The notes under the pieces: model-generated | The model's input: the letters and a program-made list of their open reading frames with translations, nothing else | Database searches by the model: none | What the model was told of the DNA's origin: nothing | Shown: one piece after another, positions 1-64,000 of the stretch | How the letters are laid out: each line of letters opens with the position of its first letter | How positions within the stretch are numbered: position 1 is the first letter of the stretch | Program-made: the position numbers and the translations under genes | Assembly: GCA_019084245.1 (NCBI GenBank) | Contig: JAHRFE010000009.1 | Location: 1 to 64,000, forward strand | Origin: Hoeflea sp. | GTDB lineage: Bacteria > Pseudomonadota > Alphaproteobacteria > Rhizobiales > Rhizobiaceae | Reading direction: 5' to 3' | DNA: 64,000 bases

Positions 1-397
1 GAGTGTCGCTTGCGCGGCTCTCTTGGATAACACAAGGGCGAACTTCTTGGCGCCAGCGGCGCGCCGCCCTCGTTGTGTGAGCGGTTTATAGGTCCCACCC
101 ACACAAAGAGTCAACAGCCATTTTCACGAAACTGACATTTTCTTGTCCAATCGGAAAATAAGCGGTGAAACGACAGGGCTTCGGACAAATATGGTCATAA
201 TTTCAATTGGATAATCGGAGCCGGTAGCGTTTTCCCAGGGCGACTGGCTTCACATTGGCCCTTAGGCAACTGCGTAGATGCAGGTTGCTAGCCGCTTTTT
301 TGGCGATGAACAAAGGGGTACCCGTGTCGGGCCACGATTGATTGCCACCGGCATCTCCCCGCGCTAGCGTTTTGCTGAGCCAACAACAGGAGCCTTA
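1..397. other. Intergenic region upstream of the ene-reductase
   Basis: No open reading frame with a credible start or homology was recognised here. The segment holds a long dyad (ACACAAGGGCG at 30-40 against CGCCC at 65-69 and TTGTGT at 73-78) and a hairpin followed by six T at 266-301. The window edge may cut a structured RNA or the 3' region of an upstream gene. No clear sigma70 promoter for the gene at 398 could be placed. Confidence 0.4.
266..301 (+). terminator. Possible intrinsic terminator
   Basis: GCAACTGC (266-273) pairs with GCAGGTTGC (280-288) with one bulged G and a 6-nt loop. A run of six T starts eight bases later (296-301). The gap between stem and T-run is longer than usual, so it may be a weak terminator of something upstream of the window or only a leader structure. 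Confidence 0.3.
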
Positions 398-1558
398 ATG
401 ACCGCCCCTCATCTTTTTCAGCCGCTGACCCTTCGCGGAGTTACATCCCGCAACCGTGTCGTGATCTCTCCCATGTGCCAGTATTCAGCCCATGACGGAC
501 ATATGGACGATTGGCACATGGTTCATCTCGGCAGGTTTGCGATCGGTGGAGCCGGGATTGTCTTTACCGAAGCCACCGCGGTGCAGAAGCGCGGCCGCAT
601 CACCCATGGATGCACCGGTCTGTGGGCGGACAGCCAGATTCCAGGGCATACCCGGATCGCCCAGTTCGCGTTGCGCAACGGCGCCCTGCCCGCCATCCAA
701 CTGGGCCATGCTGGTCGCAAGGGGGGAATGCAGCGTCCATGGTTCGGCAATGGCCCTCTGGACGGCTCCGATCTGGCTCGGGGCGACATGCCGTGGACAC
801 CTGTCGGCCCGTCCCCGGTACCGGTCGCCGACGGCTGGCCGGTACCACAGGCCCTGACGCAGACGGAGATCGACGAACTGATCGATGATTATGCTTCGGC
901 CGCGCGGCGCGCCCTGGCCGCGGGCTACAGGATCGCCGAAATCCACGGCGCGCACGGCTATCTGGTGCACAGTTTTCTTTCGCCCATCTCCAACCAGCGG
1001 ACCGACAAGTACGGCGGCAGCCTGTCCGGTCGCATGCGGCTGGCGCTGGAAATTGCCGAGAAGATTCGCGCAATCTGGCCCGACGATCTGCCGATGTTCT
1101 TCCGCACCTCAGCCGTCGATGGTACGCCGGAAGGGTGGTCCCTCGATGATACCATTGTTCTGGCGGGCGAACTCAAACGAATCGGCGTCGACGTGATGGA
1201 CTGCTCATCGAGCGGCATCGCCGGAGCTGCGACCGCCAGCGGCGGCCAGAAGCGCCAGCCGGGATTTCAAGTGGCCTATGCCGAGCGGGTTCGCAGGGAA
1301 GCGAACATGCAAACCATGGCTGTGGGGCTGATCACCCATCCGCAGCAGGCCGAGGCCATCCTGGCTGACGGCCGGGCGGATCTGATCGCCATCGGCCGTG
1401 AAGCGCTTGTCGATCCCAACTGGGCGCTGCATGCGGCGCGCCATCTCGGGCACGACGCCGCCTTTGAAACCTGGCCGCGACAGGCGGGATGGTGGCTCGC
1501 GGGCCGGCAGAAGACCTGCGACTTCTACGAGCCCGGGGCTGACGCGTCACTTACTTGA
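398..1558 (+). CDS. NADH:flavin oxidoreductase / Old Yellow Enzyme family (YqjM-like)
   Basis: 386-residue FMN-dependent ene-reductase, predicted to reduce the C=C bond of alpha,beta-unsaturated carbonyls with NAD(P)H in the cytoplasm. The N-terminal LFQPL...RNRVVISPMCQYSA segment is typical of the YqjM-type class. The substrate-binding pair lies in IHGAHGYLVHSF (about residues 183-194) and is followed by the family signature SNQRTDKYGGS. Length matches the family. It is the only plus-strand gene here; its 3' end overlaps the convergent ThuA-like gene by 34 bp. No operon partner is visible, so the physiological substrate is unknown. Confidence 0.9.
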   Translation: MTAPHLFQPLTLRGVTSRNRVVISPMCQYSAHDGHMDDWHMVHLGRFAIGGAGIVFTEATAVQKRGRITHGCTGLWADSQIPGHTRIAQFALRNGALPAIQLGHAGRKGGMQRPWFGNGPLDGSDLARGDMPWTPVGPSPVPVADGWPVPQALTQTEIDELIDDYASAARRALAAGYRIAEIHGAHGYLVHSFLSPISNQRTDKYGGSLSGRMRLALEIAEKIRAIWPDDLPMFFRTSAVDGTPEGWSLDDTIVLAGELKRIGVDVMDCSSSGIAGAATASGGQKRQPGFQVAYAERVRREANMQTMAVGLITHPQQAEAILADGRADLIAIGREALVDPNWALHAARHLGHDAAFETWPRQAGWWLAGRQKTCDFYEPGADASLT

Positions 1559-2259
1559 GCCCCCCTTGCCGCCCAGGCCATGCCGCGACGGATGATCTGC
1601 GTCACTTGCGGAACCTTGAGATCGTCGAGCGTGTGGCCAATGGAACAGTAGAAGACCCGGCCCTTGTCCCAGCGGCGCTTCCAGACAACCGGGATGACGG
1701 TCCCCTCGATCCACCACAGGTGCTCGCCGGAGAACGTGGTTGTCGCCAGCACCTCGTTGGAGGGATCGACCAGCATGTAGTATTGCTCGGAACGCAGCCT
1801 GAAACTCTTGATGCCCCGGACAATCGGATCGTCCGGCCGGGTGATCGTGACATCGTAATCAACGAAATCATCCGACGGAACGGGATTGTCCGGCCAACCC
1901 GGCGGGTGGGCGACAAACTGTCCGCCAATCAGGAAGTGATAGCTCGGATGGTCCCGGAAGGCGTCGCCCATATGGCCATGCCACCCCGCAATCCCGCATC
2001 CATCGGCGATCAGCTTGAGCAGGCCGAGCTCTTCTTCGCGGGTGATGTTGCCGAACTCGTCCTGGTGGGAGGATCGCGCGCTGGACCAGATCGGGACAAT
2101 CAGATCGACATCGGCCATGCCAGCAGGGTTGGCTAGCGGCGCAAGCGTGTCATGGATTTCGACCTCGAAGCCCTGCTGCTTCAGCAATGCCTCGCACCAA
2201 TCGCCAAAACTGGTCGGCGCGTGTCCTTCCCAGCCGCCGACAAACAGAGCTGCTTTCAT
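1525..2259 (-). CDS. ThuA-like domain protein
   Basis: 244 residues with the ThuA (trehalose-utilisation, class I glutamine-amidotransferase-like) fold: N-terminal AALFVGGWEGH, a central GIAGWHGHMGDAFRD segment and a C-terminal GRVFYCSIGHTLDD strand-turn. ThuA proteins accompany sugar importers and keto-sugar metabolism, but their chemistry is poorly defined. It is the last gene of the minus-strand importer operon; its ATG overlaps the stop of the preceding dehydrogenase (ATGA at 2256-2259). The 3' end runs 34 bp into the convergent ene-reductase gene. Confidence 0.85.
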   Translation of the reverse strand: MKAALFVGGWEGHAPTSFGDWCEALLKQQGFEVEIHDTLAPLANPAGMADVDLIVPIWSSARSSHQDEFGNITREEELGLLKLIADGCGIAGWHGHMGDAFRDHPSYHFLIGGQFVAHPPGWPDNPVPSDDFVDYDVTITRPDDPIVRGIKSFRLRSEQYYMLVDPSNEVLATTTFSGEHLWWIEGTVIPVVWKRRWDKGRVFYCSIGHTLDDLKVPQVTQIIRRGMAWAARGAQVSDASAPGS

Positions 2260-3128
2260 CGCGCTTGTCCTTTCATAAATGCAAGAATGGAAGCCATGTC
2301 GCGCGAACCGAAGCCGGCGGACCGGGCGTGCTCAAGCATACCCAGCGTGGTCTGTGTCTGGGGCAGACCGACGCCGAGATCGTTTGCCAGCGCCAGCGCC
2401 AGCTTCACATCCTTGTGCGCAAGATCGATCGTGAAGGACACGTCCTGACCCGCTTCATCGAGATAGAGCGAACGCCGGTAGCTCAGCATCGGCGCCGCCG
2501 CCGCCGAGTTTTCAAACACATCGAAGGCATCGCGCTCGGAAATTCCCGCCCGGCCAGCCAGGATCAGCGCCTCGCACACAGTCTGGTTCAATCCGTGAAT
2601 GAGCATGTTCACCGCCAGCTTCATCACCGCGCCGGCCCCGGCCGAGCCGAGCCAGATGGTCTTGCGGCCCATGGCGTCGAACACTTCTGCAAGAAGCGGA
2701 TATGCTCCGCCTTCGCACCCCGCGATGATCAGCAACTGCGCATCCTGGGCAGCCTGGGTCGCACCTGAAACCGGTGCATCGACAAAGGTCTTGCCGGCGC
2801 GGGCGGCGGCTCCGGCAAGCTCCCGGACCAGATCCGGGCTCATGGTGCCCATCTCGACCAGCAAATCGGCACCCGGGACCTCGATCAAACCCTCCGGTCC
2901 GAGATAGACCGCCCTGGCGGCCTCGTCATTGGCGAGCACCGTGACAACCATGTCGTTTGCCGCAGCGAGGTTTTTCGGGCCGGGGGCAGCCTTGGCGGCA
3001 TGCGCTTCCACAAATGCCTCGACCGGTCCGGGGCTGCGGTTCCAGACCATGACGTCATATCCAGCACCCACGCAGTTTGCCGCCATGCGGCTGCCCATCC
3101 GCCCCAGACCGGCAAAGCCCAGCTTCAT
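2256..3128 (-). CDS. NAD(P)-dependent oxidoreductase, 3-hydroxyisobutyrate dehydrogenase family
   Basis: 290-residue beta-hydroxyacid dehydrogenase. The Rossmann motif GLGRMGSRMA sits at the N-terminus, the substrate loop DAPVSGATQAA near residue 120, and the conserved catalytic lysine in VMKLAVNML near residue 170. I start it at MKLGFAG (3128); a longer open frame upstream lies inside the ATPase gene and is not family-like. One base separates it from the upstream ATPase stop, and it overlaps the ThuA gene by 4 bp, so it is translationally coupled in the importer operon. The substrate is presumably a hydroxy acid arising from the imported compound. Confidence 0.9.
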   Translation of the reverse strand: MKLGFAGLGRMGSRMAANCVGAGYDVMVWNRSPGPVEAFVEAHAAKAAPGPKNLAAANDMVVTVLANDEAARAVYLGPEGLIEVPGADLLVEMGTMSPDLVRELAGAAARAGKTFVDAPVSGATQAAQDAQLLIIAGCEGGAYPLLAEVFDAMGRKTIWLGSAGAGAVMKLAVNMLIHGLNQTVCEALILAGRAGISERDAFDVFENSAAAAPMLSYRRSLYLDEAGQDVSFTIDLAHKDVKLALALANDLGVGLPQTQTTLGMLEHARSAGFGSRDMASILAFMKGQAR

Positions 3129-3129
3129 G

Positions 3130-4647
3130 TCAGGCAGCCCTGTCGCCGTTTGCAACGATCCCGGATATCGCCTGGACAAGATTGTCTTCGGTAACTTCTT
3201 CCGATGTGAACTCGCGCATGATCCGGCCCTGGTACATCGCGATGATCCGGTCGGAAACATGCATCACTTCCGGCATCTCCGACGAAATCACGATCACCGC
3301 ATAGCCTTGCCTGGCCAGGTCCCGGATCAGCTTGTGGATCTCGGACTTCGAGCCCACGTCAATGCCGCGCGTCGGTTCATCGACGATCAGCACCTTCGGA
3401 TGCATCGACAGCCACTTGCCGATAACGATCTTCTGCTGGTTACCACCCGAGAGATTGCCGACAAGCTGACGCCAGTTGGGCGTCTTGATCTCAAGCTTGT
3501 CCCGATAGTGATCGAAAATCGCAATTTCCGCGCCGTCGGAGACGAAGGGACCCGCCGTCAGGTCACTCACCTGCGGCAAGGTGATGTTGTCGCGGCAGTT
3601 CATTCCCAGCACCAACCCCTGTTCCTTGCGGTTTTCCGGAACCAGCGAAATGCCGTTCTCGATTGCCGAGACCGGGGACGATATCGTCACTTCCTTGCCC
3701 TCGAGGCAGATCGCGCCGCTGCTCGGCGTGCGAAGTCCGAACAGGGTTTCGGCGATTTCGGTCCGCCCGGCCCCGACCAGGCCATAGAAGCCGACCACCT
3801 CGCCCGAATGGACCTTGAAACTGACATCGTGGAAAAGTGAACCGCAGCACAGCGCCTTGACCTCGAGAGCGATCGCTCCGAGATTTGCTGGCTCGTGGTT
3901 CCTGGTGAGGTCGAGGCTGCGGCCGATCATCAGCTGTGTCACCTCGTCCTCATTGGTGTCAGCGGTAATCAATGTGCCGCGATAGCTGCCGTCGCGCAGC
4001 ACGCTGATCCGATCCGAGATCGTGAAGATCTCTTCCATGCGGTGGGAAATGTAGACAATCCCGACGCCGCGATCCTTCAGGTCGCGAATGATGTCAAACA
4101 GGACCACTTTCTCCGCGTCGGTGAGCGAAGCTGTGGGTTCATCAAAGACCACGGTCTTGGCATCCACCGTCAAGGCGCGGGCGATTTCGACCATCTGCTT
4201 GTTGGCGATCGACAAGTCGCCCACAGTGACCTCGGGACCGAACCCGCACTTCAGCCGTTCCAGAATGGCGCCTGCCTTGGCCAGCAAAGTCTGCCTGTCG
4301 ACGAGTCCGAACCTCTTGCGCGGCAACTCCCCCAGATAGATATTTTCGGCAGCCGACAGCTCTTCTGCCAGACTGAGTTCCTGATGAATCAGCACCACAC
4401 CCTCGGCCTTTGCCTCGAGCGGTGTTTTCATGGTGACCTGCCGGCCGCCGATATAGATCCGCCCCTCATCTGGCTGATGCATGCCGGCGAGAACCTTCAT
4501 CAGGGTCGACTTGCCGGCACCGTTCTCACCCAGCAAGGCATGAACCTCTCCAGGCTGCACCTCGAAACTCACCCCATCCAGCGCCCGAACGCCGGGAAAG
4601 GTCTTGACGATGTCCTCAAGCCGAAGGGCTGGTGATTGCGTCCTCAT
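3130..4647 (-). CDS. Sugar ABC transporter ATP-binding protein, CUT2 (RbsA/MglA-like)
   Basis: 505 residues with two fused nucleotide-binding domains, as usual for CUT2 importers. Domain 1 has Walker [17 protein letters not shown] and a degenerate signature region. Domain 2 has the modified P-loop GLVGAGRTEIAE, signature [15 protein letters not shown] and Walker B VLIVDEPTRGIDVGSKSEI. The ATG overlaps the permease stop by 4 bp (4644-4647). It energises the pair of permeases encoded just upstream; the substrate is set by the binding protein at 7548-8507. Confidence 0.95.
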   Translation of the reverse strand: MRTQSPALRLEDIVKTFPGVRALDGVSFEVQPGEVHALLGENGAGKSTLMKVLAGMHQPDEGRIYIGGRQVTMKTPLEAKAEGVVLIHQELSLAEELSAAENIYLGELPRKRFGLVDRQTLLAKAGAILERLKCGFGPEVTVGDLSIANKQMVEIARALTVDAKTVVFDEPTASLTDAEKVVLFDIIRDLKDRGVGIVYISHRMEEIFTISDRISVLRDGSYRGTLITADTNEDEVTQLMIGRSLDLTRNHEPANLGAIALEVKALCCGSLFHDVSFKVHSGEVVGFYGLVGAGRTEIAETLFGLRTPSSGAICLEGKEVTISSPVSAIENGISLVPENRKEQGLVLGMNCRDNITLPQVSDLTAGPFVSDGAEIAIFDHYRDKLEIKTPNWRQLVGNLSGGNQQKIVIGKWLSMHPKVLIVDEPTRGIDVGSKSEIHKLIRDLARQGYAVIVISSEMPEVMHVSDRIIAMYQGRIMREFTSEEVTEDNLVQAISGIVANGDRAA

Positions 4648-5648
4648 GTTCTGAGTTCTCCCTTGCCCTTGACATTGAGCTGACGATCAAGAAACAGCAC
4701 CGCTATCAGGATCAGGCCAATGACCAGATTGACTGTCTCGGTATCGGCGCCGATATGGCCAAGGCCCTTGCGCAGCAATTGAATGGCGATCACGCCGCCA
4801 AAAGTGTTGATGACAGAACCGCTGCCGCCGGTGAGCTTGGTGCCGCCGAGAACAACGGCGGTGATCGCCCACAGTTCATAGAGTTCACCATCATTGGGGT
4901 TTACTGAACCGCTGGCCGAATAGAAAACGATGCTCGACAGGGCCGTCAGAAAGCCGATCAGAACAAAGTTCCAGAGCATGTGCGGCCCGACCCGGATGCC
5001 GGCATTGACCGCGGCCTCCCTGTTGTCGCCGACCGCATAGGCGTTGCGGCCATGCACGGTTTTCGTCATCAGGAACCAGATCAGAAAGGTCAGCACGATG
5101 AAGGCAATTGCCGGAAACTCCAGTCCGAGCAAACTGGATTCGATCATGTCGACCAAGGTCCAGTTGAGCAGGAATGTCGGCTGCTCGCCATTGTACATGA
5201 AAACGAGCCCGCGATAGCCCAGCATCGCCCCCAGCGTGACGATGAAGGCGTCGACACCGGTTTTCCAGACGATCAGCCCATTGATCGCGCCGAGCACCAT
5301 GCCGGTTAGCAAGGCCATCCCCCATGCGAAGGGAATGACGCCCAGTTCACCGAGGCCGGCAAAGATCGGCCAGGTCTGGGAATCCAGCATCACGATGGCG
5401 CATAGGGCAAAGATGGCGCCGACCGACAGGTCGATATTGCCGTTGATCATGATCACGGTCATGCCCAGCGCGATGATTCCGATAGGAGCCGACTGCTTGA
5501 GCAGTAGCAGCATGTTGTCGAGATCCATGAACTGCGTCTGGGACACAGACAGGAAGCGCCCCGCCACCGAGAAGAAGATCAGCTCAAGAACGATGAACCC
5601 CCAGATGGCGCCGCGCTTAATTGTCTTGGTTCGGTTTGATGTGGTCAT
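4644..5648 (-). CDS. Sugar ABC transporter permease, CUT2 (RbsC-like)
   Basis: 334-residue multi-spanning inner-membrane protein with the RbsC-like signature NGNIDLSVGAIFALCA and the late loop VVLGGTKLTGGSGSVINTFGG, which contacts the ATPase. I start at MTTSNRTKTIKRG (5648); a longer frame overlaps the upstream permease. Together with the permease at 5659-6633 it should form a heterodimeric channel. It lies 10 bp downstream of that gene and overlaps the ATPase by 4 bp. Confidence 0.92.
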   Translation of the reverse strand: MTTSNRTKTIKRGAIWGFIVLELIFFSVAGRFLSVSQTQFMDLDNMLLLLKQSAPIGIIALGMTVIMINGNIDLSVGAIFALCAIVMLDSQTWPIFAGLGELGVIPFAWGMALLTGMVLGAINGLIVWKTGVDAFIVTLGAMLGYRGLVFMYNGEQPTFLLNWTLVDMIESSLLGLEFPAIAFIVLTFLIWFLMTKTVHGRNAYAVGDNREAAVNAGIRVGPHMLWNFVLIGFLTALSSIVFYSASGSVNPNDGELYELWAITAVVLGGTKLTGGSGSVINTFGGVIAIQLLRKGLGHIGADTETVNLVIGLILIAVLFLDRQLNVKGKGELRT

Positions 5649-5658
5649 CTCGGCCCCC

Positions 5659-6633
5659 TCAAGCGATCGGTGACAGAAGGCGGCCACGCTTGGCTGCAAT
5701 GTCCAGCCACACGGCGAGAATGATAATCAGCCATGTCACGACATACTGGACATAGAATTCCAGTCCGACGAGCAGCAACCCGTTCTGGATGAACCCCAGG
5801 ATCAGAACACCGATCAGGGTCTTGAAGACAGTTCCCGAACCGCCAAGCAGGGACGCTCCGCCCAGGATGATCGCGGCAAGAACTTCCAGTTCCAGCCCCT
5901 GCCCAACCGTGTTCTGGCTGCCCATTGACCTGCTGGCTTGAAGCAAACCAGCCATCGCCACGCAAAACGACGAAATGAGATAGGTCATCAGCACCACCCG
6001 CGGACGGCGAATGCCGGAGAATGTCGCAGCCACGCCATTGCCCCCCACGGCATAGACCTTCCGGCCGAACGGTGTTTTGGCGAGCAGGATGGCAAGCAGG
6101 CACGCCAAGCCCAGGAATACGACAATCGGGACTGGCACGCCGAGGACCGAGCCTTGGCCGATGACGCTGAACCAGGTGCCTTCCTTGTCGGCAATATCCA
6201 TGTTCTTGCCGCCGGAGTAGGTCAGTGTGAGGCCGTGGATCGCCGACAACATGCCGAGAGTGACAATCAACGAATTGAGCTTGAAATAGCCGACCAGCAC
6301 GCCAATGAACCCGCCAAGCGCCATGGTCATGGCAAACATGGCGGGGATGGCCAGTTCAGGCCCGATCTTGTCATGCAGATCAAGGACAACAATGGTCGAA
6401 AACGACATCATGGAGCCAACCGAAAGATCCAGGTTTCCACTGATGACGACAAAGGTCACACCGAGCGCCATCACACCTAGAATAGCCGAGGATCGGACCA
6501 CACCCAGCACATTGTCGACCGCAAGAAAACGGTCATTGAGAAGCGCAAAGCCGATCATGAAAACCACGAATGCGATCAGAATACCCTGGCGCGCCAAGAG
6601 CTTGCCGATTGCGTTCAACCGTTCTTCCGCCAT
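5659..6633 (-). CDS. Sugar ABC transporter permease, CUT2 (RbsC-like)
   Basis: 324-residue inner-membrane permease and partner of the next gene. It carries the family segments SGNLDLSVGSMMSFS and IILGGASLLGGSGTVFKT and about nine hydrophobic helices. The start ATG at 6633 lies about 30 bp after the SDR stop. Two different permease genes are less common than one in CUT2 systems but occur often in rhizobial polyol or sugar importers. Confidence 0.92.
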   Translation of the reverse strand: MAEERLNAIGKLLARQGILIAFVVFMIGFALLNDRFLAVDNVLGVVRSSAILGVMALGVTFVVISGNLDLSVGSMMSFSTIVVLDLHDKIGPELAIPAMFAMTMALGGFIGVLVGYFKLNSLIVTLGMLSAIHGLTLTYSGGKNMDIADKEGTWFSVIGQGSVLGVPVPIVVFLGLACLLAILLAKTPFGRKVYAVGGNGVAATFSGIRRPRVVLMTYLISSFCVAMAGLLQASRSMGSQNTVGQGLELEVLAAIILGGASLLGGSGTVFKTLIGVLILGFIQNGLLLVGLEFYVQYVVTWLIIILAVWLDIAAKRGRLLSPIA

Positions 6634-6665
6634 CCTGTATTTCCTCCCAACGCTCGGTCCGGATT

Positions 6666-7478
6666 TCAGACCAACGTCATGCCTCCGTCAATCATGACGA
6701 TCTGCCCCGTCATGTAATCGCTTTCCTTCGACGCCAGAAACGTCGTCGTGCCGGTAATATCGGCGGGTGTCGCGACGCGTCCCCGCAGGATGTCTGCCGA
6801 AAACTCCTCGATCGCCTGCCCCTCCCGCTCGGAAGCGCCGATCTCCATCAGGTCCTTGTCGAGTTGGCGCCACATCTCCGTGGCGACCACCCCGGGGCCA
6901 AACCCCGTTACCGTGATATTGTGCTTGGCCAAATCGCGGGCACCCGACTGCGTCAGCGAAACCACGGCCCATTTCGACGCGCAATAGGGCGCGACATTAT
7001 CAAACCCCTGGCGGCTTGCGATGGACGCCGTGTTGATGATCTTTCCGCCCCTGCCCTGGGAAATCATCTGCTTGGCCGCTTCCTGCATACCGATGAGAAC
7101 ACCGAGGCCATTCACATCCATGATGTCGCGCCAGTTGTCCTCGGTCACATCGAGAAAGTTCATGGGCTTGTTTATGCCGGCATTGTTGAATTTGACATCG
7201 AGCTTTCCAAAGACGGCCACCGCCTTGGCTATCATCGCGCGCACTTGAACGCGCTCGCTCACATTCACCTCTGCCCAGGTTACCTTCCCGCCGCGCCGGG
7301 CCGCGCGCTCATGGTTGGCGTCGCTCACATCCTCGGCCATCCTGCCATTGATGTCGGCGAAGCAGACATCAGCGCCCTCTTCAAGCAGCGCTTCGCCAAT
7401 TGCGCGGCCAATTCCCTGAGCTGCGCCAGTCACGATACATGACCGGCCGCTCAGGCGTCCGTTGGAAACACCAGCCAT
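6666..7478 (-). CDS. SDR-family oxidoreductase (diol/polyol dehydrogenase-like)
   Basis: 270-residue classical short-chain dehydrogenase: cofactor motif TGAAQGIGRAI near the N-terminus, NNAG (in FNNAGINKP), catalytic Ser in TASIAS and YCASK (Tyr-x-x-x-Lys). The segment MWRQLDKDLMEIG and the terminal SDYMTGQIVMIDGG resemble acetoin/2,3-butanediol and sorbitol dehydrogenases. It is encoded between binding protein and permeases, so it probably oxidises the imported substrate. It is clearly paralogous to the SDR at 10569-11378 on the other arm of this divergent locus. Confidence 0.9.
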   Translation of the reverse strand: MAGVSNGRLSGRSCIVTGAAQGIGRAIGEALLEEGADVCFADINGRMAEDVSDANHERAARRGGKVTWAEVNVSERVQVRAMIAKAVAVFGKLDVKFNNAGINKPMNFLDVTEDNWRDIMDVNGLGVLIGMQEAAKQMISQGRGGKIINTASIASRQGFDNVAPYCASKWAVVSLTQSGARDLAKHNITVTGFGPGVVATEMWRQLDKDLMEIGASEREGQAIEEFSADILRGRVATPADITGTTTFLASKESDYMTGQIVMIDGGMTLV

Positions 7479-7508
7479 GCTTCCCCTCCCGAATATGCAT
7501 GAAGATCA

Positions 7509-7534
7509 GGCACAGGGCGTTCAGGCCCTGTGCC
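7509..7534 (-). promoter_or_regulatory. Intercistronic hairpin after the binding-protein gene
   Basis: GGCACAGGGC and GCCCTGTGCC form a perfect 10-bp stem with a 6-nt loop, 13 bp after the binding-protein stop and before the SDR start. There is no T-run. It may stabilise the upstream mRNA or partly stop transcription so that the binding protein exceeds the membrane proteins. Confidence 0.6.
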
Positions 7535-7547
7535 CCCAGGAAGGTCC

Positions 7548-8507
7548 TCAGAAGACCGGTTTGGTGAAGTCGCCCATATTGTCCTGGGTAATCTTCGGCG
7601 TATCGAAGTAGTTCAGAAAGGGAAGCTCCTCGCCATTGAGGACATCAATGGCGGTTTTCAGCGCCGCCTTGGCGTCATCGACCGGCGATTGATAGATCGA
7701 ACCCCAATATTCACCACGCTCCATGGCCTCATAACCAACGGCGAAATTGGTGGCGCCGACAAAGACGATGCCCTCGCGTCCGGCCGCCTTGGCGGCATTC
7801 AGGGCTCCCACGCCCATATTGTCATCGCCGGCGTAGACGCCGTCAATGTCATCATATTTAACGAGGAAAGCTTCCATCACCTTCTGCGATTTTTCGCGGT
7901 TCCAGTCGCCGGGCTGGGTTTCGACAAGGGTCACATCCGGGCACACTTCCGGCAGCCGGTCTTCAAAGCCCTTGGCCCGCTCGATGGCGGTGGTGTAGCC
8001 GGGCTGGCCGGAAATCTGGACGACGCGGGCTTCCTTGTCGATGCCCATGTCCTTGAACTTGTCGCACATGATTTCTGCCGACCGCGACCCTTGTGTGATG
8101 TTGTCCGGACCGGAGAACGACTTCACGAACTGATGGCCTTCCTCGGCGATGTTCGAGTTGGTCACGACGACCGGAATTCCCGCTTGCTGCGCTTTGCGCA
8201 CTGCAGGAATGACGGCCTTGCCATTGGTTGGCCAGATGATGATCGCGTCAACCTTCTGCTGGATCAGATCTTCCATCTGCGCAATCTGACGGGCGACGTC
8301 GCCACCGGCATCAAGCACGACAGCCTCAACGTTTTCATTGGCGCCTGCGGCCTCGATAAAGGCCTTTTCATAGGTGGTCTGATAACTGTCGACACCGACA
8401 TTGTTCTGCGTGATGCCGATGGTCATCTTGTCGGCAGCCAACGCCGATACGGCGAATGACACGGCGGCGATCGCCGTCGTAGCGGCCAGAATACTTTGAA
8501 ACTTCAT
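7548..8507 (-). CDS. Sugar ABC transporter substrate-binding protein (periplasmic-binding-protein type 1, CUT2)
   Basis: 319-residue RbsB-like periplasmic protein. The signal peptide MKFQSILAATTAIAAVSFAV ends near ALAADK. The mature part has the alternating type-1 folds, with DAIIIWPTNGKAVIP and YAGDDNMGVGALNAAK as hallmarks. I start at 8507, where GGGAGGAAAA lies just upstream; the longer frame runs into the promoter region. First gene of the minus-strand importer operon and divergent from the HTH/binding-protein fusion at 8733. The ligand cannot be read from sequence; neighbours suggest a small polyol or diol-like compound. Confidence 0.92.
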   Translation of the reverse strand: MKFQSILAATTAIAAVSFAVSALAADKMTIGITQNNVGVDSYQTTYEKAFIEAAGANENVEAVVLDAGGDVARQIAQMEDLIQQKVDAIIIWPTNGKAVIPAVRKAQQAGIPVVVTNSNIAEEGHQFVKSFSGPDNITQGSRSAEIMCDKFKDMGIDKEARVVQISGQPGYTTAIERAKGFEDRLPEVCPDVTLVETQPGDWNREKSQKVMEAFLVKYDDIDGVYAGDDNMGVGALNAAKAAGREGIVFVGATNFAVGYEAMERGEYWGSIYQSPVDDAKAALKTAIDVLNGEELPFLNYFDTPKITQDNMGDFTKPVF

Positions 8508-8732
8508 GGTTTTTCCTCCCGGGCACGATAGCCCTCGTATTTGCTCCTCATCACCCCGGCCACTCCAAACCAGGGCGGTCACCTGACTTGGCAAGTGATC
8601 TTCCCAACAATGACGAAGCGAGGCGGATGAAAGAATTCGTAATATATCCATTTTGGGTATTTTCATGTTCATATTGGACTTCTTGAGGCTGTCGCCAGTC
8701 TCTCAATTTGGACATTTTACAGGGAGGCCATC
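8508..8732. promoter_or_regulatory. Divergent control region with a direct repeat
   Basis: This 225-bp region separates the importer operon from the fusion regulator. Two similar 16-mers, ATTTTGGGTATTTTCA (8650-8665) and AATTTGGACATTTTAC (8705-8720), lie in the same orientation 55 bp apart and share 11 of 16 positions. They are candidate sites for the divergently encoded regulator. The ribosome-binding site GGGAGG precedes the ATG at 8733. No confident -35/-10 pair was placed. Confidence 0.4.
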
Positions 8733-10550
8733 ATGTCAAGTTCGAAAAGAGCACGATCGAAGGGCGGCAAGTCCGTTCGTCGCAAGGGGAAGGAGGCAGA
8801 AGTTTATCACATGGGAGGTTTAAGCGCGCAAACATTGGCGTCATCACCGCAGGCAAAAACGGAGATCCTCCAGGCGATTTCGTTTTTGAAGGATTTTGAT
8901 GACGAACTGGAAGACGTCGTCGACGTCTATGCGCCGAACCCGTATTTCAGGATGTCGCTGCACCTGATCCGCAGTCACCTCGAAGCCAAAACTGTAACAC
9001 CGACATCCTTGATCGGCGCCGCCGGCGTTCCCTATGCAACCGCGGCGCGGCGGGTCAAGGAAATGATCGCGGCCGGCCTCGTCGAACAGCGGCCTCGCAC
9101 CCTCACGGGCAAGACCTTCTCGATCCACCCCAGCGACAAGCTTCTGGAATCCTGGATGCAACTCACCGGCCGGCTGAAGCGCCTGGCCCAAAAGAATTTC
9201 GAATTCAGCGAGAAGCGGTCCGACGCCAGTGACTATTATTATGGCAGCTCCTACATGGCTGCCCGCTCGATACCTCCGCTTCAGGTTCTGCCGGAACCGC
9301 TGAAGCTGCCCGGCGGCGTGCGGGTTCTGGTTCATGGCGACCCCACCTTCATGGTGATGGACGCACTGAAGCGGCAGTTCGAGCAGGCGCTCGGCGCCCA
9401 GATCCATCAGCGCGCCTTTTCCATCGATCGCCTGCACGAGGAGGTCCTGCGCAACGCCGAACGCAAGTCGAGCCGCTACGACATCATCGCGGTCGATCTG
9501 CCATGGATCGGCGAGTTTGTGGAGAAGGGCATCCTGATGCCCTTGGATGAAGCGCTCGATCTCAATCGTCTTGATCCGGCTGATTTTCACACCGCAGGCT
9601 GGAAAGCCGCGCATTGGGGCCGCCGCGCCTATGGCGTTCCGGCTCAAACCACGCCCGAACTCCTGTTCTACCGGAAAGACCTGTTTGCCGAAGCCGGTCT
9701 CAAGCCGCCAACCACGACCGGAGAACTTCTCGACGTCGCCAGGCAGCTTCATGATCCCGCTCAGGGTCGCTATGGCATTGCCTGGAATGCAGCGCGCGGC
9801 ACCGCGCTCGGCCACACCTTCCTGATGACGCTCGCGGATTTCGGACAGCCGGTTCTCGACCTGCCAAGGGTGGCCGGAGGGTTTGATACCGATCATCTGG
9901 GGTCCCGGCCCTATCGGGCGCTGATCGACACCGATGCGGGACTGGCTGCAGCCGAATATCTCATGGCGTTGCTCGACTACTCGCCGCCCTATATTCTTTC
10001 GATGTCCTGGTATGAGCGGGTCCGCCCCTATGCAGCGGGTCAGATTGCCATGGCCTATGGCTACACCCTGCTCGCACCCTACTTCGAACTCGACCCGGGT
10101 TCGCCCGCGCGCGGCCAGACAGGATATGTGCCCCATCCCTTCGGGCCGGGCGGATCACCGATCGCGCCGGTTGGCGGCTACGCCATGGCAATACCCGCCA
10201 ACATCGCGCCCGAACGGCTCGCCGCCGCCGCGGATGCACTGATCATGTTCACCTCGCCGGAAGCGCAGAAGCTCTACATCCAGAACGGCAGCCGCACCAA
10301 TCCGCGCTATTCTGTCAGCGCAGATCCCGAAGTGCGGCGGTCTTCGCCGATCTTCGAAGCGGTAGACGGCATGTCCTGGCGCGACGAACTGCAATTCTGG
10401 CCACGCCCGCCGGTCCCCGAAATCAGCGACATCATCCGCATCTGCGGCGAGGAACTGCATGACATGCTGCGCGGTCTTCTCAGTCCCAAGCAGGCTCTGC
10501 GCAAGGCGCAAGCACGCGCCGACGCCATCATCAAACAAAACAGCGACTAG
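8733..10550 (+). CDS. Winged-helix DNA-binding domain fused to a family-1 solute-binding-protein domain; probable one-component regulator
   Basis: 605 residues. Residues 1-25 are basic (KRARSK, RRKGK) with no hydrophobic signal peptide. Residues about 70-155 read as a winged helix: TPTSLIGAAGVPYATAARRV then EMIAAGLVEQRPRT. Residues about 193-600 are a complete maltose-type solute-binding domain (ARYDIIAV-like DLPWIGEFVEKG, YGVPAQTTPELLFYRKDLF, MAYGYTLL, MFTSPEAQKLY). Known family-1 binding proteins are exported; this one should stay in the cytoplasm and sense a small molecule directly. It leads the plus-strand operon and is divergent from an importer, which fits control of both arms. The ligand and the operator are unknown. 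Confidence 0.8.
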   Translation: MSSSKRARSKGGKSVRRKGKEAEVYHMGGLSAQTLASSPQAKTEILQAISFLKDFDDELEDVVDVYAPNPYFRMSLHLIRSHLEAKTVTPTSLIGAAGVPYATAARRVKEMIAAGLVEQRPRTLTGKTFSIHPSDKLLESWMQLTGRLKRLAQKNFEFSEKRSDASDYYYGSSYMAARSIPPLQVLPEPLKLPGGVRVLVHGDPTFMVMDALKRQFEQALGAQIHQRAFSIDRLHEEVLRNAERKSSRYDIIAVDLPWIGEFVEKGILMPLDEALDLNRLDPADFHTAGWKAAHWGRRAYGVPAQTTPELLFYRKDLFAEAGLKPPTTTGELLDVARQLHDPAQGRYGIAWNAARGTALGHTFLMTLADFGQPVLDLPRVAGGFDTDHLGSRPYRALIDTDAGLAAAEYLMALLDYSPPYILSMSWYERVRPYAAGQIAMAYGYTLLAPYFELDPGSPARGQTGYVPHPFGPGGSPIAPVGGYAMAIPANIAPERLAAAADALIMFTSPEAQKLYIQNGSRTNPRYSVSADPEVRRSSPIFEAVDGMSWRDELQFWPRPPVPEISDIIRICGEELHDMLRGLLSPKQALRKAQARADAIIKQNSD

Positions 10551-10568
10551 CTCACCGAGGAGGAAACC

Positions 10569-11378
10569 ATGGACCCCAATCGCCTGAAAGGGAAAAACAT
10601 ACTCATCACTGGCGCCGCCCGCGGAATGGGAGCCGCCAACGCTATCTGCTTTGCCCGGCAGGGCGCCAATATCTGTCTCGGCGATCTTGACCTCGAAGAG
10701 GCAACCAAGGTCGCGGACCAGATCAATGCAGAGGGCAATGGCAAGGCGATTGCTGTCCAGATGGATGTCACCAAACGCGAGGACAATGCAGCTGCGGTTT
10801 CAGCGACAGTTGAAGCCTTCGGTTCGATCAATGTCGGCCTGTTCAACGCCGGCCTGAACAAACCCCGGTTCTTCATGGATATCGATGAGGACAATTGGGA
10901 CCTGATCATGAACGTCAACACCAAGGCGATGTGGCTCGGCATGCAGGAGACCGCCAGGCAGATGATTGCTCAAGGCCCTATGGAGGACCATCCCTACAAG
11001 ATCATCAATGTCGGTTCGATCGCCTCGCGCAAGCCGCTGGTTGACGTCACCGTCTACTGCACCTCGAAATATGGCTGCCTGGCGCTGACCCATTGCGGCG
11101 CGGTGGCGCTCGGCGAACACAACATCACCGTCAATGGCTACGCACCCGGGGTCGTGGTGACCCCGCTCTGGGAGCAGCTTGACAAGGATCTGGTCGAAAT
11201 CGGCTTCAAGCAAAGAGCCGGCCAGGCCTATGAGGACATCGCCAACAACGAACTGGTGATCAAGCGCGTGTCCTATCCCGATGACATCACCGGCACCGCC
11301 TCGTTCCTCGCAAGCGACGACAGCGACTACATGACCGGCCAGATGATCCACATCGATGGCGGCTGGTGCATTCAGTAA
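10569..11378 (+). CDS. SDR-family oxidoreductase (diol/polyol dehydrogenase-like)
   Basis: 269-residue classical SDR: TGAARGMGAAN, NAGLNKP, VGSIAS and YCTSK are the cofactor and catalytic motifs. The region WEQLDKDLVEIG and the ending SDYMTGQMIHIDGG match those of the SDR at 6666-7478, so the two are likely paralogues acting on related alcohols or on opposite stereoisomers. Starts 18 bp after the fusion regulator behind GAGGAGGAAACC. Confidence 0.9.
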   Translation: MDPNRLKGKNILITGAARGMGAANAICFARQGANICLGDLDLEEATKVADQINAEGNGKAIAVQMDVTKREDNAAAVSATVEAFGSINVGLFNAGLNKPRFFMDIDEDNWDLIMNVNTKAMWLGMQETARQMIAQGPMEDHPYKIINVGSIASRKPLVDVTVYCTSKYGCLALTHCGAVALGEHNITVNGYAPGVVVTPLWEQLDKDLVEIGFKQRAGQAYEDIANNELVIKRVSYPDDITGTASFLASDDSDYMTGQMIHIDGGWCIQ

Positions 11379-11447
11379 GCGACCACCGACCAATCCGTCA
11401 GACAAACCAACATCAGGTGCGCAGGATCGCACCCAAGGAGAGAAGCC

Positions 11448-12746
11448 ATGTCTCGCGCGCTTATGCCGAACCTGTTGACACCACAAGATACCGAGCCTCA
11501 CTGGAGATGGGAGGGCCGCTTGCCGGCCTGGGGCCACACCAGTGTCGATTTCGAACGCCGGATCGATCACGACAGGCTGCGCCGCTATCGCCTGAGCCGC
11601 ACTGTCGAAGCCCTGAAAAAGTCCGATTGCGGCTCGCTGCTGCTCTTTGACGTCAACAACATCCGCTATGTGTCAGCAACCAAGATCGGGGAATGGGAGC
11701 GCGACAAGATGTGCCGCTTCTGCCTGCTCACGGGCGACGACGCGCCTTATGTCTGGGACTTCGGCTCTGCCGCCGTCCACCACAAGAAATATGCCGACTG
11801 GCTGGTCGACGAGCATTGCCGCGCCGGCGTTGTCGGCATGCGCGGAACCATCCCTCCGTCCTTCGGGCTGATGAAGCGCTATGCCGAGGAGATCGCCGGC
11901 CTGATTCGCGACGCCGGCATGATCGATATGCCGGTGGGCGTCGATTACGCCGAAACCGCAATGTTCTTCGCGCTCAAGGAAGCCGGCATCAATGTCGTCG
12001 ACGGCCAGCAGATCATGCTCAGCGCCCGCGAGATCAAGAACTGGGACGAGATCCAGTTGCTGACCCAGGCCGCCTCCATGGTAGATGGGGTCTATCACAT
12101 GATCTACGAGGAGCTGAAGCCCGGCATCCGCGAGAACGACATCGTCGCCATGTCCAACAAGCTGCTCTATGAAATGGGCTCGGACGACGTCGAGGCGATC
12201 AACGCCATTTCCGGCGAACGCTGCAATCCGCATCCGCACAATTTCACCGACCGGCTGTTCCGGCCCGGCGACCAGGCGTTCTTCGACATCCTGCAGTCCT
12301 ATCAGGGCTATCGGACCTGCTACTACCGCACGTTCAACATCGGCATGTCGACGCCCTCGCAGCGCGACGCCTATGTCAAGGCGCGCGAGTGGATCGACGC
12401 ATCGATCCAGGCCATCAAACCGGGCGTGACCACCGACCAGGTGGCCAAGCTGTGGCCCAAGGCCGAGGAATTCGGATTTCCCGACGAGCTCAGCGCCTTC
12501 GGGTTGCAATTCGGCCACGGCTTGGGCCTCGCCCTGCACGAGCGACCGATCATCAGCCGCGCCGTCAGCCTCGAAAATCCGATGGAAATCCAGACAGGCA
12601 TGGTGTTCGCGCTCGAAACCTACTGCCCGGCCAGCGACGGCTACTCCGCTGCCCGGATCGAGGAGGAGGTGGTCGTCACCGACAAGGGCTGTGAAGTGAT
12701 CAGCCTGTTCCCCGCGCAGGAACTGCCGATCGCCAACCGCTACTGA
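11448..12746 (+). CDS. M24-family (Xaa-Pro peptidase/creatinase-fold) protein with an altered metal site
   Basis: 432 residues with the creatinase N-terminal domain (about 30-175) and the pita-bread C-terminal domain (about 185-425). Of the five M24 metal ligands, Asp280 (FFDI), His357 (FGHG), Glu390 (ALETY) and Glu405 (RIEEE) are present. The second Asp of the usual D-I-T-R motif is replaced: the sequence reads TCYYRTF, with Cys291 at that place. Family members include peptidases, metal-free creatinase and DddP lyases, so a lytic or hydrolytic role on a small molecule is as likely as peptidase activity. Embedded in the acetoin-dehydrogenase-like operon, start preceded by AGGAGAG. Confidence 0.8.
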   Translation: MSRALMPNLLTPQDTEPHWRWEGRLPAWGHTSVDFERRIDHDRLRRYRLSRTVEALKKSDCGSLLLFDVNNIRYVSATKIGEWERDKMCRFCLLTGDDAPYVWDFGSAAVHHKKYADWLVDEHCRAGVVGMRGTIPPSFGLMKRYAEEIAGLIRDAGMIDMPVGVDYAETAMFFALKEAGINVVDGQQIMLSAREIKNWDEIQLLTQAASMVDGVYHMIYEELKPGIRENDIVAMSNKLLYEMGSDDVEAINAISGERCNPHPHNFTDRLFRPGDQAFFDILQSYQGYRTCYYRTFNIGMSTPSQRDAYVKAREWIDASIQAIKPGVTTDQVAKLWPKAEEFGFPDELSAFGLQFGHGLGLALHERPIISRAVSLENPMEIQTGMVFALETYCPASDGYSAARIEEEVVVTDKGCEVISLFPAQELPIANRY

Positions 12747-12805
12747 CCTCGATGACCCGGCCATCTCACCGAGCCGGGCATCCCTCGCATCAACGGAGCC
12801 AGCCG

Positions 12806-13801
12806 ATGAGTCCTGCCAAGAAAGACAAGTCGAACCGGGAAGACTACCTCAGAATGTACCGGCAGATGGTGCGGATCCGCGCTTTCGAGGACAATGCGAA
12901 CCAGCTCTATCTGTCTGCCAAGATGCCCGGCCTGACCCACATGTATTCCGGCCAGGAAGCGGTGGCCGTGGGCATCTGTGAAGCTCTCACATCCAACGAC
13001 AAGATCACCTCCACCCATCGCGGCCATGGCCATTGCGTGGCCAAGGGTGCGGCATTCAAGCAGATGTTCTGCGAGCTTCTCGGCAAGGAGGAAGGCTATT
13101 GCCGTGGCAAGGGCGGCTCCATGCACATCGCCGACCAGGCCAACGGCAATCTCGGCGCCAACGCCATTGTCGGCGGCTCCATGGGGATCGCCACGGGCGC
13201 GGCGCTTTCCGCCAAACGCCTGGGCAAATCCGACGTCACGGTCTGCTTCTTTGGCGATGGCGCCACCGCGCAGGGGCTTCTCTACGAAGTCATGAACATG
13301 GCGGCGCTGTGGAACCTTCCGGTTATCTACGCCTGCGAGAACAACGGCTATAGCGAATACACCCGCACCGACGAGATCGCAGCCGGATCGATCACCGCCC
13401 GCGCCGAGGCTTTCGGCATCGAAAGCCACACCGTCGACGGACAGGATGTGCTTGCCGTCAACAAGCTGGCCACGGATCTGGTCGCCCGCGCCCGCAAGGG
13501 CGAAGGCCCGTTCTTCATCGAACTGATGACCTACCGGTACCACGGCCACCACGTCGGCGACATCAATCGCGAATATTACCGCCGCAAGGACGAAGAGGCC
13601 GATTGGAAGACCAATCGCGACCCGATCACGAATTTCGGCAAATGGCTGGAAGACCAGAAGATCGTCACGGCGGACGAACTGGTGGGCATCAACAACGAAA
13701 TCAAGGCCGAGGCGGAAGAAGCCGTCGCCTACGCCGAGAAGGCACCCTACCCCTCCATCAACGAAGTGGACATGCACGTGTTCGCGTCCAACGCCGCCTA
13801 A
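12806..13801 (+). CDS. TPP-dependent dehydrogenase E1 component, alpha subunit (pyruvate/acetoin dehydrogenase type)
   Basis: 331 residues. The thiamine-diphosphate motif begins at FFGDGATAQG and ends about 28 residues later in CENNGY. The phosphorylation-loop-like segment YRYHGHHVGD is typical of E1 alpha. I start at MSPAKKDKS (12806) behind ACGGAG; the longer frame adds a non-family tail. With the beta subunit it decarboxylates or cleaves a 2-oxo acid or acetoin-like ketone and passes the acyl group to lipoyl-E2. SDR and aldehyde dehydrogenase neighbours favour an acetoin-like substrate. Confidence 0.9.
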   Translation: MSPAKKDKSNREDYLRMYRQMVRIRAFEDNANQLYLSAKMPGLTHMYSGQEAVAVGICEALTSNDKITSTHRGHGHCVAKGAAFKQMFCELLGKEEGYCRGKGGSMHIADQANGNLGANAIVGGSMGIATGAALSAKRLGKSDVTVCFFGDGATAQGLLYEVMNMAALWNLPVIYACENNGYSEYTRTDEIAAGSITARAEAFGIESHTVDGQDVLAVNKLATDLVARARKGEGPFFIELMTYRYHGHHVGDINREYYRRKDEEADWKTNRDPITNFGKWLEDQKIVTADELVGINNEIKAEAEEAVAYAEKAPYPSINEVDMHVFASNAA

Positions 13802-13813
13802 GAGGAGACGATC

Positions 13814-14809
13814 ATGCGCGAGATAACGCTCTCAAAGGCCGTCAACGAGGCCATCGCCGAGGAAATGCGGCGCGATCCGACAGTTTTCGTCATCGGCGAG
13901 GATGTGGCCGAGGCGGGCACGCCGTTCAAGGTTCTGTCCGGTCTGGTCGAGGAATTCGGCACCGACCGCGTCATCGACACGCCGATCGCCGAACCCGGCT
14001 TCATGGGCATCGCCGTGGGCGCGGCCATGACCGGCAGTCGGCCGATCGTCGACCTGATGTTCGGAGATTTCCTTTATCTGGTGATGGATCAGCTCTGCAA
14101 TCAGGCAGCCAAGACGCACTACATGTCGGGCGGCAAGCTAAGCGTTCCGCTGGTGCTGCGCACCAATCTGGGGGCGACGCGAAGATCGGCCGCCCAGCAT
14201 TCGCAATCCCTGCACGCCCTTGTCGCCCACATTCCCGGCCTCAAGGTCGCCATGCCCTCATCGGCCTATGAGGCCAAGGGGCTGATGAAGACCGCGATCC
14301 GGGACAACAATCCGGTGGTCATCTTCGAAGACAAGCTGATGTACAACGACAAGGCGCCGGTGCCGGAGGAGGAATACCTCATCCCGTTTGGCGAAGCGGC
14401 CATTCTGCGCGAAGGCAACGACATCACCATGGTCGCCACCTCGTCGATGGTGCAGGTCGCGCTTGCAGCGGCCGAACTCCTGGCGCGCGACGGGATTTCC
14501 GCCGAAATCATCGACCCGCGCACCATCGTGCCGCTCGACGAGGACACCATTCTCCGGTCAGTCCGCAAGACCTCGCGCGCCATTGTCATCGACGAAGGCC
14601 ACCAGAGCTATGGAATCACCGGCGAGATCGCCAGTCGTATCTCGGACAAGGCGTTCTACCATCTCGATGCGCCGGTCCAGCGCATGGGCGCCATGGATGT
14701 ACCGGTGCCCTTCTCGCCTGTTCTGGAGGACATCACCGTGCCGACGGCCGAAAGCGTGGCCGAACGGGCCAGGCAGCTACTTCGCGGGGACCTGTTCCAT
14801 GCCGCATGA
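13814..14809 (+). CDS. TPP-dependent dehydrogenase E1 component, beta subunit
   Basis: 331 residues, transketolase pyrimidine-binding domain followed by the C-terminal transketolase domain. Typical segments are VFVIGEDVAEAG, DTPIAEPGFMGIAVGAA, GATRRSAAQHSQSLHAL and IIDPRTIVPLDEDTI. It lacks the N-terminal lipoyl domain that many rhizobial PDH E1 beta subunits carry; two lipoyl domains are supplied by the next gene. It starts 12 bp after E1 alpha and overlaps the E2-like gene by 11 bp. Confidence 0.92.
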   Translation: MREITLSKAVNEAIAEEMRRDPTVFVIGEDVAEAGTPFKVLSGLVEEFGTDRVIDTPIAEPGFMGIAVGAAMTGSRPIVDLMFGDFLYLVMDQLCNQAAKTHYMSGGKLSVPLVLRTNLGATRRSAAQHSQSLHALVAHIPGLKVAMPSSAYEAKGLMKTAIRDNNPVVIFEDKLMYNDKAPVPEEEYLIPFGEAAILREGNDITMVATSSMVQVALAAAELLARDGISAEIIDPRTIVPLDEDTILRSVRKTSRAIVIDEGHQSYGITGEIASRISDKAFYHLDAPVQRMGAMDVPVPFSPVLEDITVPTAESVAERARQLLRGDLFHAA

Positions 14810-16178
14810 CGTCATCATGCCCGCCCTGGGAATGGCGCAGGACACCGGCAAGATCGTCGCCTGGCTCAAGCAGTCCGGCGATCCGGTCAAGGCCGGGGAA
14901 GCCATCATGGAAGTCGAGACCGACAAGGCGACCATGGAAGTGGAGGCTCAGGCCGACGGCTTTCTCACGGGCATTACCGCCAGCGCCGGCGATGACGTTC
15001 CCGTGGGCCAGCCGGTCGCCACGATCTCGGAAACCGCCGACGAGGTTCCAGCCCCATCCCCGGCTCCGGTGGATGAATTGCAAGATGTGGCTCCCTCGGG
15101 CAATGGCCTGCCCGAAGGACGATCCATCATCATGCCGGCGCTGGGCATGGCGCAGGATACCGGCCTGATCGTTGCCTGGCGCAAGTCGCCCGGCGACAGG
15201 GTCGCATCCGGCGACGTCCTGCTGGAAGTGGAAACCGACAAATCGGTGATGGAGGTCGAGGCAGGTCATGACGGCTTTGTCGCCGCAATCCTGGCGCAGG
15301 CCCAGGAGGCCGTACCGGTGGGCAGCGTGATCGCGATCATCTCCGATGCAGTTCCAGAGAGCCCGGTATCCCGCAGCCTCGCATCGGGTCCGGGTCCGAA
15401 CCAAAATCCGGCTCCCGAACCACCTGCCAATGGGGCGGACGCTCCGCCCCAGCCAGCAATGTCTGCGGCTCCGCGCCCAGCTTCCAAACCTGCCCGGAGC
15501 ACGCCCCCGGGACCGGATATGCCTGCCGCCGGGGACCGCATTCTTGCTTCACCCAAGGCAAGGCGCCTCGCGCAGGAGCAGGGGCTTGACCTCAAACGGC
15601 TGGTCGAACACGGCGTTGCCCAGCCGTTTCATGTGGCCGATCTCGAAACCCTGCGCACACTTCCGGCGGTCTCGCCGACCGGCGAAGCTTCTGGGTCTGC
15701 CGCACATGTGCTGCACATCACCGCACGCGTATCCACCAGTGGCTGTGATGACTTCATCCGCTGGTTTGCCGAGGATGGCAAGATTACCCTGGATCCGGCC
15801 TCGCTCTGGCTGTGCTTCGCGGCAGCTGCGCTGCGCAGTGCCGGGCAGCCAGGATCTGATCAATTGGTTCTCGGTGTCGACCGGCCAGGCTCCGATACCG
15901 TCCATTATGCCGATCCGGACCTGACGCGCGTGTCGCAACCTCAGCCTGTCGAACCGGAGGCAAGCGCCGATCTTATGCTGCGCGATCTGACCGGCAGCCT
16001 TTTGACTTCGGTCAGACTGACCGCCGGCGCATGCCCGGTCCTGACGATCGGCCGCGACGACACGGCCTACATTCTATCGCTCGACTTCACGGCATCGCAG
16101 CTCACGGAGACCGAAGCGATTTCTTTCCTCACCGATTTCGCCGAGCGCATGCAAGAGCCGCTCCGCCATATCCTCTGA
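14799..16178 (+). CDS. Lipoyl-carrier E2-like protein: two lipoyl domains, E1/E3-binding domain, degenerate acyltransferase remnant
   Basis: 459 residues. Lipoyl domain 1 (2-78) carries Lys43 in VETDKATMEV and lipoyl domain 2 (108-184) carries Lys148 in VETDKSVMEV. A Pro/Ala-rich hinge (185-245) and a peripheral-subunit-binding domain (248-285, ASPKARRLAQEQGLDL) follow. The C-terminal 160 residues resemble an acyltransferase domain that is shortened and lacks the catalytic HxxxDG: where it should stand the sequence reads LSLDFTASQLTETEA. It should therefore carry acyl groups but not transfer them. The intact catalytic domain is encoded separately at 17624-18523. The start ATG at 14799 overlaps E1 beta; an open frame extending to 14388 is a shadow of that gene. 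Confidence 0.85.
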   Translation: MPHDVIMPALGMAQDTGKIVAWLKQSGDPVKAGEAIMEVETDKATMEVEAQADGFLTGITASAGDDVPVGQPVATISETADEVPAPSPAPVDELQDVAPSGNGLPEGRSIIMPALGMAQDTGLIVAWRKSPGDRVASGDVLLEVETDKSVMEVEAGHDGFVAAILAQAQEAVPVGSVIAIISDAVPESPVSRSLASGPGPNQNPAPEPPANGADAPPQPAMSAAPRPASKPARSTPPGPDMPAAGDRILASPKARRLAQEQGLDLKRLVEHGVAQPFHVADLETLRTLPAVSPTGEASGSAAHVLHITARVSTSGCDDFIRWFAEDGKITLDPASLWLCFAAAALRSAGQPGSDQLVLGVDRPGSDTVHYADPDLTRVSQPQPVEPEASADLMLRDLTGSLLTSVRLTAGACPVLTIGRDDTAYILSLDFTASQLTETEAISFLTDFAERMQEPLRHIL

Positions 16179-16191
16179 CCGGGAGATCCCC

Positions 16192-17622
16192 ATGGACCAC
16201 ACCCAACTCTACATAAATGGCGAATGGCGCGAGGGCGCGGCTGGCGCGCGCATCAATGTGATCAACCCGGCCACCGAAGAGGTGCTTGCCTCGGTCGCAT
16301 CCGCAGAAATATCGGATGCGGACGCCGCTCTCGATGCTGCCCAGGCGGCTTTCTCGGACTGGGCGGCGCGCAAGCCGCGGGAGCGCTCGGAAATTCTGCG
16401 CAAGGCCTGGGAACTCATGACCGCAAGGCTGGAGGATTTCGCAAGGCTGATCACGCTTGAAAACGGCAAGGCCCATGCCGATGCAATTGGTGAAGCGACC
16501 TATGCCGCCGAATTCTTTCGCTGGTTTGCGGAAGAGGCGGTGCGCGCCGACGGAATGATCACCATGGCGCCCTCTTCCGGTGCGCGGATCATCGTGCAGC
16601 ACAAGCCGGCCGGCATCGCCGTCCTGGTCACCCCATGGAACTATCCGGCCGCCATGGGCACCCGCAAGATCGCGCCGGCGCTCGCCGCAGGCTGCCCGGT
16701 CATCATCAAGCCGGCTTCCGAGACGCCACTGACCATGCTTGCGCTGATGCCTCTTCTGGACGAGGCCGGCGTTCCCAGAGGACTGGTCAATGTTCTGCCG
16801 TCGAAGAATTCCGGCCGGCTTGTCGATCACATGCTGCACGATCCGCGCGTCCGTGTGATCTCGTTCACAGGTTCCACCGAAGTCGGCCGCAAGCTTTTGC
16901 ATTCGGCCGCCGACCAGGTACTCAAACCGGCGATGGAACTGGGCGGAAACGCCCCGCTGATCGTTTTCGAGGATGCCGATATCGACAAGGCGGTCAAGGG
17001 CGCCATGCTTGCCAAGATGCGCAACCTTGGTGAAGCCTGCACGGCTGCCAACCGCTTCTATATTCATGAGAAAATTGCGCCTGCCTTCACCAAAGAATTC
17101 ACACGGGCCATGGCAACGCTCAAGCTGGGCAACGGCCTTGACAAAGGTGTTGATATCGGTCCGCTGGTGAATGCGGCAACGCGAGACAAGGTTGCAGCCT
17201 TTGTCGATGATGCCGTGGCCAAGGGGGCCAAGGTGGAGCTTGGCGGCACCCGACCGAACGGCATCGGTTTCTTCTACCCGCCCACGGTTCTGTCCAACGT
17301 GCCGGAAACCGCCGATTGCGTTGACGACGAGATATTCGGACCCGTCGCTGCACTGCAGACCTTCACCGATGAGGAAGACGTCATCCGCCGCGCCAACAAC
17401 ACCGAATACGGGCTGGTGGCCTATGTGTTCTCCGAGGACATGAAGCGCGCCATGCGCGTCTGCGAGCGGCTGGAATACGGTATGGTCGGTCTCAATCGCG
17501 GCCTTGTCTCCGATCCGGCCGCTCCCTTCGGCGGCGTCAAGCAGTCCGGGCTGGGCCGCGAAGGCGGACACGAGGGCACGCTGGAATTCATGGAAACCCA
17601 GTACATCTCGGCAGAGTGGTGA
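16192..17622 (+). CDS. NAD(P)-dependent aldehyde dehydrogenase (succinate-semialdehyde dehydrogenase-like)
   Basis: 476-residue ALDH. Motifs in order: TPWNYPAAM, the cofactor loop SFTGSTEVGRKL, the catalytic Glu in MELGGN, the catalytic Cys in GEACTAANR and EIFGPVAAL. Closest in style to GabD-type enzymes. It sits between the two halves of the split E2, 13 bp after one and 1 bp before the other. In acetoin systems such an enzyme oxidises the aldehyde released by E1; that role is an inference here. Confidence 0.92.
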   Translation: MDHTQLYINGEWREGAAGARINVINPATEEVLASVASAEISDADAALDAAQAAFSDWAARKPRERSEILRKAWELMTARLEDFARLITLENGKAHADAIGEATYAAEFFRWFAEEAVRADGMITMAPSSGARIIVQHKPAGIAVLVTPWNYPAAMGTRKIAPALAAGCPVIIKPASETPLTMLALMPLLDEAGVPRGLVNVLPSKNSGRLVDHMLHDPRVRVISFTGSTEVGRKLLHSAADQVLKPAMELGGNAPLIVFEDADIDKAVKGAMLAKMRNLGEACTAANRFYIHEKIAPAFTKEFTRAMATLKLGNGLDKGVDIGPLVNAATRDKVAAFVDDAVAKGAKVELGGTRPNGIGFFYPPTVLSNVPETADCVDDEIFGPVAALQTFTDEEDVIRRANNTEYGLVAYVFSEDMKRAMRVCERLEYGMVGLNRGLVSDPAAPFGGVKQSGLGREGGHEGTLEFMETQYISAEW

Positions 17623-17623
17623 G

Positions 17624-18523
17624 ATGAGCAACGAAACCTACATCGCCAGCCCCTCGGTGGTTGCCTATGCCGGGCGCAAGAAGATCGACCTGTCCGATGT
17701 CGCACGCAAATCCGGTCGGCTCACACTCGCCAAGGAAGATGTAGACAGTCACATGAACCAGTCAGCGCCCACAGCATCATCCACGCCCGCCGCCGGCGAA
17801 TACTGGGACGTGGATCACGCGGCATTCGGGCCGGTCAGCCCGGAGCCCTTGTCCCGAATGGCCCGGGTCGCAAGTGCGAATCTCTCGGCCGCCAATGCCA
17901 TGATCCCGCAAGTCACCCATCACGATCGGGCGGACATGCGCAGGCTGGAGGCTTTTCGCGCGTCTCAAAAGGCGGAAGCCGCGCGACGCGGTGTGCGGCT
18001 CACGGCTCTCGCCTTTCACGTCAAGGCGCTGGCAATCTGCCTGCAGGAATTTCCCCGCTTCAATGCCTCGCTTTCTCCGGACGGAGGAACCCTTGTCCTC
18101 AAGCATTATGTCCATATCGGCATTGCCGTGGACACGCCGCATGGCCTTTTGGTTCCGGTCATTCGCGACGCGGACAAGAAGGGGTTGTGGCAGATCGCGG
18201 CCAGCATCGCCGATCTGGCGACACGGGCCCAGGCGCGCAAGATCCGCCCGGACGAAATGGGCGGCGCCTCGATGTCGATCTCGAACCTGGGCGGCATCGG
18301 CGGAACGGCATTCACGCCGATTGTCAATCCGCCCGAACTGGCGATACTGGGAATCACGCGCACCGAGACCGTGCCTGTCTGGGAGGATGAAAGATGGAGG
18401 CCCGTGCCGATGACGCCGCTCGATTTGTCTTACGATCACCGGGTGATCAATGGCGCGGACGCCGCGCGCTTCCTGGCGCGCTACGCGAAGCTCCTTGCCG
18501 ATCCGCGCCGGATGGTGATCTGA
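17624..18523 (+). CDS. Dihydrolipoamide acyltransferase catalytic subunit without lipoyl domain (split E2)
   Basis: 299 residues. A peripheral-subunit-binding domain (about 6-44, ASPSVVAYAGRKKIDL) is followed by the acyltransferase domain (about 65-299) with MSISNLGGIGGTAFTPIVNPP and the active site SYDHRVINGADAARF. His272 is present and the usual Asp of HxxxDG is Asn276, a substitution I recall from some bacterial E2p enzymes. There is no lipoyl domain, so it must use lipoyl groups carried in trans by the product of 14799-16178. Starts one base after the aldehyde dehydrogenase stop. No E3 gene is present. Confidence 0.87.
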   Translation: MSNETYIASPSVVAYAGRKKIDLSDVARKSGRLTLAKEDVDSHMNQSAPTASSTPAAGEYWDVDHAAFGPVSPEPLSRMARVASANLSAANAMIPQVTHHDRADMRRLEAFRASQKAEAARRGVRLTALAFHVKALAICLQEFPRFNASLSPDGGTLVLKHYVHIGIAVDTPHGLLVPVIRDADKKGLWQIAASIADLATRAQARKIRPDEMGGASMSISNLGGIGGTAFTPIVNPPELAILGITRTETVPVWEDERWRPVPMTPLDLSYDHRVINGADAARFLARYAKLLADPRRMVI

Positions 18524-18527
18524 TCCG

Positions 18528-19289
18528 ATGAGCCTCGCACTCGACCTATCCGGACAAACCGCACTCGTCACCGGCTGCAAGCGCGGCATAGGCCTGGCAG
18601 TCTGCAAGACGCTGGCGGAGGCGGGCGCGGACGTCATCGGCGTCAGTGCGACGCTCGAAGCGCAGGGCAGCGCGGCGGAGACTGCGGTCCGCTCCGCCGG
18701 ACGGGAGTTCACTGCCCGCCGGTGCGATTTCTCCGACCGTGACGCAACGCTCGCCTTCGCAGGCGAGATGGAACAGCGCGGCGACATCTCCATCCTGGTC
18801 AACAATGCCGGCACGATCCGCCGTGCACCGGCGGCGGAACATCCGCTTGCGGATTGGGACCATGTTCAGGCCGTCAATTGCGACGCCCCCTTCATCCTAA
18901 CCCAGGCGCTGGGAAGGTCCATGCTTGCCCGCGGTTCCGGCAAGATCGTCTTTGTCGCTTCGGTGCTGAGCTTTCAGGGCGGCATCAATGTGCCGGGCTA
19001 TGCCGCGAGCAAGGGCGCGATCGCGCAGATGGTGCGGGCGTTTGCCAATGAATGGGCCGCCAGAGGCATCAATGTCAACGGCATCGCACCTGGCTATATC
19101 GCCACCGACAACACGGCGGCACTGCAATCCGATCCGGATCGCACACGGGCATTGATGCAGCGCATTCCGGTTGAACGCTGGGGAAGCCCCCAAGAGATCG
19201 CCGAGCCGATAGCCTTTCTGTGCAGCGACCTCGCCCGGTTCATTCACGGAGCGATCCTGCCCGCCGATGGCGGCTGGCTGTCCAGATAA
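18528..19289 (+). CDS. SDR-family oxidoreductase (gluconate/deoxygluconate dehydrogenase-like)
   Basis: 253-residue classical SDR with TGCKRGIGLAV, NNAGTIRR, VASVLSFQGG and YAASK; it ends SRFIHG-like then ILPADGGWLS. Style resembles KduD/Ga5DH enzymes rather than the two diol-type SDRs upstream. It begins 4 bp after the E2 catalytic subunit and is the last gene of the plus-strand operon. Substrate unknown. Confidence 0.88.
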   Translation: MSLALDLSGQTALVTGCKRGIGLAVCKTLAEAGADVIGVSATLEAQGSAAETAVRSAGREFTARRCDFSDRDATLAFAGEMEQRGDISILVNNAGTIRRAPAAEHPLADWDHVQAVNCDAPFILTQALGRSMLARGSGKIVFVASVLSFQGGINVPGYAASKGAIAQMVRAFANEWAARGINVNGIAPGYIATDNTAALQSDPDRTRALMQRIPVERWGSPQEIAEPIAFLCSDLARFIHGAILPADGGWLSR

Positions 19290-19368
19290 GGGCACTTGCT
19301 TTCAGCTGGACAATTTTGGGCCTCGGCCAGCAGCCATGGTATTGGAGCGGGAACCCGTCCTGCTGCGC

Positions 19369-19385
19369 ACTTCAGCACCTGAAGT
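19369..19385. terminator. Small hairpin between convergent genes
   Basis: ACTTCAG and CTGAAGT form a 7-bp stem around CAC, in the 103-bp gap between the SDR and the converging glycerate kinase gene. No T-run follows, so a terminator role is only suggested by position. Confidence 0.3.
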
Positions 19386-19392
19386 CGCAAAT

Positions 19393-20676
19393 CTACATCT
19401 GATCCGGCAGATCACCGACAAGGATCGCGCGGAAATCATTGACATTGGTTCCGGTCGGGCCGGTGACAAACAGATCATCGATGGCGTCAAACGCGGACCA
19501 AGCATCATTGGCTGCAAGACTTGCGAGCGGGTCCATGCCCTTGGACCAGAGTTGGCTTGCGGTGCCGGGACCGGCGAAAGCGCCGGCATTTTCTTCCGAG
19601 CCGTCAATGCCATCGGTGTCGGCGGCAAGCGCCGCGATCCCCTCGATACCGTCAATGGCGGCGGCAAAGGACAAGAGGAACTCCGTGTTCCGACCGCCCC
19701 TGCCCTTGCCGCGCAGGGTGACGGTCGTTTCACCGCCGGACAGGATAACCACCGGCTTGGTGAAGGGACGGTCACGGCTCGCCACTTCCCTGGCAATGGC
19801 AGCGTGCACCAGTCCTACATCGCGTGCCTCACCCTCGATGGCATCCGACAGGATAATGGCTGCAACGCCCCTGCCTCTTGCCAATTCCGCTGCTGCCTCA
19901 AGCGACAGGCAGGCGGAGGCAATGATGCGTGTTTCGTTGCGCCCAAAAACAGGATCGTCCGGACGCGGCGGCAGATCATTGCCCCGCTCCAGATGCGCGC
20001 GGATCTTCTCGGGCAGCTTGATGCCGCGCGCGGCCACCATCGCCCGAACCTGGGTCAGCGTGACCTCATCGGGAACCGTCGGGCCGGAAGCAACCTGGCA
20101 GGCCTGGTCGCCGGGCACGTCGGAAACCACCAGCGACACCACCCTTGCAGGCCAGGCGGCGGCGGCAAGTCGGCCACCCTTGATCCGGCTTGCATGTTTA
20201 CGGATCGCGTTCATCACCCCGATCGGCGCGCCTGACGCCAGAAGAACCTGATTGAGTTGCTGCTCATCTTCAAGGGACATGCCCTCAGGCGGAGCAGGCA
20301 ACAGCGCGGAGCCGCCGCCACAGATGAGCGCCACCACCAGATCGTCTTCCGTCAGCCCCGAAACCGCGTCGAACAATGCCTGCGAAGCGGCCAGCCCGGC
20401 ACTGTCAGGCACGGGATGGCTGGCTTCGAGAACGGTGATGGATTTGCACGGCGTGGCATAGCCGTATCGGGTCACCACCGTGCCGGTCAGTGGCCCGTCC
20501 CAAAGCTCCTCAAAGGCCGCAGCCAATTGCGCAGCCCCCTTGCCTGCGCCGACAACAACGGTCTTGCCCTTTGGTCTTGGAGGAAGCGCGTCCTTGAGGG
20601 CGCGCCTTGGATCGGCGCGCAACACGGCGGCCTCGAACAGGCGGCTCAGAAATTCTCGCTTTCGAATATCAATCAC
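19393..20676 (-). CDS. Glycerate 2-kinase (MOFRL family, TtuD/GckA-like)
   Basis: 427 residues. The N-terminal DUF4147 part has VVGAGKGAAQLA, EASHPVPD and the glycine-rich CGGGSALLPAP. The C-terminal MOFRL domain has SGGETTVTLRGKGRGGRN and AADTDGIDG. The family phosphorylates D-glycerate to 2-phosphoglycerate using ATP. The ATG overlaps the Dabb gene stop by 4 bp. It could feed glycerate from hydroxyacid or tartronate metabolism into glycolysis; which local pathway uses it is unclear. Confidence 0.92.
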   Translation of the reverse strand: MIDIRKREFLSRLFEAAVLRADPRRALKDALPPRPKGKTVVVGAGKGAAQLAAAFEELWDGPLTGTVVTRYGYATPCKSITVLEASHPVPDSAGLAASQALFDAVSGLTEDDLVVALICGGGSALLPAPPEGMSLEDEQQLNQVLLASGAPIGVMNAIRKHASRIKGGRLAAAAWPARVVSLVVSDVPGDQACQVASGPTVPDEVTLTQVRAMVAARGIKLPEKIRAHLERGNDLPPRPDDPVFGRNETRIIASACLSLEAAAELARGRGVAAIILSDAIEGEARDVGLVHAAIAREVASRDRPFTKPVVILSGGETTVTLRGKGRGGRNTEFLLSFAAAIDGIEGIAALAADTDGIDGSEENAGAFAGPGTASQLWSKGMDPLASLAANDAWSAFDAIDDLFVTGPTGTNVNDFRAILVGDLPDQM

Positions 20677-20984
20677 ACTTCAATATCACACACAAATACG
20701 CCATCCGCACCGCCCTCAAGCCGGGCCACGATCTGTGCTCCGATGGCCTTATGAACACTGTCTTCGAGATAGGCATTTCGAACGGTTTCATCGGCGAAGT
20801 CAAACCAGAACATGTCGTTGAAGCCGCGCACCAGCGGAATCTCGACACTGACATTGGTGCGGTGCTGAAAATCAAGGATCCCGTCAATGTGGCCGGACAA
20901 GCCGGCGAGCTGATCATAGATCGATAGCCTGTCCGCCTCGCTGGCGTTTTCGGCAAACCGCAAATGCACGATATGGCGTATCAT
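20673..20984 (-). CDS. Dabb (stress-response A/B barrel) domain protein
   Basis: 103 residues covering a single dimeric ferredoxin-like Dabb domain: it starts MIRHIVHLRF, has a central GFNDMFWFDFADE strand and a late HKAIGAQIV helix. Such small proteins occur beside sugar-acid genes; their activity is seldom known. It precedes glycerate 2-kinase with a 4-bp overlap. Confidence 0.85.
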   Translation of the reverse strand: MIRHIVHLRFAENASEADRLSIYDQLAGLSGHIDGILDFQHRTNVSVEIPLVRGFNDMFWFDFADETVRNAYLEDSVHKAIGAQIVARLEGGADGVFVCDIEV

Positions 20985-21110
20985 GACCTGGCCTATGCTG
21001 GGGCTTATGAGACAATCTGTGGGAATAGATTGATCACAATAGGCCGCCGAGGGCCAGCAGTAAACCTGTCATAACTTGCGCCACTGTCCGATTGGCGGCG
21101 CCACCGGGCA

Positions 21111-21932
21111 TCAGGTAGGTGCAGCGTGATCCATGATCGAGTGAGGCAGGACGAAGAGGCCGTTGGACGGTTGGACGCCGACGCGCAGGCGGCACCCGAA
21201 TGTCTCCGACAGCGCAGCGTCGCTCATGACGGTTTCGGGCGCCCCCGAAGTCACCACCTTGCCCGAAGACAAGAGCGTGACCTGATCGGCAAACATCGCC
21301 GTCAGGTTGAGGTCGTGCATCACCGCGATGACACCACCGCCCCGCCGCGCATAATCCGCCGCCAGTTCCATGACCCCTATCTGGTGTCGGATGTCGAGGC
21401 TCGACACCGGCTCGTCGAGAAACAGCCAGCATGGCCCGCCATCGTCTACCGGCTCCCATATCTGGCAAAGGACCCGAGCCAATTGCACGCGCTGCCGCTC
21501 GCCACCTGACAGTTCCTGGTAGAAACGTCCGGCAAATCCGGCGAGATCGACGGCAGCCAGGGCTTGCGTCACGAGCCTGTCGCTCCAGGTGCGGCTGACG
21601 GGCGGATCTGATTTGGCCGAAACGCCGATGCGCACGACTTCAGCGACCGTGAATGGAAAACTCAGTGTGGTCTCCTGGGCCAGGACGCCGCGTCGGGCGG
21701 CCATCTGATGCGGCTTCAGCTTGGCGATGTCATGACCGTTCAGGCGGATCGTGCCGCTATGGGGCAAGTCGCCGCACAGCGCCTTGAGAAGCGTTGTCTT
21801 GCCGGAACCATTGGGTCCGGCAATCACGCTGATGCACCCGGCACGCGCCTCGAAGGCGATGTCGTGGAGGATCGTATGTTGACCATATCGCACGGTCAGG
21901 TTTTCGGCTTCAACCGTCAATGCAGGTCTCAC
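21111..21932 (-). CDS. hmuV: Heme ABC transporter ATP-binding protein
   Basis: 273-residue single ATPase: Walker A GPNGSGKTTLLKAL, signature ELSGGERQRVQLARVL, Walker B WLFLDEPVSSLDIRHQ and the switch His in VMHDLN. Energises heme transfer through HmuU into the cytoplasm. It overlaps hmuU by 4 bp and is the last gene of the heme operon; 126 bp without a gene separate it from the Dabb start. Confidence 0.93.
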   Translation of the reverse strand: MRPALTVEAENLTVRYGQHTILHDIAFEARAGCISVIAGPNGSGKTTLLKALCGDLPHSGTIRLNGHDIAKLKPHQMAARRGVLAQETTLSFPFTVAEVVRIGVSAKSDPPVSRTWSDRLVTQALAAVDLAGFAGRFYQELSGGERQRVQLARVLCQIWEPVDDGGPCWLFLDEPVSSLDIRHQIGVMELAADYARRGGGVIAVMHDLNLTAMFADQVTLLSSGKVVTSGAPETVMSDAALSETFGCRLRVGVQPSNGLFVLPHSIMDHAAPT

Positions 21933-23029
21933 AGGTCAATGATGCCGCGTCGGCGCAACAGGATCCAAAGGAAGAAGGGCGCGCCGATCGCCGCGGTGAC
22001 AATTCCGATCGGCAGTTCCGCCGGCGGCACGATGGTTCTGCTGATGCAATCGGCAAGAAGCAGGAAGATCGCGCCGAGCAGCCCTGCGGCGGGAAGCAGG
22101 TAGCGATGATCAGGACCGATCAGAAGCCTGAGGGCGTGAGGGACGATGATGCCGACAAATCCGATGCCGCCGGAAACCGCGACGGAAGCGCCGGTTGCCG
22201 CCGCGATCGCGAAGATGGCGACATTCTTCACAAACTGGACCGAGACACCCATGTGAACCGCGGCCGCTTCCCCGAAAGCCAACGCGTTGAGCCCGCGCGC
22301 CAGATAGGCGCTGACGAAGAGCGCCGGCAGGATGATCGGCATGATGGAAACCACCTTCTCCCAGGTGGCGCCGGCGAGCGAGCCCAGGCTCCAGAATGAA
22401 ATCTGGCGAAGTTGCAAGTCGTCGGCGACGAAGATGAGCAGGCCGGTCAGGGCAAGGGCAAAGGCGCCGAGCGCAATGCCGGCAAGCAGCATGGTTGCCA
22501 CCGACGTGCGCCGCTGCCGGGTGGCGATGCTGTAAAGAATGTAGGTCGAGGCGAGACCGCCCAGAAAGGCGGCGAACGGCAAGGCGTTGACCCCTGCGAA
22601 TTGCGAATAGGGCGCTAGCACCGTGCCACCGAGAACGATGATCGCCACAGCTCCCAGGCTGGCGCCGGCGGACACGCCGACGATGCCTGGATCTGCGAGA
22701 GGATTGCGGAAAAGGCCTTGCATGACCGCGCCCGAAACAGCCAGGGCAGCGCCGATCATCGCCCCCATGATCACCCGCGGTAGGCGGATGCTCATGATCA
22801 CGATCATGTCGACGGGCTTGAGTCCCTGGCCATCGTCAAGGCCTGCCCAGGTCATGAGGACGCGCAGGGTCGGCACATCGGATGCGCCGACTTGCAATGC
22901 AAAACCCATGGTCAGGACCAGCAGTACGGTCAATCCGGCAAGCGCGAAACGCGCGCGTACCGATCGATCGCCTTGAAGCGGCATGTGATATGCCGGTGCC
23001 GTCGGGCTTCGGGATAGACGCTGCAGCAT
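21929..23029 (-). CDS. hmuU: Heme ABC transporter permease (FecCD family)
   Basis: 366 residues with about ten hydrophobic helices and FecCD hallmarks: RLPRVIMGAMIGAALAVSGA, FRNPLADPGIVGVSAGASLG and GGIGFVGIIVPHALRLLIGPDHR. The last segment contains the loop that docks HmuV. Two bases separate it from hmuT. It works as a homodimer in the inner membrane. Confidence 0.93.
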   Translation of the reverse strand: MLQRLSRSPTAPAYHMPLQGDRSVRARFALAGLTVLLVLTMGFALQVGASDVPTLRVLMTWAGLDDGQGLKPVDMIVIMSIRLPRVIMGAMIGAALAVSGAVMQGLFRNPLADPGIVGVSAGASLGAVAIIVLGGTVLAPYSQFAGVNALPFAAFLGGLASTYILYSIATRQRRTSVATMLLAGIALGAFALALTGLLIFVADDLQLRQISFWSLGSLAGATWEKVVSIMPIILPALFVSAYLARGLNALAFGEAAAVHMGVSVQFVKNVAIFAIAAATGASVAVSGGIGFVGIIVPHALRLLIGPDHRYLLPAAGLLGAIFLLLADCISRTIVPPAELPIGIVTAAIGAPFFLWILLRRRGIIDL

Positions 23030-23031
23030 CC

Positions 23032-23928
23032 TCAGTTGCCCGGCGCCGCGACATCGCTGTAGAGGAATTGGCCCAGCTCGCGCGCGGCCTGGGCGGTCCG
23101 CGGACCGTAACCGAGAATGAAAAGACCATCCATCCCGACCACCCGGCCGGCCTTTCCTGCCGGGGTCGCGGCGATCGCCGGATGCGCCAGCACCTCCGCG
23201 TCGCTCGATGGGTCCCGGCCGCTCCGCATTCTCAGAATCACGTCGGGCGCCGCCTCGATCACCGCCTCATTGGAGACCTCCTTGTAGCCGCTGAACCCGG
23301 TCATGGCGTTGACGCCACCCGCCAGCGCGACAATGCCGGCTGCGTGGGTTTCGCTGCCGGCCGCCAGCAATCGCCCCCCCTCGATCGAGAGGAGAAACAG
23401 TACCTTGCGCTTGTCCGCGATTCCCGCCGCGGCTGTTTCAGCCGCCATAAGATCGGCGCCGACTTTCTCGGCAAGCGCTTCTCCGGCTTGCTCGCGACCA
23501 AGTGCCTTGCCCGTGGCGCGGGTCTTCTCGATGATCGAATTGCTGTCATAGCCATCCGGTATGACGATGACGGGAATGCCAGCCTGGCTGATGACGCTGG
23601 CGGCCTCTGGCGGACCGAAGCCTTCGAGCGCCAGGATCATGTCTGGATTGACCGACAGGACCCCCTCCGGCGAAAGCTGCCGGATATAACCGACATCCGG
23701 CAATTCTCGTGCAGCATCGGGAAACAGGCTGGTGCTGTCCCGGGCGATCAGCCGGTCTTCCTCACCGAGCGCATAGACGATCTCGGTGAGGGAGCCCCCG
23801 ATAACCACAATACGGTTCGGTTCTTCAGCCCGAGCGGCGACGGCAGTCCAACCCGTGCAGACATAGGCCGTGATCGCCACGGCGCTCAAGATCAGCTGGC
23901 GCCGGTTCAGCCTCACAACCGCGCTCAT
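23032..23928 (-). CDS. hmuT: Periplasmic heme-binding protein
   Basis: 298-residue class III binding protein. The N-terminal RLNRRQLILSAVAITAYVCT segment is a signal peptide, possibly Tat-like because of the twin Arg, cut near ARAEE. The mature protein has VIGGSLTEIVYALG with RDSTSLFPDAA and YIRQLSPEGVL, the usual HmuT heme-site region. Overlaps hmuS by 4 bp. Confidence 0.92.
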   Translation of the reverse strand: MSAVVRLNRRQLILSAVAITAYVCTGWTAVAARAEEPNRIVVIGGSLTEIVYALGEEDRLIARDSTSLFPDAARELPDVGYIRQLSPEGVLSVNPDMILALEGFGPPEAASVISQAGIPVIVIPDGYDSNSIIEKTRATGKALGREQAGEALAEKVGADLMAAETAAAGIADKRKVLFLLSIEGGRLLAAGSETHAAGIVALAGGVNAMTGFSGYKEVSNEAVIEAAPDVILRMRSGRDPSSDAEVLAHPAIAATPAGKAGRVVGMDGLFILGYGPRTAQAARELGQFLYSDVAAPGN

Positions 23929-24980
23929 CCTGCCACCCTATCGTGCTGTTGCACGCGTGGCAGTTGCTCCATGATCATCCGCCACCCTTCGCGCTCGTCC
24001 TGGCCTTCAATGCGCTTTCCGAAAAACTGGACGATGAGATCGCCCGCAGCATCATAGGCCTCAAGCGACGTGACGTGGCCCTTGTCGGTCGGCTTGCGGA
24101 CAGCCCAGACTTCCTTCACATGATCCTGGCGCAGATGAAGGTTGAACCCCGGGTCCAGCACATTGAGCCACGGCCCCATCTCCTTTATCGCTTCAACCGG
24201 TCCGGAATGGATCTGAATGCAACCGGGATTGCCGACAAAGCACATGATCGGAAGCTTCTCGTTTGCGGAAAGCCTGAGCATCGCCGCGACAGAGGACACG
24301 TCGATCTGCCAGGCGAAATCTTCACCGACCCCGCGCACCGCATCGATCCGCTCCAGGTCGAGCTTTTTCAGGATCGACACGAACTGGTGCGTATCCGTCA
24401 TCCGGCACCAGCTGTCGCGCAATTCGTCGAAAGTCACCACCGCCCCGGATCGTTTCGCGGGAACCGTCCTGGCTTCAAGCTGCATCGAGGCCGACTGGTC
24501 TTCATGAGCAAAGGCGGCAACGAGATCGCGCCATGCGTTGAGATTGGTGGCGGCGCGGGAGTGGATCTTGTGAACCGCCTCGCCATGAGCGTCAAAGAAT
24601 TGCAGGCTGTGGCGGACTGAATCTCCGTCGCGCGTTTCAACCGCGAAGGCATGGATCCAATGCTTGGAGAACATGCGCATGTCGATGGCGTCACCCAGCA
24701 TCATGGCTGCGTGTTTGCCCGGGTGAAACTTGTCGTAGACGCCGGTTTTCTCATGCACCGCGCTTTCATTGCGGGTCAGCGCCATGACCTCGCCGAGTGT
24801 TTCCAGGGCCGGGAAGATCAGGTTGAAATCGGCCTTCAGACGCGTCGTTCCCTCGCCGCACCAGGCAGCCACATAGTGTGCTTCTGCGATGCCGAGTGAC
24901 GCCGCAAGGTCACGCGCACGCATTTTCGGGTTTTCGGCCTGCGCCGCGCGTATCGCTGCAGGATCGAGTGTATCAGTCAT
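23925..24980 (-). CDS. hmuS: Hemin-degrading factor (HmuS/ChuS family)
   Basis: 351 residues made of two related halves (about 20-160 and 190-340), each with the family pattern of AWCGEGTTRL or FVGNPGCIQIHSG and a late WNVLDPGFNLHLR. Binds heme in the cytoplasm and degrades or delivers it. The start at 24980 lies 13 bp after the hemP stop. Confidence 0.92.
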   Translation of the reverse strand: MTDTLDPAAIRAAQAENPKMRARDLAASLGIAEAHYVAAWCGEGTTRLKADFNLIFPALETLGEVMALTRNESAVHEKTGVYDKFHPGKHAAMMLGDAIDMRMFSKHWIHAFAVETRDGDSVRHSLQFFDAHGEAVHKIHSRAATNLNAWRDLVAAFAHEDQSASMQLEARTVPAKRSGAVVTFDELRDSWCRMTDTHQFVSILKKLDLERIDAVRGVGEDFAWQIDVSSVAAMLRLSANEKLPIMCFVGNPGCIQIHSGPVEAIKEMGPWLNVLDPGFNLHLRQDHVKEVWAVRKPTDKGHVTSLEAYDAAGDLIVQFFGKRIEGQDEREGWRMIMEQLPRVQQHDRVAG

Positions 24981-24993
24981 TTGCCGAAGCCTC

Positions 24994-25206
24994 TTATTTG
25001 TTGAGAATCAGTTTGCCCTGTCGGGTAATCTTCAGGCGGTACAACGCCCCCTGATGCATGATGCCGATCTCGTTCGCCGCGCCGAATAGCTGGGCGCTGT
25101 CGTAGACGGGCATCTTTGGTGCAAAGGATGTTTCGATTGCGCGCAAGGACGCGGGCTGGAGTGATCCTGTCCGATCGTGTTCGTGCTGGCTCTTTGTAGT
25201 GTTCAT
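24994..25206 (-). CDS. hemP: Hemin uptake protein HemP
   Basis: 70 residues; I start at MNTTKSQHEHD (25206), since the longer frame to 25287 would run through the operator. The C-terminal half carries the HemP signature YDSAQLFG, IMHQGALYRLKITR and KLILNK. HemP is needed for full expression of heme-uptake genes in several proteobacteria. First gene of the heme operon, and the iron box is about 75 bp upstream. Confidence 0.9.
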   Translation of the reverse strand: MNTTKSQHEHDRTGSLQPASLRAIETSFAPKMPVYDSAQLFGAANEIGIMHQGALYRLKITRQGKLILNK

Positions 25207-25275
25207 GCTGGGATAATCCCTCGTCTCGCTGGGCTGGCGGCGTGCTGGCTGGGCGAGGGTTGATGGTCGTGCGTT

Positions 25276-25296
25276 AATTCTTGACAAGAATTATCA
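25276..25296. promoter_or_regulatory. Palindromic iron-response box (IRO/RirA-type) in the hemP-tonB divergent region
   Basis: AATTCTTGACAAGAATT (25276-25292) is a perfect 17-bp palindrome. Overlapping it, TGA (25282-25284), nine bases, then TCA (25294-25296) exactly fits the TGA-N9-TCA pattern described for RirA in rhizobia. TTGACA (25281-25286) inside it would be an ideal -35 for the plus-strand operon, so repressor binding would block the promoter. It is placed between two iron-uptake operons, so it could govern both. Confidence 0.7.
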
Positions 25297-25409
25297 TGTT
25301 TTATATCGAACACAATAGTTGAGCGAAAAATTCATATTTTTCTCTCCCTTCAGCATGCGAGCAAGCCCCGAGCCAGCCAGCACTCACCGCATTGAACAGG
25401 AGTAGCGTC

Positions 25410-25859
25410 ATGGGTTTGGCGAAGCGTCGCGTACATCTGACGTGCAGTATCGCGCTATGTGTTTCGGCGATTGGACTCAACGTCCACGCACAGGAAAAAG
25501 AGCCGGCGCCTGCCAGCCTCCATCTCGAACTCAACCGCCTAGAACAGAACGGCGGCGCCTGCCGCGCCACCCTGATCGCCAGAAACGGCTTTGAAGCCGG
25601 TCTGGACGAAGCCGGTTTCGAACTCGTGATGTTCGACAAGGCCGGCCTCATCAGCCTTATGACTGTTTTTGATTTCGGCATGCTGCCCGCTGGCAAGACC
25701 ATGGTTCGGCGTTTCGATCTGCCGCAAACCGCCTGCAGCGGGCTGACCCGCATTCTCGTCAATGGCGTGTCGCGTTGCGCTGGCGAAGGGATCGATATCA
25801 CCCATTGCCAGACAGATTTCACCACTTCAAATCGGACCGAGATCGAATTCGGCCGCTGA
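25410..25859 (+). CDS. Secreted protein of unknown function, first gene of the tonB operon
   Basis: 149 residues, no family recognised. The start ATG at 25410 is preceded by CAGGAG; a TTG 18 bp upstream is less likely. A signal peptide (RRVHLTCSIALCVSAIGL, cut near VHAQEK) is followed by a compact domain with three Cys residues (GACRATL, TACSGL, SRCAGE and THCQTD) that could form disulfides in the periplasm. It is co-directional with exbB 19 bp downstream, so a role in the TonB-dependent energy system or heme passage is plausible but unproven. Confidence 0.75.
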   Translation: MGLAKRRVHLTCSIALCVSAIGLNVHAQEKEPAPASLHLELNRLEQNGGACRATLIARNGFEAGLDEAGFELVMFDKAGLISLMTVFDFGMLPAGKTMVRRFDLPQTACSGLTRILVNGVSRCAGEGIDITHCQTDFTTSNRTEIEFGR

Positions 25860-25878
25860 AACCAGAAGGGCACCCCAG

Positions 25879-26574
25879 ATGCCGCCAACCAGCACCATCA
25901 TTTCAACAATCGGCGGGTTTCTCGAACTCGGTGGTCCGGTTGTTTCCATTCTCCTGGCCGTTTCGATCATGAGTCTCGCGGTCATCCTGTTGAAACTCTA
26001 TCAATTTTCACGCGCGGGCGTGGGCTCCCGAAGGCGGTCGGAACAGGCCGTTTCCCTGTTCGCCGCCGGCCGGGTTCGCGAGGCCCATGATCTGGCGGCG
26101 CAAGGCCTAAATCCGTCAGCCGAGGCGGTCGCGCAGGCGATCAGCCTGGTGATGACCAACCGCCTCGACAAACACGCCATGGAGGAGCGGATCGCACGCC
26201 TGGCCACAGCCCGACTGCACGAACTTCAGTCCGGGTTCCGCTTTCTTGACGCCGTCGCGCAGCTTTCCCCGCTGATGGGGCTTTTCGGAACAGTGCTTGG
26301 CATGATCCAGGCCTTCAAGGATCTGCAATCCGCCGGCAACGCCGTCGACCCCTCGATCCTGGCCGGGGGCATCTGGGTGGCATTGTTGACGACCGCCGTG
26401 GGATTGGCCGTCGCCATGCCGGTATCGGTGATCCTGACATGGTTCGAGACCCGGGTGGAAAACGAGCGTATCGCCATTGAGACACTCACGACGGACATAC
26501 TGGCCGGCGTAGCCCCAGGGGCGGCATCGCTGCCGCGAAGGGACATCGCCGCGGAGGCCCAGCTTGCGCATTGA
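25879..26574 (+). CDS. exbB: MotA/TolQ/ExbB proton-channel protein
   Basis: 231 residues with three membrane segments: about 20-40 (SILLAVSIMSLAVILL), 130-150 (LSPLMGLFGTVLGMI) and 170-195 (WVALLTTAVGLAVAMP). The second and third are the signature helices of the family. I start at MPPTSTIIS (25879). With ExbD it forms the proton channel that drives TonB. Overlaps exbD by 11 bp. Confidence 0.92.
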   Translation: MPPTSTIISTIGGFLELGGPVVSILLAVSIMSLAVILLKLYQFSRAGVGSRRRSEQAVSLFAAGRVREAHDLAAQGLNPSAEAVAQAISLVMTNRLDKHAMEERIARLATARLHELQSGFRFLDAVAQLSPLMGLFGTVLGMIQAFKDLQSAGNAVDPSILAGGIWVALLTTAVGLAVAMPVSVILTWFETRVENERIAIETLTTDILAGVAPGAASLPRRDIAAEAQLAH

Positions 26575-26950
26575 TCTTCCGGTCCGGCGGCATTCAAGGC
26601 TCTCGCTCACGCCGTTGATCGACGTGATCTTTCTCCTGCTGCTGTTTTTCATGCTGTCATCGACCTTCTCCCGCTACTCCGAGATCAGCTTCTCGGGCGG
26701 GGGCAGCGCGACCAGTCCGGCATCGCAGCCCGATGTGATCCTGTCTGTTGGTGAAGGTGAACTCAAGCTCAACGGCGTAATCCTGCCGTTGTCGTCGATC
26801 GGCGACGGTCTTGCAGAACTGAAGCAAGCCGGCGCCAGACATCTTCTGGTGATGGTCGGCGCGAACGCCGCCTCGCAGGATTTTGTCGCCGTGATGGCGG
26901 AAGTCCGCAGGGCCGAGATGCCGGCCACGATCGCAAGGCAGCAAAGATAA
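26564..26950 (+). CDS. exbD: ExbD/TolR-family protein (first copy)
   Basis: 128 residues. A TTG start at 26564 is supported by GGAGG seven bases upstream and by overlap with exbB. Single membrane helix LIDVIFLLLLFFML with the conserved, proton-relaying Asp of LTPLIDVIF, then a periplasmic domain. It overlaps the second exbD by one base (TAATG). Confidence 0.9.
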   Translation: MRIDLPVRRHSRLSLTPLIDVIFLLLLFFMLSSTFSRYSEISFSGGGSATSPASQPDVILSVGEGELKLNGVILPLSSIGDGLAELKQAGARHLLVMVGANAASQDFVAVMAEVRRAEMPATIARQQR

Positions 26951-27354
26951 TGCGGATTGCGCCAACGCGGACGTCACGAAAGCCCGAAAATACGGTGCCC
27001 TTGATCAACGTTGTTTTCCTGATGCTGATCTTTTTCCTGGTCGCCGGCACCCTGGCGCCAGCACCTGATCGCGAGGTCGATTTCATCACCCTCGCGGCGA
27101 CCGATCCGGCCTCCCCTCCGGATATGCTGTTTGTCCGTGCCGACGGAACGTTAACCTGGCGCGGAGAAGCCTTGCCCATCACCGATCACGTCCGGCGCTG
27201 GCAGGAATTGCAGCAGGAGGGCGCGGAGCTGCGCCCGCTGCGGATCGCCGCAGACCGGTCCCTTCCGGCAATCGACCTTCTCGAAACGATCGATGAACTT
27301 CGCTCGGCCGGCGTCGACCTCATCGTCTTCATTGCGGAGCGGCAGCCTGAATGA
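26950..27354 (+). CDS. exbD: ExbD/TolR-family protein (second copy)
   Basis: 134 residues, divergent from the first copy. The helix VPLINVVFLMLIFFLV has Asn (LINVVF) at the position where ExbD and TolR normally have the essential Asp, so it may be a structural rather than a proton-conducting subunit. A periplasmic domain follows. Overlaps exbD above and tonB below, so all five genes form one operon. Confidence 0.87.
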   Translation: MRIAPTRTSRKPENTVPLINVVFLMLIFFLVAGTLAPAPDREVDFITLAATDPASPPDMLFVRADGTLTWRGEALPITDHVRRWQELQQEGAELRPLRIAADRSLPAIDLLETIDELRSAGVDLIVFIAERQPE

Positions 27355-28451
27355 GACTTTCCCGTATCCAGACCCTGACAGCAGTTTCGCTGTCGCTGGC
27401 CGCTCATGTGGCGGGCGCCGCTATCTTCATCCCACCGGAGGCAACAATCGAGATCGCTGGCGGCGCCGCGACGAGTCAGTTGGTCATCGGAACCGCATTC
27501 GAAGACAGCTTGATGGCGGGAGAACCCGGTGAGGTGCTCACGCCCGTCGAGACACAACCAAACGATACGGAAGCTGTCGACCCCAGCGAGACGGCCTCTG
27601 TCGAACCGGTGGCAACGAACACAACCGAACAGGTCACGGAAGCAGCCATCCAGCCCACCACATCGGAAAACCTTCCGGTAAGCACGGACGTTCCTGACGT
27701 TGCAGCTCCGGTTCCGCCTGACCAGGCGGTTGCCGTCGAGATCGCGCCAACTCTTGCCCCCACAGCTTCCGAGCCGGTGCATAGTCAGTCTTCCGCGACA
27801 ACGAACGCCGTTCCGGTGATCGAGTCCATGCCTGCGCAGTCGCAGGAACTGGCGTCCTTCTCCCCGACAAGCGAAATCCAGCCTGCAGCGGAACCGGAAC
27901 CGCAGATAGCCCTTCCCGAGAACATCCCCCTGCCCGTGGCGCGCCCCGAGCCGCCGCGAACGGCAACGGCCAAACCCCTTGCACCGGCCCCGCAGAAGGC
28001 AAAGCCCGCGCCGATCAGGCCAAAGAAGTCCAGCCCAAATCGAGAACCAGAGCGCCCAGCATCCAAGCCTTCCCAGGCAGGTGACGGCGGCAAGCAGCGC
28101 GCCACAGCCAGCAAGTCCTCAAGCGGATCGGCCACAGCCAAACGCAACACCGCCGCCGGCAATGCATCGGTCTCGAACTACCCCGGAAAGATCGCCTCGA
28201 AGCTTCGCCGGGCCCTGCGCTATCCGCGCGAGGCGAAGCGGCAGGGAATACGCGGCGATGTTGTCGTTACTTTCGTCGTCGCCGGCAATGGCGGTATCAG
28301 CAACGTCCGGATTTCGCGAAGCTCCGGCTCGCCGGTGCTTGACGGGGCCGCGGCCGACGCCGTCCGCCGTGCCGCGCCGTTCCCGCCGATACCGTCGGGC
28401 GCCGGCCGTTCAAGCTGGTCCTTCTCCGTCCCGCTCGGCTTTACAAGGTAA
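27351..28451 (+). CDS. tonB: TonB energy-transducing protein
   Basis: 366 residues. N-terminal membrane anchor (about 5-25, LTAVSLSLAAHVAGAAIF with the conserved His), a long periplasmic linker rich in Pro, Ala and Glu changing to Lys/Pro near residue 220, and the C-terminal TonB domain (about 280-366) with YPGKIASKLRRALRYP and VVVTFVVAGNGGISNVRISR. Transfers ExbBD energy to outer-membrane receptors. No receptor gene lies in the window. Confidence 0.92.
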   Translation: MRLSRIQTLTAVSLSLAAHVAGAAIFIPPEATIEIAGGAATSQLVIGTAFEDSLMAGEPGEVLTPVETQPNDTEAVDPSETASVEPVATNTTEQVTEAAIQPTTSENLPVSTDVPDVAAPVPPDQAVAVEIAPTLAPTASEPVHSQSSATTNAVPVIESMPAQSQELASFSPTSEIQPAAEPEPQIALPENIPLPVARPEPPRTATAKPLAPAPQKAKPAPIRPKKSSPNREPERPASKPSQAGDGGKQRATASKSSSGSATAKRNTAAGNASVSNYPGKIASKLRRALRYPREAKRQGIRGDVVVTFVVAGNGGISNVRISRSSGSPVLDGAAADAVRRAAPFPPIPSGAGRSSWSFSVPLGFTR

Positions 28452-28477
28452 GCATAAACTTACAATATACCACTTGG

Positions 28478-30094
28478 TCAGCGCCTCTCCTCTAGGATCA
28501 TCTCCGCCGCTTTCTCCGCGATCATGATCACCGGAGAAGCAGTGTTGCCGGAAACAATTTTTGGCATGATGGATGCGTCGACGACACGCAGATTGCCTAT
28601 GCCGTGCACGCGCAACCGGGCGTCGACCACCGCCCGGTCATCAGACCCCATCTTGCAGGTTCCCACCGGGTGAAAGATTGTTGTGGCGATATTGCCCGCT
28701 TCGCGCAACAGGTCGAGATCGGTCTCATGCATGGTGCCGGGAAGGATCTCCGTCGGCGAAAAGGGTTCAAGCGCCCGCGCGGTCATGATCTTTCGCGCCT
28801 GACGGATCGATGTGACGGCCACCTGCTTGTCGGCTTCGGCGCTCAGATAGTTCAACCGGATGTCGGGCTGCCGGTCGGCGTCTGCGGAGCCAATATGGCA
28901 GGAACCGACGCTTTGAGGCCTGAGATTGCAGACGGACACCGTGATTGCCGGGAAGGCGTGCAGCGGATCGCCGAGCTTGTCGGTCGACAGCGGCTGGACA
29001 TGGTATTCCAGATCTGGCGTCGCAAGCGCCGGGTCGCTTTTGGTGAACATCCCGAACTGGCTTGGCGCCATCGACATCGGCCCGCTGCGCGACAGCGCAT
29101 AATGCAGGCCGATCTGGATTTTCCCGATCAGGCTGTTGGCCTGCTCGTTCAATGTCCTGGTGTTCTTCACCCGAAAGACCGTTCGCAGTTGCAGATGATC
29201 CTGCAGGTTCTCGCCGACCCCTTTCAAGTCATGAACGACGGGAATGTCGTGCGCTGACAGGTGGCTGGCATCTCCGACGCCTGACAGCTCAAGCAGCTTC
29301 GGCGAATTGATCGCGCCGGCGGCAAGGATGACCTCCGAGCCAGCCTTCGCCAGAGTGTGCACACCCCTGTGTTCATAGCGGACACCCGTCGCCCGGCGCC
29401 CTTCGAAAACGATTCCGTGCGTATGCGCTTCTGTGAGCACCTGCAGGTTCTTTCGGCCACGCGCCGGCTTCAAGAACGCCTTGGCGGCATTCCACCGGAC
29501 ACCGCGATCCTGATTGACTTCAAAGAAGCCGGACCCTTCATTCGTGCCCGAATTGAAATCATCGGTTGGCTCGATGCCGAATTCCTTCGCACCCTCCTGA
29601 ACCGCCTTGAGGATGTCCCAGACCACCCGCTGCCGGGACACCTTCCACTCGCCGCCCGATCCGTGGTTCGGATTGCCGCCGGCATGATGATCCTCGCTCT
29701 TGATGAAATAGGGCAGCACATCGTCCCATCCCCAGCCGGCATTGCCCATTTGCGCCCACTGATCATAATCGGCGGCCTGGCCGCGCATGTAGATCATGCC
29801 ATTGACCGAGGTGCAGCCGCCAAGCACCTTGCCGCGAGGATAGACCAGTTGCCGGCCGTTGAGACCTGCCTCCGGAACCGTCTTCATCATCCAGTCGGTG
29901 CGCGGATTGCCGATACAGTAGAGATAGCCGATCGGAACATGGATCCAGTGGTAATTGTCACTCTTGCCGGCCTCCAGCAGCAGCACCCGGTTGTTCGGAT
30001 CTGCCGACAGCCGGTTGGCGAGTACGCATCCCGCAGTGCCTGCGCCGACGATGATGTAGTCATAGCTGCCATGGGCAGCGGCTGTGTCAGGCAT
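28478..30094 (-). CDS. GMC-family FAD oxidoreductase (choline dehydrogenase-like)
   Basis: 538 residues: FAD motif [20 protein letters not shown] signature 1 in [18 protein letters not shown], signature 2 in [13 protein letters not shown], and the C-terminal active-site region [10 protein letters not shown] with VVDASIMP. Oxidises an alcohol, often a polyol or choline-like compound. Last gene of the minus-strand polyol operon, overlapping the kinase gene by 8 bp. Its 3' end lies 26 bp from the convergent tonB stop. Confidence 0.92.
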
Positions 30095-31583
30095 CGCGCA
30101 ATTTGCTCCAGAAGCGTCTCAGATCCGCGCCAAGTTCGATGAACAACTCATAGCGCCGGTCATAATGCTTTCGCAAATCGCGATTCGGCGTGAACGATTT
30201 TTTCGCGCGGGTCATCTTTTCAACACCCGCCTCATAGGACGCCACAACGCCGGCACCACACCCAGCAGCAATGGCCGCGCCCAACGCGCCGGTTTCCTGG
30301 CAGGCGGCGATGGTGACCGGCTTGCCCAGCCCGTCGGCGAATATCTGCGGCCACACCTGGCTGCGCGCGCCGCCGCCCGAGAGTATCACGTCGTCGAACC
30401 GCACGCCGGCAGCTGTCAGCACCTCGATATGGCGCCGGTGTTCGAACATGACGCCTTCGTAAAGAGCGCGCAGCATGTGCCCCTCCGTGTGCCAGCCAGC
30501 TATCCCGTAAAAGCCTGCCCGCATCTCAGACCCGAGCCGCGCTCCATAGAGAAACGGATGGTACATCGGATCGTCGGGTGCCGGTTCTGTTTCGGCGACA
30601 AGCTGGTTGCAGTAGCCGAAGGGATCCTCATGATGCCCGCTTCGTTCGATGAACTCCCGCACATACCATTCGAGATTGGCCGCCGATGTCGCGCTCGACT
30701 CGATATTGAGATATCGCCCCTTGCCGAAACCCGACACCATGAACACCACTGACGCCGCCACCGGTTCAGCCGAGACAACCTGATTGATGCTCCAGGTGCC
30801 GACAATCACCGATGCCTGCCCGTTGGCGACCACGCCGGACCCGAGCGCGCACGCCACCACATCGAAGAATCCGGCAACGACGGGCGTACCCTCGTTGAGC
30901 CCGGTCAAGACGCTGGCTTCCGCGGTCACATGGCCCACGACGTCGCTCGGCTCCAGAAGATCGGGCAATTTGTCAAAGGAGTCTTCGAGCCCGTAAAGCC
31001 GCAAGAGATCGCGGTCGTAGACGCAATCCGGCATGCGCACCAATCCGCATCCGCTCATGTCGGAGACGTCGGAGACCAACCGGCCGGTGAGCTTGTAGGT
31101 AAGGAAGTCTTTACATAAGAGAACGGCAGCGGCCCTGGCATAGAGCTCCGGCTTTTCCCGCTTGACCCAGGCCAGCAAGGTCGGCGTTTGCGACGGCCAT
31201 GGCTTCTGCAGACAGATCTGTTGCAACTGATCGCCGGTCTCTCCCGCAGCCAGTTCATCGGCAAGCCGTGCGGCACGACTGTCCAGAGACTGGATTCCCA
31301 GAAGCGGCTCGCAATCGCTGTCCAACAGATACAATCCGTTGCCGTGCCCGGCGCAGCCCACGCCTGCAATGTCACGGGCATCGATGCCTGCCTTGTCGAT
31401 ACACGCGCGAATGGCCTGATGCGCATTGCGCCACAGTTCGTTGAGATCGCGCTCGACAAAGCCGGGCTCAGGAATCGCGGTCTGGCCGTCAAGCGCGTGC
31501 ATGGCAATCTGCTTGCCATCAAGGTCAAACAGCACCGCCTTGATCACCGTGTTGCCGGCATCAAGGCCCAGGAGATAACGCAT
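30087..31583 (-). CDS. FGGY-family carbohydrate kinase
   Basis: 498 residues from the ATG at 31583 (MRYLLGLDAGNT); a GTG four codons upstream is possible. The phosphate-binding motif LLGLDAGNTVIKAVLFD, the central GFFDVVACALGSG and the second motif VILSGGGARSQVWPQIFAD are those of xylulokinase/erythritol-kinase relatives. It should phosphorylate the imported polyol or ketose. FGGY signature 2 also includes GALGAAIAA. Neighbours (GlpD-like enzyme, SorC regulator) resemble the rhizobial erythritol locus, but the isomerase genes of that pathway are absent. Confidence 0.9.
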   Translation of the reverse strand: MRYLLGLDAGNTVIKAVLFDLDGKQIAMHALDGQTAIPEPGFVERDLNELWRNAHQAIRACIDKAGIDARDIAGVGCAGHGNGLYLLDSDCEPLLGIQSLDSRAARLADELAAGETGDQLQQICLQKPWPSQTPTLLAWVKREKPELYARAAAVLLCKDFLTYKLTGRLVSDVSDMSGCGLVRMPDCVYDRDLLRLYGLEDSFDKLPDLLEPSDVVGHVTAEASVLTGLNEGTPVVAGFFDVVACALGSGVVANGQASVIVGTWSINQVVSAEPVAASVVFMVSGFGKGRYLNIESSATSAANLEWYVREFIERSGHHEDPFGYCNQLVAETEPAPDDPMYHPFLYGARLGSEMRAGFYGIAGWHTEGHMLRALYEGVMFEHRRHIEVLTAAGVRFDDVILSGGGARSQVWPQIFADGLGKPVTIAACQETGALGAAIAAGCGAGVVASYEAGVEKMTRAKKSFTPNRDLRKHYDRRYELFIELGADLRRFWSKLRDA

Positions 31584-31587
31584 TGGC

Positions 31588-32430
31588 TCAGCCACGATTG
31601 TAGATATCCCATGCTTCGTCGCCGGAGGCGCCGTGATGGATCATGGCCATCAGGGCGTTGACCACGGCTTTCGGATTGTCATGCTGATAGATATTGCGGC
31701 CATAGACCATCCCCTTGGCGCCCTGCGCCATCAGCGCGGCCGATTTCCGCAGCACCGTCTTCAGGTCCTCCTTGCCGCCGCCGCGCACCAGAACCGGCAC
31801 GCGCGCCGTCTCGACGACCCGGTGGAAATCCTCGGGATCCGCCGTCGGGTCGGCCTTGATGATGTCGGCGCCCATTTCGCTGGCGAGCCGCACCAGCGTG
31901 ATAATCTTCTCTGCATCGCCGTCAACCTGGTAACCCCCGCGCACATCATTGGGCAGCATCACCAGCGGCTCGATCATCAGCGGCATGCCGTAGGTGTGGC
32001 ACGCCGCGCGGACCCGGCTGATGTTCTTCACACATTGGTGGAACAGGTCGGGCTCGTCGGGCAGCATGAACAGGTTGACGACCACGCAGGCGGCATCCAT
32101 TTCGAGTGCGCCGATGATCGGCTCGTCATGGTTCTGCAGCGCCGACCACATCACGCGGTGGCGCTGGTCATTGTAGGGATTGCCCATGTCGATGCGCATG
32201 ACCAGCGCCGGCTTGTCCTTTTCGGGCCGGCTTTGCAGCAGATCCGCCTGGCCGTAGGCCATCTGGATCGCGTCGGGCCTGGCCTCGATCAGCGTGCTGA
32301 CGACGCTTTCCATGTTCTCAAGGCCCTTCAGGAAGCCTGGCTCGTTGCAGACACCGTGATCCAGGGCGACGTCCAGACAGCCACCATGGGTGAACATCCG
32401 GTTCATCCGGGCTTTTTGGCTCAGGCGCAT
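31588..32430 (-). CDS. Class I aldolase of the DhnA/LsrF/DeoC type
   Basis: 280-residue TIM barrel: LDVALDHGVCNEPG near the N-terminus, the Schiff-base Lys in ADIIKADPTADPEDF and the phosphate-binding end VPVLVRGGG with GMVYGRNIYQ. Expected to cleave a phosphorylated ketose or to thiolyse a phospho-diketone. It overlaps the GlpD-like gene by 10 bp. In the operon it would act after kinase and dehydrogenase. Confidence 0.87.
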   Translation of the reverse strand: MRLSQKARMNRMFTHGGCLDVALDHGVCNEPGFLKGLENMESVVSTLIEARPDAIQMAYGQADLLQSRPEKDKPALVMRIDMGNPYNDQRHRVMWSALQNHDEPIIGALEMDAACVVVNLFMLPDEPDLFHQCVKNISRVRAACHTYGMPLMIEPLVMLPNDVRGGYQVDGDAEKIITLVRLASEMGADIIKADPTADPEDFHRVVETARVPVLVRGGGKEDLKTVLRKSAALMAQGAKGMVYGRNIYQHDNPKAVVNALMAMIHHGASGDEAWDIYNRG

Positions 32431-34151
32431 TTGCTATTCCTTTCAAGGCTTCGCTGTTCCAGCATCTCCCGCGAGACACCATAAAAATCGTTGAGTTCGG
32501 TGATGAATGCATCCATCTGCTGCTGCATTTTCGGCTCATCCCAACCGAGTTCGGTTGCGGCGATCCCCGCGATCACCTTGATGAGATCGCTCGAAATCTC
32601 GCCGGTGATGGCGAGCGGCGTGCGGCGCAAAATCAGGTCGCTGAGCCGGACAACATGTTCGTGCCGGATCAGAAAGAGGATCTCGCCGCTGGTGATTGTC
32701 GTCCATGAGGCGAGCGGGTCGTCATGATTGCAGCCCGCGCAGAAGGCCAGCACGTCAGCCGCCCGCGCCCCGTAGAGATCGACCGAATGCGCGGCACGGT
32801 CCGGGCTGATTGCGAAACGAAGCGAAAGATCGCGGACCAGTTGTTCCGGGTCTGCGGGAAAACCTTCCCCGCCGCCAATGGCCAGATGCAAGGTCCCTGC
32901 CCTGCGCGCATGCCCCAATTCGGCCATCACTGCGTCGGCGGTTTGCTCGGCAAAGGCGCGAAAGGTCGTCCACTTGCCACCGACCATGCAGAATTGCGGA
33001 ACAGGGCCCTCCAGCCGATGCACGAAGTGCCCGCGCGAGATCCGGCCGGTGAAGCTGTGGTCGCTCTTGGGCAGCGGGCGTATACCGCTGTAGCTGAAAA
33101 TGACATCGCGATCGGAAACGGCAATTCCGGGGAAGGTCAGCCGCAGGGACTGGAGAATGTAGCTCTGCTCCTCCGGCTCGCAGCGGACTCTTTTCACCTG
33201 ATCAACCCGGATATCGGTCGAGCCTGCCAGCACCTTGCCCAGATAGGGAAACACGATGCACACGCGGCCATCGGTGTTTTCGAAATAGACCATGTGTCCG
33301 CCAAGGGCGTCATGGAGCTGCTGATTGTCCAGAATGATATGCGAGCCCTTGGTCCCCGAGATCAAGGTTTCCCTAGGTTGGTCGCCTGCCGAAAGCTCCC
33401 TGATGGCCTCATTCAGCCAGGCGCCGGTGGCGTTGACAATTGTTCGGGCTGACACCGGAAACCGCGCGCCGGACTCCATGTCGGTGACCGAAAGCTTGGT
33501 CCCCTCCATTTTGATCTCCGTATAGTTCAGCGCCACGCTATCAGGCGCCAGGCGCTCCACATCGGTAACAAGCTCCACGCCGAGACGTTCGGGATGGCTG
33601 ATCCATGCGTCGTGATAGACGGCCGAAAACCGCAACCCTCGGGTCAGGTCCGGCCAGCGGCGGAATGTTTCCCGTGCCCCGTGAAAACTGTGCCTGGGCA
33701 ACACCCGACGCTTGCGGGTCACCCAGTCATAAAGAAGCAGGCCGATCTTGATCGGCACTGCGCCCCGGTTCGCCGGCTTGCTGCTCAGGCCCAGAAAGGC
33801 TGCGGCTCCATTGAAGAGGCCGGAAAACACTGAAGTAATCGGAATTGCTGTCGGAAGCGGACGGACAAAATGCGGCGCATTTTCAAGCAATGCATCGCGT
33901 TCGGAGAGGGATTCGCGGACAAGGTCGAATTCACCGTTCTCGAGATAGCGAAGCCCGCCGTGAATCATGCGCGAAGGCGCGGCGCTGCATCCCGAACAGA
34001 AATCATTGCGTTCAACCAGCAGCACGCGCAGTCCCTGCAGGGCGAGCTCCCGGAACACACCGATCCCGTTGATGCCGCCGCCAACGACGACGACGTCAAA
34101 AGCCCCGTCATGACGGATCTGATCAAGTCTGCCGCTTCGTTGTTTTGGCAT
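32421..34151 (-). CDS. FAD-dependent glycerol-3-phosphate dehydrogenase family (GlpD/EryB-like)
   Basis: 576 residues. I start at MPKQRSGRLDQ (34151), which has GGAG upstream. FAD motif VVVGGGINGIGVFRELALQG, GlpD signature IHGGLRYLENGEFDLVRE, then ATGAWLNEA and GIRPLPKSD. Membrane-associated enzymes of this family oxidise polyol phosphates to ketose phosphates and pass electrons to quinone. Here the substrate is probably the product of the FGGY kinase rather than glycerol 3-phosphate. Confidence 0.9.
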   Translation of the reverse strand: MPKQRSGRLDQIRHDGAFDVVVVGGGINGIGVFRELALQGLRVLLVERNDFCSGCSAAPSRMIHGGLRYLENGEFDLVRESLSERDALLENAPHFVRPLPTAIPITSVFSGLFNGAAAFLGLSSKPANRGAVPIKIGLLLYDWVTRKRRVLPRHSFHGARETFRRWPDLTRGLRFSAVYHDAWISHPERLGVELVTDVERLAPDSVALNYTEIKMEGTKLSVTDMESGARFPVSARTIVNATGAWLNEAIRELSAGDQPRETLISGTKGSHIILDNQQLHDALGGHMVYFENTDGRVCIVFPYLGKVLAGSTDIRVDQVKRVRCEPEEQSYILQSLRLTFPGIAVSDRDVIFSYSGIRPLPKSDHSFTGRISRGHFVHRLEGPVPQFCMVGGKWTTFRAFAEQTADAVMAELGHARRAGTLHLAIGGGEGFPADPEQLVRDLSLRFAISPDRAAHSVDLYGARAADVLAFCAGCNHDDPLASWTTITSGEILFLIRHEHVVRLSDLILRRTPLAITGEISSDLIKVIAGIAATELGWDEPKMQQQMDAFITELNDFYGVSREMLEQRSLERNSKCA

Positions 34152-34213
34152 GGCTTCTCCGTTCACCGCCACTTGAGACGATGTCCGCAACTGTTTCCGT
34201 TCATGTTCATGTC

Positions 34214-35209
34214 CTAGCCGTCGAGATCAGTCAGGTGCGTTCTCGCCGCCTCGCTTATCAAGTTGAGTTCCTCCGGCGTCAGGTGGATCGCCCCCGCTTT
34301 CGCGTTCTCGCGTGCCTGCTCCGGGTTCCGCGCGCCGCACAAGGAAAAGGTGATGCCCGGCTGCTGCACCGTCCAGGCAATGACGATCTGGGCATGGGTC
34401 GCCTGATGGCGCTCCGCGATCGGCGCGATTTCCCGCATCAGGCCCGCTATCTTTTCCCGGTTGGCCATCGAGAACCGCGGATTGTCCTTGCGTTGATCAT
34501 CTCCGGAAAATGTCCGGTCAGGGCCGATCTTGCCCGAGAGCAGCCCGAGAGCCAGCGACGAATAGCTCAGCATCGACACGCCGTGCCCGGCGCAGATCGG
34601 CAGCAGGGTGCCCTCGATATCGCGCTTGACCATGCTGTATTCTTCCTGGATCGCGTCGAGCTGCCCCGCGGCGATATAGGCTTCGAGGTCATCGGCCGAA
34701 ACGTTGCTGGCGCCGACGGAGCGGATCTTGCCCTGCGCCTTCAATTGTTCCAGCGCTTCCATCGTCTCGCTGACGGGCGTTGTCGGGTCCTGCCAATGGG
34801 TGATGTAGAGGTCGATGTAATCGGTCTTCAGGCGCGCGAGGCTCTGCTCGACTTCGTACACAATCGACTCCTTGCCGAGGTAGCGATGCACCGGCTTGCC
34901 GTCATAATCGAAGAAATGGCTGCCTTTCTGTGTGTGCCAGACAAGCCCGCATTTGGTCGCCAGGACCACCTTGTCCCGCCGCCCTTCAATGGCCTTGCCG
35001 ACAATGGTCTCGGACAGCCCCTGTCCGTAAGCCGGCGCGGTATCAATCAGCGAGATGCCCGCTTCGATCGATTCCTGGATGGCGGCTATCGATTGTTTTT
35101 CCTCGGTACCGCCCCACATCCAGCCGCCGATGGCCCAGGTGCCAAGCCCCACCACGGAAGCTTCGATGCCGGACTTGCCGATCGGGCGGGTTATCATTTC
35201 ATGCGACAT
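34214..35209 (-). CDS. Aldo/keto reductase
   Basis: 331-residue TIM barrel. The catalytic tetrad is recognisable: Asp and Tyr in LIDTAPAYGQGLSE, Lys in VVLATKCG and His in YITHWQD. Start at MSHEMITRPIGKSG (35209) with GAGAGGAAAG upstream; it overlaps the SorC gene stop by 11 bp. Reduces or oxidises a carbonyl/alcohol in the polyol pathway, perhaps the aldehyde made by the aldolase. Confidence 0.9.
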   Translation of the reverse strand: MSHEMITRPIGKSGIEASVVGLGTWAIGGWMWGGTEEKQSIAAIQESIEAGISLIDTAPAYGQGLSETIVGKAIEGRRDKVVLATKCGLVWHTQKGSHFFDYDGKPVHRYLGKESIVYEVEQSLARLKTDYIDLYITHWQDPTTPVSETMEALEQLKAQGKIRSVGASNVSADDLEAYIAAGQLDAIQEEYSMVKRDIEGTLLPICAGHGVSMLSYSSLALGLLSGKIGPDRTFSGDDQRKDNPRFSMANREKIAGLMREIAPIAERHQATHAQIVIAWTVQQPGITFSLCGARNPEQARENAKAGAIHLTPEELNLISEAARTHLTDLDG

Positions 35210-36179
35210 GTCTTTCCTCTCGAAGTGTCTCAAGGACCGCGGTCGCGGTCTGCTCATCGATGATGAGCGAATTGAACAGGCGACCTGCAAGCGCTGCGCA
35301 GATCGGTTCAACCTTTTCCTCGCCCGACGCCACGCCAATGGTGAGCGGGCACTGTGTCAGCTCGCCAGGGTTCAGCGCGACTAGGCGGGAATTGAGCGGG
35401 TAGTCCGCGACCGATCCATCCTGCAGGATCAGATGCGCCAGGAACTCCCCCGTCACCCCGCCATCGAGCAGCAGCTGACGACGGGAATCGGGATCCGGAT
35501 GCAGATCGAAATAGCTCGACCCAGCCGTGCGGATCGACCCGATGCCGACAACCGCGACAGCCGCGTTGCGGGCCAGATCGAAGACTTCCTTGATCGATCC
35601 CATTTCCATCAGCATGTCGCGCTGCTCGCGGCTTTCCGCAAACAGCGGCGCATGAACCAGCATGGCGGTGCCGCCCAGGCGTTCGGCCAGCTGCGTGGCA
35701 AGATGATTGACGTCGGTGTAATACTTGCCCTGAACGCCGCCGGTGAGCGGAACGACCTTCACATCGAAGGTCCGGTCGGGGTTGAGGTTCTGCACCATCG
35801 CGCTCACCGCCTTGCCGCCGGTAATCGCAATCACGTCGCCATCGCGAATGGTTTCAAGCAGCTGATTGGCCGCGGCGCGTCCGACCTGCTGCAGGTTTGT
35901 GTGCGGATTTCCCGGCACGGCCGGCGTGACCACGGCGTGAGCAAGATCGGTGCTGGCAATCAACCCGTTTTCGAGATCCACAAGCGGCTGATACGGGCTC
36001 TCGATGACAATCTTCACCATGCCCATTCGCTTGCCCTGGGCGATCAGCCGATTGACCTTCGATGTCGAGAGATTGAGCCGCAGCGCGATGTCCGACTGCT
36101 TCATTTCCTCGAGGTAATGAAGGCTCAGCACCGTGTACATCTGCCGGATAGCCTCAAACTCTGCCTTGTTTTCTACCAT
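35199..36179 (-). CDS. SorC/DeoR-type sugar-binding transcriptional regulator (EryD-like)
   Basis: 326 residues: N-terminal helix-turn-helix (about 28-60, KQSDIALRLNLSTSKVNRLI) and a C-terminal NagB/SorC effector domain (GGKAVSAMVQNL, VVPLTGGVQG, IGVASGEEKVEPI). SorC regulators bind phosphorylated sugars or polyols. It lies inside the operon it presumably controls, as EryD does in the erythritol locus. The palindrome at 39962-39977 is the best operator candidate. Confidence 0.92.
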   Translation of the reverse strand: MVENKAEFEAIRQMYTVLSLHYLEEMKQSDIALRLNLSTSKVNRLIAQGKRMGMVKIVIESPYQPLVDLENGLIASTDLAHAVVTPAVPGNPHTNLQQVGRAAANQLLETIRDGDVIAITGGKAVSAMVQNLNPDRTFDVKVVPLTGGVQGKYYTDVNHLATQLAERLGGTAMLVHAPLFAESREQRDMLMEMGSIKEVFDLARNAAVAVVGIGSIRTAGSSYFDLHPDPDSRRQLLLDGGVTGEFLAHLILQDGSVADYPLNSRLVALNPGELTQCPLTIGVASGEEKVEPICAALAGRLFNSLIIDEQTATAVLETLREERHVA

Positions 36180-36210
36180 GTCCAGTTTCCAGTTTCGGTC
36201 GGTTCGATAC

Positions 36211-37230
36211 TCACCGGCGCCGTTTGTTCAGATAATGATCGATCGTCACCGCGGAGAGCAGAATCGAGCCACGGATGATATCCTGCCAATAGACGGAGAC
36301 ATCGAGCAACGCGAGTGAACTCGAGACCACGGACAGCAGGATGACACCCAGTATGGCGCCAAGGATCGTCCCGGTTCCGCCAGACAGGCTGGCGCCGCCG
36401 ATCACGGCCGCGGCAATGACGTTCAGCTCCATGCCGATGCCGAAGGTGGGCTGCGCCGAACCGAAGCGGGCCATGTAGATGATGCCGGCGACACCGCAGA
36501 GCGCCGAGCACAGCGTCGTCGTGAAGAACACCACATGCTTGGTGCGGATACCGGAATAGGCGGCCGCCTTCTCGTTGCTGCCGGTGTAGAACACCTTTCG
36601 GAAGATCGTGGTTCGCCTGAGCATGAAGTCGGAGGCGGCAACGACCACAAGAAATATGATGATGACCACCGGGATGACGCCGATGGAGCCCTGCCCGATG
36701 AACTTGAACTCGGGTGGAAGCGTGTATAACCCGAGCGGCCGTCCTCCGGTCCCGAGCAGGCAGGCGCCCCGGGCAATCACCATGACGGCAAGAGACACGA
36801 TGAAATGGTGCAAGCCCACCACGGTGACGAAGAACCCCATGATTGCCCCGATGGCGGCACAGGCAAGAATTGCCAGGGCGGAGGCCGTCCATGGATCGAC
36901 ACCGGATAGAAACAACAGGCCGGCAATCACCATGGCAAGCGCCGTCACCGATCCGACCGAGAGGTCGATGCCGCCCGAAATCAGCAGGATCGTCATGCCG
37001 ACCACGACGATGCCTTCGACCGCGAAGGCCATCGCCATGGCCCGCATGTTCACCCAGGTCAGGAAATAGGGCGAGGCGAACGACATGGCGATGAACAGCG
37101 CCAGGATAATCAGAACCAGCCCGGTTTCCCGCATCCGGAACAGCTTCTTCACCCGGTTGAGCGCCCGGTTTGTCGATTGGCTCTGCCGGTCGGGGTCGTC
37201 AAACACGGCGGCCTTGGGTTCCTGCGTCAT
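36211..37230 (-). CDS. Sugar ABC transporter permease, CUT2 (RbsC-like)
   Basis: 339 residues, about nine hydrophobic helices. Signature segments [17 protein letters not shown] and [22 protein letters not shown] single permease gene, so it should work as a homodimer, unlike the pair at 4.6-6.6 kb. The start overlaps the ATPase stop by 4 bp. Confidence 0.93.
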
Positions 37231-38750
37231 TCCACGGCCTCCAACTGCCTGTCCAACACCGAGGCCAGATACATGATGTTTTCCTCCGTCATGTCTTGTC
37301 CAGCCAGTTCACCGCTGATCCGCCCCTCTCGCACCACCAGCACGCGATCGCAGACCCCGATGAGTTCCGGCAATTCCGATGAAATCATCACGATACCCAC
37401 GCCCTTGCGCACAAGGTCGCGCAGGATGCGGTGGATTTCCGATTTTGCGCCCACATCAACGCCGCGCGTCGGCTCGTCCAGGAAAATGACCTTCGGATTG
37501 ACCGACAGCAGCTTGGCGATCGCCACCTTCTGCTGATTGCCGCCCGAAAGATTGGACACCGGCTCGCCGACATGGCCGCATTTGAGGTTCAGCATGGCGC
37601 CAAGCCTTTCGGCCAGCCCGGTCTCCAGACCGTCATTCAGTATACCGATCGGTGAGGAAACCTGACGGAGCGACAAGGCCGAAATGTTCTCGGCGATCGA
37701 CATCTCAAGAAACAGGCCATCTCCCTTGCGATCTTCCGACAGGTAGACGAGCCCTTCCTGAATGCTCTGCTGGTAGTCCGACGTGGCAAGGCTACGGCCG
37801 TTGAGCACCACTTCGCCCGTCACCTGTCCTTCAAGCTTGCAGATGCCCTTGACGATCTCGCTTCGCCCGGCTCCGATCAAGCCGCCGATGCCAAGGATTT
37901 CGCCTTGCTTGAGGTCGAAGGAAACATCGGAAAACCGGCGTTGCTCGGTCAGGTTGCGGACCGAGAGGATCACTCTCCCGGTCTTCTCGTCCTCGCCTTG
38001 TTTTTCCGGATAGAGCTTGTCGATGACGCGACCGACCATGGCATGGACGATCTCGGTCGGCGTGGTTTCGGCGACGTTGTGGGTTGCAATGTATTGCCCG
38101 TCACGGAACACCGAAACCCGGTCGCAATGGTCAAAGATCTCGACCATGCGGTGGGAAATATAGATGATCGATATGCCCTGTTTCACCAGCTTGCGCATGA
38201 TGTCGAACAGGATCTGCGCTTCCTTCTCCGTCAGCGCCGCGGTGGGTTCATCGAGGATCAGCACCCGGCAATCCAGTGTAAGCGCCTTTGCAATCTCGAC
38301 CAGCTGCTGCTGGGAAATCGACAGGCTCTGCACCAGCGCGGTGGGATCGATATCGCCCAGGCGGGCCAGAACGTCGCCTGCCTTCTGCGCCAGTCTCGCA
38401 TAATTCATCAGCGGCGCGCGACTGATATTGGTGGTGGCCATGAAGATGTTTTCAGCGACGCTGATGTCGGGACACAGCGCAATTTCCTGATGCACGAAAC
38501 CGATGCCCAACCTTTGGGCGATTGCCGGAGATGCGATCTCGACCGGCTTTCCGTCAAAGCGGATCTCGCCGCTGTCGGGTCGCAGGATCCCGTCGATGAT
38601 GTTCATTAGGGTCGATTTGCCTGCGCCGTTTTCGCCTGCAATGGCGTGGATCTCTCCCTTGCGCAGGTCAAACCGCACGTCACGCAGCGCCTGAATAGGG
38701 CCGAACGCCTTGCTTAGATTGCTAATCTCGAGGATCAGGTCTTTGCTCAT
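37227..38750 (-). CDS. Sugar ABC transporter ATP-binding protein, CUT2
   Basis: 507 residues with two nucleotide-binding domains. Domain 1 has [16 protein letters not shown] and [15 protein letters not shown]. Domain 2 has the altered P-loop [13 protein letters not shown], signature [15 protein letters not shown] and [20 protein letters not shown] start at [11 protein letters not shown] (38750). Partner of the permease downstream and the binding protein upstream. Confidence 0.94.
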
Positions 38751-38799
38751 AACCGTCACTGTATTGCTGTTCCTGAGGAGATTTCTGCCGTTGGCTTTA

Positions 38800-38834
38800 G
38801 TTGCCCGCGCCACGCCATCGTAAGCGCGAGCAAC
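38800..38834 (-). promoter_or_regulatory. Intercistronic hairpin after the binding-protein gene
   Basis: On the minus-strand RNA the arm at 38824-38834 pairs with 38800-38810 over 11 bp (GTTGC...GCGC type) with one G-U pair and a 13-nt loop. It lies 32 bp after the binding-protein stop and 50 bp before the ATPase start. It is equivalent in position to hairpins at 7509-7534 and 48427-48452. Confidence 0.55.
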
Positions 38835-38866
38835 CTTTTTATTGCCGGAATTGCCCGGATGCCCGA

Positions 38867-39886
38867 TCAGCTGGGGTCCCGGCCTTCCATGTAGGCGTTG
38901 AGATCAAAGGAGTCGGCGTTGTCCTTGGTGATCACCGAGAACCCGTTGTCGACATAGGGGATCTGAACCGGGTTGAAGCCGGAGACCTTGTAGTCGTTGA
39001 ACGGATCGAACATGTCCGAGTGGGCAGCCATGAACAGCGAGACAAACCCCATGAAGCCCTGCATGCCCTGGTTGGGGTTGAGCGCCATGTGAATGTTGCC
39101 GGCCTTGATATGCTCGAGCGTCGTCGGCGTTACATCCGCATGCATGATCAGCACATCGGCCTTTGCCTCAAGCACCGCAGCCACAGCGCCTTCCGCGGAG
39201 CCCGCTTCCGGAATCCACAGGGCGCCGAGATTCGGGTTGGCCTGCAGCATCGAGGCCGTCGCCCTATAGGCGGCATTGCTGTCCTGGTTGGACGCCTGCC
39301 GGCCAACCAGCTTCATGTTCGGATAGTGTTCTTCCATGTAGGAGAGCAAGGCCGTGACGCGCAGGTCGTGGTTGCTCTGACCTGGGTTTTCCAGCACCGC
39401 ATATTCCGCGCTGTCGCCGATCTGCTTGACGATCTCTTCCGCCGCGAACTTGGCTTCCGCCAGATTGTCCGAGGTGATGTAGGCAGTGCGCTTCGAGTTC
39501 GGCGAATCCGCCGCGAATGTCACGACCTCGACGCCGCCATCGATCGCGCGGTCAATCGGCTCGATGAACGGATCCGACTGCATCGGATGCAGTAGGATGC
39601 CTGCAGGCTGCTTGACCAGATCCTGCTCGAACGAGGCGATCTGTTTCGTGATGTCGTAATCGGGCGTGCCTGAAAACACCGTTTCGCAGCCCATTGCTTC
39701 GGCGGCCTGCTTGAATCCCTGGTAGACTGGCACCCAGTAGGGATGAGCCGACACCATCACATTCATGATGTAGGTCTCACCCGGTTCACACTGGAACTTG
39801 CTTTGAGCTGACGCCGCGCTTGGAAATACGAATGCGCTTGTCACCGTGGCTGCGGTCAATGCCACAGCCCATTGAACGATTTTCAT
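38867..39886 (-). CDS. Sugar ABC transporter substrate-binding protein (periplasmic-binding-protein type 1, CUT2)
   Basis: 339 residues; start MKIVQWAV at 39886 behind GTGGAGGAAC. Signal peptide of about 28 residues ending at ASAQSK. The mature protein has the type-1 periplasmic fold with [14 protein letters not shown] and [20 protein letters not shown] first gene of its operon, preceded by a promoter with a palindrome. The ligand is likely a polyol or sugar handled by the downstream kinase. Confidence 0.92.
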
Positions 39887-39961
39887 GATGTTCCTCCACG
39901 TTACATCTTGCCTCTCTCCCAGCCGCCATAGAAAACGGCTTTCCTGCAAGATATTTCAGCA

Positions 39962-39977
39962 TGCGATTTAAATCGCA
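39962..39977. promoter_or_regulatory. Perfect 16-bp palindrome, candidate SorC operator
   Basis: TGCGATTTAAATCGCA is a perfect palindrome located just downstream of the -10 region proposed for the binding-protein operon and 76 bp before its ATG. The position is that of a repressor site over the transcription start. The SorC regulator of the same operon is the natural candidate to bind it. Confidence 0.6.
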
Positions 39978-39984
39978 GAACAGC

Positions 39985-40014
39985 GATCTAATCCATCAGC
40001 AACAAGCCTGTCAA
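39985..40014 (-). promoter_or_regulatory. Putative sigma70 promoter of the polyol operon
   Basis: On the minus strand TTGACA (40014-40009) is a perfect -35. TTAGAT (17-bp spacer) or TAGATC (18-bp) would be the -10. A second TTGACA upstream (near 40070) with a TAAATT-like -10 is an alternative. Both drive the gene at 39886. Confidence 0.5.
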
Positions 40015-40075
40015 CAAGTCTTGTATTTTTTTCATATAGTGAAATTTATTTCATTCGAAGCGTTTGTCAATCCAG

Positions 40076-40097
40076 AACCTGAGCGCAGGCTCAGGTT
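40076..40097 (-). terminator. Hairpin after the DAO-type oxidoreductase gene
   Basis: AACCTGAGC and GCTCAGGTT form a perfect 9-bp stem with loop GCAG, 76 bp past the stop at 40173. Only a short T-rich stretch follows, so it may be a weak or Rho-assisted terminator that insulates the next promoter. Confidence 0.5.
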
Positions 40098-40172
40098 GGC
40101 GCCAGGTGCCAGCGGACGGCCGACTTTCCTGTGTCTTGTAAAGGACTTGTAGTGCCGTGTCAGGCTCGGGGA

Positions 40173-41423
40173 TCATGCCGGAAAGCTGAACAGATCCGCA
40201 TCGCGGTCCTTTTTCCCGCTGATCGCCGCCTTGATGACTTCAGCAGCGATCTTCGAGAAAGTGATGCCGTTTCCGCCGAAGCCCATGACGGCGTAAACAT
40301 TCTGCAGCCCCGGAACCGGGCCGATGAAAGGCAGCCCGGTGGTCGTGTTGCCGAACGGTGCGGCCCAGCGGCTGTGCGGCGGATACAGGCTGACACCCAG
40401 CAGCGCTTCGACCTTGCTGACAATCCTGTCGGTGTTGGCCTTAAGCCTTGCCGGATCGTCAAACGCCTCTGCACTGTCCTCGTCCTCGCCGCCCGCAATG
40501 ATGCTGCCGTCGCCTGACATGCGCAGATAGAGGTAAGGGTCGCTTGCCTCCCAGACCAGGAAGCCGGGCAGCCATGAGGGCACTGCAGATCGCGGCTTTA
40601 CGGCAATCGCCCAGGTCGAGATGATCGAGTGCTTCGGACTCTCCAGCCGCCTTAAAAATTCGTAGCCGGAACAGAAAACCACATGCCGGGCGATGATCAG
40701 TTGGCCGTCAGCGGTCGAACAGGCCACATGCCCTCCCGCCGGCAAGACATCGGTGATCTCGATCGGGCTCACCACCTTGAGCCCTCGCCCCTGGGCGGTC
40801 CGGATCAGGCCGGCGGTCAGTTGAGCCGGATTGGCCGAGGCGGAATCCTGCGAGACGATCGAGGCGGCGCGGTCGATGCCGAACTCCGTTCCGGTCGCGG
40901 CGCGGTCGAGGAGCCTCGCGTCTATCCCGGCCACCTCCCGCAACCGGGCTTCGGCCCTGAGCGCGCGCGGACCCAGTTCATCCCCCGCAAGATAAAGCGT
41001 ACGCTTGGGCTCCATGGAACAGTCGAGATCGAGCTTGCCCGCCAGATCGACCAGCGAGCGGACCGCATCCCTGGATCGTTGCCAGGCTCGAATGGCTTTT
41101 TCCTCGCCGATCTTGCGCTTGAGAACGTGAAGCGGAACGTCGATCTCGTGCTGGATCATCGCCGTGCTGTCGAGACTGCTGCCGCGCACCGGCCGGCGCC
41201 TGTCGACCATCATCACATCCCGCCCGCCATTGCAAAGATGCTCGGCCATCAAGGCGCCGCTGATCCCGCTGCCGACAATCAGAATGTCGCAGGTCTGAGA
41301 CGGTAGCCTTTCGAAATGACGCACCGAAATGCGCGGCGTCTTCGCCCAATAGGATGTATTTTCGTGAAGGTTTTTCTTTTCGACCAGGTCGGCATTGGCG
41401 TTGGTCCGCGTTTCAGACGTCAT
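40173..41423 (-). CDS. FAD-dependent oxidoreductase, DAO family
   Basis: 416 residues from MTSETRTNAN (41423, with GAGGGG upstream). FAD motif DILIVGSGISGALMAEHL near residue 45, the glycine-rich substrate-domain segments and the C-terminal PVPGLQNVYAVMGFGGNGITFS characteristic of D-amino-acid-oxidase-like enzymes such as gamma-glutamylputrescine oxidase. The substrate is likely an amine or amino acid. Monocistronic, with its own hairpin downstream. Confidence 0.87.
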   Translation of the reverse strand: MTSETRTNANADLVEKKNLHENTSYWAKTPRISVRHFERLPSQTCDILIVGSGISGALMAEHLCNGGRDVMMVDRRRPVRGSSLDSTAMIQHEIDVPLHVLKRKIGEEKAIRAWQRSRDAVRSLVDLAGKLDLDCSMEPKRTLYLAGDELGPRALRAEARLREVAGIDARLLDRAATGTEFGIDRAASIVSQDSASANPAQLTAGLIRTAQGRGLKVVSPIEITDVLPAGGHVACSTADGQLIIARHVVFCSGYEFLRRLESPKHSIISTWAIAVKPRSAVPSWLPGFLVWEASDPYLYLRMSGDGSIIAGGEDEDSAEAFDDPARLKANTDRIVSKVEALLGVSLYPPHSRWAAPFGNTTTGLPFIGPVPGLQNVYAVMGFGGNGITFSKIAAEVIKAAISGKKDRDADLFSFPA

Positions 41424-41598
41424 GACAGTCCCCTCTGGCTGAGCCTGGCTCAACGGAGACCGGATCATAACGTTCCACGCAGCATCCCAACGGAGGGGAG
41501 TATCCGCGCATTGCGGAGGAAAGAACCTGCACTGCGCAGCCTCTGGCAGCCCTCGGGCACCTAGCCCGGCGACGGGGCAGATCAAACCGGAACGGGTC

Positions 41599-41629
41599 GT
41601 GGCACCGGGTTTCGCAAACCCCGTGCCAC
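41599..41629 (-). terminator. Strong hairpin after the PfpI gene
   Basis: GTGGCACCGGGTTT and AAACCCCGTGCCAC pair over 14 positions with a single mismatch around a 3-nt loop (CGC). It begins 14 bp after the stop at 41643. No T-run, but position and strength suggest the end of the operon that starts at 46005. Confidence 0.6.
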
Positions 41630-41642
41630 TGCCACTTCCCGA

Positions 41643-42230
41643 TCAGCTGTGCGTGATCTTCGTGCCCAGCACTTTCAGGCACTCTCGCATGAAGGCGGCA
41701 AGCCCGGTCCAGCCCTTGGCCGAGACCATGTTGCCATCGACGTAGGCCTCGGTCGGCTTTACATCGATATAGGTGCCGCCGACGGCGGTCACTTCCGGCT
41801 CGCAAGCTCCCAGTCCGGCGACCTTCCTGCCCTTCAGCACGCCGGGCACAGCCATGAGGATCTGGACGCCGTGGCAGATCGTGAAGATCGGTTTTCCGGT
41901 GTCGTGGAAATGGCGGACCATGGCCTGCACACGCTTGTCCGTGCGGATATATTCCGGGCCACGCCCCCCCGCCGCATAGACGGCATCATAGTCCTCGACC
42001 TTCACTTCCGAGAAGGTCTTGTTGATGTCGGCGTAATGGCCGAGCTTTTCGGTATAGGTCTGGTCGCCCTCGAAATCGTGCAGCGAGGTCTTGATCCGGT
42101 CGCCCGCCTTCTTGTCCGGGCAGACGACGTGGACGGTATGGCCCACGGCCTCCATCCCCTGCTGGAACACGAAGATCTCGTATTCCTCCGTGAATTCCCC
42201 CGTCAGCATCAGTATCTTCTTGCCACCCAT
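41643..42230 (-). CDS. DJ-1/PfpI family protein
   Basis: 195 residues, class I glutamine-amidotransferase-like fold. The nucleophile elbow is FTICHGVQILM with the catalytic Cys, and AAGGRGPEYIRTD precedes it. Members are proteases, chaperones, glyoxalases or deglycases. It ends the minus-strand operon after a 99-bp gap, so it may also have its own promoter. Confidence 0.88.
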   Translation of the reverse strand: MGGKKILMLTGEFTEEYEIFVFQQGMEAVGHTVHVVCPDKKAGDRIKTSLHDFEGDQTYTEKLGHYADINKTFSEVKVEDYDAVYAAGGRGPEYIRTDKRVQAMVRHFHDTGKPIFTICHGVQILMAVPGVLKGRKVAGLGACEPEVTAVGGTYIDVKPTEAYVDGNMVSAKGWTGLAAFMRECLKVLGTKITHS

Positions 42231-42329
42231 ACTCTGTCTCCTCCTGGTTGGTCGTTCTTGAAATTGCCCGGCGCCAGTGCCGGGAATAAAGGCCTGGTCA
42301 ATGACCCTGCCGGCAGCCGCACCGGGTAA

Positions 42330-43529
42330 TCAGTCCGGGTCACTGACAGTCCATCCGCGATTGTCGGCGCCGAACACTTCGTGGCCGGTCTCGGTCAGGA
42401 TCACCGTATCCTCGAGCTTGATGTAGCCGCGCCGCGGATGCTGCATTGTCGTTTCCACCGACAGCACCATGCCCGGCTGGAAGGGCGTGTGCGCGTCAGA
42501 TCCCTGGTAGGCGACCGGGTGATTTGTCATCAGGAACGGCGCCTCGTGGCTGATCAGCCCCATGCCATGGGCGAAGAAATCATTGTGCGCGGCATTGGGG
42601 CCGCGCCGGAGCTCGGCTTCTCCGGCTGCGATCATCTCCGCGCCGGTCTTTCCGGGCGAGATCTGCGCGAAGGCCGCCTGCTGTACCGATTCAACCTCGG
42701 CCAGAACGTCTTTCAGCTCGGCATCCGGTTCTCCCAGCACGCCCATGCGGCAGATATCACCGATATAGCCATGCAGATTGCCGCCGGAATCGATCGACAT
42801 GACCTCGCCTCTGTTCCATGTCTGGCTGGACCCGGCGCGGACGTGGCTGTCGCCGAGCGTCAGAAGGCAATACTCGAAGGTCAGTTCGCGCGCCGTTTCC
42901 TCCTGGCGCAGCCGTTCAATGATCTCGAATTTCGACGTCCCCTGGCGCGCAGCCTTGATCGTCGCCTGCATCGAGGCGCTGATCCGCGCTGTCGCTTCGC
43001 GCAGCAGATCGAGTTCAGGTTGCGTCTTGATCATTCTGAGCCGGGTCAGCAACATGCTGGCATCAGTGAACTGCGCCTGCGGCAAGGCGCCCGCAACTGC
43101 ATCAAAGCCATCCTTGGGCATGAAGCCCGCTTCAAAGCCGATCCGCCCGCTGGCGATGCCGCATCTCTGAAGATGCTCGGCCACCGCTTGCATGGTGTCG
43201 ACCGACCCCCAGTGGTCGGGGCGGAACTCCGGCACCCAGAACGGCGTGATCCGGTGTTCGTGGATTTCCATCTTGTTGGCGAAATAGCCGGTCTTGCCGG
43301 CGTCGCCGCGAATATAGACGAAGGCCGGCAGGTAGCGGCTCTGGCCGATGGCGTCCATGGCCGCGAAGAAGATGAACTGGTAGCCGCCGAGCAGGTAGCG
43401 GACATTGTGCTTCGAGGTGGCGACCAGCGCATCAAGCCCCGCCGCCGCCATGGCGGCATCAAGGGCTTCGAAGCTGTAGGGCAGGTCGTCCGGCGAAGCG
43501 GCATGCAGAGGCGCGATGGGGGTCATCAT
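42330..43529 (-). CDS. M24-family Xaa-Pro peptidase
   Basis: 399 residues: creatinase N-domain and pita-bread domain with all five metal ligands recognisable: Asp in SIDSGGNLHGY, Asp in IGDICRMG, His in FFAHGMG, Glu in SVETT and Glu in KLEDTVILT. This contrasts with the altered site of the M24 protein at 11448. The operon context with a cupin and the Tm-1-like pair suggests hydrolysis of a small amide rather than general peptide turnover. Confidence 0.9.
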   Translation of the reverse strand: MMTPIAPLHAASPDDLPYSFEALDAAMAAAGLDALVATSKHNVRYLLGGYQFIFFAAMDAIGQSRYLPAFVYIRGDAGKTGYFANKMEIHEHRITPFWVPEFRPDHWGSVDTMQAVAEHLQRCGIASGRIGFEAGFMPKDGFDAVAGALPQAQFTDASMLLTRLRMIKTQPELDLLREATARISASMQATIKAARQGTSKFEIIERLRQEETARELTFEYCLLTLGDSHVRAGSSQTWNRGEVMSIDSGGNLHGYIGDICRMGVLGEPDAELKDVLAEVESVQQAAFAQISPGKTGAEMIAAGEAELRRGPNAAHNDFFAHGMGLISHEAPFLMTNHPVAYQGSDAHTPFQPGMVLSVETTMQHPRRGYIKLEDTVILTETGHEVFGADNRGWTVSDPD

Positions 43530-43544
43530 GAAGTTCTCCCGGTG

Positions 43545-43958
43545 TCAGGCGTGCGGCGGATGGACGAGGCGGAAATCGGGCAAGTCGCGCAACAATTCCT
43601 CGGGTCCTGCGGGGCTGTAGACGACGAACAGCTTCATCGGCGCGTCGCCGGTGTTCAGCGTCGAATGGAAGCGGCTTTCGGGCACGAAGATGGTGCAGCC
43701 GGCGCGCACCTGTTCGGTCACCGGATTGCCCTCGGTGTCCTCGACCATCTGTTCGCCCGCGCCTTCCAGCACATAGATGATCTCTTCGGAGCCTGGGTGA
43801 TTGTGGCGGGCGTGACCCTGGCCGGGCGGCACATGGACGACGCCGGCGGAGAACTTCCCCGCCCCGTTGACCGACGGGCCGCAGGTCACCGTCAGATGGC
43901 CCCAGTCGAAGGCGAAGCGGTCGACGGCGTCGGGATAGATGAAAAAACGCTCGCTCAT
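43545..43958 (-). CDS. Cupin-domain protein
   Basis: 137 residues with a single cupin barrel. Metal-binding motif 1 is [20 protein letters not shown] (two His and a Glu) and motif 2 is [18 protein letters not shown]. It might be a small isomerase, a dioxygenase or a ligand-binding protein. Starts inside the preceding gene's stop (4-bp overlap). Confidence 0.85.
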
Positions 43959-44803
43959 GCTTTGGTTTCCTTGAGGTTGGGCAGGGATTTGAAGGTGCGG
44001 ATCTGGTCGCGAATGGCGATTTCCGCCGGCAGCCGCTCGGCAGAGCTCGCGCCGTAGAAGCCGTGACAGCCGTTGCAGCGCGACAGGATGTAGGCGGCGT
44101 CATCGGGCATCGAGATCGGTCCGCCATGGCATAGGACGAGAATGTCGCCGCGCACCGCGCGCGCCGCCGCCGCGATCGCGTCGATCTCGCCGACGCAATC
44201 ATCCAGGCTCTTGGCCGAGGTTGCACCGATGCTGCCGCCGGTGGTGACCCCCATATGCGCGACGATGAGATCGGCGCCAGCTCTCGTCATGGCCTCGGCT
44301 TCTTCAGCGTTGAAGACATAGGGCGTGGTCAGCAGATCGAGATCATGCGCCTGAGCGATCATGTCGACCTCAAGGCCGTACCCCATCCCCGTTTCCTCAA
44401 AGCTCTGGCGCATGGCTCCGTCAAACAGGCCGATGGTCGGGAAGTTCTGCACGCCGGAAAACCCCATGGCTTTGAGCTCAGTGAGGAATTGCGGCATCAG
44501 CGCAAAGGGATCGGTGCCGTTGACCCCAGCCAGAACCGGCGTGTGGCGGACCACCGGCAAAACTTCCACAGCCATTTCCTTGACGATCTCGTTGGCGTTT
44601 CCGTAGGCAAGCAATCCTGCGGCGGATCCACGGCCCGCCATGCGGTAACGACCCGAATTATAGATGATGATCAGGTCGATGCCGCCCGCCTCCTCGGCCT
44701 TGGCCGACAGACCCGTGCCGGCGCCGCCGCCAATGATGGGGACACCCGCCGCCGCCATGGCGGTCAGTCGGCTGAGGATTTCCTTGCGGGGGATGGCTGG
44801 CAT
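43955..44803 (-). CDS. TIM-barrel protein of the phosphoenolpyruvate-hydrolase-like family (Tm-1 partner)
   Basis: 282 residues with repeating barrel elements: [47 protein letters not shown] and [17 protein letters not shown]. Members are annotated as PEP-hydrolase-like or TIM-barrel signal proteins and almost always pair with Tm-1-like ATP-binding proteins, as here, 11 bp downstream of one. In plants the two are fused in the tobamovirus-resistance protein Tm-1. The enzymatic reaction is unknown to me. Confidence 0.85.
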
Positions 44804-44814
44804 GATTGGCTCTT

Positions 44815-46005
44815 TCAGATGATTGAGAGGAAGGCGTCGGCGGCGGCCCTGGCGAAAGCCGGGTCGTTGATGTGCAGCGGCAGGCGCTCGATGCGCCGGT
44901 TGGCGGATGGCTCGAAGGCGGATTCGAGGGCGGAAAAAAGCGCCTCATCGGCTTCCGGGTCGAAGAACGCACCGTCCTCGATGTCGAGCGCGGACACACC
45001 CTTCTCCGGAATGAGAAATCTCAGCGGGCCATTGCAGGCGCTCAACTTGCGGCCGATCCAGGTGCCGATCTGGCGGCACTCATCCGCGGACGTCCGCATC
45101 AGGGTGACGTTCGAATTGTGGTGGTAGAAGCGCCGTCCGGCAAAGCCAGCGGGAACCGTCTCGGGCGCCCAGAAATTGACCATGTCGAGTGCGCCTGCCG
45201 AACCGACATAGGGCACGCCGGTGCGCGCAATCGCATCGAAACGTTCCGGCGTGGCGGGCAGAACGCCACCGACCAGCATGTCGCAAACCTCGGTGGTTGT
45301 AATGTCAAGCACGCCTGCAAGGACACGATCATCAACGAGTTTTTCCATGGTTCGTCCGCCCACGCCGGTGGCGTGGAAGACCATGCAATCAAATCTGTCC
45401 TTGAGATGATCGATGGTCGCGGTCACGCCGTGCGTGGTGACGCCGAACATGGTCAGGCCGATGGAGGGAAGCCCGTCCGTCTGGACATGGGGTGCACGCA
45501 CCATCCCCGCCATGGCCTCGGCGGCGTTGTGCAGGATCATCCGGCTCAGCCGGTTGAGCCCGGCGAAATCGCTGACCGAGGGCATCATGATGATGTCGGA
45601 AATATCGACATACGGCGCCACATCGCCGGAGGCGAGCGTCGAGACCATGATCTTGGGCAGGCCATAGGGGAGTTCGCGCATGCCGGCGGTGATGATCGAT
45701 GTGCCGCCGCCACCGCCGATTCCGATCATGCCCGCAATATCGTTGCGCCCAGCGCTAAATCGCGAGAATGCGGTCGCCATGGCGCTGACGGCGGCGCCCC
45801 GGTCATCGACCTCCAGCACCGCTTGCGCCCCGTCCGGATGATGCCGTGCCACGTCACCGGCGGCAATGTCGACATCGACTGACGGCGCGCGGGTTCCCAC
45901 GTCGACGCGCAACACGGCGACGCCCGCATGGGCGATCCTGTCGGCCAGATAGGCGAGCTCAGCCCCCTTGGTGTCGGCGGTACCGACCACGTAGACATAT
46001 CTCAA
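44815..46005 (-). CDS. Tm-1-like ATP-binding-domain protein (UPF0261)
   Basis: 396 residues. It opens [20 protein letters not shown], the conserved start of UPF0261, with a glycine-rich [15 protein letters not shown] loop near residue 100 and [14 protein letters not shown] in the second half. ATP is thought to bind at the interface of the two domains. It is first in a five-gene operon with TIM-barrel partner, cupin, M24 peptidase and PfpI, and divergent from a TetR regulator 107 bp away. Confidence 0.88.
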
Positions 46006-46102
46006 GACTTCCTCCCCTCACGCCAGCCCGCCCGCTCCCTGACACCCGGCCGCCGTTCGGCAGACCCCAAAATACCGGTTGCCAATTTTTGAGACGCAAG
46101 TA

Positions 46103-46116
46103 TCATATTGGTATGA
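46103..46116. promoter_or_regulatory. Short dyad over the TetR start codon
   Basis: TCATA and TATGA flank TTGG; the right arm includes the TetR ATG (46113). It sits in the 107-bp divergent region between TetR and the Tm-1-like gene and could be an autoregulatory site. The arms are short, so this is a weak call. Confidence 0.3.
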
Positions 46117-46772
46117 ACATCTCATTGAAGTCAACTCAAACACCTGTACCCCCAGAACGAGGCCCCCGTGCCCGCACCCGGAAACTGATGGTGAAAACGG
46201 CGTGTCGCCTGATGCAGGCTGGCCTGACCCCGTCGGTCAGCGAGGTCGCGGAAGCCGCCGAGGTCTCGCGCGCGACGGCCTACCGGTATTTTCCGAGCGA
46301 AGTGGCGCTGGTGCACGCTGTAGTGGACGAAGCGCTTGGCCCGATACTGAACTGGAAAGGCAAGTCTCTGGACGCCGAAGAACGCGTGCGCGACCTGTTC
46401 GAAACGTCCTTGCCGCGCATAGCCGAGTTCGAGGCGACCTTCAAAGCGGCGCTGCGCTTGTCGCTGGACCAATGGGCGCGCGCGCAGGGTGGAACGCTGG
46501 GAGAGGAGCCCAGATTCACGCGCGGGCATCGCATCGACCTGCTCGGGGATGCCCTTGCGCCGCTGCGCGGCACGCTGCCGGACGATAGCTTTGACCGGCT
46601 CGCACAGGCGCTCTCGCTGATCTTCGGTATCGAGGTTTACACAGTGCTCAAGGACATCTGGGGGCTGTCTTCCGACCAATCTTCCAACGTCGCGAAATGG
46701 GCCGCCTGTGCCCTGGTCAGAGCTGCCGTCGCCGAGGCCCGATTGCAGGCAGCGACAGAAGGGAAAGGTTGA
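46113..46772 (+). CDS. TetR/AcrR-family transcriptional regulator
   Basis: 219 residues from the ATG at 46113; an open frame continuing upstream overlaps the divergent gene and is not real. N-terminal helix-turn-helix (about 30-70, PSVSEVAEAAEVSRATAYRY) with FPSEVALVHAVVDEAL, then a helical ligand domain. Divergent from the Tm-1-like operon, its most likely target. Confidence 0.88.
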   Translation: MNISLKSTQTPVPPERGPRARTRKLMVKTACRLMQAGLTPSVSEVAEAAEVSRATAYRYFPSEVALVHAVVDEALGPILNWKGKSLDAEERVRDLFETSLPRIAEFEATFKAALRLSLDQWARAQGGTLGEEPRFTRGHRIDLLGDALAPLRGTLPDDSFDRLAQALSLIFGIEVYTVLKDIWGLSSDQSSNVAKWAACALVRAAVAEARLQAATEGKG

Positions 46773-47102
46773 TCTGGTCTTACCAATCATGGCATTGTCC
46801 ATTTGCTGAAAGATAGCGGTAGCCGCTTCGACTGTAGAATAAATACCAATTATTCTATATTATAGAGCATTTCCGTCATAATAAACAGAAAAAGACACAA
46901 TCACCGCAAAACGGAAGTGCTTGACCATCTTGGGTTTTGGTAATACCAATTTTGGATCAACCGTGACAGTGGAGGGTCACCAATTACGCCGAAGGAGTGA
47001 ATGATACCGGCAACGGCCCGGGCTCGCGGCAATAACGCCCCGACTCCCCTTCGCCCTGCCGACGAATGAAAACCGAATGTGCACCAATGGGAGGAAATCA
47101 TA
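46773..47102. promoter_or_regulatory. 330-bp leader region of the CUT1 importer
   Basis: No gene seen. AT-rich 46836-46865 holds AGAATAA/TTATTCT arms around ATACCAA, followed by CTATA-T-TATAG. TTGACC (46921-46926) is a -35 candidate with TACCAA 17 bp away, directly overlapping the operator at 46937-46949. The ribosome-binding site GGGAGGAAAT precedes the ATG at 47103. Confidence 0.5.
46937..46949. promoter_or_regulatory. GntR/FadR-type operator upstream of the CUT1 importer
   Basis: TTGGTAATACCAA is a perfect palindrome and fits TNGTNNNACNA, the published consensus for the FadR (FCD) subfamily of GntR regulators. An FCD-GntR gene lies at 53894-54625 and the same core (TGGT-N3-ACCA) recurs at 56938-56948. 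It overlaps the probable -10 of the importer promoter, so it should repress. Confidence 0.65.
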
Positions 47103-48413
47103 ATGCGCAAGAAACTTATAGGCATGGCAGGAGGGCTTGCCCTGGCCCTGGCCAGCAGCACCTCGGTGCTGGCACAGGAACTGACCATATTCTGGGCCGA
47201 GTGGGACCCGGCCAACTATCTTCAGGAACTGGTCAACGAGTATGAGGCCGAAACCGGCGTACAGGTAACGGTGGAAACCACGCCCTGGTCGGATTTCCAG
47301 ACCAAGACGTTCACCGAGTTGAACGCCAAGGGATCGGCCTATGACATGGTGGTCGGAGACTCGCAGTGGCTTGGCGCCGCGTCCGAAGCCGGCCACTACG
47401 TGGACCTCACCGAGTTCTTCAACAAGCATAATCTTGGTGAAGTGATGGCGCCGGCGACGGTGAAGTACTATGCCGAATACCCGTCCAGCTCCGGCAAATA
47501 CTGGGCTATCCCGGCGGAAGGCGACGCGGTCGGCTGGTCCTATCGCAAGGACTGGTTCGAGGATCCTGCGGAGATGGAGGCGTTCAAGGCCAAGTATGGC
47601 TACGACCTCGCAGTGCCTGCCACATGGGCCCAGATGCGCGACATCGCGGAGTTTTTCCATCGTCCTGATCAGGGCCGCTACGGCATCGCCATCTACACCG
47701 ACAACTCCTATGACGGCCTCGTCATGGGCGTTGAGAACGCGATCTTCTCCTACGGGGGCGAGCTCGGAAACTACGAGACCTACGAAGTCGACGGCATCAT
47801 CAATTCGGAGCAGAATATCGCGGCGCTTGAGATGTACCGCGAACTCTACGGCTTCACGCCTCCGGGCTGGGCGAAAACCTTCTTCGTGGAGAACAACCAG
47901 GCGATCACCGAGAACCTGGCCGCGATGAGCATGAACTACTTCGCGTTCTTCCCGGCACTCACCAACGAGGCGTCTAACCCGAATGCCAAGGTGACCGGCT
48001 TCTTCGCCAATCCGGCAGGTCCGGACGGCCACCAGTTCGCCGCACTTGGCGGACAGGGCATTTCGGTCATCTCCTATTCGGAGAACCAGGAAGAATCGAT
48101 GAAGTTCCTGGAATGGTTCATCAAGGACGACGTCCAGAAGCGCTGGGCCGAACTTGGCGGTTACACTGCGAGCGCCGCGGTGCTCGAATCGGAGGAATTC
48201 CAGAACGCAACGCCCTACAACAAGGCCTTCTATGAAACCATGTTCAAGGTGAAGGACTTCTGGGCGACGCCGGAATATGCGGAGTTGCTGATCCAGATGA
48301 ACCAGCGCATCTATCCGTATATCACGGGTGGCGAGGGTACGGCCAAGGACGCACTCGACTCGCTTGCGACGGACTGGAACGCCACGTTCAAGAAGTACAA
48401 CCGGGTCCAGTAA
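47103..48413 (+). CDS. Family-1 extracellular solute-binding protein (CUT1)
   Basis: 436 residues; start MRKKLIGMAGG at 47103 behind GGGAGGAAATC. Signal peptide about 24 residues, ending at VLAQEL. Mature part is a maltose-type binding protein: ELTIFWAEWDPANYLQELV, DMVVGDSQWLGAASE, YWAIPAEGDAVGWSYRKDWF. Rich in aromatic residues as carbohydrate binders are. First gene of a six-gene importer operon. Confidence 0.92.
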   Translation: MRKKLIGMAGGLALALASSTSVLAQELTIFWAEWDPANYLQELVNEYEAETGVQVTVETTPWSDFQTKTFTELNAKGSAYDMVVGDSQWLGAASEAGHYVDLTEFFNKHNLGEVMAPATVKYYAEYPSSSGKYWAIPAEGDAVGWSYRKDWFEDPAEMEAFKAKYGYDLAVPATWAQMRDIAEFFHRPDQGRYGIAIYTDNSYDGLVMGVENAIFSYGGELGNYETYEVDGIINSEQNIAALEMYRELYGFTPPGWAKTFFVENNQAITENLAAMSMNYFAFFPALTNEASNPNAKVTGFFANPAGPDGHQFAALGGQGISVISYSENQEESMKFLEWFIKDDVQKRWAELGGYTASAAVLESEEFQNATPYNKAFYETMFKVKDFWATPEYAELLIQMNQRIYPYITGGEGTAKDALDSLATDWNATFKKYNRVQ

Positions 48414-48426
48414 TCCCCGTTCTTGC

Positions 48427-48452
48427 CGGAGGGGGCGCACCCGCCCCCTCCG
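48427..48452 (+). promoter_or_regulatory. Intercistronic hairpin after the binding-protein gene
   Basis: CGGAGGGGGCG and CGCCCCCTCCG form a perfect 11-bp stem with loop CACC, 13 bp after the binding-protein stop. TTATT follows rather than a T-run. Probably raises the ratio of binding protein to permeases. Confidence 0.65.
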
Positions 48453-48485
48453 TTATTGTCTCTGCATTTCAAAGAGGAGGTGGCT

Positions 48486-49391
48486 GTGGCCACTGCAGTC
48501 CTGACGACGCTGGATCCCCAATCGCGCGCCGCATCCCGCGGCATGAGCGATCTGTCGATCCGCAACCTGTTCATCATCCCGACGATCGTCTTCCTGATCG
48601 TGTTCAACATTTTCCCGCTGCTCTATTCGCTCGGCTATTCGTTCACCGATTTCCGCGCCTCTTCCAGCGCGCCAGCCAATTTCGTCGGATTGCAGAATTA
48701 CCGCGACCTGCTCGCCGACCCCTTCATCTGGAACAACTTCACCATCACCGCGAAATACGTGATCGTATCGGTTGTCGGCCAGGTGATCGTGGGCTTCGGC
48801 GTGGCGCTGCTTCTCAACCGCGACATCCCTTTCAAAGGCCTGCTCACGACGCTGCTTCTGTTGCCGATGATGCTGTCGATGGCAGTCGTCGGCCTGTTCT
48901 GGAAGCTGCTCTACGACCCGTCCTTCGGCATCATCAACTACGCGCTGGGCCTTGGCACCTTCGAATGGCTGTCCAACCCGAACATGGCGCTGTATGCGGT
49001 GGCATTGACGGATATCTGGATGTGGTCTCCCTTCGTGATGCTGCTGTCGCTGGCCGGTCTCTCCGCGGTGCCAAAGCATCTCTACGAGGCGGCGGCGATC
49101 GACAGGGCCGGCTCTTTCTACACGTTCTTCCGCATCACCCTGCCTCTGGTCGCGCCGATCCTGATGATCGCGATCATCTTCCGCACCATGGAGGCGTTCA
49201 AGACCTTCGACCTTGCCTACATCCTGACCAGCCAGCCGACCACGGAAGTGATCTCGATCCGGCTCTACAAGATGGCGTTCCAGGAATGGCAGACCGGCAT
49301 GTCCTGCGCGCTGGCCTACATCGTCCTGATCATGGTTCTGGCGATCACCAACATCTATGTAAAATATCTGAACAAAGTGAAGGAACGCTGA
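48486..49391 (+). CDS. CUT1 ABC transporter permease (MalF/UgpA-like)
   Basis: 301 residues from the GTG at 48486, chosen because GAGGAGG lies five bases upstream; the longer frame crosses the hairpin. Six helices: FIIPTIVFLIVFNIFPLLYS first, then the EAA-loop region YEAAAIDRAGSFYTFFRITLP that contacts the ATPases. Partner of the next permease. Confidence 0.92.
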   Translation: MATAVLTTLDPQSRAASRGMSDLSIRNLFIIPTIVFLIVFNIFPLLYSLGYSFTDFRASSSAPANFVGLQNYRDLLADPFIWNNFTITAKYVIVSVVGQVIVGFGVALLLNRDIPFKGLLTTLLLLPMMLSMAVVGLFWKLLYDPSFGIINYALGLGTFEWLSNPNMALYAVALTDIWMWSPFVMLLSLAGLSAVPKHLYEAAAIDRAGSFYTFFRITLPLVAPILMIAIIFRTMEAFKTFDLAYILTSQPTTEVISIRLYKMAFQEWQTGMSCALAYIVLIMVLAITNIYVKYLNKVKER

Positions 49392-49392
49392 G

Positions 49393-50352
49393 ATGGCCGC
49401 TGTCCGTACCAGTGGCGAAAGGACCACCAATCGCCTGGCGATCGTTCTGGTCCTGATCATCACGATGATCTTCCTGGCGCCGATCTACTGGATCGCGTCC
49501 ACCGCGTTCAAGCCGCGCAATCTGGCGACCACGATTCCGCCCACGGTGATCTTCACGCCCGAAATCTCGCCCTTCGTAAAGCTCTTCACCAAGCGCTCGC
49601 AACTGCGGGCTGCGCCGACGCCAGAGGAATACGAGGCAGCACCCTGGTGGGAAAGGCTCGTCTTTGACGGTGGTGAGAAGGTGGTTCGCTCGGGCCGGGG
49701 CGAAGTGCAATTGTCGGGCTATCCGAGCCGCTTCATGAACTCGCTCATCGTCGCCATCACCTCAACCGTGCTCGCCGTCGGCATGGGCACGTTCACAGCC
49801 TACGGCTTCTCGCGCTTCAAGGTGAAGGGAGAGCAGGACCTGCTCTTCTTCATTCTGTCGACCCGAATGCTGCCCCCCGTGGTGGTGGCGATTCCCATGT
49901 TCCTGATGTATCGCGCCGTCGGCCTCAACGACACACATCTCGGCCTCATCATCCTCTACACGGCCTTCAATCTGTCGTTTGCCGTCTGGCTGATGAAAGG
50001 CTTCATCGACGAAATCCCTAAGGAATACGAAGAGGCGGCGCTGGTCGACGGCTACACGCGCATGCAGGCCTTCTTCAAGATCGTCATCCCCGAAGCCGCC
50101 ACCGGCATCGCCGCCACGGCCGTGTTCTGCTTCATCACCGCGTGGAACGAATATGCCTTCGCGCTGATCATGACCAACCGCCGCGCCCAGACCGCGCCGC
50201 CCTTCATCCCGAGCCAGGTCGGCTCCGGCCTGCCCGACTGGACCGTGATCGCATCCGGCACGTTGCTGTTCCTGCTGCCGGTCGCGATTTTCACCTTCCT
50301 CCTGCGCAACCATCTCTTGCGCGGCATGTCCTTCGGAGCGATCCGCAAATGA
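49393..50352 (+). CDS. CUT1 ABC transporter permease (MalG/UgpE-like)
   Basis: 319 residues, six helices. Between helix 1 and helix 2 is an unusually long periplasmic stretch (about residues 40-115). EAA loop EYEEAALVDGYTRMQAFFKIVIP. Starts one base after the first permease stop and overlaps the small membrane-protein gene by 4 bp. Confidence 0.92.
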   Translation: MAAVRTSGERTTNRLAIVLVLIITMIFLAPIYWIASTAFKPRNLATTIPPTVIFTPEISPFVKLFTKRSQLRAAPTPEEYEAAPWWERLVFDGGEKVVRSGRGEVQLSGYPSRFMNSLIVAITSTVLAVGMGTFTAYGFSRFKVKGEQDLLFFILSTRMLPPVVVAIPMFLMYRAVGLNDTHLGLIILYTAFNLSFAVWLMKGFIDEIPKEYEEAALVDGYTRMQAFFKIVIPEAATGIAATAVFCFITAWNEYAFALIMTNRRAQTAPPFIPSQVGSGLPDWTVIASGTLLFLLPVAIFTFLLRNHLLRGMSFGAIRK

Positions 50353-50621
50353 GTTTTCGCAGCATCAACCAGCGTTTTCTAGCCCCGGGGGCGCAGGGCC
50401 TGATGATCTTCGGGATCATTTCCCTGTGCCAGCCGTGGAGCGTGTTTCTGCATCAGTACGGCGTCACCATGACTCTCTTCGGTCTCATTGCCTTCATGAT
50501 CACCTCCAAGATCGAGCCCGATCCGGAGGTCGAGGAAAGCTACATCGAGGAGTCGCTCGATGTGCTGGAGATCAATGACCATGCCAGCAAGAATGGCTCA
50601 AAGACCGCAGGGAGCCACTGA
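50349..50621 (+). CDS. Small membrane protein of the importer operon, function unknown
   Basis: 90 residues, MSFRSINQRFLAPG start, two hydrophobic helices (about 15-35, GLMIFGIISLCQPWSVFL, and 38-55, VTMTLFGLIAFMIT) and an acidic cytoplasmic-looking tail (KIEPDPEVEES, then a Glu/Asp-rich stretch). The ATG overlaps the permease (ATGA) and the stop overlaps the first ATPase (TGATG), so it is firmly within the operon. Rhizobial glycerol importers also have two ATPases and a small membrane protein (DUF2160 type); this may be an analogue. No homology was recognised. Confidence 0.8.
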   Translation: MSFRSINQRFLAPGAQGLMIFGIISLCQPWSVFLHQYGVTMTLFGLIAFMITSKIEPDPEVEESYIEESLDVLEINDHASKNGSKTAGSH

Positions 50622-51709
50622 TGGCGCAAATCGACATTCAGAACGTGCAGAAGTTCTTCGGTCATCTGCAGGTTCTGAAAAACCTGAACCTGACCATCGC
50701 CGACGGGGAATTCGTCGTCATGCTGGGCCAGTCGGGCGGCGGCAAGACCACCGCCTTGCGCGCCATCGCCGGGCTCGAATCCGTCACCTCAGGCAAGATC
50801 CTGATCAACGGCACCGAGGTGCAGGACCGCAAGGCCGCCGATCGCGACATCGCCTTCGTGTTCCAGTCCTTCTCGCTCTACCCGCACATGACCGTGCGCG
50901 AAAATATCGCGTTTCCGCTGCGCGCGGTGCGGATGAAGGCGACCGAGCGCGACAAGGCCGTCAATGAGGTGGCCGGGATCCTGCAGATCGCCGAGCATCT
51001 CAACCGCAAGCCTTCGGCGCTGTCGGGCGGCGACATGCAACGCGTGGCGATCGCACGCGCGCTCGTCAGGCGCCCGCAGGCGCTCTTGATGGACGAACCG
51101 CTGGGCGTGCTTGACGCCAAGCTGCGCGAACAGATGCGCGCCGAAATCAAGCGCCTGCACATTGCTCGCGGCTCGACCTCGGTTTATGTCACCCACGACC
51201 AGATTGAGGCGATGAGCCTGGCCGATCGCATTGTCATCCTGCATGACGGCGTGTTGCAGCAGGTGGGTGCGCCCGACGAAATCTATCTGCACCCGACCAA
51301 TCTTTTCGTGGCGAAATTTGTTGGCTCACCGGTGATGAACATCAACGGTGTCCGCATCGACGGAAACGGCGTTACCCTCAGCGGCGCCGACGCCAGCTTC
51401 AGTTTTCCCGACGATGCACTGGCCAGTGTGCGTGGCACAGCGGCCGATCTGACGCTCGGCGTCCGCCCCGAGGCGGTGCTGCTCCAGCACCAACAGACCG
51501 AAGGCTATATAGAAGTGCAAACAACCAACATCGAACCACTGGGCAGCCATGACATCGTCGATATCGGACTTGGCGAGGCAGTGCTTCGCGCCCGCACCGA
51601 GAGCGGGTTCATCTCGGGCGAAGGCCAGCGGGTCTGGGCCAGGCTCGATCCGGCCCAAGCGCATTTCTTTGATACGGCCACTGGCCTCAATTTGCGGGGA
51701 GCAAACTGA
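50621..51709 (+). CDS. CUT1 ABC transporter ATP-binding protein, first of two
   Basis: 362 residues: Walker A GQSGGGKTTALRAIAG, signature LSGGDMQRVAIARAL, Walker B ALLMDEPLGVLDAKLR and switch VTHDQIEAMSLAD; C-terminal TOBE-type domain from about 240. LSGGD and the D-loop GVLD differ slightly from the common LSGGQ and SNLD. Overlaps its neighbours by one base on both sides. Confidence 0.93.
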   Translation: MAQIDIQNVQKFFGHLQVLKNLNLTIADGEFVVMLGQSGGGKTTALRAIAGLESVTSGKILINGTEVQDRKAADRDIAFVFQSFSLYPHMTVRENIAFPLRAVRMKATERDKAVNEVAGILQIAEHLNRKPSALSGGDMQRVAIARALVRRPQALLMDEPLGVLDAKLREQMRAEIKRLHIARGSTSVYVTHDQIEAMSLADRIVILHDGVLQQVGAPDEIYLHPTNLFVAKFVGSPVMNINGVRIDGNGVTLSGADASFSFPDDALASVRGTAADLTLGVRPEAVLLQHQQTEGYIEVQTTNIEPLGSHDIVDIGLGEAVLRARTESGFISGEGQRVWARLDPAQAHFFDTATGLNLRGAN

Positions 51710-52779
51710 TGGCCGACATCGCATTGCAGGGCGTTACCAAGAAATTCGGCGCAAACATCGCATTGCGCGATCTGGACCTCGACATCAAGGATGGCGAGTT
51801 CTTCGTGCTGCTGGGTCAGACCGGAGCCGGCAAGACAACCACGCTCAGGGTGATTGCGGGGCTGGAAAAGCCAAACTCGGGCAAGGTCATACTCGACGGG
51901 CAGGACGCCACCAATTGGAACGCCGCCGAGCGCGACGTGGCGCTGGTGCTGCAGCAATACTCGCTCTATCCGCGCCTGACTGTGCGCGGCAATCTGGAGT
52001 TCCCGCTGAAATCCCGCACGCACAACCTCACCGCCGCCGAAATAAAGGACCGGGTCGACCGCGTCGCCGAGACGCTGCAGATCACCCGGCTGCTTGACCG
52101 AAAGGTCGAACGCCTGTCGGGCGGCGAGATGCAGCGGGTCTCGATCGGCCGCGCGATCGTGCGCAAGCCGCGCGTGTTTCTGATGGACGAGCCGCTGTCG
52201 GCGCTCGACGCCACTCTGCGCGATGTTCTGCGCGTGGAGCTCAAGAAACTGCACAGCGAGTTGGGCGCGACCTTCGTGTTCGTCACCCACGACCAGGTCG
52301 AGGCCATGTCGATGGGCGACAAGATCGGCGTGCTCAACAAGGGCCGGCTGGTGCAGGTCGGGACCCCGTCCGAGATCTATGCGAAGCCGATCAACACCTT
52401 TGTTGCGCGTTCGGTGGGCACGCCGCCGATGAACCTGCTCGACGGCACCTTGCGGGCCGGTACGGCGGTTCTGGATGCTGGCGGGTTCACCCTGCCCGTC
52501 ACCAGGATTCATGGAGCGGACGGCGCCCGAATCAGGTTCGGGATCCGGCCCGAAAACATGGTGCTTGACGGCAACGGACCAGCATCGGGCCGTGTTTTCG
52601 ACGTTGAGAACCACGGAGTCATCAAGATCCTGACCCTGGATGTCAACGGCACACATCTGCACGCCACCGTGTCGGCGCAGACGAAGGTACAGATCGACGA
52701 GGTGGTTCCGTTTGGCTGGAGGTCCGAGAAGGTGTTGTCCTTCGACCCGACAAACGGGCGCAATCTGGATCTCGACTGA
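51709..52779 (+). CDS. CUT1 ABC transporter ATP-binding protein, second of two
   Basis: 356 residues: GQTGAGKTTTLRVIAG, LSGGEMQRVSIGRAI, VFLMDEPLSALDATLRD and VTHDQVEAMSMGD, then an OB/TOBE domain. Probably forms a heterodimer with the first ATPase, as in glycerol (GlpST-type) importers. Last gene of the operon; a 12-bp stem hairpin follows. Confidence 0.93.
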   Translation: MADIALQGVTKKFGANIALRDLDLDIKDGEFFVLLGQTGAGKTTTLRVIAGLEKPNSGKVILDGQDATNWNAAERDVALVLQQYSLYPRLTVRGNLEFPLKSRTHNLTAAEIKDRVDRVAETLQITRLLDRKVERLSGGEMQRVSIGRAIVRKPRVFLMDEPLSALDATLRDVLRVELKKLHSELGATFVFVTHDQVEAMSMGDKIGVLNKGRLVQVGTPSEIYAKPINTFVARSVGTPPMNLLDGTLRAGTAVLDAGGFTLPVTRIHGADGARIRFGIRPENMVLDGNGPASGRVFDVENHGVIKILTLDVNGTHLHATVSAQTKVQIDEVVPFGWRSEKVLSFDPTNGRNLDLD

Positions 52780-52825
52780 CAGCGCGACTGTCAGAGGCAG
52801 CGATCTTGCATACCCCTCCCGGAGT

Positions 52826-52866
52826 GGAGCGGGTCGCAGGAGAGCAAGACTCCCGCGACCCGCTCC
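52826..52866. terminator. Bidirectional terminator hairpin between convergent genes
   Basis: GGAGCGGGTCGC (52826-52837) and GCGACCCGCTCC (52855-52866) form a perfect 12-bp stem with a 17-nt loop. It lies in the 103-bp gap between the importer operon and the converging hydroxyacid dehydrogenase. TTGGTCTTTC follows on the plus side. Confidence 0.7.
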
Positions 52867-52882
52867 GGAATTGGTCTTTCAC

Positions 52883-53866
52883 TCAATTGCGCACATCGAA
52901 ACGGGCGCAATAATTTCGCCAGGCGGCCGGATTGCAGAAATTGAGCGGCTTTTCGCCCGAGAGAACCCGCCGTGTTTCCATCACAACGCCCTGCCCCATG
53001 CGGAGCATGCTTTCCTCGGTGATGCCAGCCATGTGCGGCGTCAAGATGACGTTCCGCATCGACAGGAAAGGATGATCTCCCGGTAATGGCTGGCGATCGA
53101 ACACATCCAGAACCGCACCGCCGATCGCGCCGGATTGAAGCGCCTCGACAAGCGCCTGTTCGACGACAACCGGGCCACGGGCGACATTGACCAGCACTGC
53201 GCCTGACTGCATCAGCGCCAGTTCGCCCGCGCCGATCATGCCGCGGGTCTTGTCATTCAGCGGACAGGCCAGCACGACAACGTCGCTGTGCGCCAGCGCA
53301 TGGGCCAGATCCACAGGCGCGGCACCCTCCGGCAGGGCCTCCCGCCTGCTGGTGACGGCAAGGACCTTCATGCCGAATCCCGCGTGCGCGATCCGGCACA
53401 CCGCAGTGCCGACATTACCCATCCCAACGATGCCTATCGTTCGTCCGCTCAATTCACGGCCATGGTCGGAATGCGCCCGTGCAACGCCCCAGCCTGCCGA
53501 TCTCAGGTCGGCGCTGACACAGGGATAGCGGCGCAGCAGGGCAAGCGAAGACCAGATGCAATGTTCGGCAACCGTGACGGCGTTGACGCCCGGCACATTG
53601 GCCACCAGAACTCCGGCCTCGGTTGCGGCGTCGAGCGGGATCATGTCGAGCCCTGCCCCATGCCGAACCGCAGCCTTCAGGGTTTTCTCCCGACTGAAGA
53701 TCTCGGACGGGATGGGCGCGCGCACGACGATGATCGACGCGCCGGCGCTTTCGCGCAGGATAGCCGCTGGCGACGGCTCGCTGGCGATCATCAGCTTTCC
53801 GAGCGTAGCAAGCTCGGCTGTCACATCGGGATGAAGCGGATGGGTCGAAAAGATCATGTCTGACAT
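52883..53866 (-). CDS. D-isomer-specific 2-hydroxyacid dehydrogenase
   Basis: 327 residues: NAD-binding GRTIGIVGMGNVGTAVCRI, catalytic Arg in VNVARGPVV and His in LTPHMAG. The usual catalytic Glu before Pro (D-V-F-x-x-E-P) is Gln here (LDVFDRQPL), a change also seen in some family members. Should interconvert a 2-hydroxy acid and 2-oxo acid. Last gene of the minus-strand block; 27 bp separate it from GntR. Confidence 0.88.
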   Translation of the reverse strand: MSDMIFSTHPLHPDVTAELATLGKLMIASEPSPAAILRESAGASIIVVRAPIPSEIFSREKTLKAAVRHGAGLDMIPLDAATEAGVLVANVPGVNAVTVAEHCIWSSLALLRRYPCVSADLRSAGWGVARAHSDHGRELSGRTIGIVGMGNVGTAVCRIAHAGFGMKVLAVTSRREALPEGAAPVDLAHALAHSDVVVLACPLNDKTRGMIGAGELALMQSGAVLVNVARGPVVVEQALVEALQSGAIGGAVLDVFDRQPLPGDHPFLSMRNVILTPHMAGITEESMLRMGQGVVMETRRVLSGEKPLNFCNPAAWRNYCARFDVRN

Positions 53867-53893
53867 CAGATCATCCGAGGCAGGAAATGTCGA

Positions 53894-54625
53894 TCAGACA
53901 TGCGGCGGCGGCGATTCAGCGGCTTGGGAAAGCTGCTCGCCACTGGCGTCGAGAATTTCTGTCCAGTAGCTCTGGGCTCGGCCGAGATGCGTGTTCATCA
54001 GAGCCTGCGCCAGAATGCTGTCACGGCGGGAAAGGGCATCATAGATCTGCATGTGCTCGTTGTGGGACTTGATGTTTCGTTCGGTCTTTCCAAAATAGAA
54101 CGGCAGACGCTGCTCGCTTGCCGCATAGAAGCTCGAACAGATCTTGTAGAACATCTCGTTCTGGGTGGCGCGGACGATCTCCAGATGGAACTCGCCATCG
54201 AGGCGATGCAGGCCAAGGCCAGCCTCGATCTGTTTTTCCGAACGGTCCAGGATATCGCGCAGTCGCTCAAGGTTCTCCGAGGTCGCGCGCTGCGCGGCGA
54301 GTTCGGCGGCCTTGATCTCGTGAATCTTGCGCAGCTCGACAGCCTCGAAGATCTGGCGCGGGTTGAGCTGGACGCCGGCCCGGGCGAGCAGCACCATCGC
54401 GCTCAGCCCGGCCGAATCCATCGTCAGGTAGATTCCGGACTTGGCGCGCCGTTCAATCAATTGCAGGGCTTCGAGGATCGCCAAGGATTCACGCACCTGG
54501 CCGCGGCTGACCGCAAAATGCTCAGCGAGTTCCCGCTCCGAGGGCGCCTTGTCGCCGTTGGCGCCGGCTGTTTCAACGATGTAGGCCACAAGGCCAGGAA
54601 GGAATTCGCTTTCGGTGCTGGTCAT
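53894..54625 (-). CDS. GntR-family regulator, FCD (FadR) subfamily
   Basis: 243 residues: winged helix (about 10-75, KAPSERELAEHFAVSRGQVR and IERRAKSGIYL) and an all-helical FCD domain with the metal-site residues Asp in LDGEFHLEIVRA and His in IKSHNEHMQIY. Effectors in this subfamily are often sugar acids or other carboxylates. Overlaps the enolase-superfamily gene by 4 bp. Its likely operators are at 46937-46949, 56799-56809 and 56938-56948. Confidence 0.9.
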   Translation of the reverse strand: MTSTESEFLPGLVAYIVETAGANGDKAPSERELAEHFAVSRGQVRESLAILEALQLIERRAKSGIYLTMDSAGLSAMVLLARAGVQLNPRQIFEAVELRKIHEIKAAELAAQRATSENLERLRDILDRSEKQIEAGLGLHRLDGEFHLEIVRATQNEMFYKICSSFYAASEQRLPFYFGKTERNIKSHNEHMQIYDALSRRDSILAQALMNTHLGRAQSYWTEILDASGEQLSQAAESPPPHV

Positions 54626-55791
54626 ATGGGTATTGCATATTTCTCCAGGATGGCTTCGCTCATCGTGAAGCCGAGGCCCGGCTTGTCGGGAAATTCGATC
54701 ATGCCGTCGCGGGCCTCGACCGTCTCCTCCACGATATCATGTATCATCGGATTGGCGCCAAGGGAAAACTCGACGATGAAGCTCGCGGGCGACGCCGCAC
54801 AGACGTGCAGCCCGGCGAAGAAGCACGGGGCTCCCGCCCACAAATGCGGCGCCAGGCGAAGGTTGAACGCCGAGGCCAGCGTGCCGATTCGCATGGCTTC
54901 AGTGATTCCGCCGCAAAATGCGGGGTCGGGCTGGAAAATGTCCGCTGCACGCCTGACAGCAAGGTCGCGAAAGGCAAACCGGGTGGCCTCGCTTTCGCCA
55001 GTTGCGATCGGCACCGAGATCGAGGCGCGAACCTCCGCAATGCCTGCCTTGTCGTCGGCGATGATCGGTTCTTCGAACCATGCCAGATCGCAATCGGCGA
55101 CCAGATGCGCGAACCGGCGGGCACTGGCAACCGTGTAGGTACCATGCGCGTCCACGGCCAGTTCTATCTCCGGCCCAAGCGCCTTGCGGGCTGCCTTCAC
55201 GCGCAGGGCCGAGACATGGGGGGAGGAATCCATCGCGCCCACCCGCATCTTAACCGCGCTGAAGCCGCCCTGATCGATGTAGGACTGCAATTGCTCGCCG
55301 ATCTTGTCGGCGCTCGCCCATCCACCCGAGGCATAGGCCTGCATCCGGTCGGCCTTGCGTCCGCCCAGGAGTTTCCACACCGGCTTGCCGTCGGACTTGC
55401 CGAGAATGTCCCACAGGGCGATGTCGATGGCACTGATGGCAGCAACCGTAAGCCCGCGCCGGGCCATTTCAGGCATGGCGTGACCTGACATCGCCGCCCT
55501 CTGTGACCGGACGCCATTGTAGAGATCCTCCCAGATGAAGGAGATGTCCGCGGGATCTCGCCCGATGATGCGCGGTCCGAAATCCTCGTTGAGCAGACGC
55601 ACCAACGTCGCGTAATTGCCAGCGCTGCCAGCGGCATTCTTTCCCTCTCCCCAGCCGACGACGCCGTCATCGGTCTCGATACGCAGGATGGCCGCGTCGA
55701 AGGTTCGCAAGGTACCGAAATCGCTGGTGTGCTGCCGCGCTTGCTCGATCGGTATCTGGATCCACCGCGCATGGACGGATTTGATTTTCAT
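54622..55791 (-). CDS. Enolase-superfamily enzyme, mandelate racemase / muconate lactonizing group
   Basis: 389 residues from MKIKSVHARW (55791). N-terminal capping domain, then the barrel with Lys181 and Arg183 (AVKMRVG; many relatives have Lys-x-Lys), metal ligands Asp214 (AVDAHG), Glu240 (WFEEP) and Glu266 (TGESE), Asp288 (QPDP) and His316 (APHLW). Candidate sugar-acid dehydratase or epimerase. Preceded by a sugar-isomerase-like gene (55852-56739) in the same operon. Confidence 0.88.
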   Translation of the reverse strand: MKIKSVHARWIQIPIEQARQHTSDFGTLRTFDAAILRIETDDGVVGWGEGKNAAGSAGNYATLVRLLNEDFGPRIIGRDPADISFIWEDLYNGVRSQRAAMSGHAMPEMARRGLTVAAISAIDIALWDILGKSDGKPVWKLLGGRKADRMQAYASGGWASADKIGEQLQSYIDQGGFSAVKMRVGAMDSSPHVSALRVKAARKALGPEIELAVDAHGTYTVASARRFAHLVADCDLAWFEEPIIADDKAGIAEVRASISVPIATGESEATRFAFRDLAVRRAADIFQPDPAFCGGITEAMRIGTLASAFNLRLAPHLWAGAPCFFAGLHVCAASPASFIVEFSLGANPMIHDIVEETVEARDGMIEFPDKPGLGFTMSEAILEKYAIPI

Positions 55792-55851
55792 GACAGGGAC
55801 CCTCGCACCCCGGCGGCGGAGCATTCCGCCCCGGTGGACGCCTCTTTCGGT

Positions 55852-56739
55852 TTACTTGATCAGCGGCAGGATCGTTTCCGCCGTTATGCGCATCTGGTCG
55901 GAGTAAAATTTCTCTGTCAGAAGGCTGGATCCGTGGTCCTGGATGAACTTGAGCTGTTCGGGCGAGATGTCCACCGGCTCGCGCTCCACCATGTCCGGAT
56001 AGATCGCTGCGGGGGTGCGGTCGACGGGGGCGACGAACTCGTTGGTCAGGGCGCCGTCATAGCCGATCTCCTTGAGCGTGGCGACGATCTTCGGCCAGTC
56101 GAGGTGACCGAGACCGGCGGCGAAGCGGTTGTTGTCGGCGACATGGAAGTCGAACAGCCGTTTGCCCGCCAGACGGATGGCGTCATAGATGTTGGATTCC
56201 TCCATGTTGAGGTGGTAGGCGTCGAGGCACACGCCGCAATCGGGGTGCACCGCGTCGGCAAGCGCCAGCGCCTGGGCGGCGCGGTTGAAGATGTAGGTCT
56301 CGAACCGGTTGAGCGGCTCGATGGCAACTTTCACACCGACCTTCTGGGAATGGGCAAAGCATTCCTTTGTCGCCTCGACCAGCCAGCCCCATTCCTCCTC
56401 TTCAGTCGCATCGGGCTGCACCTTGCCGACGGTTGCAGGCACCAGCGTGATCACCTCGCCCTCGAGCTCGCTGACCATGGTCAGCACGCTCTTGACGTAA
56501 TCCACCGTGCGGGCCCGCTGCCCCTCGTCCTTGGCCGCCAGGTTGCGCTCGCCGAGCGTGAGCGTCACCGCACCCCAGCAGCGGATGCCGTGCTCCTTGA
56601 GCAGGGCGCGGGTTTCCTTGATGTCGTACTGGGTGGGCTCACCCGAAATCTCGATGCTCTCATAGCCGAATTGCTTGATCCGGCGAAGCGTGACCTCCAG
56701 CGGTTCGGCGCGCATCCAGTTGTGGGTCGACAGGTGCAT
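55852..56739 (-). CDS. Sugar phosphate isomerase/epimerase family protein
   Basis: 295-residue TIM barrel from MHLSTHNWMR (56739, GGGAGGAC upstream). Metal ligands are the Glu of IEPLNRFE, the Asp of CLDAYHLNMEE, the His/Asp of FHVADNNR and the late Glu of TNEF. Close in style to xylose-isomerase-like TIM-barrel and IolE/IolI proteins. First gene of the minus-strand operon and the divergent partner of the gene at 56986. Confidence 0.88.
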   Translation of the reverse strand: MHLSTHNWMRAEPLEVTLRRIKQFGYESIEISGEPTQYDIKETRALLKEHGIRCWGAVTLTLGERNLAAKDEGQRARTVDYVKSVLTMVSELEGEVITLVPATVGKVQPDATEEEEWGWLVEATKECFAHSQKVGVKVAIEPLNRFETYIFNRAAQALALADAVHPDCGVCLDAYHLNMEESNIYDAIRLAGKRLFDFHVADNNRFAAGLGHLDWPKIVATLKEIGYDGALTNEFVAPVDRTPAAIYPDMVEREPVDISPEQLKFIQDHGSSLLTEKFYSDQMRITAETILPLIK

Positions 56740-56798
56740 GATAGTCCTCCCTTGCAGCGGCGCTCCACCACCCCGCCGCCAGTTTCCGTTGTTCATTC

Positions 56799-56809
56799 TG
56801 GCTAGACCA
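56799..56809. promoter_or_regulatory. Imperfect GntR/FadR-type site
   Basis: TGGCTAGACCA matches TGGT-N3-ACCA with one mismatch. It lies 60 bp upstream of the isomerase-like gene at 56739 and close to a TTGATT/TTAATT promoter candidate on the minus strand. Part of the proposed FCD-GntR regulon. Confidence 0.45.
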
Positions 56810-56848
56810 ATTAAGCTCAATTTTGAACCGAATCAAGCCTCCAAAGCT

Positions 56849-56862
56849 TTCTCTTGAGAGAA
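56849..56862. promoter_or_regulatory. Inverted repeat in the divergent promoter region
   Basis: TTCTCT and AGAGAA flank TG. It sits midway between the divergent starts at 56739 and 56986, between the two GntR-type sites. It may be a binding site of a second regulator or part of the promoter. Confidence 0.35.
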
Positions 56863-56937
56863 TATAGTCACCGCAGGGGATATTTTGGGGCTTGCGTGCC
56901 GATAATAAACATGATGACGTTATCGCTCGGATTACAG

Positions 56938-56948
56938 TGGTATTACCA
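56938..56948. promoter_or_regulatory. GntR/FadR-type operator upstream of the isomerase-Gfo/Idh operon
   Basis: TGGTATTACCA is a perfect palindrome and the reverse complement of the core of the site at 46937-46949. It lies about 40 bp upstream of the GTG start at 56986. This links the importer and the catabolic genes in one regulon. Confidence 0.65.
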
Positions 56949-56985
56949 GATTGATCGGATACAGGGGTGGGGGATGGGGAGCGCA

Positions 56986-57831
56986 GTGAAGATTGGGATG
57001 AATATGTTCTTGTGGACCACGCATGTCAGCCTTGACCATGAGGCGTTTCTGCGGGACATCAAGGTGACCGGTTTTGACGGTGTCGAAGTTCCCATCTTCG
57101 AGGGTGACCTGCAGCACTACAAAGACCTCGCCCGACTGCTTGACGACATAGGGCTGGACCGCACCGCCGTGTCAGCTATGGGCGATCCATCCATGAACCT
57201 GATCGGCGATGCGTCTGAACGCGCCAGTGGCGTCGACTATATGCGGGCGACGCTGGACAAGACGCACGCTTTGGGCGCGACCCTGATTTGCGGCCCGCTG
57301 CATTCCACACTGGGACATTTTTCCGGAGAAGGACCGACGGTTCGCGAGTTTGCCAATTCGGTCTCGTCGCAACGCTTGATCGGCGACCACGCCGCGGATC
57401 TGGGCATCACTGTGGCGCTGGAGGCGCTGAACCGTTTCGAATGTTACCTGGTCAACACCATGGACGGGCTGGCGGACCATCTGGCCGAGATCGGACATCC
57501 GAACATTCGCGCGATGTATGACACGTTCCACGCCAATATCGAGGAATGCGATCCCATCGGCGCACTGACCCGGAACGCCGGCCGCGTTGCCCATATCCAT
57601 ATTTCCGAGAATGACCGCGGCGTCCCCGGACGCGGCAATATTCCCTGGCGGGAGACCTATGCGGCGATCGGGTCTATCGGATATGACGGATGGCTGACCA
57701 TCGAAAGCTTCGGCAGGGGGCTGCCGGATCTCGCGGCGGCCACCAAAGTCTGGAGAGATTTTGCAGAAACCCCGGAGGCAGTGTATCGCGACGGATATAA
57801 ACACATTGCGAATTCGCTGGGAATTCACTGA
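56986..57831 (+). CDS. Sugar phosphate isomerase/epimerase (tagatose/psicose 3-epimerase-like)
   Basis: 281 residues from a GTG at 56986: GGGGAG lies just upstream and the protein then begins MKIGMNMFLWTTHV, the usual start of this family. An ATG 12 bases earlier (56974) is possible. Metal ligands: Glu of ALEALNRFE, Asp of MYDTFHANIEE, His of HIHISENDRG and Glu of TIESFG. Epimerises keto sugars at C3 or acts on 3-keto derivatives. First gene of the plus-strand operon. Confidence 0.88.
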   Translation: MKIGMNMFLWTTHVSLDHEAFLRDIKVTGFDGVEVPIFEGDLQHYKDLARLLDDIGLDRTAVSAMGDPSMNLIGDASERASGVDYMRATLDKTHALGATLICGPLHSTLGHFSGEGPTVREFANSVSSQRLIGDHAADLGITVALEALNRFECYLVNTMDGLADHLAEIGHPNIRAMYDTFHANIEECDPIGALTRNAGRVAHIHISENDRGVPGRGNIPWRETYAAIGSIGYDGWLTIESFGRGLPDLAAATKVWRDFAETPEAVYRDGYKHIANSLGIH

Positions 57832-57876
57832 ACGAATTCCCAGCAGCTGAAAACCGAATTCTGGAGGAGGAAACCA

Positions 57877-58932
57877 ATGAAAACCATCAAGGGGCCAGCG
57901 CTGTTCCTGGCGCAGTTTGCCGGCGACGCGGCGCCGTTCAATTCCTGGGACGCAATCACCAAATGGGCGGCCGAGTGCGGCTACAAGGGCGTTCAGGTCC
58001 CGAGCTGGGACGGACGGCTGATCGATCTTGAGAAGGCGGCTTCGTCCAGAGACTATTGCGACGAGTTCAAGGGCGTGGCGCGCCAGAACGGCGTCGAGGT
58101 CACCGAACTGTCGACGCACCTGCAGGGCCAGCTTGTCGCCGTGCACCCCGCCTATGACGAGGCCTTCGACGGCTTTGCCGCGCCGCAGGTGCGCGGCAAT
58201 CCGAAGGCGCGGCAGGAATGGGCGGTCAACCAGGTGCGCATGGCGCTCTCCGCGTCACAGCACATGGGCATCAACGCCATGGCGAGCTTTTCGGGCGCTC
58301 TGGCCTGGCCCTACATTTATCCCTGGCCGCAACGCCCGGCGGGCCTGGTAGAGACCGCCTTCGACGAGCTCGCCAAGCGCTGGCGCCCGATCCTCGACCA
58401 TGCCGAGGACTGCGGCGTCGATGTCTGCTACGAGATCCATCCGGGCGAGGACCTGCATGACGGCGTGACCTTCGAGATGTTCCTCGAGCGCGTCGGCAAC
58501 CATGCGCGCTGCAACATGCTCTACGATCCCTCGCATTATCTGCTGCAGTGCCTCGACTACATCGACAACATCGACATCTACAAGGACCGGATCCGGATGT
58601 TCCACGTCAAGGACGCGGAGTTCAATCCGACCGGGCGGCAGGGCGTCTATTCGGGCTACCAGTCCTGGGTGGACCGGGCCGGGCGGTTCCGTTCGCTTGG
58701 CGACGGCCAGATCGATTTCGGCGCGATCTTCTCGAAGATGGCGGCCAATGATTTCGACGGCTGGGCCGTGGTCGAGTGGGAATGTTGTTTGAAGCACCCC
58801 GAGGATGGCGCCCGCGAAGGCGCGCAGTTTGTCTCGGACCATATCATCCGGGTCACCGAACGCGCCTTTGACGATTTCGCCGATGGCGGCACCGATGACG
58901 CCGCCAACCGCCGCATGCTCGGCATTTCCTGA
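57877..58932 (+). CDS. Sugar phosphate isomerase/epimerase family protein
   Basis: 351-residue TIM barrel: LAQFAGDAAPFNSWDAIT opening, metal ligands in CYEIHPGED, LYDPSHY, MFHVKDAEF and VVEWECC. Longer than the epimerase-like member upstream and closer to xylose-isomerase-like proteins that accompany Gfo/Idh oxidoreductases. GGAGGAGGAAACC precedes the ATG; 45 bp from its upstream and 14 bp from its downstream neighbour. Confidence 0.88.
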   Translation: MKTIKGPALFLAQFAGDAAPFNSWDAITKWAAECGYKGVQVPSWDGRLIDLEKAASSRDYCDEFKGVARQNGVEVTELSTHLQGQLVAVHPAYDEAFDGFAAPQVRGNPKARQEWAVNQVRMALSASQHMGINAMASFSGALAWPYIYPWPQRPAGLVETAFDELAKRWRPILDHAEDCGVDVCYEIHPGEDLHDGVTFEMFLERVGNHARCNMLYDPSHYLLQCLDYIDNIDIYKDRIRMFHVKDAEFNPTGRQGVYSGYQSWVDRAGRFRSLGDGQIDFGAIFSKMAANDFDGWAVVEWECCLKHPEDGAREGAQFVSDHIIRVTERAFDDFADGGTDDAANRRMLGIS

Positions 58933-58946
58933 GCGGGAGAACGACT

Positions 58947-60134
58947 ATGGCTATCGAAGGCTCCACCACCACCGCCTCCCGGCGGATCCGTCTCGGCATG
59001 GTCGGCGGCGGGCGCGACGCGTTCATCGGCGGCGTGCACCGCATCGCTTCGCGCATCGACGACCGCTATGAACTGGTCGCCGGCGCATTCTCCTCGACGC
59101 CGGAGAAATCGAAGGCCTCGGCCGCCGATCTCGGCGTCGCCGCCGACCGCGCCTATGGCGATTACGTGGAAATGGCCAAGCGGGAAGCACGGCTCAAGAA
59201 CGGCATCGAGGCGGTGGCAATCGTCACGCCCAACCACATGCACTTCCCCGTGGCGCGCGAATTTTTGAAGCGCGGCATCCATGTGATCTGCGACAAGCCG
59301 CTGACCTCGACGCTTGCCGACGCGCGCAAGCTTGCGAAAGCTGCGGAGACATCGGGCGCGCTGTTCGTGCTCACGCACAATTACACCGGCTACCCGATGA
59401 TCCGCCAAGCGCGGGCGATGATCGAGAGCGGCGAACTCGGCCCGATCCGGCTGGTGCAGGTGGAATATGCGCAGGACTGGCTCACGGAAAATCTCGAGAA
59501 AACCGGACAGAAGCAGGCCGGGTGGCGCACCGACCCGGCGCGTTCGGGGCTCGGCGGTTCGACCGGCGACATCGGCACCCATGCCTTCAATCTGGCGAGC
59601 TTCGTGTCAGGTCTCGAGCTCGAGGAGCTCTGCGCCGATCTCGACAGTTTCGTCGAAGGCCGCAAGGTCGATGACAACGGCCATGTGCTGATGCGGTTCT
59701 CTGGCGGCGCCAAGGGGATGCTCTGGTGCAGCCAGGTGGCGCCGGGCAACGAGAACGCGCTGAAGCTGCGCGTCTACGGCGAAAAGGGCGGGATTGAGTG
59801 GGCCCAGGAGGACCCGAACTATCTCTGGTACACACCGCTGGGCCAGCCGAAGCGGCTGCTCACCCGCAACGGCGCCGGCGCCACTTCCGCCGGCCAGCGG
59901 GTCAGCCGCATTCCCGGCGGCCATCCGGAAGGCTATCTCGAGGGCTTCGCCACCATCTACAGTGAAGCCGCCGAAGCCATCGTCGCCCGCCGGGACGGCA
60001 AACCGGTTCCGGACGGGGTGACCTTTCCCGGCATTGAAGAAGGGCTCGCCGGTGTCGCTTTCGTCACGGCATGCGTTGAGTCCTCCCGCCGCGGCGGGAC
60101 ATGGGTGAAGTTCGAAAACTACGTGAAGCGTTGA
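58947..60134 (+). CDS. Gfo/Idh/MocA-family oxidoreductase
   Basis: 395 residues: Rossmann motif RLGMVGGGRDAFIGGVH, the active-site lysine motif HVICDKPLTS with NHMHF before it, and a C-terminal alpha/beta domain. Relatives oxidise a sugar or glycoside hydroxyl, often at C3, with NAD(P). Together with the isomerase/epimerase neighbours it fits 3-keto-sugar chemistry. Last intact gene before the decay zone. Confidence 0.9.
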   Translation: MAIEGSTTTASRRIRLGMVGGGRDAFIGGVHRIASRIDDRYELVAGAFSSTPEKSKASAADLGVAADRAYGDYVEMAKREARLKNGIEAVAIVTPNHMHFPVAREFLKRGIHVICDKPLTSTLADARKLAKAAETSGALFVLTHNYTGYPMIRQARAMIESGELGPIRLVQVEYAQDWLTENLEKTGQKQAGWRTDPARSGLGGSTGDIGTHAFNLASFVSGLELEELCADLDSFVEGRKVDDNGHVLMRFSGGAKGMLWCSQVAPGNENALKLRVYGEKGGIEWAQEDPNYLWYTPLGQPKRLLTRNGAGATSAGQRVSRIPGGHPEGYLEGFATIYSEAAEAIVARRDGKPVPDGVTFPGIEEGLAGVAFVTACVESSRRGGTWVKFENYVKR

Positions 60135-60143
60135 TACGGGGGC

Positions 60144-60462
60144 TTACCCGAGCACCGCTTTGGGAAAGTAGCCGGGAATATTCGCCGTCCACCCCCAACC
60201 GGATGCATGAAAGTCAAGAAAGGTGATCGCAATGGCATCGCCGGGCTGAGCTCCGTCGACGAAGACCGGACCCGTGACCGGATTGACCGTGCCAAGATCC
60301 AATGCCTTGAGATCGTCGAGCCCGGCATCGGTGTGCAATTGCCCACCCGAGGCATCAATGGTTTCGATTGCTATGGTTTCACCCGGCTTCACCGTCAGGA
60401 CGGGAGTAATCGAATTGTCCCAGCCAAGGTGGTGATGATGCTTGTGGATAGTGTGATTGCAT
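60144..60462 (-). pseudogene. Acetamidase/formamidase remnant (N-terminal third, frameshifted)
   Basis: Conceptual product: M-Q-S-H-Y, then after one extra base HKHHHHLGWDNSI, PVLTVKPGETIAIET, SGGQLHTDAGLDDL and HASGWGWTANIPGY. These are the conserved N-terminal segments of the FmdA/AmdA family (usually over 300 residues). A stop occurs right after residue ~105, so two thirds of the gene are missing. The start ATG at 60462 still has AAGGAG upstream. The frame change and truncation mark it as non-functional. Confidence 0.7.
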
Positions 60463-60486
60463 CCCGTTTCGAAACTCCTTCAGCAC

Positions 60487-60611
60487 TCAGCGCTTGCGCT
60501 TCACCGATTCCTCAATCTCCCTGTTGCCCATGATGCCATTCGGCAGAAGGCCATGACGGCAACGATGACGGCGCCAAGGAGCAATCCGGACAGGCCCAGC
60601 ACTTCGGGAAG
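60487..60611 (-). pseudogene. C-terminal remnant of an amide/branched-chain-type ABC permease
   Basis: Reading the minus strand from 60611, the first frame gives LPEVLGLSGLLLGAVIVAVM. After a one-base loss it continues LPNGIMGNREIEESVKRKR and stops. Such hydrophobic ends with a final charged tail are typical of LivM/UrtC-like permeases, which in amide operons lie just before a formamidase gene, as here. The 5' part is cut at the end of the IS3-family element. Confidence 0.5.
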
Positions 60612-60638
60612 TGACCCGCACCGGGTTTGCCGGAGGCT
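60612..60638. repeat. IS3-family right terminal inverted repeat
   Basis: 27 bases that match the complement of 61271-61297 at 22 positions, beginning TGACCCGCACCGG. Starts the element on the permease side. Confidence 0.75.
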
Positions 60639-60650
60639 GTTTGATTTAAG

Positions 60651-60870
60651 TTATGTCGCCATGGCTGGTGCGTCGAGCATGACGTAAAATTGCTCTTTGG
60701 ATTCAAGTGACGGGATATTGCCGATAGGCTCCAGAAGCCTTCAATGTTGAACCAGTCCACCCATTCGAGTGGTGCGAACTCGACGGCTTCGAAGTTTCGC
60801 GCTGGGCCGCGTCGATGGATGACCTCGGCCTTGTAGAGACCGATGATCGTTTCCGCGACGGCAATGAATA
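60651..60870 (-). pseudogene. IS3-family transposase OrfB, C-terminal fragment
   Basis: Minus-strand frames give AVAETIIGLYKAEVIHRRGP, FEAVEFAPLEWVDWFN, then after a frameshift LLEPIGNIPSLESKEQFYVM and LDAPAMAT before the stop at 60651. This is the standard end of the IS3-type DDE transposase. The catalytic Asp residues and most of the domain are lost. Confidence 0.75.
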
Positions 60871-60929
60871 AAGGAAATCATCGCCTCAGTGGGCGGTCGA
60901 GCTCCTGCCCGTTGCCCGGCTGGCGATTG

Positions 60930-61247
60930 CTACGCGATCGCCAGAGGAGGAGCGAAATAAGCGGATGGCTTGCGCAGAATCTCGTTAACCTGATGCAGCT
61001 CGCGGTAATATCGCTCCAAAGACTTCATCTTCTCGGCCATATCGTTCGGCAATCCAGCACGCTTACCGGTCTCCACCTCAGCCTTCTTGACCCACTCATT
61101 GAGCCTGTGCGCCGAGCAGCCGAACTTGGCCGCTATCGAGGAAACCGCCACCCAACGGGACGGGTGTTCAGCTTCATGATCCAAAACAAGTCGTACCGCT
61201 CGGGCGCGGACTTAAGGTTAAAATTTGTTCGTTGTCTTGTTTGTCAT
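60930..61247 (-). pseudogene. IS3-family OrfA with premature stops
   Basis: From the ATG at 61247 the frame reads MTNKTTNKF, two stop codons (61220 region), then [20 protein letters not shown] and [20 protein letters not shown] with a leucine-zipper-like [17 protein letters not shown]. The end, after SAYF, is replaced by APPLAIA where the deletion joins orfB. This is the helix-turn-helix OrfA of IS3 elements. Confidence 0.75.
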
Positions 61248-61270
61248 AGCTCCACATTCTCACGAGTTGG

Positions 61271-61297
61271 AGCCTCTAACAAATCCGGTGCGGTTCA
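61271..61297. repeat. IS3-family left terminal inverted repeat
   Basis: Complement begins TGAACCGCACCGGATTTG and pairs with 60612-60638. Marks the element's upstream end, 94 bp from the stop of the binding-protein gene. Confidence 0.75.
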
Positions 61298-61347
61298 CTC
61301 GCCTCGAAGCCTAAGGCTTGGTTGAGCTTCCATGTCACCGTGGTAAC

Positions 61348-61375
61348 GGGCCTCCCGACCGAAGAGGAGAGGCCC
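61348..61375 (-). terminator. Hairpin after the orphan binding-protein gene
   Basis: GGGCCTC and GAGGCCC form a 7-bp stem 15 bp past the stop at 61391. No T-run. Probably ends the monocistronic transcript next to the IS element. Confidence 0.45.
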
Positions 61376-61390
61376 ATAGGAGCGGGTAAA

Positions 61391-62218
61391 CTATCCGCCG
61401 AAGCCAAATCCGACAGGCATGTCGGTCAGGGTGATGCCGAAAGGCTCAAGGCTCTTGAGAATCCACGTCTGGTTGTTGCCAATGCGGCGATTGTATTCAG
61501 CCCAGGCAGAAACGAAGCTCTTGAACGTCTCGTCACCGCCATAGTTGACGGCGATGACTGACGGTGTCGAGAGAACCGGGGTCGGAACCTTGACCGTCCC
61601 GAGCGCGGTCGTCTTCTTCGCAATCACGAGTCCGTTCAGCATCGTGTTCACCAGGGCGTCGGCCTTGCCTGTCGAAACCGCCACGATTGCTTCGTCACGG
61701 GTCTTGAAGCGCAGAATATTGGCCTGCGGCAGATATTGCTGAGTGATCAAATCCTGTGCGGAGCCGAGGTCAACCGCAAATGTGTATTTCGGATCATTCA
61801 GCTCTTTCCAGGTTTTTCCGTCCAGCTCTTCATTTGCCGACACCAGGATGAAGCTGTTGTAGTATGTAGGATCGGAAAACGATACGGACATGGCGCGCAC
61901 CGGAGTCGCGGTGACTGCAAAGGCCATGTCGACCTTGCCGCTCTGCACGTCAAGAATGGCGTTTGCCCAGCTCGACTCCACCACTTCCAGCTTCACGTCG
62001 AGCGTCTTGGCGATGTCATTGGCCATGTCGATGACAAAGCCCTGCCATTCGCCGGTGCGCTGGTCCTTGTTGAAGTAGGGCACCTCATTCAGGATCGCCG
62101 GAATGCGCAACACGCCGCGCGAACGAATGTCTTCGATCGTGCCTGCGGTCGCGGCACTCACTCCAAGCACGCTTAGTGCCATCACTGCAGCACCGCAGAT
62201 CTTGGTCAGATAATTCAT
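61391..62218 (-). CDS. Family-3 (amino-acid-type) periplasmic substrate-binding protein, orphan
   Basis: 275 residues: signal peptide MNYLTKICGAAVMALSVLGV ending near ATAGTI, then a family-3 fold with GVLRIPAILNEVPYFNKD, WQGFVIDMANDIAKTL, VDMAFAVTATPVR and FAVDLGSAQD. Typical of polar amino-acid or opine importers. No permease or ATPase gene is nearby; the IS scar on its 3' side suggests that downstream importer genes were lost or moved. Confidence 0.88.
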   Translation of the reverse strand: MNYLTKICGAAVMALSVLGVSAATAGTIEDIRSRGVLRIPAILNEVPYFNKDQRTGEWQGFVIDMANDIAKTLDVKLEVVESSWANAILDVQSGKVDMAFAVTATPVRAMSVSFSDPTYYNSFILVSANEELDGKTWKELNDPKYTFAVDLGSAQDLITQQYLPQANILRFKTRDEAIVAVSTGKADALVNTMLNGLVIAKKTTALGTVKVPTPVLSTPSVIAVNYGGDETFKSFVSAWAEYNRRIGNNQTWILKSLEPFGITLTDMPVGFGFGG

Positions 62219-62378
62219 GGTCTGGTTCTCCTAGTTCCCCGGAATCTCATTGATTTCCGTCTCCCCACAAAGGAACTTCGCCTTGTGGGCTTGCCGGTGA
62301 AAATCAGCCTATCCCCGAATTGAGCAAGAACAATGCTAGAGAGCACGAGGCACTTATGGGCTTTTTTGTATGTCGATC

Positions 62379-63308
62379 TCACAGAGGTGTGTGCATTCCT
62401 TCGTCACTGGCCGGCGGCTCAAACACCGGCCCAACGAGTTCGCGACGGCAATCTTCAAACAGTTGCTGCACCATCGGATGCTTCTGAAGAAAGCCGGCAT
62501 TGCCGAAATACACGCGCACTTCGGGCAGGTTGGTGAGCTTCACCGTGCTGATCGAGGTGTCACCAGGATCGACACACCAGGAGGGAATGATGGAGAAGCC
62601 CAATCCTTCCTCGACACAGCGCTTGACGCTCGAACTGCCGGAGGTGGAGATCGAGGGCTGAACGACGGCGCCGTCGCGACCAAGAAAATCGACGGAAATA
62701 TTGCGAAGGGTCTGGCCAGGCTCGTAGGTGATGAACGGGCGCCCCGCGGCCCAGCGCGGGATGTCCTGCTGGTCTGGTGGCGGACCCCAGTCTTGGGGGT
62801 AGACCAGACTCAGACGATAACTGCCGAGCAAGCGCTGCGGCACCACGGGGTCGCCGAAATAGCGCTCGGAAATGCAAACGTCCAAACTGCCGTTCTTGAC
62901 CAGTTCGGCGAGGACGGTGTCGCGCTCGTAGACGGCAAACTCCATTTCCGGAAACGCCTCGCGAAAGCGCGAGAGCACGCTCGGAAAGACATAGAAGAAG
63001 ATCGCCTGGGGCATCCCGACGCGCAATGACGAGCGCTGGTTCTCGATCAGCTTGGTCAGGCGCTCGAGCATGATGTCGAGTTCCGGGTGGAGCAGGTTGT
63101 AGAGCGCGCGTCCCCGCGGCGTCAGCGCGATCCGTTTGGCGCCCTGTTCGGAGTCGAGGAGCTTGCCATTCAGGATCTGTTCCAGCCTGCGCACATGGTT
63201 TGCAGCCGATTGATAGCTGATGTTGAGATCCCGGGCCGCTCCGGAAAACGAGCCGTGTCGAGCCACCTGATAAAAGGTCTGGATAAGTGTGAGGCTGATC
63301 TTGGCCAT
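62379..63308 (-). CDS. LysR-family transcriptional regulator
   Basis: 309 residues from MAKISLTLIQTFYQ (63308, AAGGAGGGG upstream; a longer frame crosses the divergent promoter). Helix-turn-helix at about 8-65 (FYQVARHGSFSGAARDLNIS) and an effector domain with RVGMPQAIFFYVFPSV. Divergent by 151 bp from the DAO oxidoreductase, its likely target, and followed by the orphan binding protein 160 bp away. Confidence 0.9.
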   Translation of the reverse strand: MAKISLTLIQTFYQVARHGSFSGAARDLNISYQSAANHVRRLEQILNGKLLDSEQGAKRIALTPRGRALYNLLHPELDIMLERLTKLIENQRSSLRVGMPQAIFFYVFPSVLSRFREAFPEMEFAVYERDTVLAELVKNGSLDVCISERYFGDPVVPQRLLGSYRLSLVYPQDWGPPPDQQDIPRWAAGRPFITYEPGQTLRNISVDFLGRDGAVVQPSISTSGSSSVKRCVEEGLGFSIIPSWCVDPGDTSISTVKLTNLPEVRVYFGNAGFLQKHPMVQQLFEDCRRELVGPVFEPPASDEGMHTPL

Positions 63309-63459
63309 GGAATGGTCCCCCTCCTTCTTTGTTAAAGGGGCTGAGTCTTTGTAGCGGATACAAATTTCGTGAACAAGGAAGGCGTTCATCTTGTATCGAC
63401 GCTGACACGCCCTGACCACCAATATCAGTCGCAGCAACCAACAGGGCCCGACTGATCGC

Positions 63460-64000
63460 ATGCAACCCCGTCTCCCATCCACCGCCATCGTTATCGGATC
63501 CGGCATCGTCGGGGCCTCCGTTGCCTATTTCCTGGCCAGGCGCGGGATTGCGGTTCGGTTGATAGAGGCCGTGTCACCAGCCGCGGAAGCGACCGGGGCC
63601 GCGGACGGGGCGGTTTCCGTAGCAAGCAAGAAGCCCGGACCGATGATGCAGGCAGCACTGAAGGGCGTCGCGCTTTTCGGCGAGCTCGCCGACGAGGGAC
63701 TGCTGGCCGGCGCCTTCAAGCGCCGCTCCACTTTCATCGTGGCAGCGTCGGAGGACGAATGCGCCGTCCTTGAGGCCCATGCCAGCGCCCTTGCCGGCGC
63801 AGGCGTCAGGGTCGACACGCTCGACGGCAAAACCCTGAGGGCACGATTTTGCGCCCTCTCTCCCGGTGCGCGCATGGCCATCGAGGTGCATGGAGAAGGT
63901 CATGCGATCGGCTATCAGGTGGTCCATCGGCTGCTGACGGCAGCGAATGTCAAGGTCAGCCGCAACACCAGCGTGCAGGAGCTTATGCTCGACACGAATG
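63460..64000 (+). CDS. FAD-dependent oxidoreductase, DAO family (5' part only)
   Basis: First 180 codons of a gene that runs off the window. From the ATG at 63460 the product begins MQPRLPSTAIVIGSGIVGAS with a full GxGxxG FAD motif, VAYFLARRG, then EATGAADGAVSVASKKPGP (substrate domain). Resembles glycine oxidase/D-amino-acid dehydrogenase proteins. Divergent from LysR; the orphan amino-acid-type binding protein close by suggests an amino-acid or opine substrate. Confidence 0.82.
   Translation, partial: MQPRLPSTAIVIGSGIVGASVAYFLARRGIAVRLIEAVSPAAEATGAADGAVSVASKKPGPMMQAALKGVALFGELADEGLLAGAFKRRSTFIVAASEDECAVLEAHASALAGAGVRVDTLDGKTLRARFCALSPGARMAIEVHGEGHAIGYQVVHRLLTAANVKVSRNTSVQELMLDTN

Follow-up and report, generated by a model that had tools for sequence, protein, structure and literature searches.

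The operon probably encodes a dehydrogenase complex of the 2-oxo-acid type (or acyloin type) with a two-chain E2, in which a lipoyl carrier chain (E2L) is docked on a core of a lipoyl-free catalytic chain (E2C). In a textbook E2, a single chain provides both lipoyl arm and catalytic core. An earlier note on the window (the whole 64,000-nucleotide stretch of DNA analysed) described the E2 as split into two genes with an aldehyde dehydrogenase (ALDH) gene between them, and Pfam and motif checks confirm that the split is real. The two-chain E2 is found in many marine bacteria. Here we compute the anatomy and conservation of the two chains, the predicted E2-type fold of the dead acyltransferase domain of E2L, the maintenance of that domain, and the covariation of the domain and its residue Arg456 with E2C.

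All genes and features described here lie on the + strand. E1-alpha (12806..13801), a thiamine-diphosphate dehydrogenase (PF00676, E 6.7e-79) whose closest solved structures are pyruvate dehydrogenase E1-alpha, is followed by E1-beta (13814..14809; PF02779/PF02780; NF006667, 401 bits with a cut-off of 321), E2L (14799..16178; 459 aa), ALDH (16192..17622; PF00171, E 3.6e-160), and E2C (17624..18523; 299 aa; PF00198, E 2e-78). The genes are tightly packed: the first 11 bases of E2L are also the last 11 of E1-beta, ALDH and E2C are separated by 1 base, and the gaps between E1-alpha and E1-beta, between E2L and ALDH, and between E2C and the next gene are 12, 13, and 4 bases, respectively. Directly upstream of E1-alpha is a conserved neighbour, an M24-family (DddP-like) enzyme (11448..12746; PF00557), which is 81-92% identical in ten relatives of the same order and scores 114.9 bits against NF043017 (cut-off, 600). 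Further upstream are a short-chain dehydrogenase (10569..11378), which usually belongs to the cluster, and a solute-binding-protein-like protein (8733..10550; PF01547 on residues 245-513), a frequent neighbour at the cluster head.

E2L begins with two lipoyl domains (Pfam E 2.4e-36 for both). The first, with K43, corresponds to residues 4-76 (PF00364; 14808..15026), and the second, with K148, is a second PF00364 stretch with approximate limits (15123..15344). The peripheral subunit-binding domain (15540..15665) scores 23.6 bits for PF02817 (E3_binding), 0.1 bit under the cut-off of 23.7, and its conservation averages 3.22 bits per column across 55 rows. E2L has the order of an E3-binding protein (E3BP), with lipoyl domains followed by a subunit-binding domain. 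The C-terminal domain, termed the pseudo-acyltransferase or dead domain (15705..16175), is shortened and contains no H...[DN]G motif, HxxxDG being absent; Pfam finds no PF00198 acyltransferase match in E2L at E 0.1. The domain ends in a tip with the consensus qPLRHLL (16155..16175), in which Arg456 is encoded at 16164-16166. The tip has the highest conservation among the 13 segments compared, 3.47 bits per column. An initial search of viral contigs returned no relatives of E2L.

E2C belongs to the E2 catalytic family, as it has the PF00198 catalytic domain and the active-site H272. It has no lipoyl domain, and its active site, His272...Asn276, is encoded at 18437..18451. The closest solved structure is Azotobacter vinelandii E2p (252.8 bits). 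We considered the Asn of the HxxxNG motif as an abnormality and dropped the idea because A. vinelandii E2p also reads DHRVING. The subunit-binding region of E2C has no Pfam match; it is assigned from a TIGR01348 match beginning at residue 3 and from the conserved residues A8, P10, S11, and D39, and it forms three helices in a mediocre AlphaFold model (pLDDT 71.5, 11 rows). The genome has three other E2 genes of a different kind, 26-35% identical to E2C. Two of them lie beside E1-type genes, and the third has no E1 of this type beside it within 19 kb. The proposal that a full-length E2 elsewhere serves the E1 of this operon is not borne out by these genes, any one of which could nevertheless do so.

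The earlier note suggested searching for the same arrangement elsewhere, and it is widespread. We examined 80 loci found via the neighbouring M24 gene, out of 364 M24 relatives reported. E2L is present in 70 of these loci, counted by the presence of the dead domain, and E2C in 58. Of the 80 loci, 57 have the gene order E2L-ALDH-E2C, as do all ten full-length matches from the same taxonomic order. A weak end-to-end match, G015 (28% identity, E 2.9e-5), is excluded from the order count because its 19.5-kb stretch contains no E2L, ALDH, or E2C. Every E2C (58/58 and 10/10) has an HxxNG-type site, and none has a lipoyl motif (0/58 and 0/10). The same cluster is also present in a genome of another class. 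Among 398 Pseudomonadota genomes, eight have E2L and seven of these have a lipoyl-free E2C; the next best match in any of the 398 sits in a 582-aa frame. The best other E2C matches in Pseudomonadota are long frames, and 10 of the 12 examined, which exclude two E2C and two E2 of the window genome itself, carry a lipoyl-type motif. A local frameshift or sequencing error as the source of the split is rejected, as the two genes recur in the same-order loci and in named genomes.

The predicted structure suggests that the C-terminal domain of E2L has an E2 catalytic-type fold. The AlphaFold model of the binding domain and the dead domain has a pLDDT of 92.4. When the model is searched with Foldseek, all 50 matches listed are E2 or E2-derived chains, with large rmsd (4.8-15.6) and moderate TM scores. 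The possibility that this region is not an acyltransferase fold, raised earlier as grounds for rejecting the split, is not borne out. The domain would descend from E2 with loss of the catalytic His, and its sequence signal taken alone is weak. A first profile comparison with E2C, based on 11 rows, gave a probability of 5%; deeper rows and column shuffles were used later. In hhalign, the dead domain scores 29.7 against E2, compared with at most 19.4 in 200 column shuffles; for the domain alone, the probability is 25% (E 7.7e-4) and the match covers the last 36 residues only. A control comparison with the M24 profile yields nothing. A dead-domain profile compared with solved structures retrieves weak, unrelated matches and not a single E2.

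We consider it unlikely that the dead domain is a relic decaying after a single split event, with lipoyl domains that serve E2C by diffusion and a C-terminus that has no role. As expected for a relic, conservation within the E1-E2 block is lowest in E2L (33-52% identity across ten relatives, compared with about 72-90% for E1), and the dead domain has a dN/dS roughly double that of E2C. However, the dN/dS is well under 1 (0.10-0.46 in pairs more than 60% identical), indicating purifying selection. The dead domain is present in all 70 E2L loci of the M24 search, a count that is partly circular because the loci were counted by that domain, and in the genome of another class. Moreover, within the dead domain conservation peaks at the tip, which covaries with E2C.

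The covariation centres on Arg456. In a first set, Arg456 is present at 71 of 73 loci with E2C and at none of nine without it; in 42 further loci, the counts are 34/34 with E2C and 2/7 without. In the combined unique rows, 101 of 103 with E2C have Arg and 1 of 15 without E2C has it, and one dropped row without E2C keeps it. The exceptions are L254 and L255, which keep Arg without E2C, and L084 and L110, which lack Arg despite E2C. In addition, the broken cluster of G521 has Arg and no E2C, and the unscored locus L238 (genome G744) keeps Arg with no E2C at E 1e-60, on a contig that ends 1.7 kb past E2L. Among 86 conserved positions, Arg456 shows the largest difference between loci with and without E2C. 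On the four-gene tree, seven of nine independent contrasts are concordant and none is opposite (sign test, p 0.016). This tree, the best resolved of the three, was built quickly and has two long branches, including that of the E2C-less L255; on the poorer three-gene and two-gene trees the sign test is not significant (p 0.125 and 0.25). Without E2C, conservation of the E2L binding domain is largely kept (0.86 to 0.77), whereas that of the dead domain drops from 0.76 to 0.51. It may be that all of the C-terminal domain of E2L is simply under relaxed constraint once E2C is lost.

There are 16 scored E2L loci without an adjacent E2C (nine in the first set and seven in the second). No E2C is found elsewhere in 14 genomes of these loci, several of which are MAGs and those of the first set possibly incomplete; therefore, E2L can persist without E2C. 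These loci bear on another explanation, in which E2L carries acyl groups for housekeeping E2 cores too, or instead, and E2C is a dispensable accessory acyltransferase. Seven of the nine E2C-less loci of the first set are in genomes where canonical E2s but no E2C are found, and in the second set none of the seven genomes with E2C-less loci yields an E2C at E 1e-60, which fits such a role. Even so, we regard it as rather improbable, as the absence of E2C is accompanied by the absence of Arg456 and by relaxation of the dead domain. In two genomes that each have two clusters, Arg is present in the copy with E2C and missing from the one without it (L173 compared with L057, and L058 compared with L085).

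Docking of E2L on E2C is the reading that we favour. We infer this docking, the transfer in trans from lipoyl, and the partner of the E2L binding domain. E2C would build the acyltransferase core and bring no lipoyl domain, and E2L would bring all lipoyl groups and the main subunit-binding domain. The Arg456-bearing tip of the pseudo-acyltransferase domain would touch E2C, so that the carrier docks on the core as E3BP does on the eukaryotic core. E1 would load the acyl group onto a lipoyl of E2L, and E2C would hand it in trans to CoA. Of the earlier proposal that the dead domain is a scaffold co-assembling with the active one, the covariation of Arg456 with E2C supports the part in which the two domains work together; co-assembly itself, for example in a mixed trimer, is putative. 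The lipoyl group would be reoxidised by E3, encoded in the operon in some species and presumably shared in others. A search with the Phaeobacter E3 finds no E3 gene in the window itself. On a Phaeobacter plasmid, E3 follows E2C, and 12 of the 91 loci examined hold a gene at least 50% identical to this E3 (one of the 12 is partial). E1, E2, and E3 genes in one operon, as for acetoin dehydrogenase, are found in some loci and not in the window.

The earlier note also took ALDH as a possible part of the complex, and the analysis does not uphold this. Its gene lies between the E2 genes in 57 of the 58 M24-search loci with both (55 under a stricter rule) and in all ten loci of the order, and a structural subunit that receives the acyl or aldehyde product directly would explain this position. 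However, ALDH has an ordinary single-domain architecture with GEAC at 280-283 and MELGG from 248, at 4 of 70 loci it is not found after E2L, and L073 has E2L and E2C but no ALDH. In acetoin systems, an aldehyde is a product of E1. Such a product here would account for the gene order without contact, and a structural role is very improbable. One idea, from gene content and known acetoin systems, is that an acyloin is cleaved to acyl-lipoyl and an aldehyde, which ALDH might oxidise.

There is about an even chance that bacteria evolved a two-chain E2 apart from eukaryotes, with a full division of labour: an E3BP-like carrier that holds every lipoyl and docks via the Arg-bearing tip of a dead domain into a lipoyl-free core, the docking residue being gone in nearly all of some nine or more lineages that miss the core gene. 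A limited search of the open-licence literature finds no description of a split E2 or a bacterial E3BP. A natural and conserved separation of lipoyl and core in one operon makes the usual fusion an experimentally testable question. A bacterial counterpart of E3BP, several lineages of which miss its partner, also offers a single-residue prediction, Arg456.

E2L is best read as a bacterial analogue of the eukaryotic E3BP. According to PMC7494870 and PMC10156792, fungal E3BP attaches where E2 trimers meet, and the domain with which it binds the core is derived from an E2 catalytic domain; the abstract of PMC10156792 describes E3BP as a gene found broadly in eukaryotes. As in mammalian E3BP/PDHX and fungal protein X, E2L combines carrier and subunit-binding domains with an inactive C-terminal domain that would be E2-derived, core-binding in E3BP and probably docking in E2L. 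In contrast to E3BP, E2L is bacterial, and its dead domain is truncated in a distinct manner. The active partner E2C has no lipoyl domain; therefore, the carrier role is not shared, unlike in E3BP.

Actinobacterial OdhA/KGD also has a lipoyl-free E2 catalytic domain that relies on the lipoyl of another chain, from E2p (PMC10415282). In actinobacterial E2p, residues inserted at the C-terminal end prevent trimers from contacting one another (PMC10415282). In OdhA/KGD, the lipoyl-free E2 is joined to E1 in a fusion protein and draws on lipoyl from the E2 of another complex (PMC10415282), whereas here the carrier E2L comes from the same operon and lacks an acyltransferase site. The E2p of A. vinelandii and the AceF type has the same catalytic domain as E2C, including HxxxNG, but E2C is without any lipoyl domain. 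In acetoin dehydrogenase operons, according to PMC6595428, the genes of E1-alpha, E1-beta, E2, E3, and 2,3-butanediol dehydrogenase lie together; the operon described here differs in its two-chain E2, ALDH, M24 enzyme, and sugar-type ABC transporter.

E2L (14799–16178), the lipoyl carrier chain that ends in a dead acyltransferase domain, and E2C (17624–18523), a lipoyl-free catalytic chain, belong to a tight row of forward-strand genes. The row is headed by a gene for a solute-binding-protein-like protein (8733–10550), followed by genes for a short-chain dehydrogenase (from 10569), an M24-family enzyme (11448–12746), E1-alpha (from 12806), E1-beta (from 13814), E2L, an aldehyde dehydrogenase (ALDH, from 16192), E2C, and a second short-chain dehydrogenase (from 18528). 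A search with Phaeobacter E3 as query finds no E3 gene in the window. The head gene, a frequent neighbour of the cluster in other loci, encodes a solute-binding-protein domain behind about 200 residues, with a signal peptide seemingly absent. We take these N-terminal residues, by eye, to resemble a DNA-binding region, and the protein is possibly a regulator whose sensor is of the transporter type. The M24 enzyme resembles DddP at 114.9 bits, far under the cut-off of 600, and keeps 81–92% identity across ten relatives within the order. The interval 1525–8672 holds a divergent set of sugar-type ABC transporter genes (for a binding protein, two permeases, and a double ATPase), along with genes for a short-chain dehydrogenase, a 3-hydroxyisobutyrate-dehydrogenase-like protein, and ThuA. 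Many loci carry this set next to the cluster, so a polyol- or sugar-like substrate is probable. On the opposite strand, a DUF4147/MOFRL gene (19393–20676), presumably glycerate-kinase-like, adjoins the operon and is also present in the nearest relative, L049.

E2L carries its lipoyl lysines at K43 and K148, and its subunit-binding domain starts near residue 248; the C-terminal part matches no Pfam family and lacks HxxxDG. E2C has no lipoyl domain, and its acyltransferase domain contains H272 and N276. Its DHRVING motif is also found in Azotobacter vinelandii E2p, its nearest solved relative; therefore, E2C looks active. Three further E2 genes of the genome are 26–35% identical to E2C. E1-type genes adjoin two of them, and no neighbouring E1 of this type is found for the third.

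The AlphaFold model of the E2L binding domain and C-terminal part has a pLDDT of 92.4 (alignment of 55 rows). Foldseek gives it 120 matches at E ≤ 0.001, and the best 50 are without exception E2 or E2-derived chains, with E-values of 6e-10 to 8e-7, identities of 7–15%, TM-scores on the query of 0.51–0.64, and large rmsd (4.8–15.6). Relative to a mediocre model of E2C, the dead domain has no equivalent of two helices, the N-terminal one of the catalytic domain and the long one at residues 188–205. Against a mixed E2 alignment, profile comparison gives a probability of 85.5 (E 5.7e-6) with the binding domain included. For the dead domain alone, it gives a probability of 25 and a score of 29.7 over the last 36 residues; 200 column shuffles reach at most 19.4, and reversal gives 13.2. 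In this alignment, the DHR strand falls on LDFTASQL, and the C-terminal helices are matched to each other. The dN/dS values of pairs more than 60% identical are 0.10–0.46 for the dead domain versus 0.08–0.23 for E2C. Therefore, the dead domain is kept, under looser constraint than E2C. Its best conserved segment is the C-terminal tip (consensus qPLRHLL; 3.47 bits per column, compared with 3.22 for the binding domain and 2.10 for the strand at the DHR position).

Among 199 genomes of the order, nine besides that of the window match the E2L end over its full length with more than 60 bits, in ten places, all with the order M24, E1-alpha, E1-beta, E2L, ALDH, E2C; at one place, E1-alpha appears as two open frames. 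In a tenth genome, the 19.5-kb stretch around a weaker end-to-end match shows no such cluster. We also scanned the M24 protein against one genome per species (84,980 species) and used the best 80 of 364 relatives. E2L is present in 70 of these 80 loci and E2C in 58, with ALDH between them in 57 of the 58 loci that have both. Both E1 genes accompany all 70 E2L genes. An HxxNG-type site is present in all 58 E2C and a lipoyl motif in none; the number of lipoyl motifs in E2L is two in 53 loci, one in 16, and zero in a single locus whose frame is split. Seven of the ten loci without E2L lie at or near a contig edge; the other three (L077, L094, and L102) have no E1–E2 block downstream of M24, and in L102 the E1 genes lie at the opposite end of the stretch. 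Twelve E2L loci are without E2C, three of which (L051, L069, and L120) end at a contig edge. Among 398 genomes of the phylum, eight have E2L and seven of these a lipoyl-free E2C; the next match below lies within a 582-residue frame. One of the eight is from another class: its cluster is followed by an E3 gene, and its E2C is without the binding-domain region. The annotation of a Phaeobacter plasmid gives, in order, E1-alpha, E1-beta, lipoyl protein, ALDH, E2, and dihydrolipoyl dehydrogenase.

Where no E2C adjoins it, E2L ends differently from the E2L of loci with E2C. In the first set of loci, the tip arginine (Arg456) is present in 71 of 73 with E2C and in none of the nine that lack it; another three loci, truncated at contig ends, were left unscored, and all of these have the arginine. 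The second set was drawn from 394 genomes of one family, 54 of which have E2L, in 55 places. The broken E2L of G521 was omitted, and 12 of the 54 stretches taken were removed as identical to the first set over the C-terminal 160 residues of E2L, leaving 42. The arginine is present in 34 of 34 with E2C (33 by motif, one with Thr for Pro) and in two of seven without (L254 and L255); the row of L238 is too short to score. Over the combined unique rows, which exclude L254, it is present in 101 of 103 with E2C versus 1 of 15 without. Arg456 shows the largest difference among 86 conserved positions (0.98 versus 0.07; next difference, 0.60). From rows with to rows without E2C, the binding domain stays conserved (0.86 to 0.77), whereas constraint on the dead domain loosens (0.76 to 0.51). 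A single lipoyl motif is found in 14 of the 15 rows without E2C, and two motifs in 83 of the 103 with it. Ruegeria sp. EL01 (L173 and L057) and Roseobacter insulae (L058 and L085) have two clusters each; in both, E2C adjoins only one copy, which has the arginine, and the other copy is without it.

On a tree of the E1, M24, and ALDH proteins, the E2C state changes 11 times, at least nine of them forced by supported branches, a count that does not separate gain from loss. Seven of nine independent contrasts go in the same direction, none in the opposite, and two are equal (p = 0.016, on a rapidly built tree in which L168 and L255 are long branches). On less resolved trees from fewer genes, the sign test is not significant (p = 0.125 and 0.25). 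The covariation suggests mutual dependence of the E2L end and E2C.

E2L is without an adjoining E2C in L050, L057, L076, L079, L085, L095, L117, L123, and L125. For seven of the nine such first-set loci, E2C is not found elsewhere in the genome; for L057 and L085, it is. A search of nine additional genomes at E 1e-60 also finds none. Therefore, E2L is kept without E2C in those genomes, and there it may use another core. L238, whose contig ends early, has the arginine, and no E2C is detected in its genome (G744). G521 holds a decayed copy of the cluster (L169), with a broken E2L frame, a partial ALDH, and the arginine present; no E2C is found in that genome at E 1e-60.

In the most likely scheme, E1 would build acyl-lipoyl on E2L, E2C would move the acyl group from there to CoA, and E3 would reoxidise the lipoyl. 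Since E2C has no lipoyl domain, transfer must take place between chains if E2L and E2C work together. According to PMC10415282, actinobacterial E2p has an insertion at its C-terminal end that blocks the trimer–trimer contact. PMC7494870 and PMC10156792 place the fungal E3-binding protein at the interface between E2 trimers, with a core-binding domain inherited from an E2 catalytic domain. Docking at that interface would therefore be the likeliest role of the tip. ALDH is of an ordinary type, with GEAC and MELGG motifs, and does not follow E2L in four of the 70 M24-search loci (L117, L123, and L125, also without E2C, and L073, with E2C). In acetoin systems, an aldehyde is released by E1. Oxidation of such an aldehyde by ALDH would account for the gene position without contact.

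The component parts are of known kinds. Among the open-licence papers searched, PMC6595428 included, none was found to describe the two-chain E2 arrangement. The arrangement is like that of the E3-binding protein, but the active partner here, E2C, is without any lipoyl.
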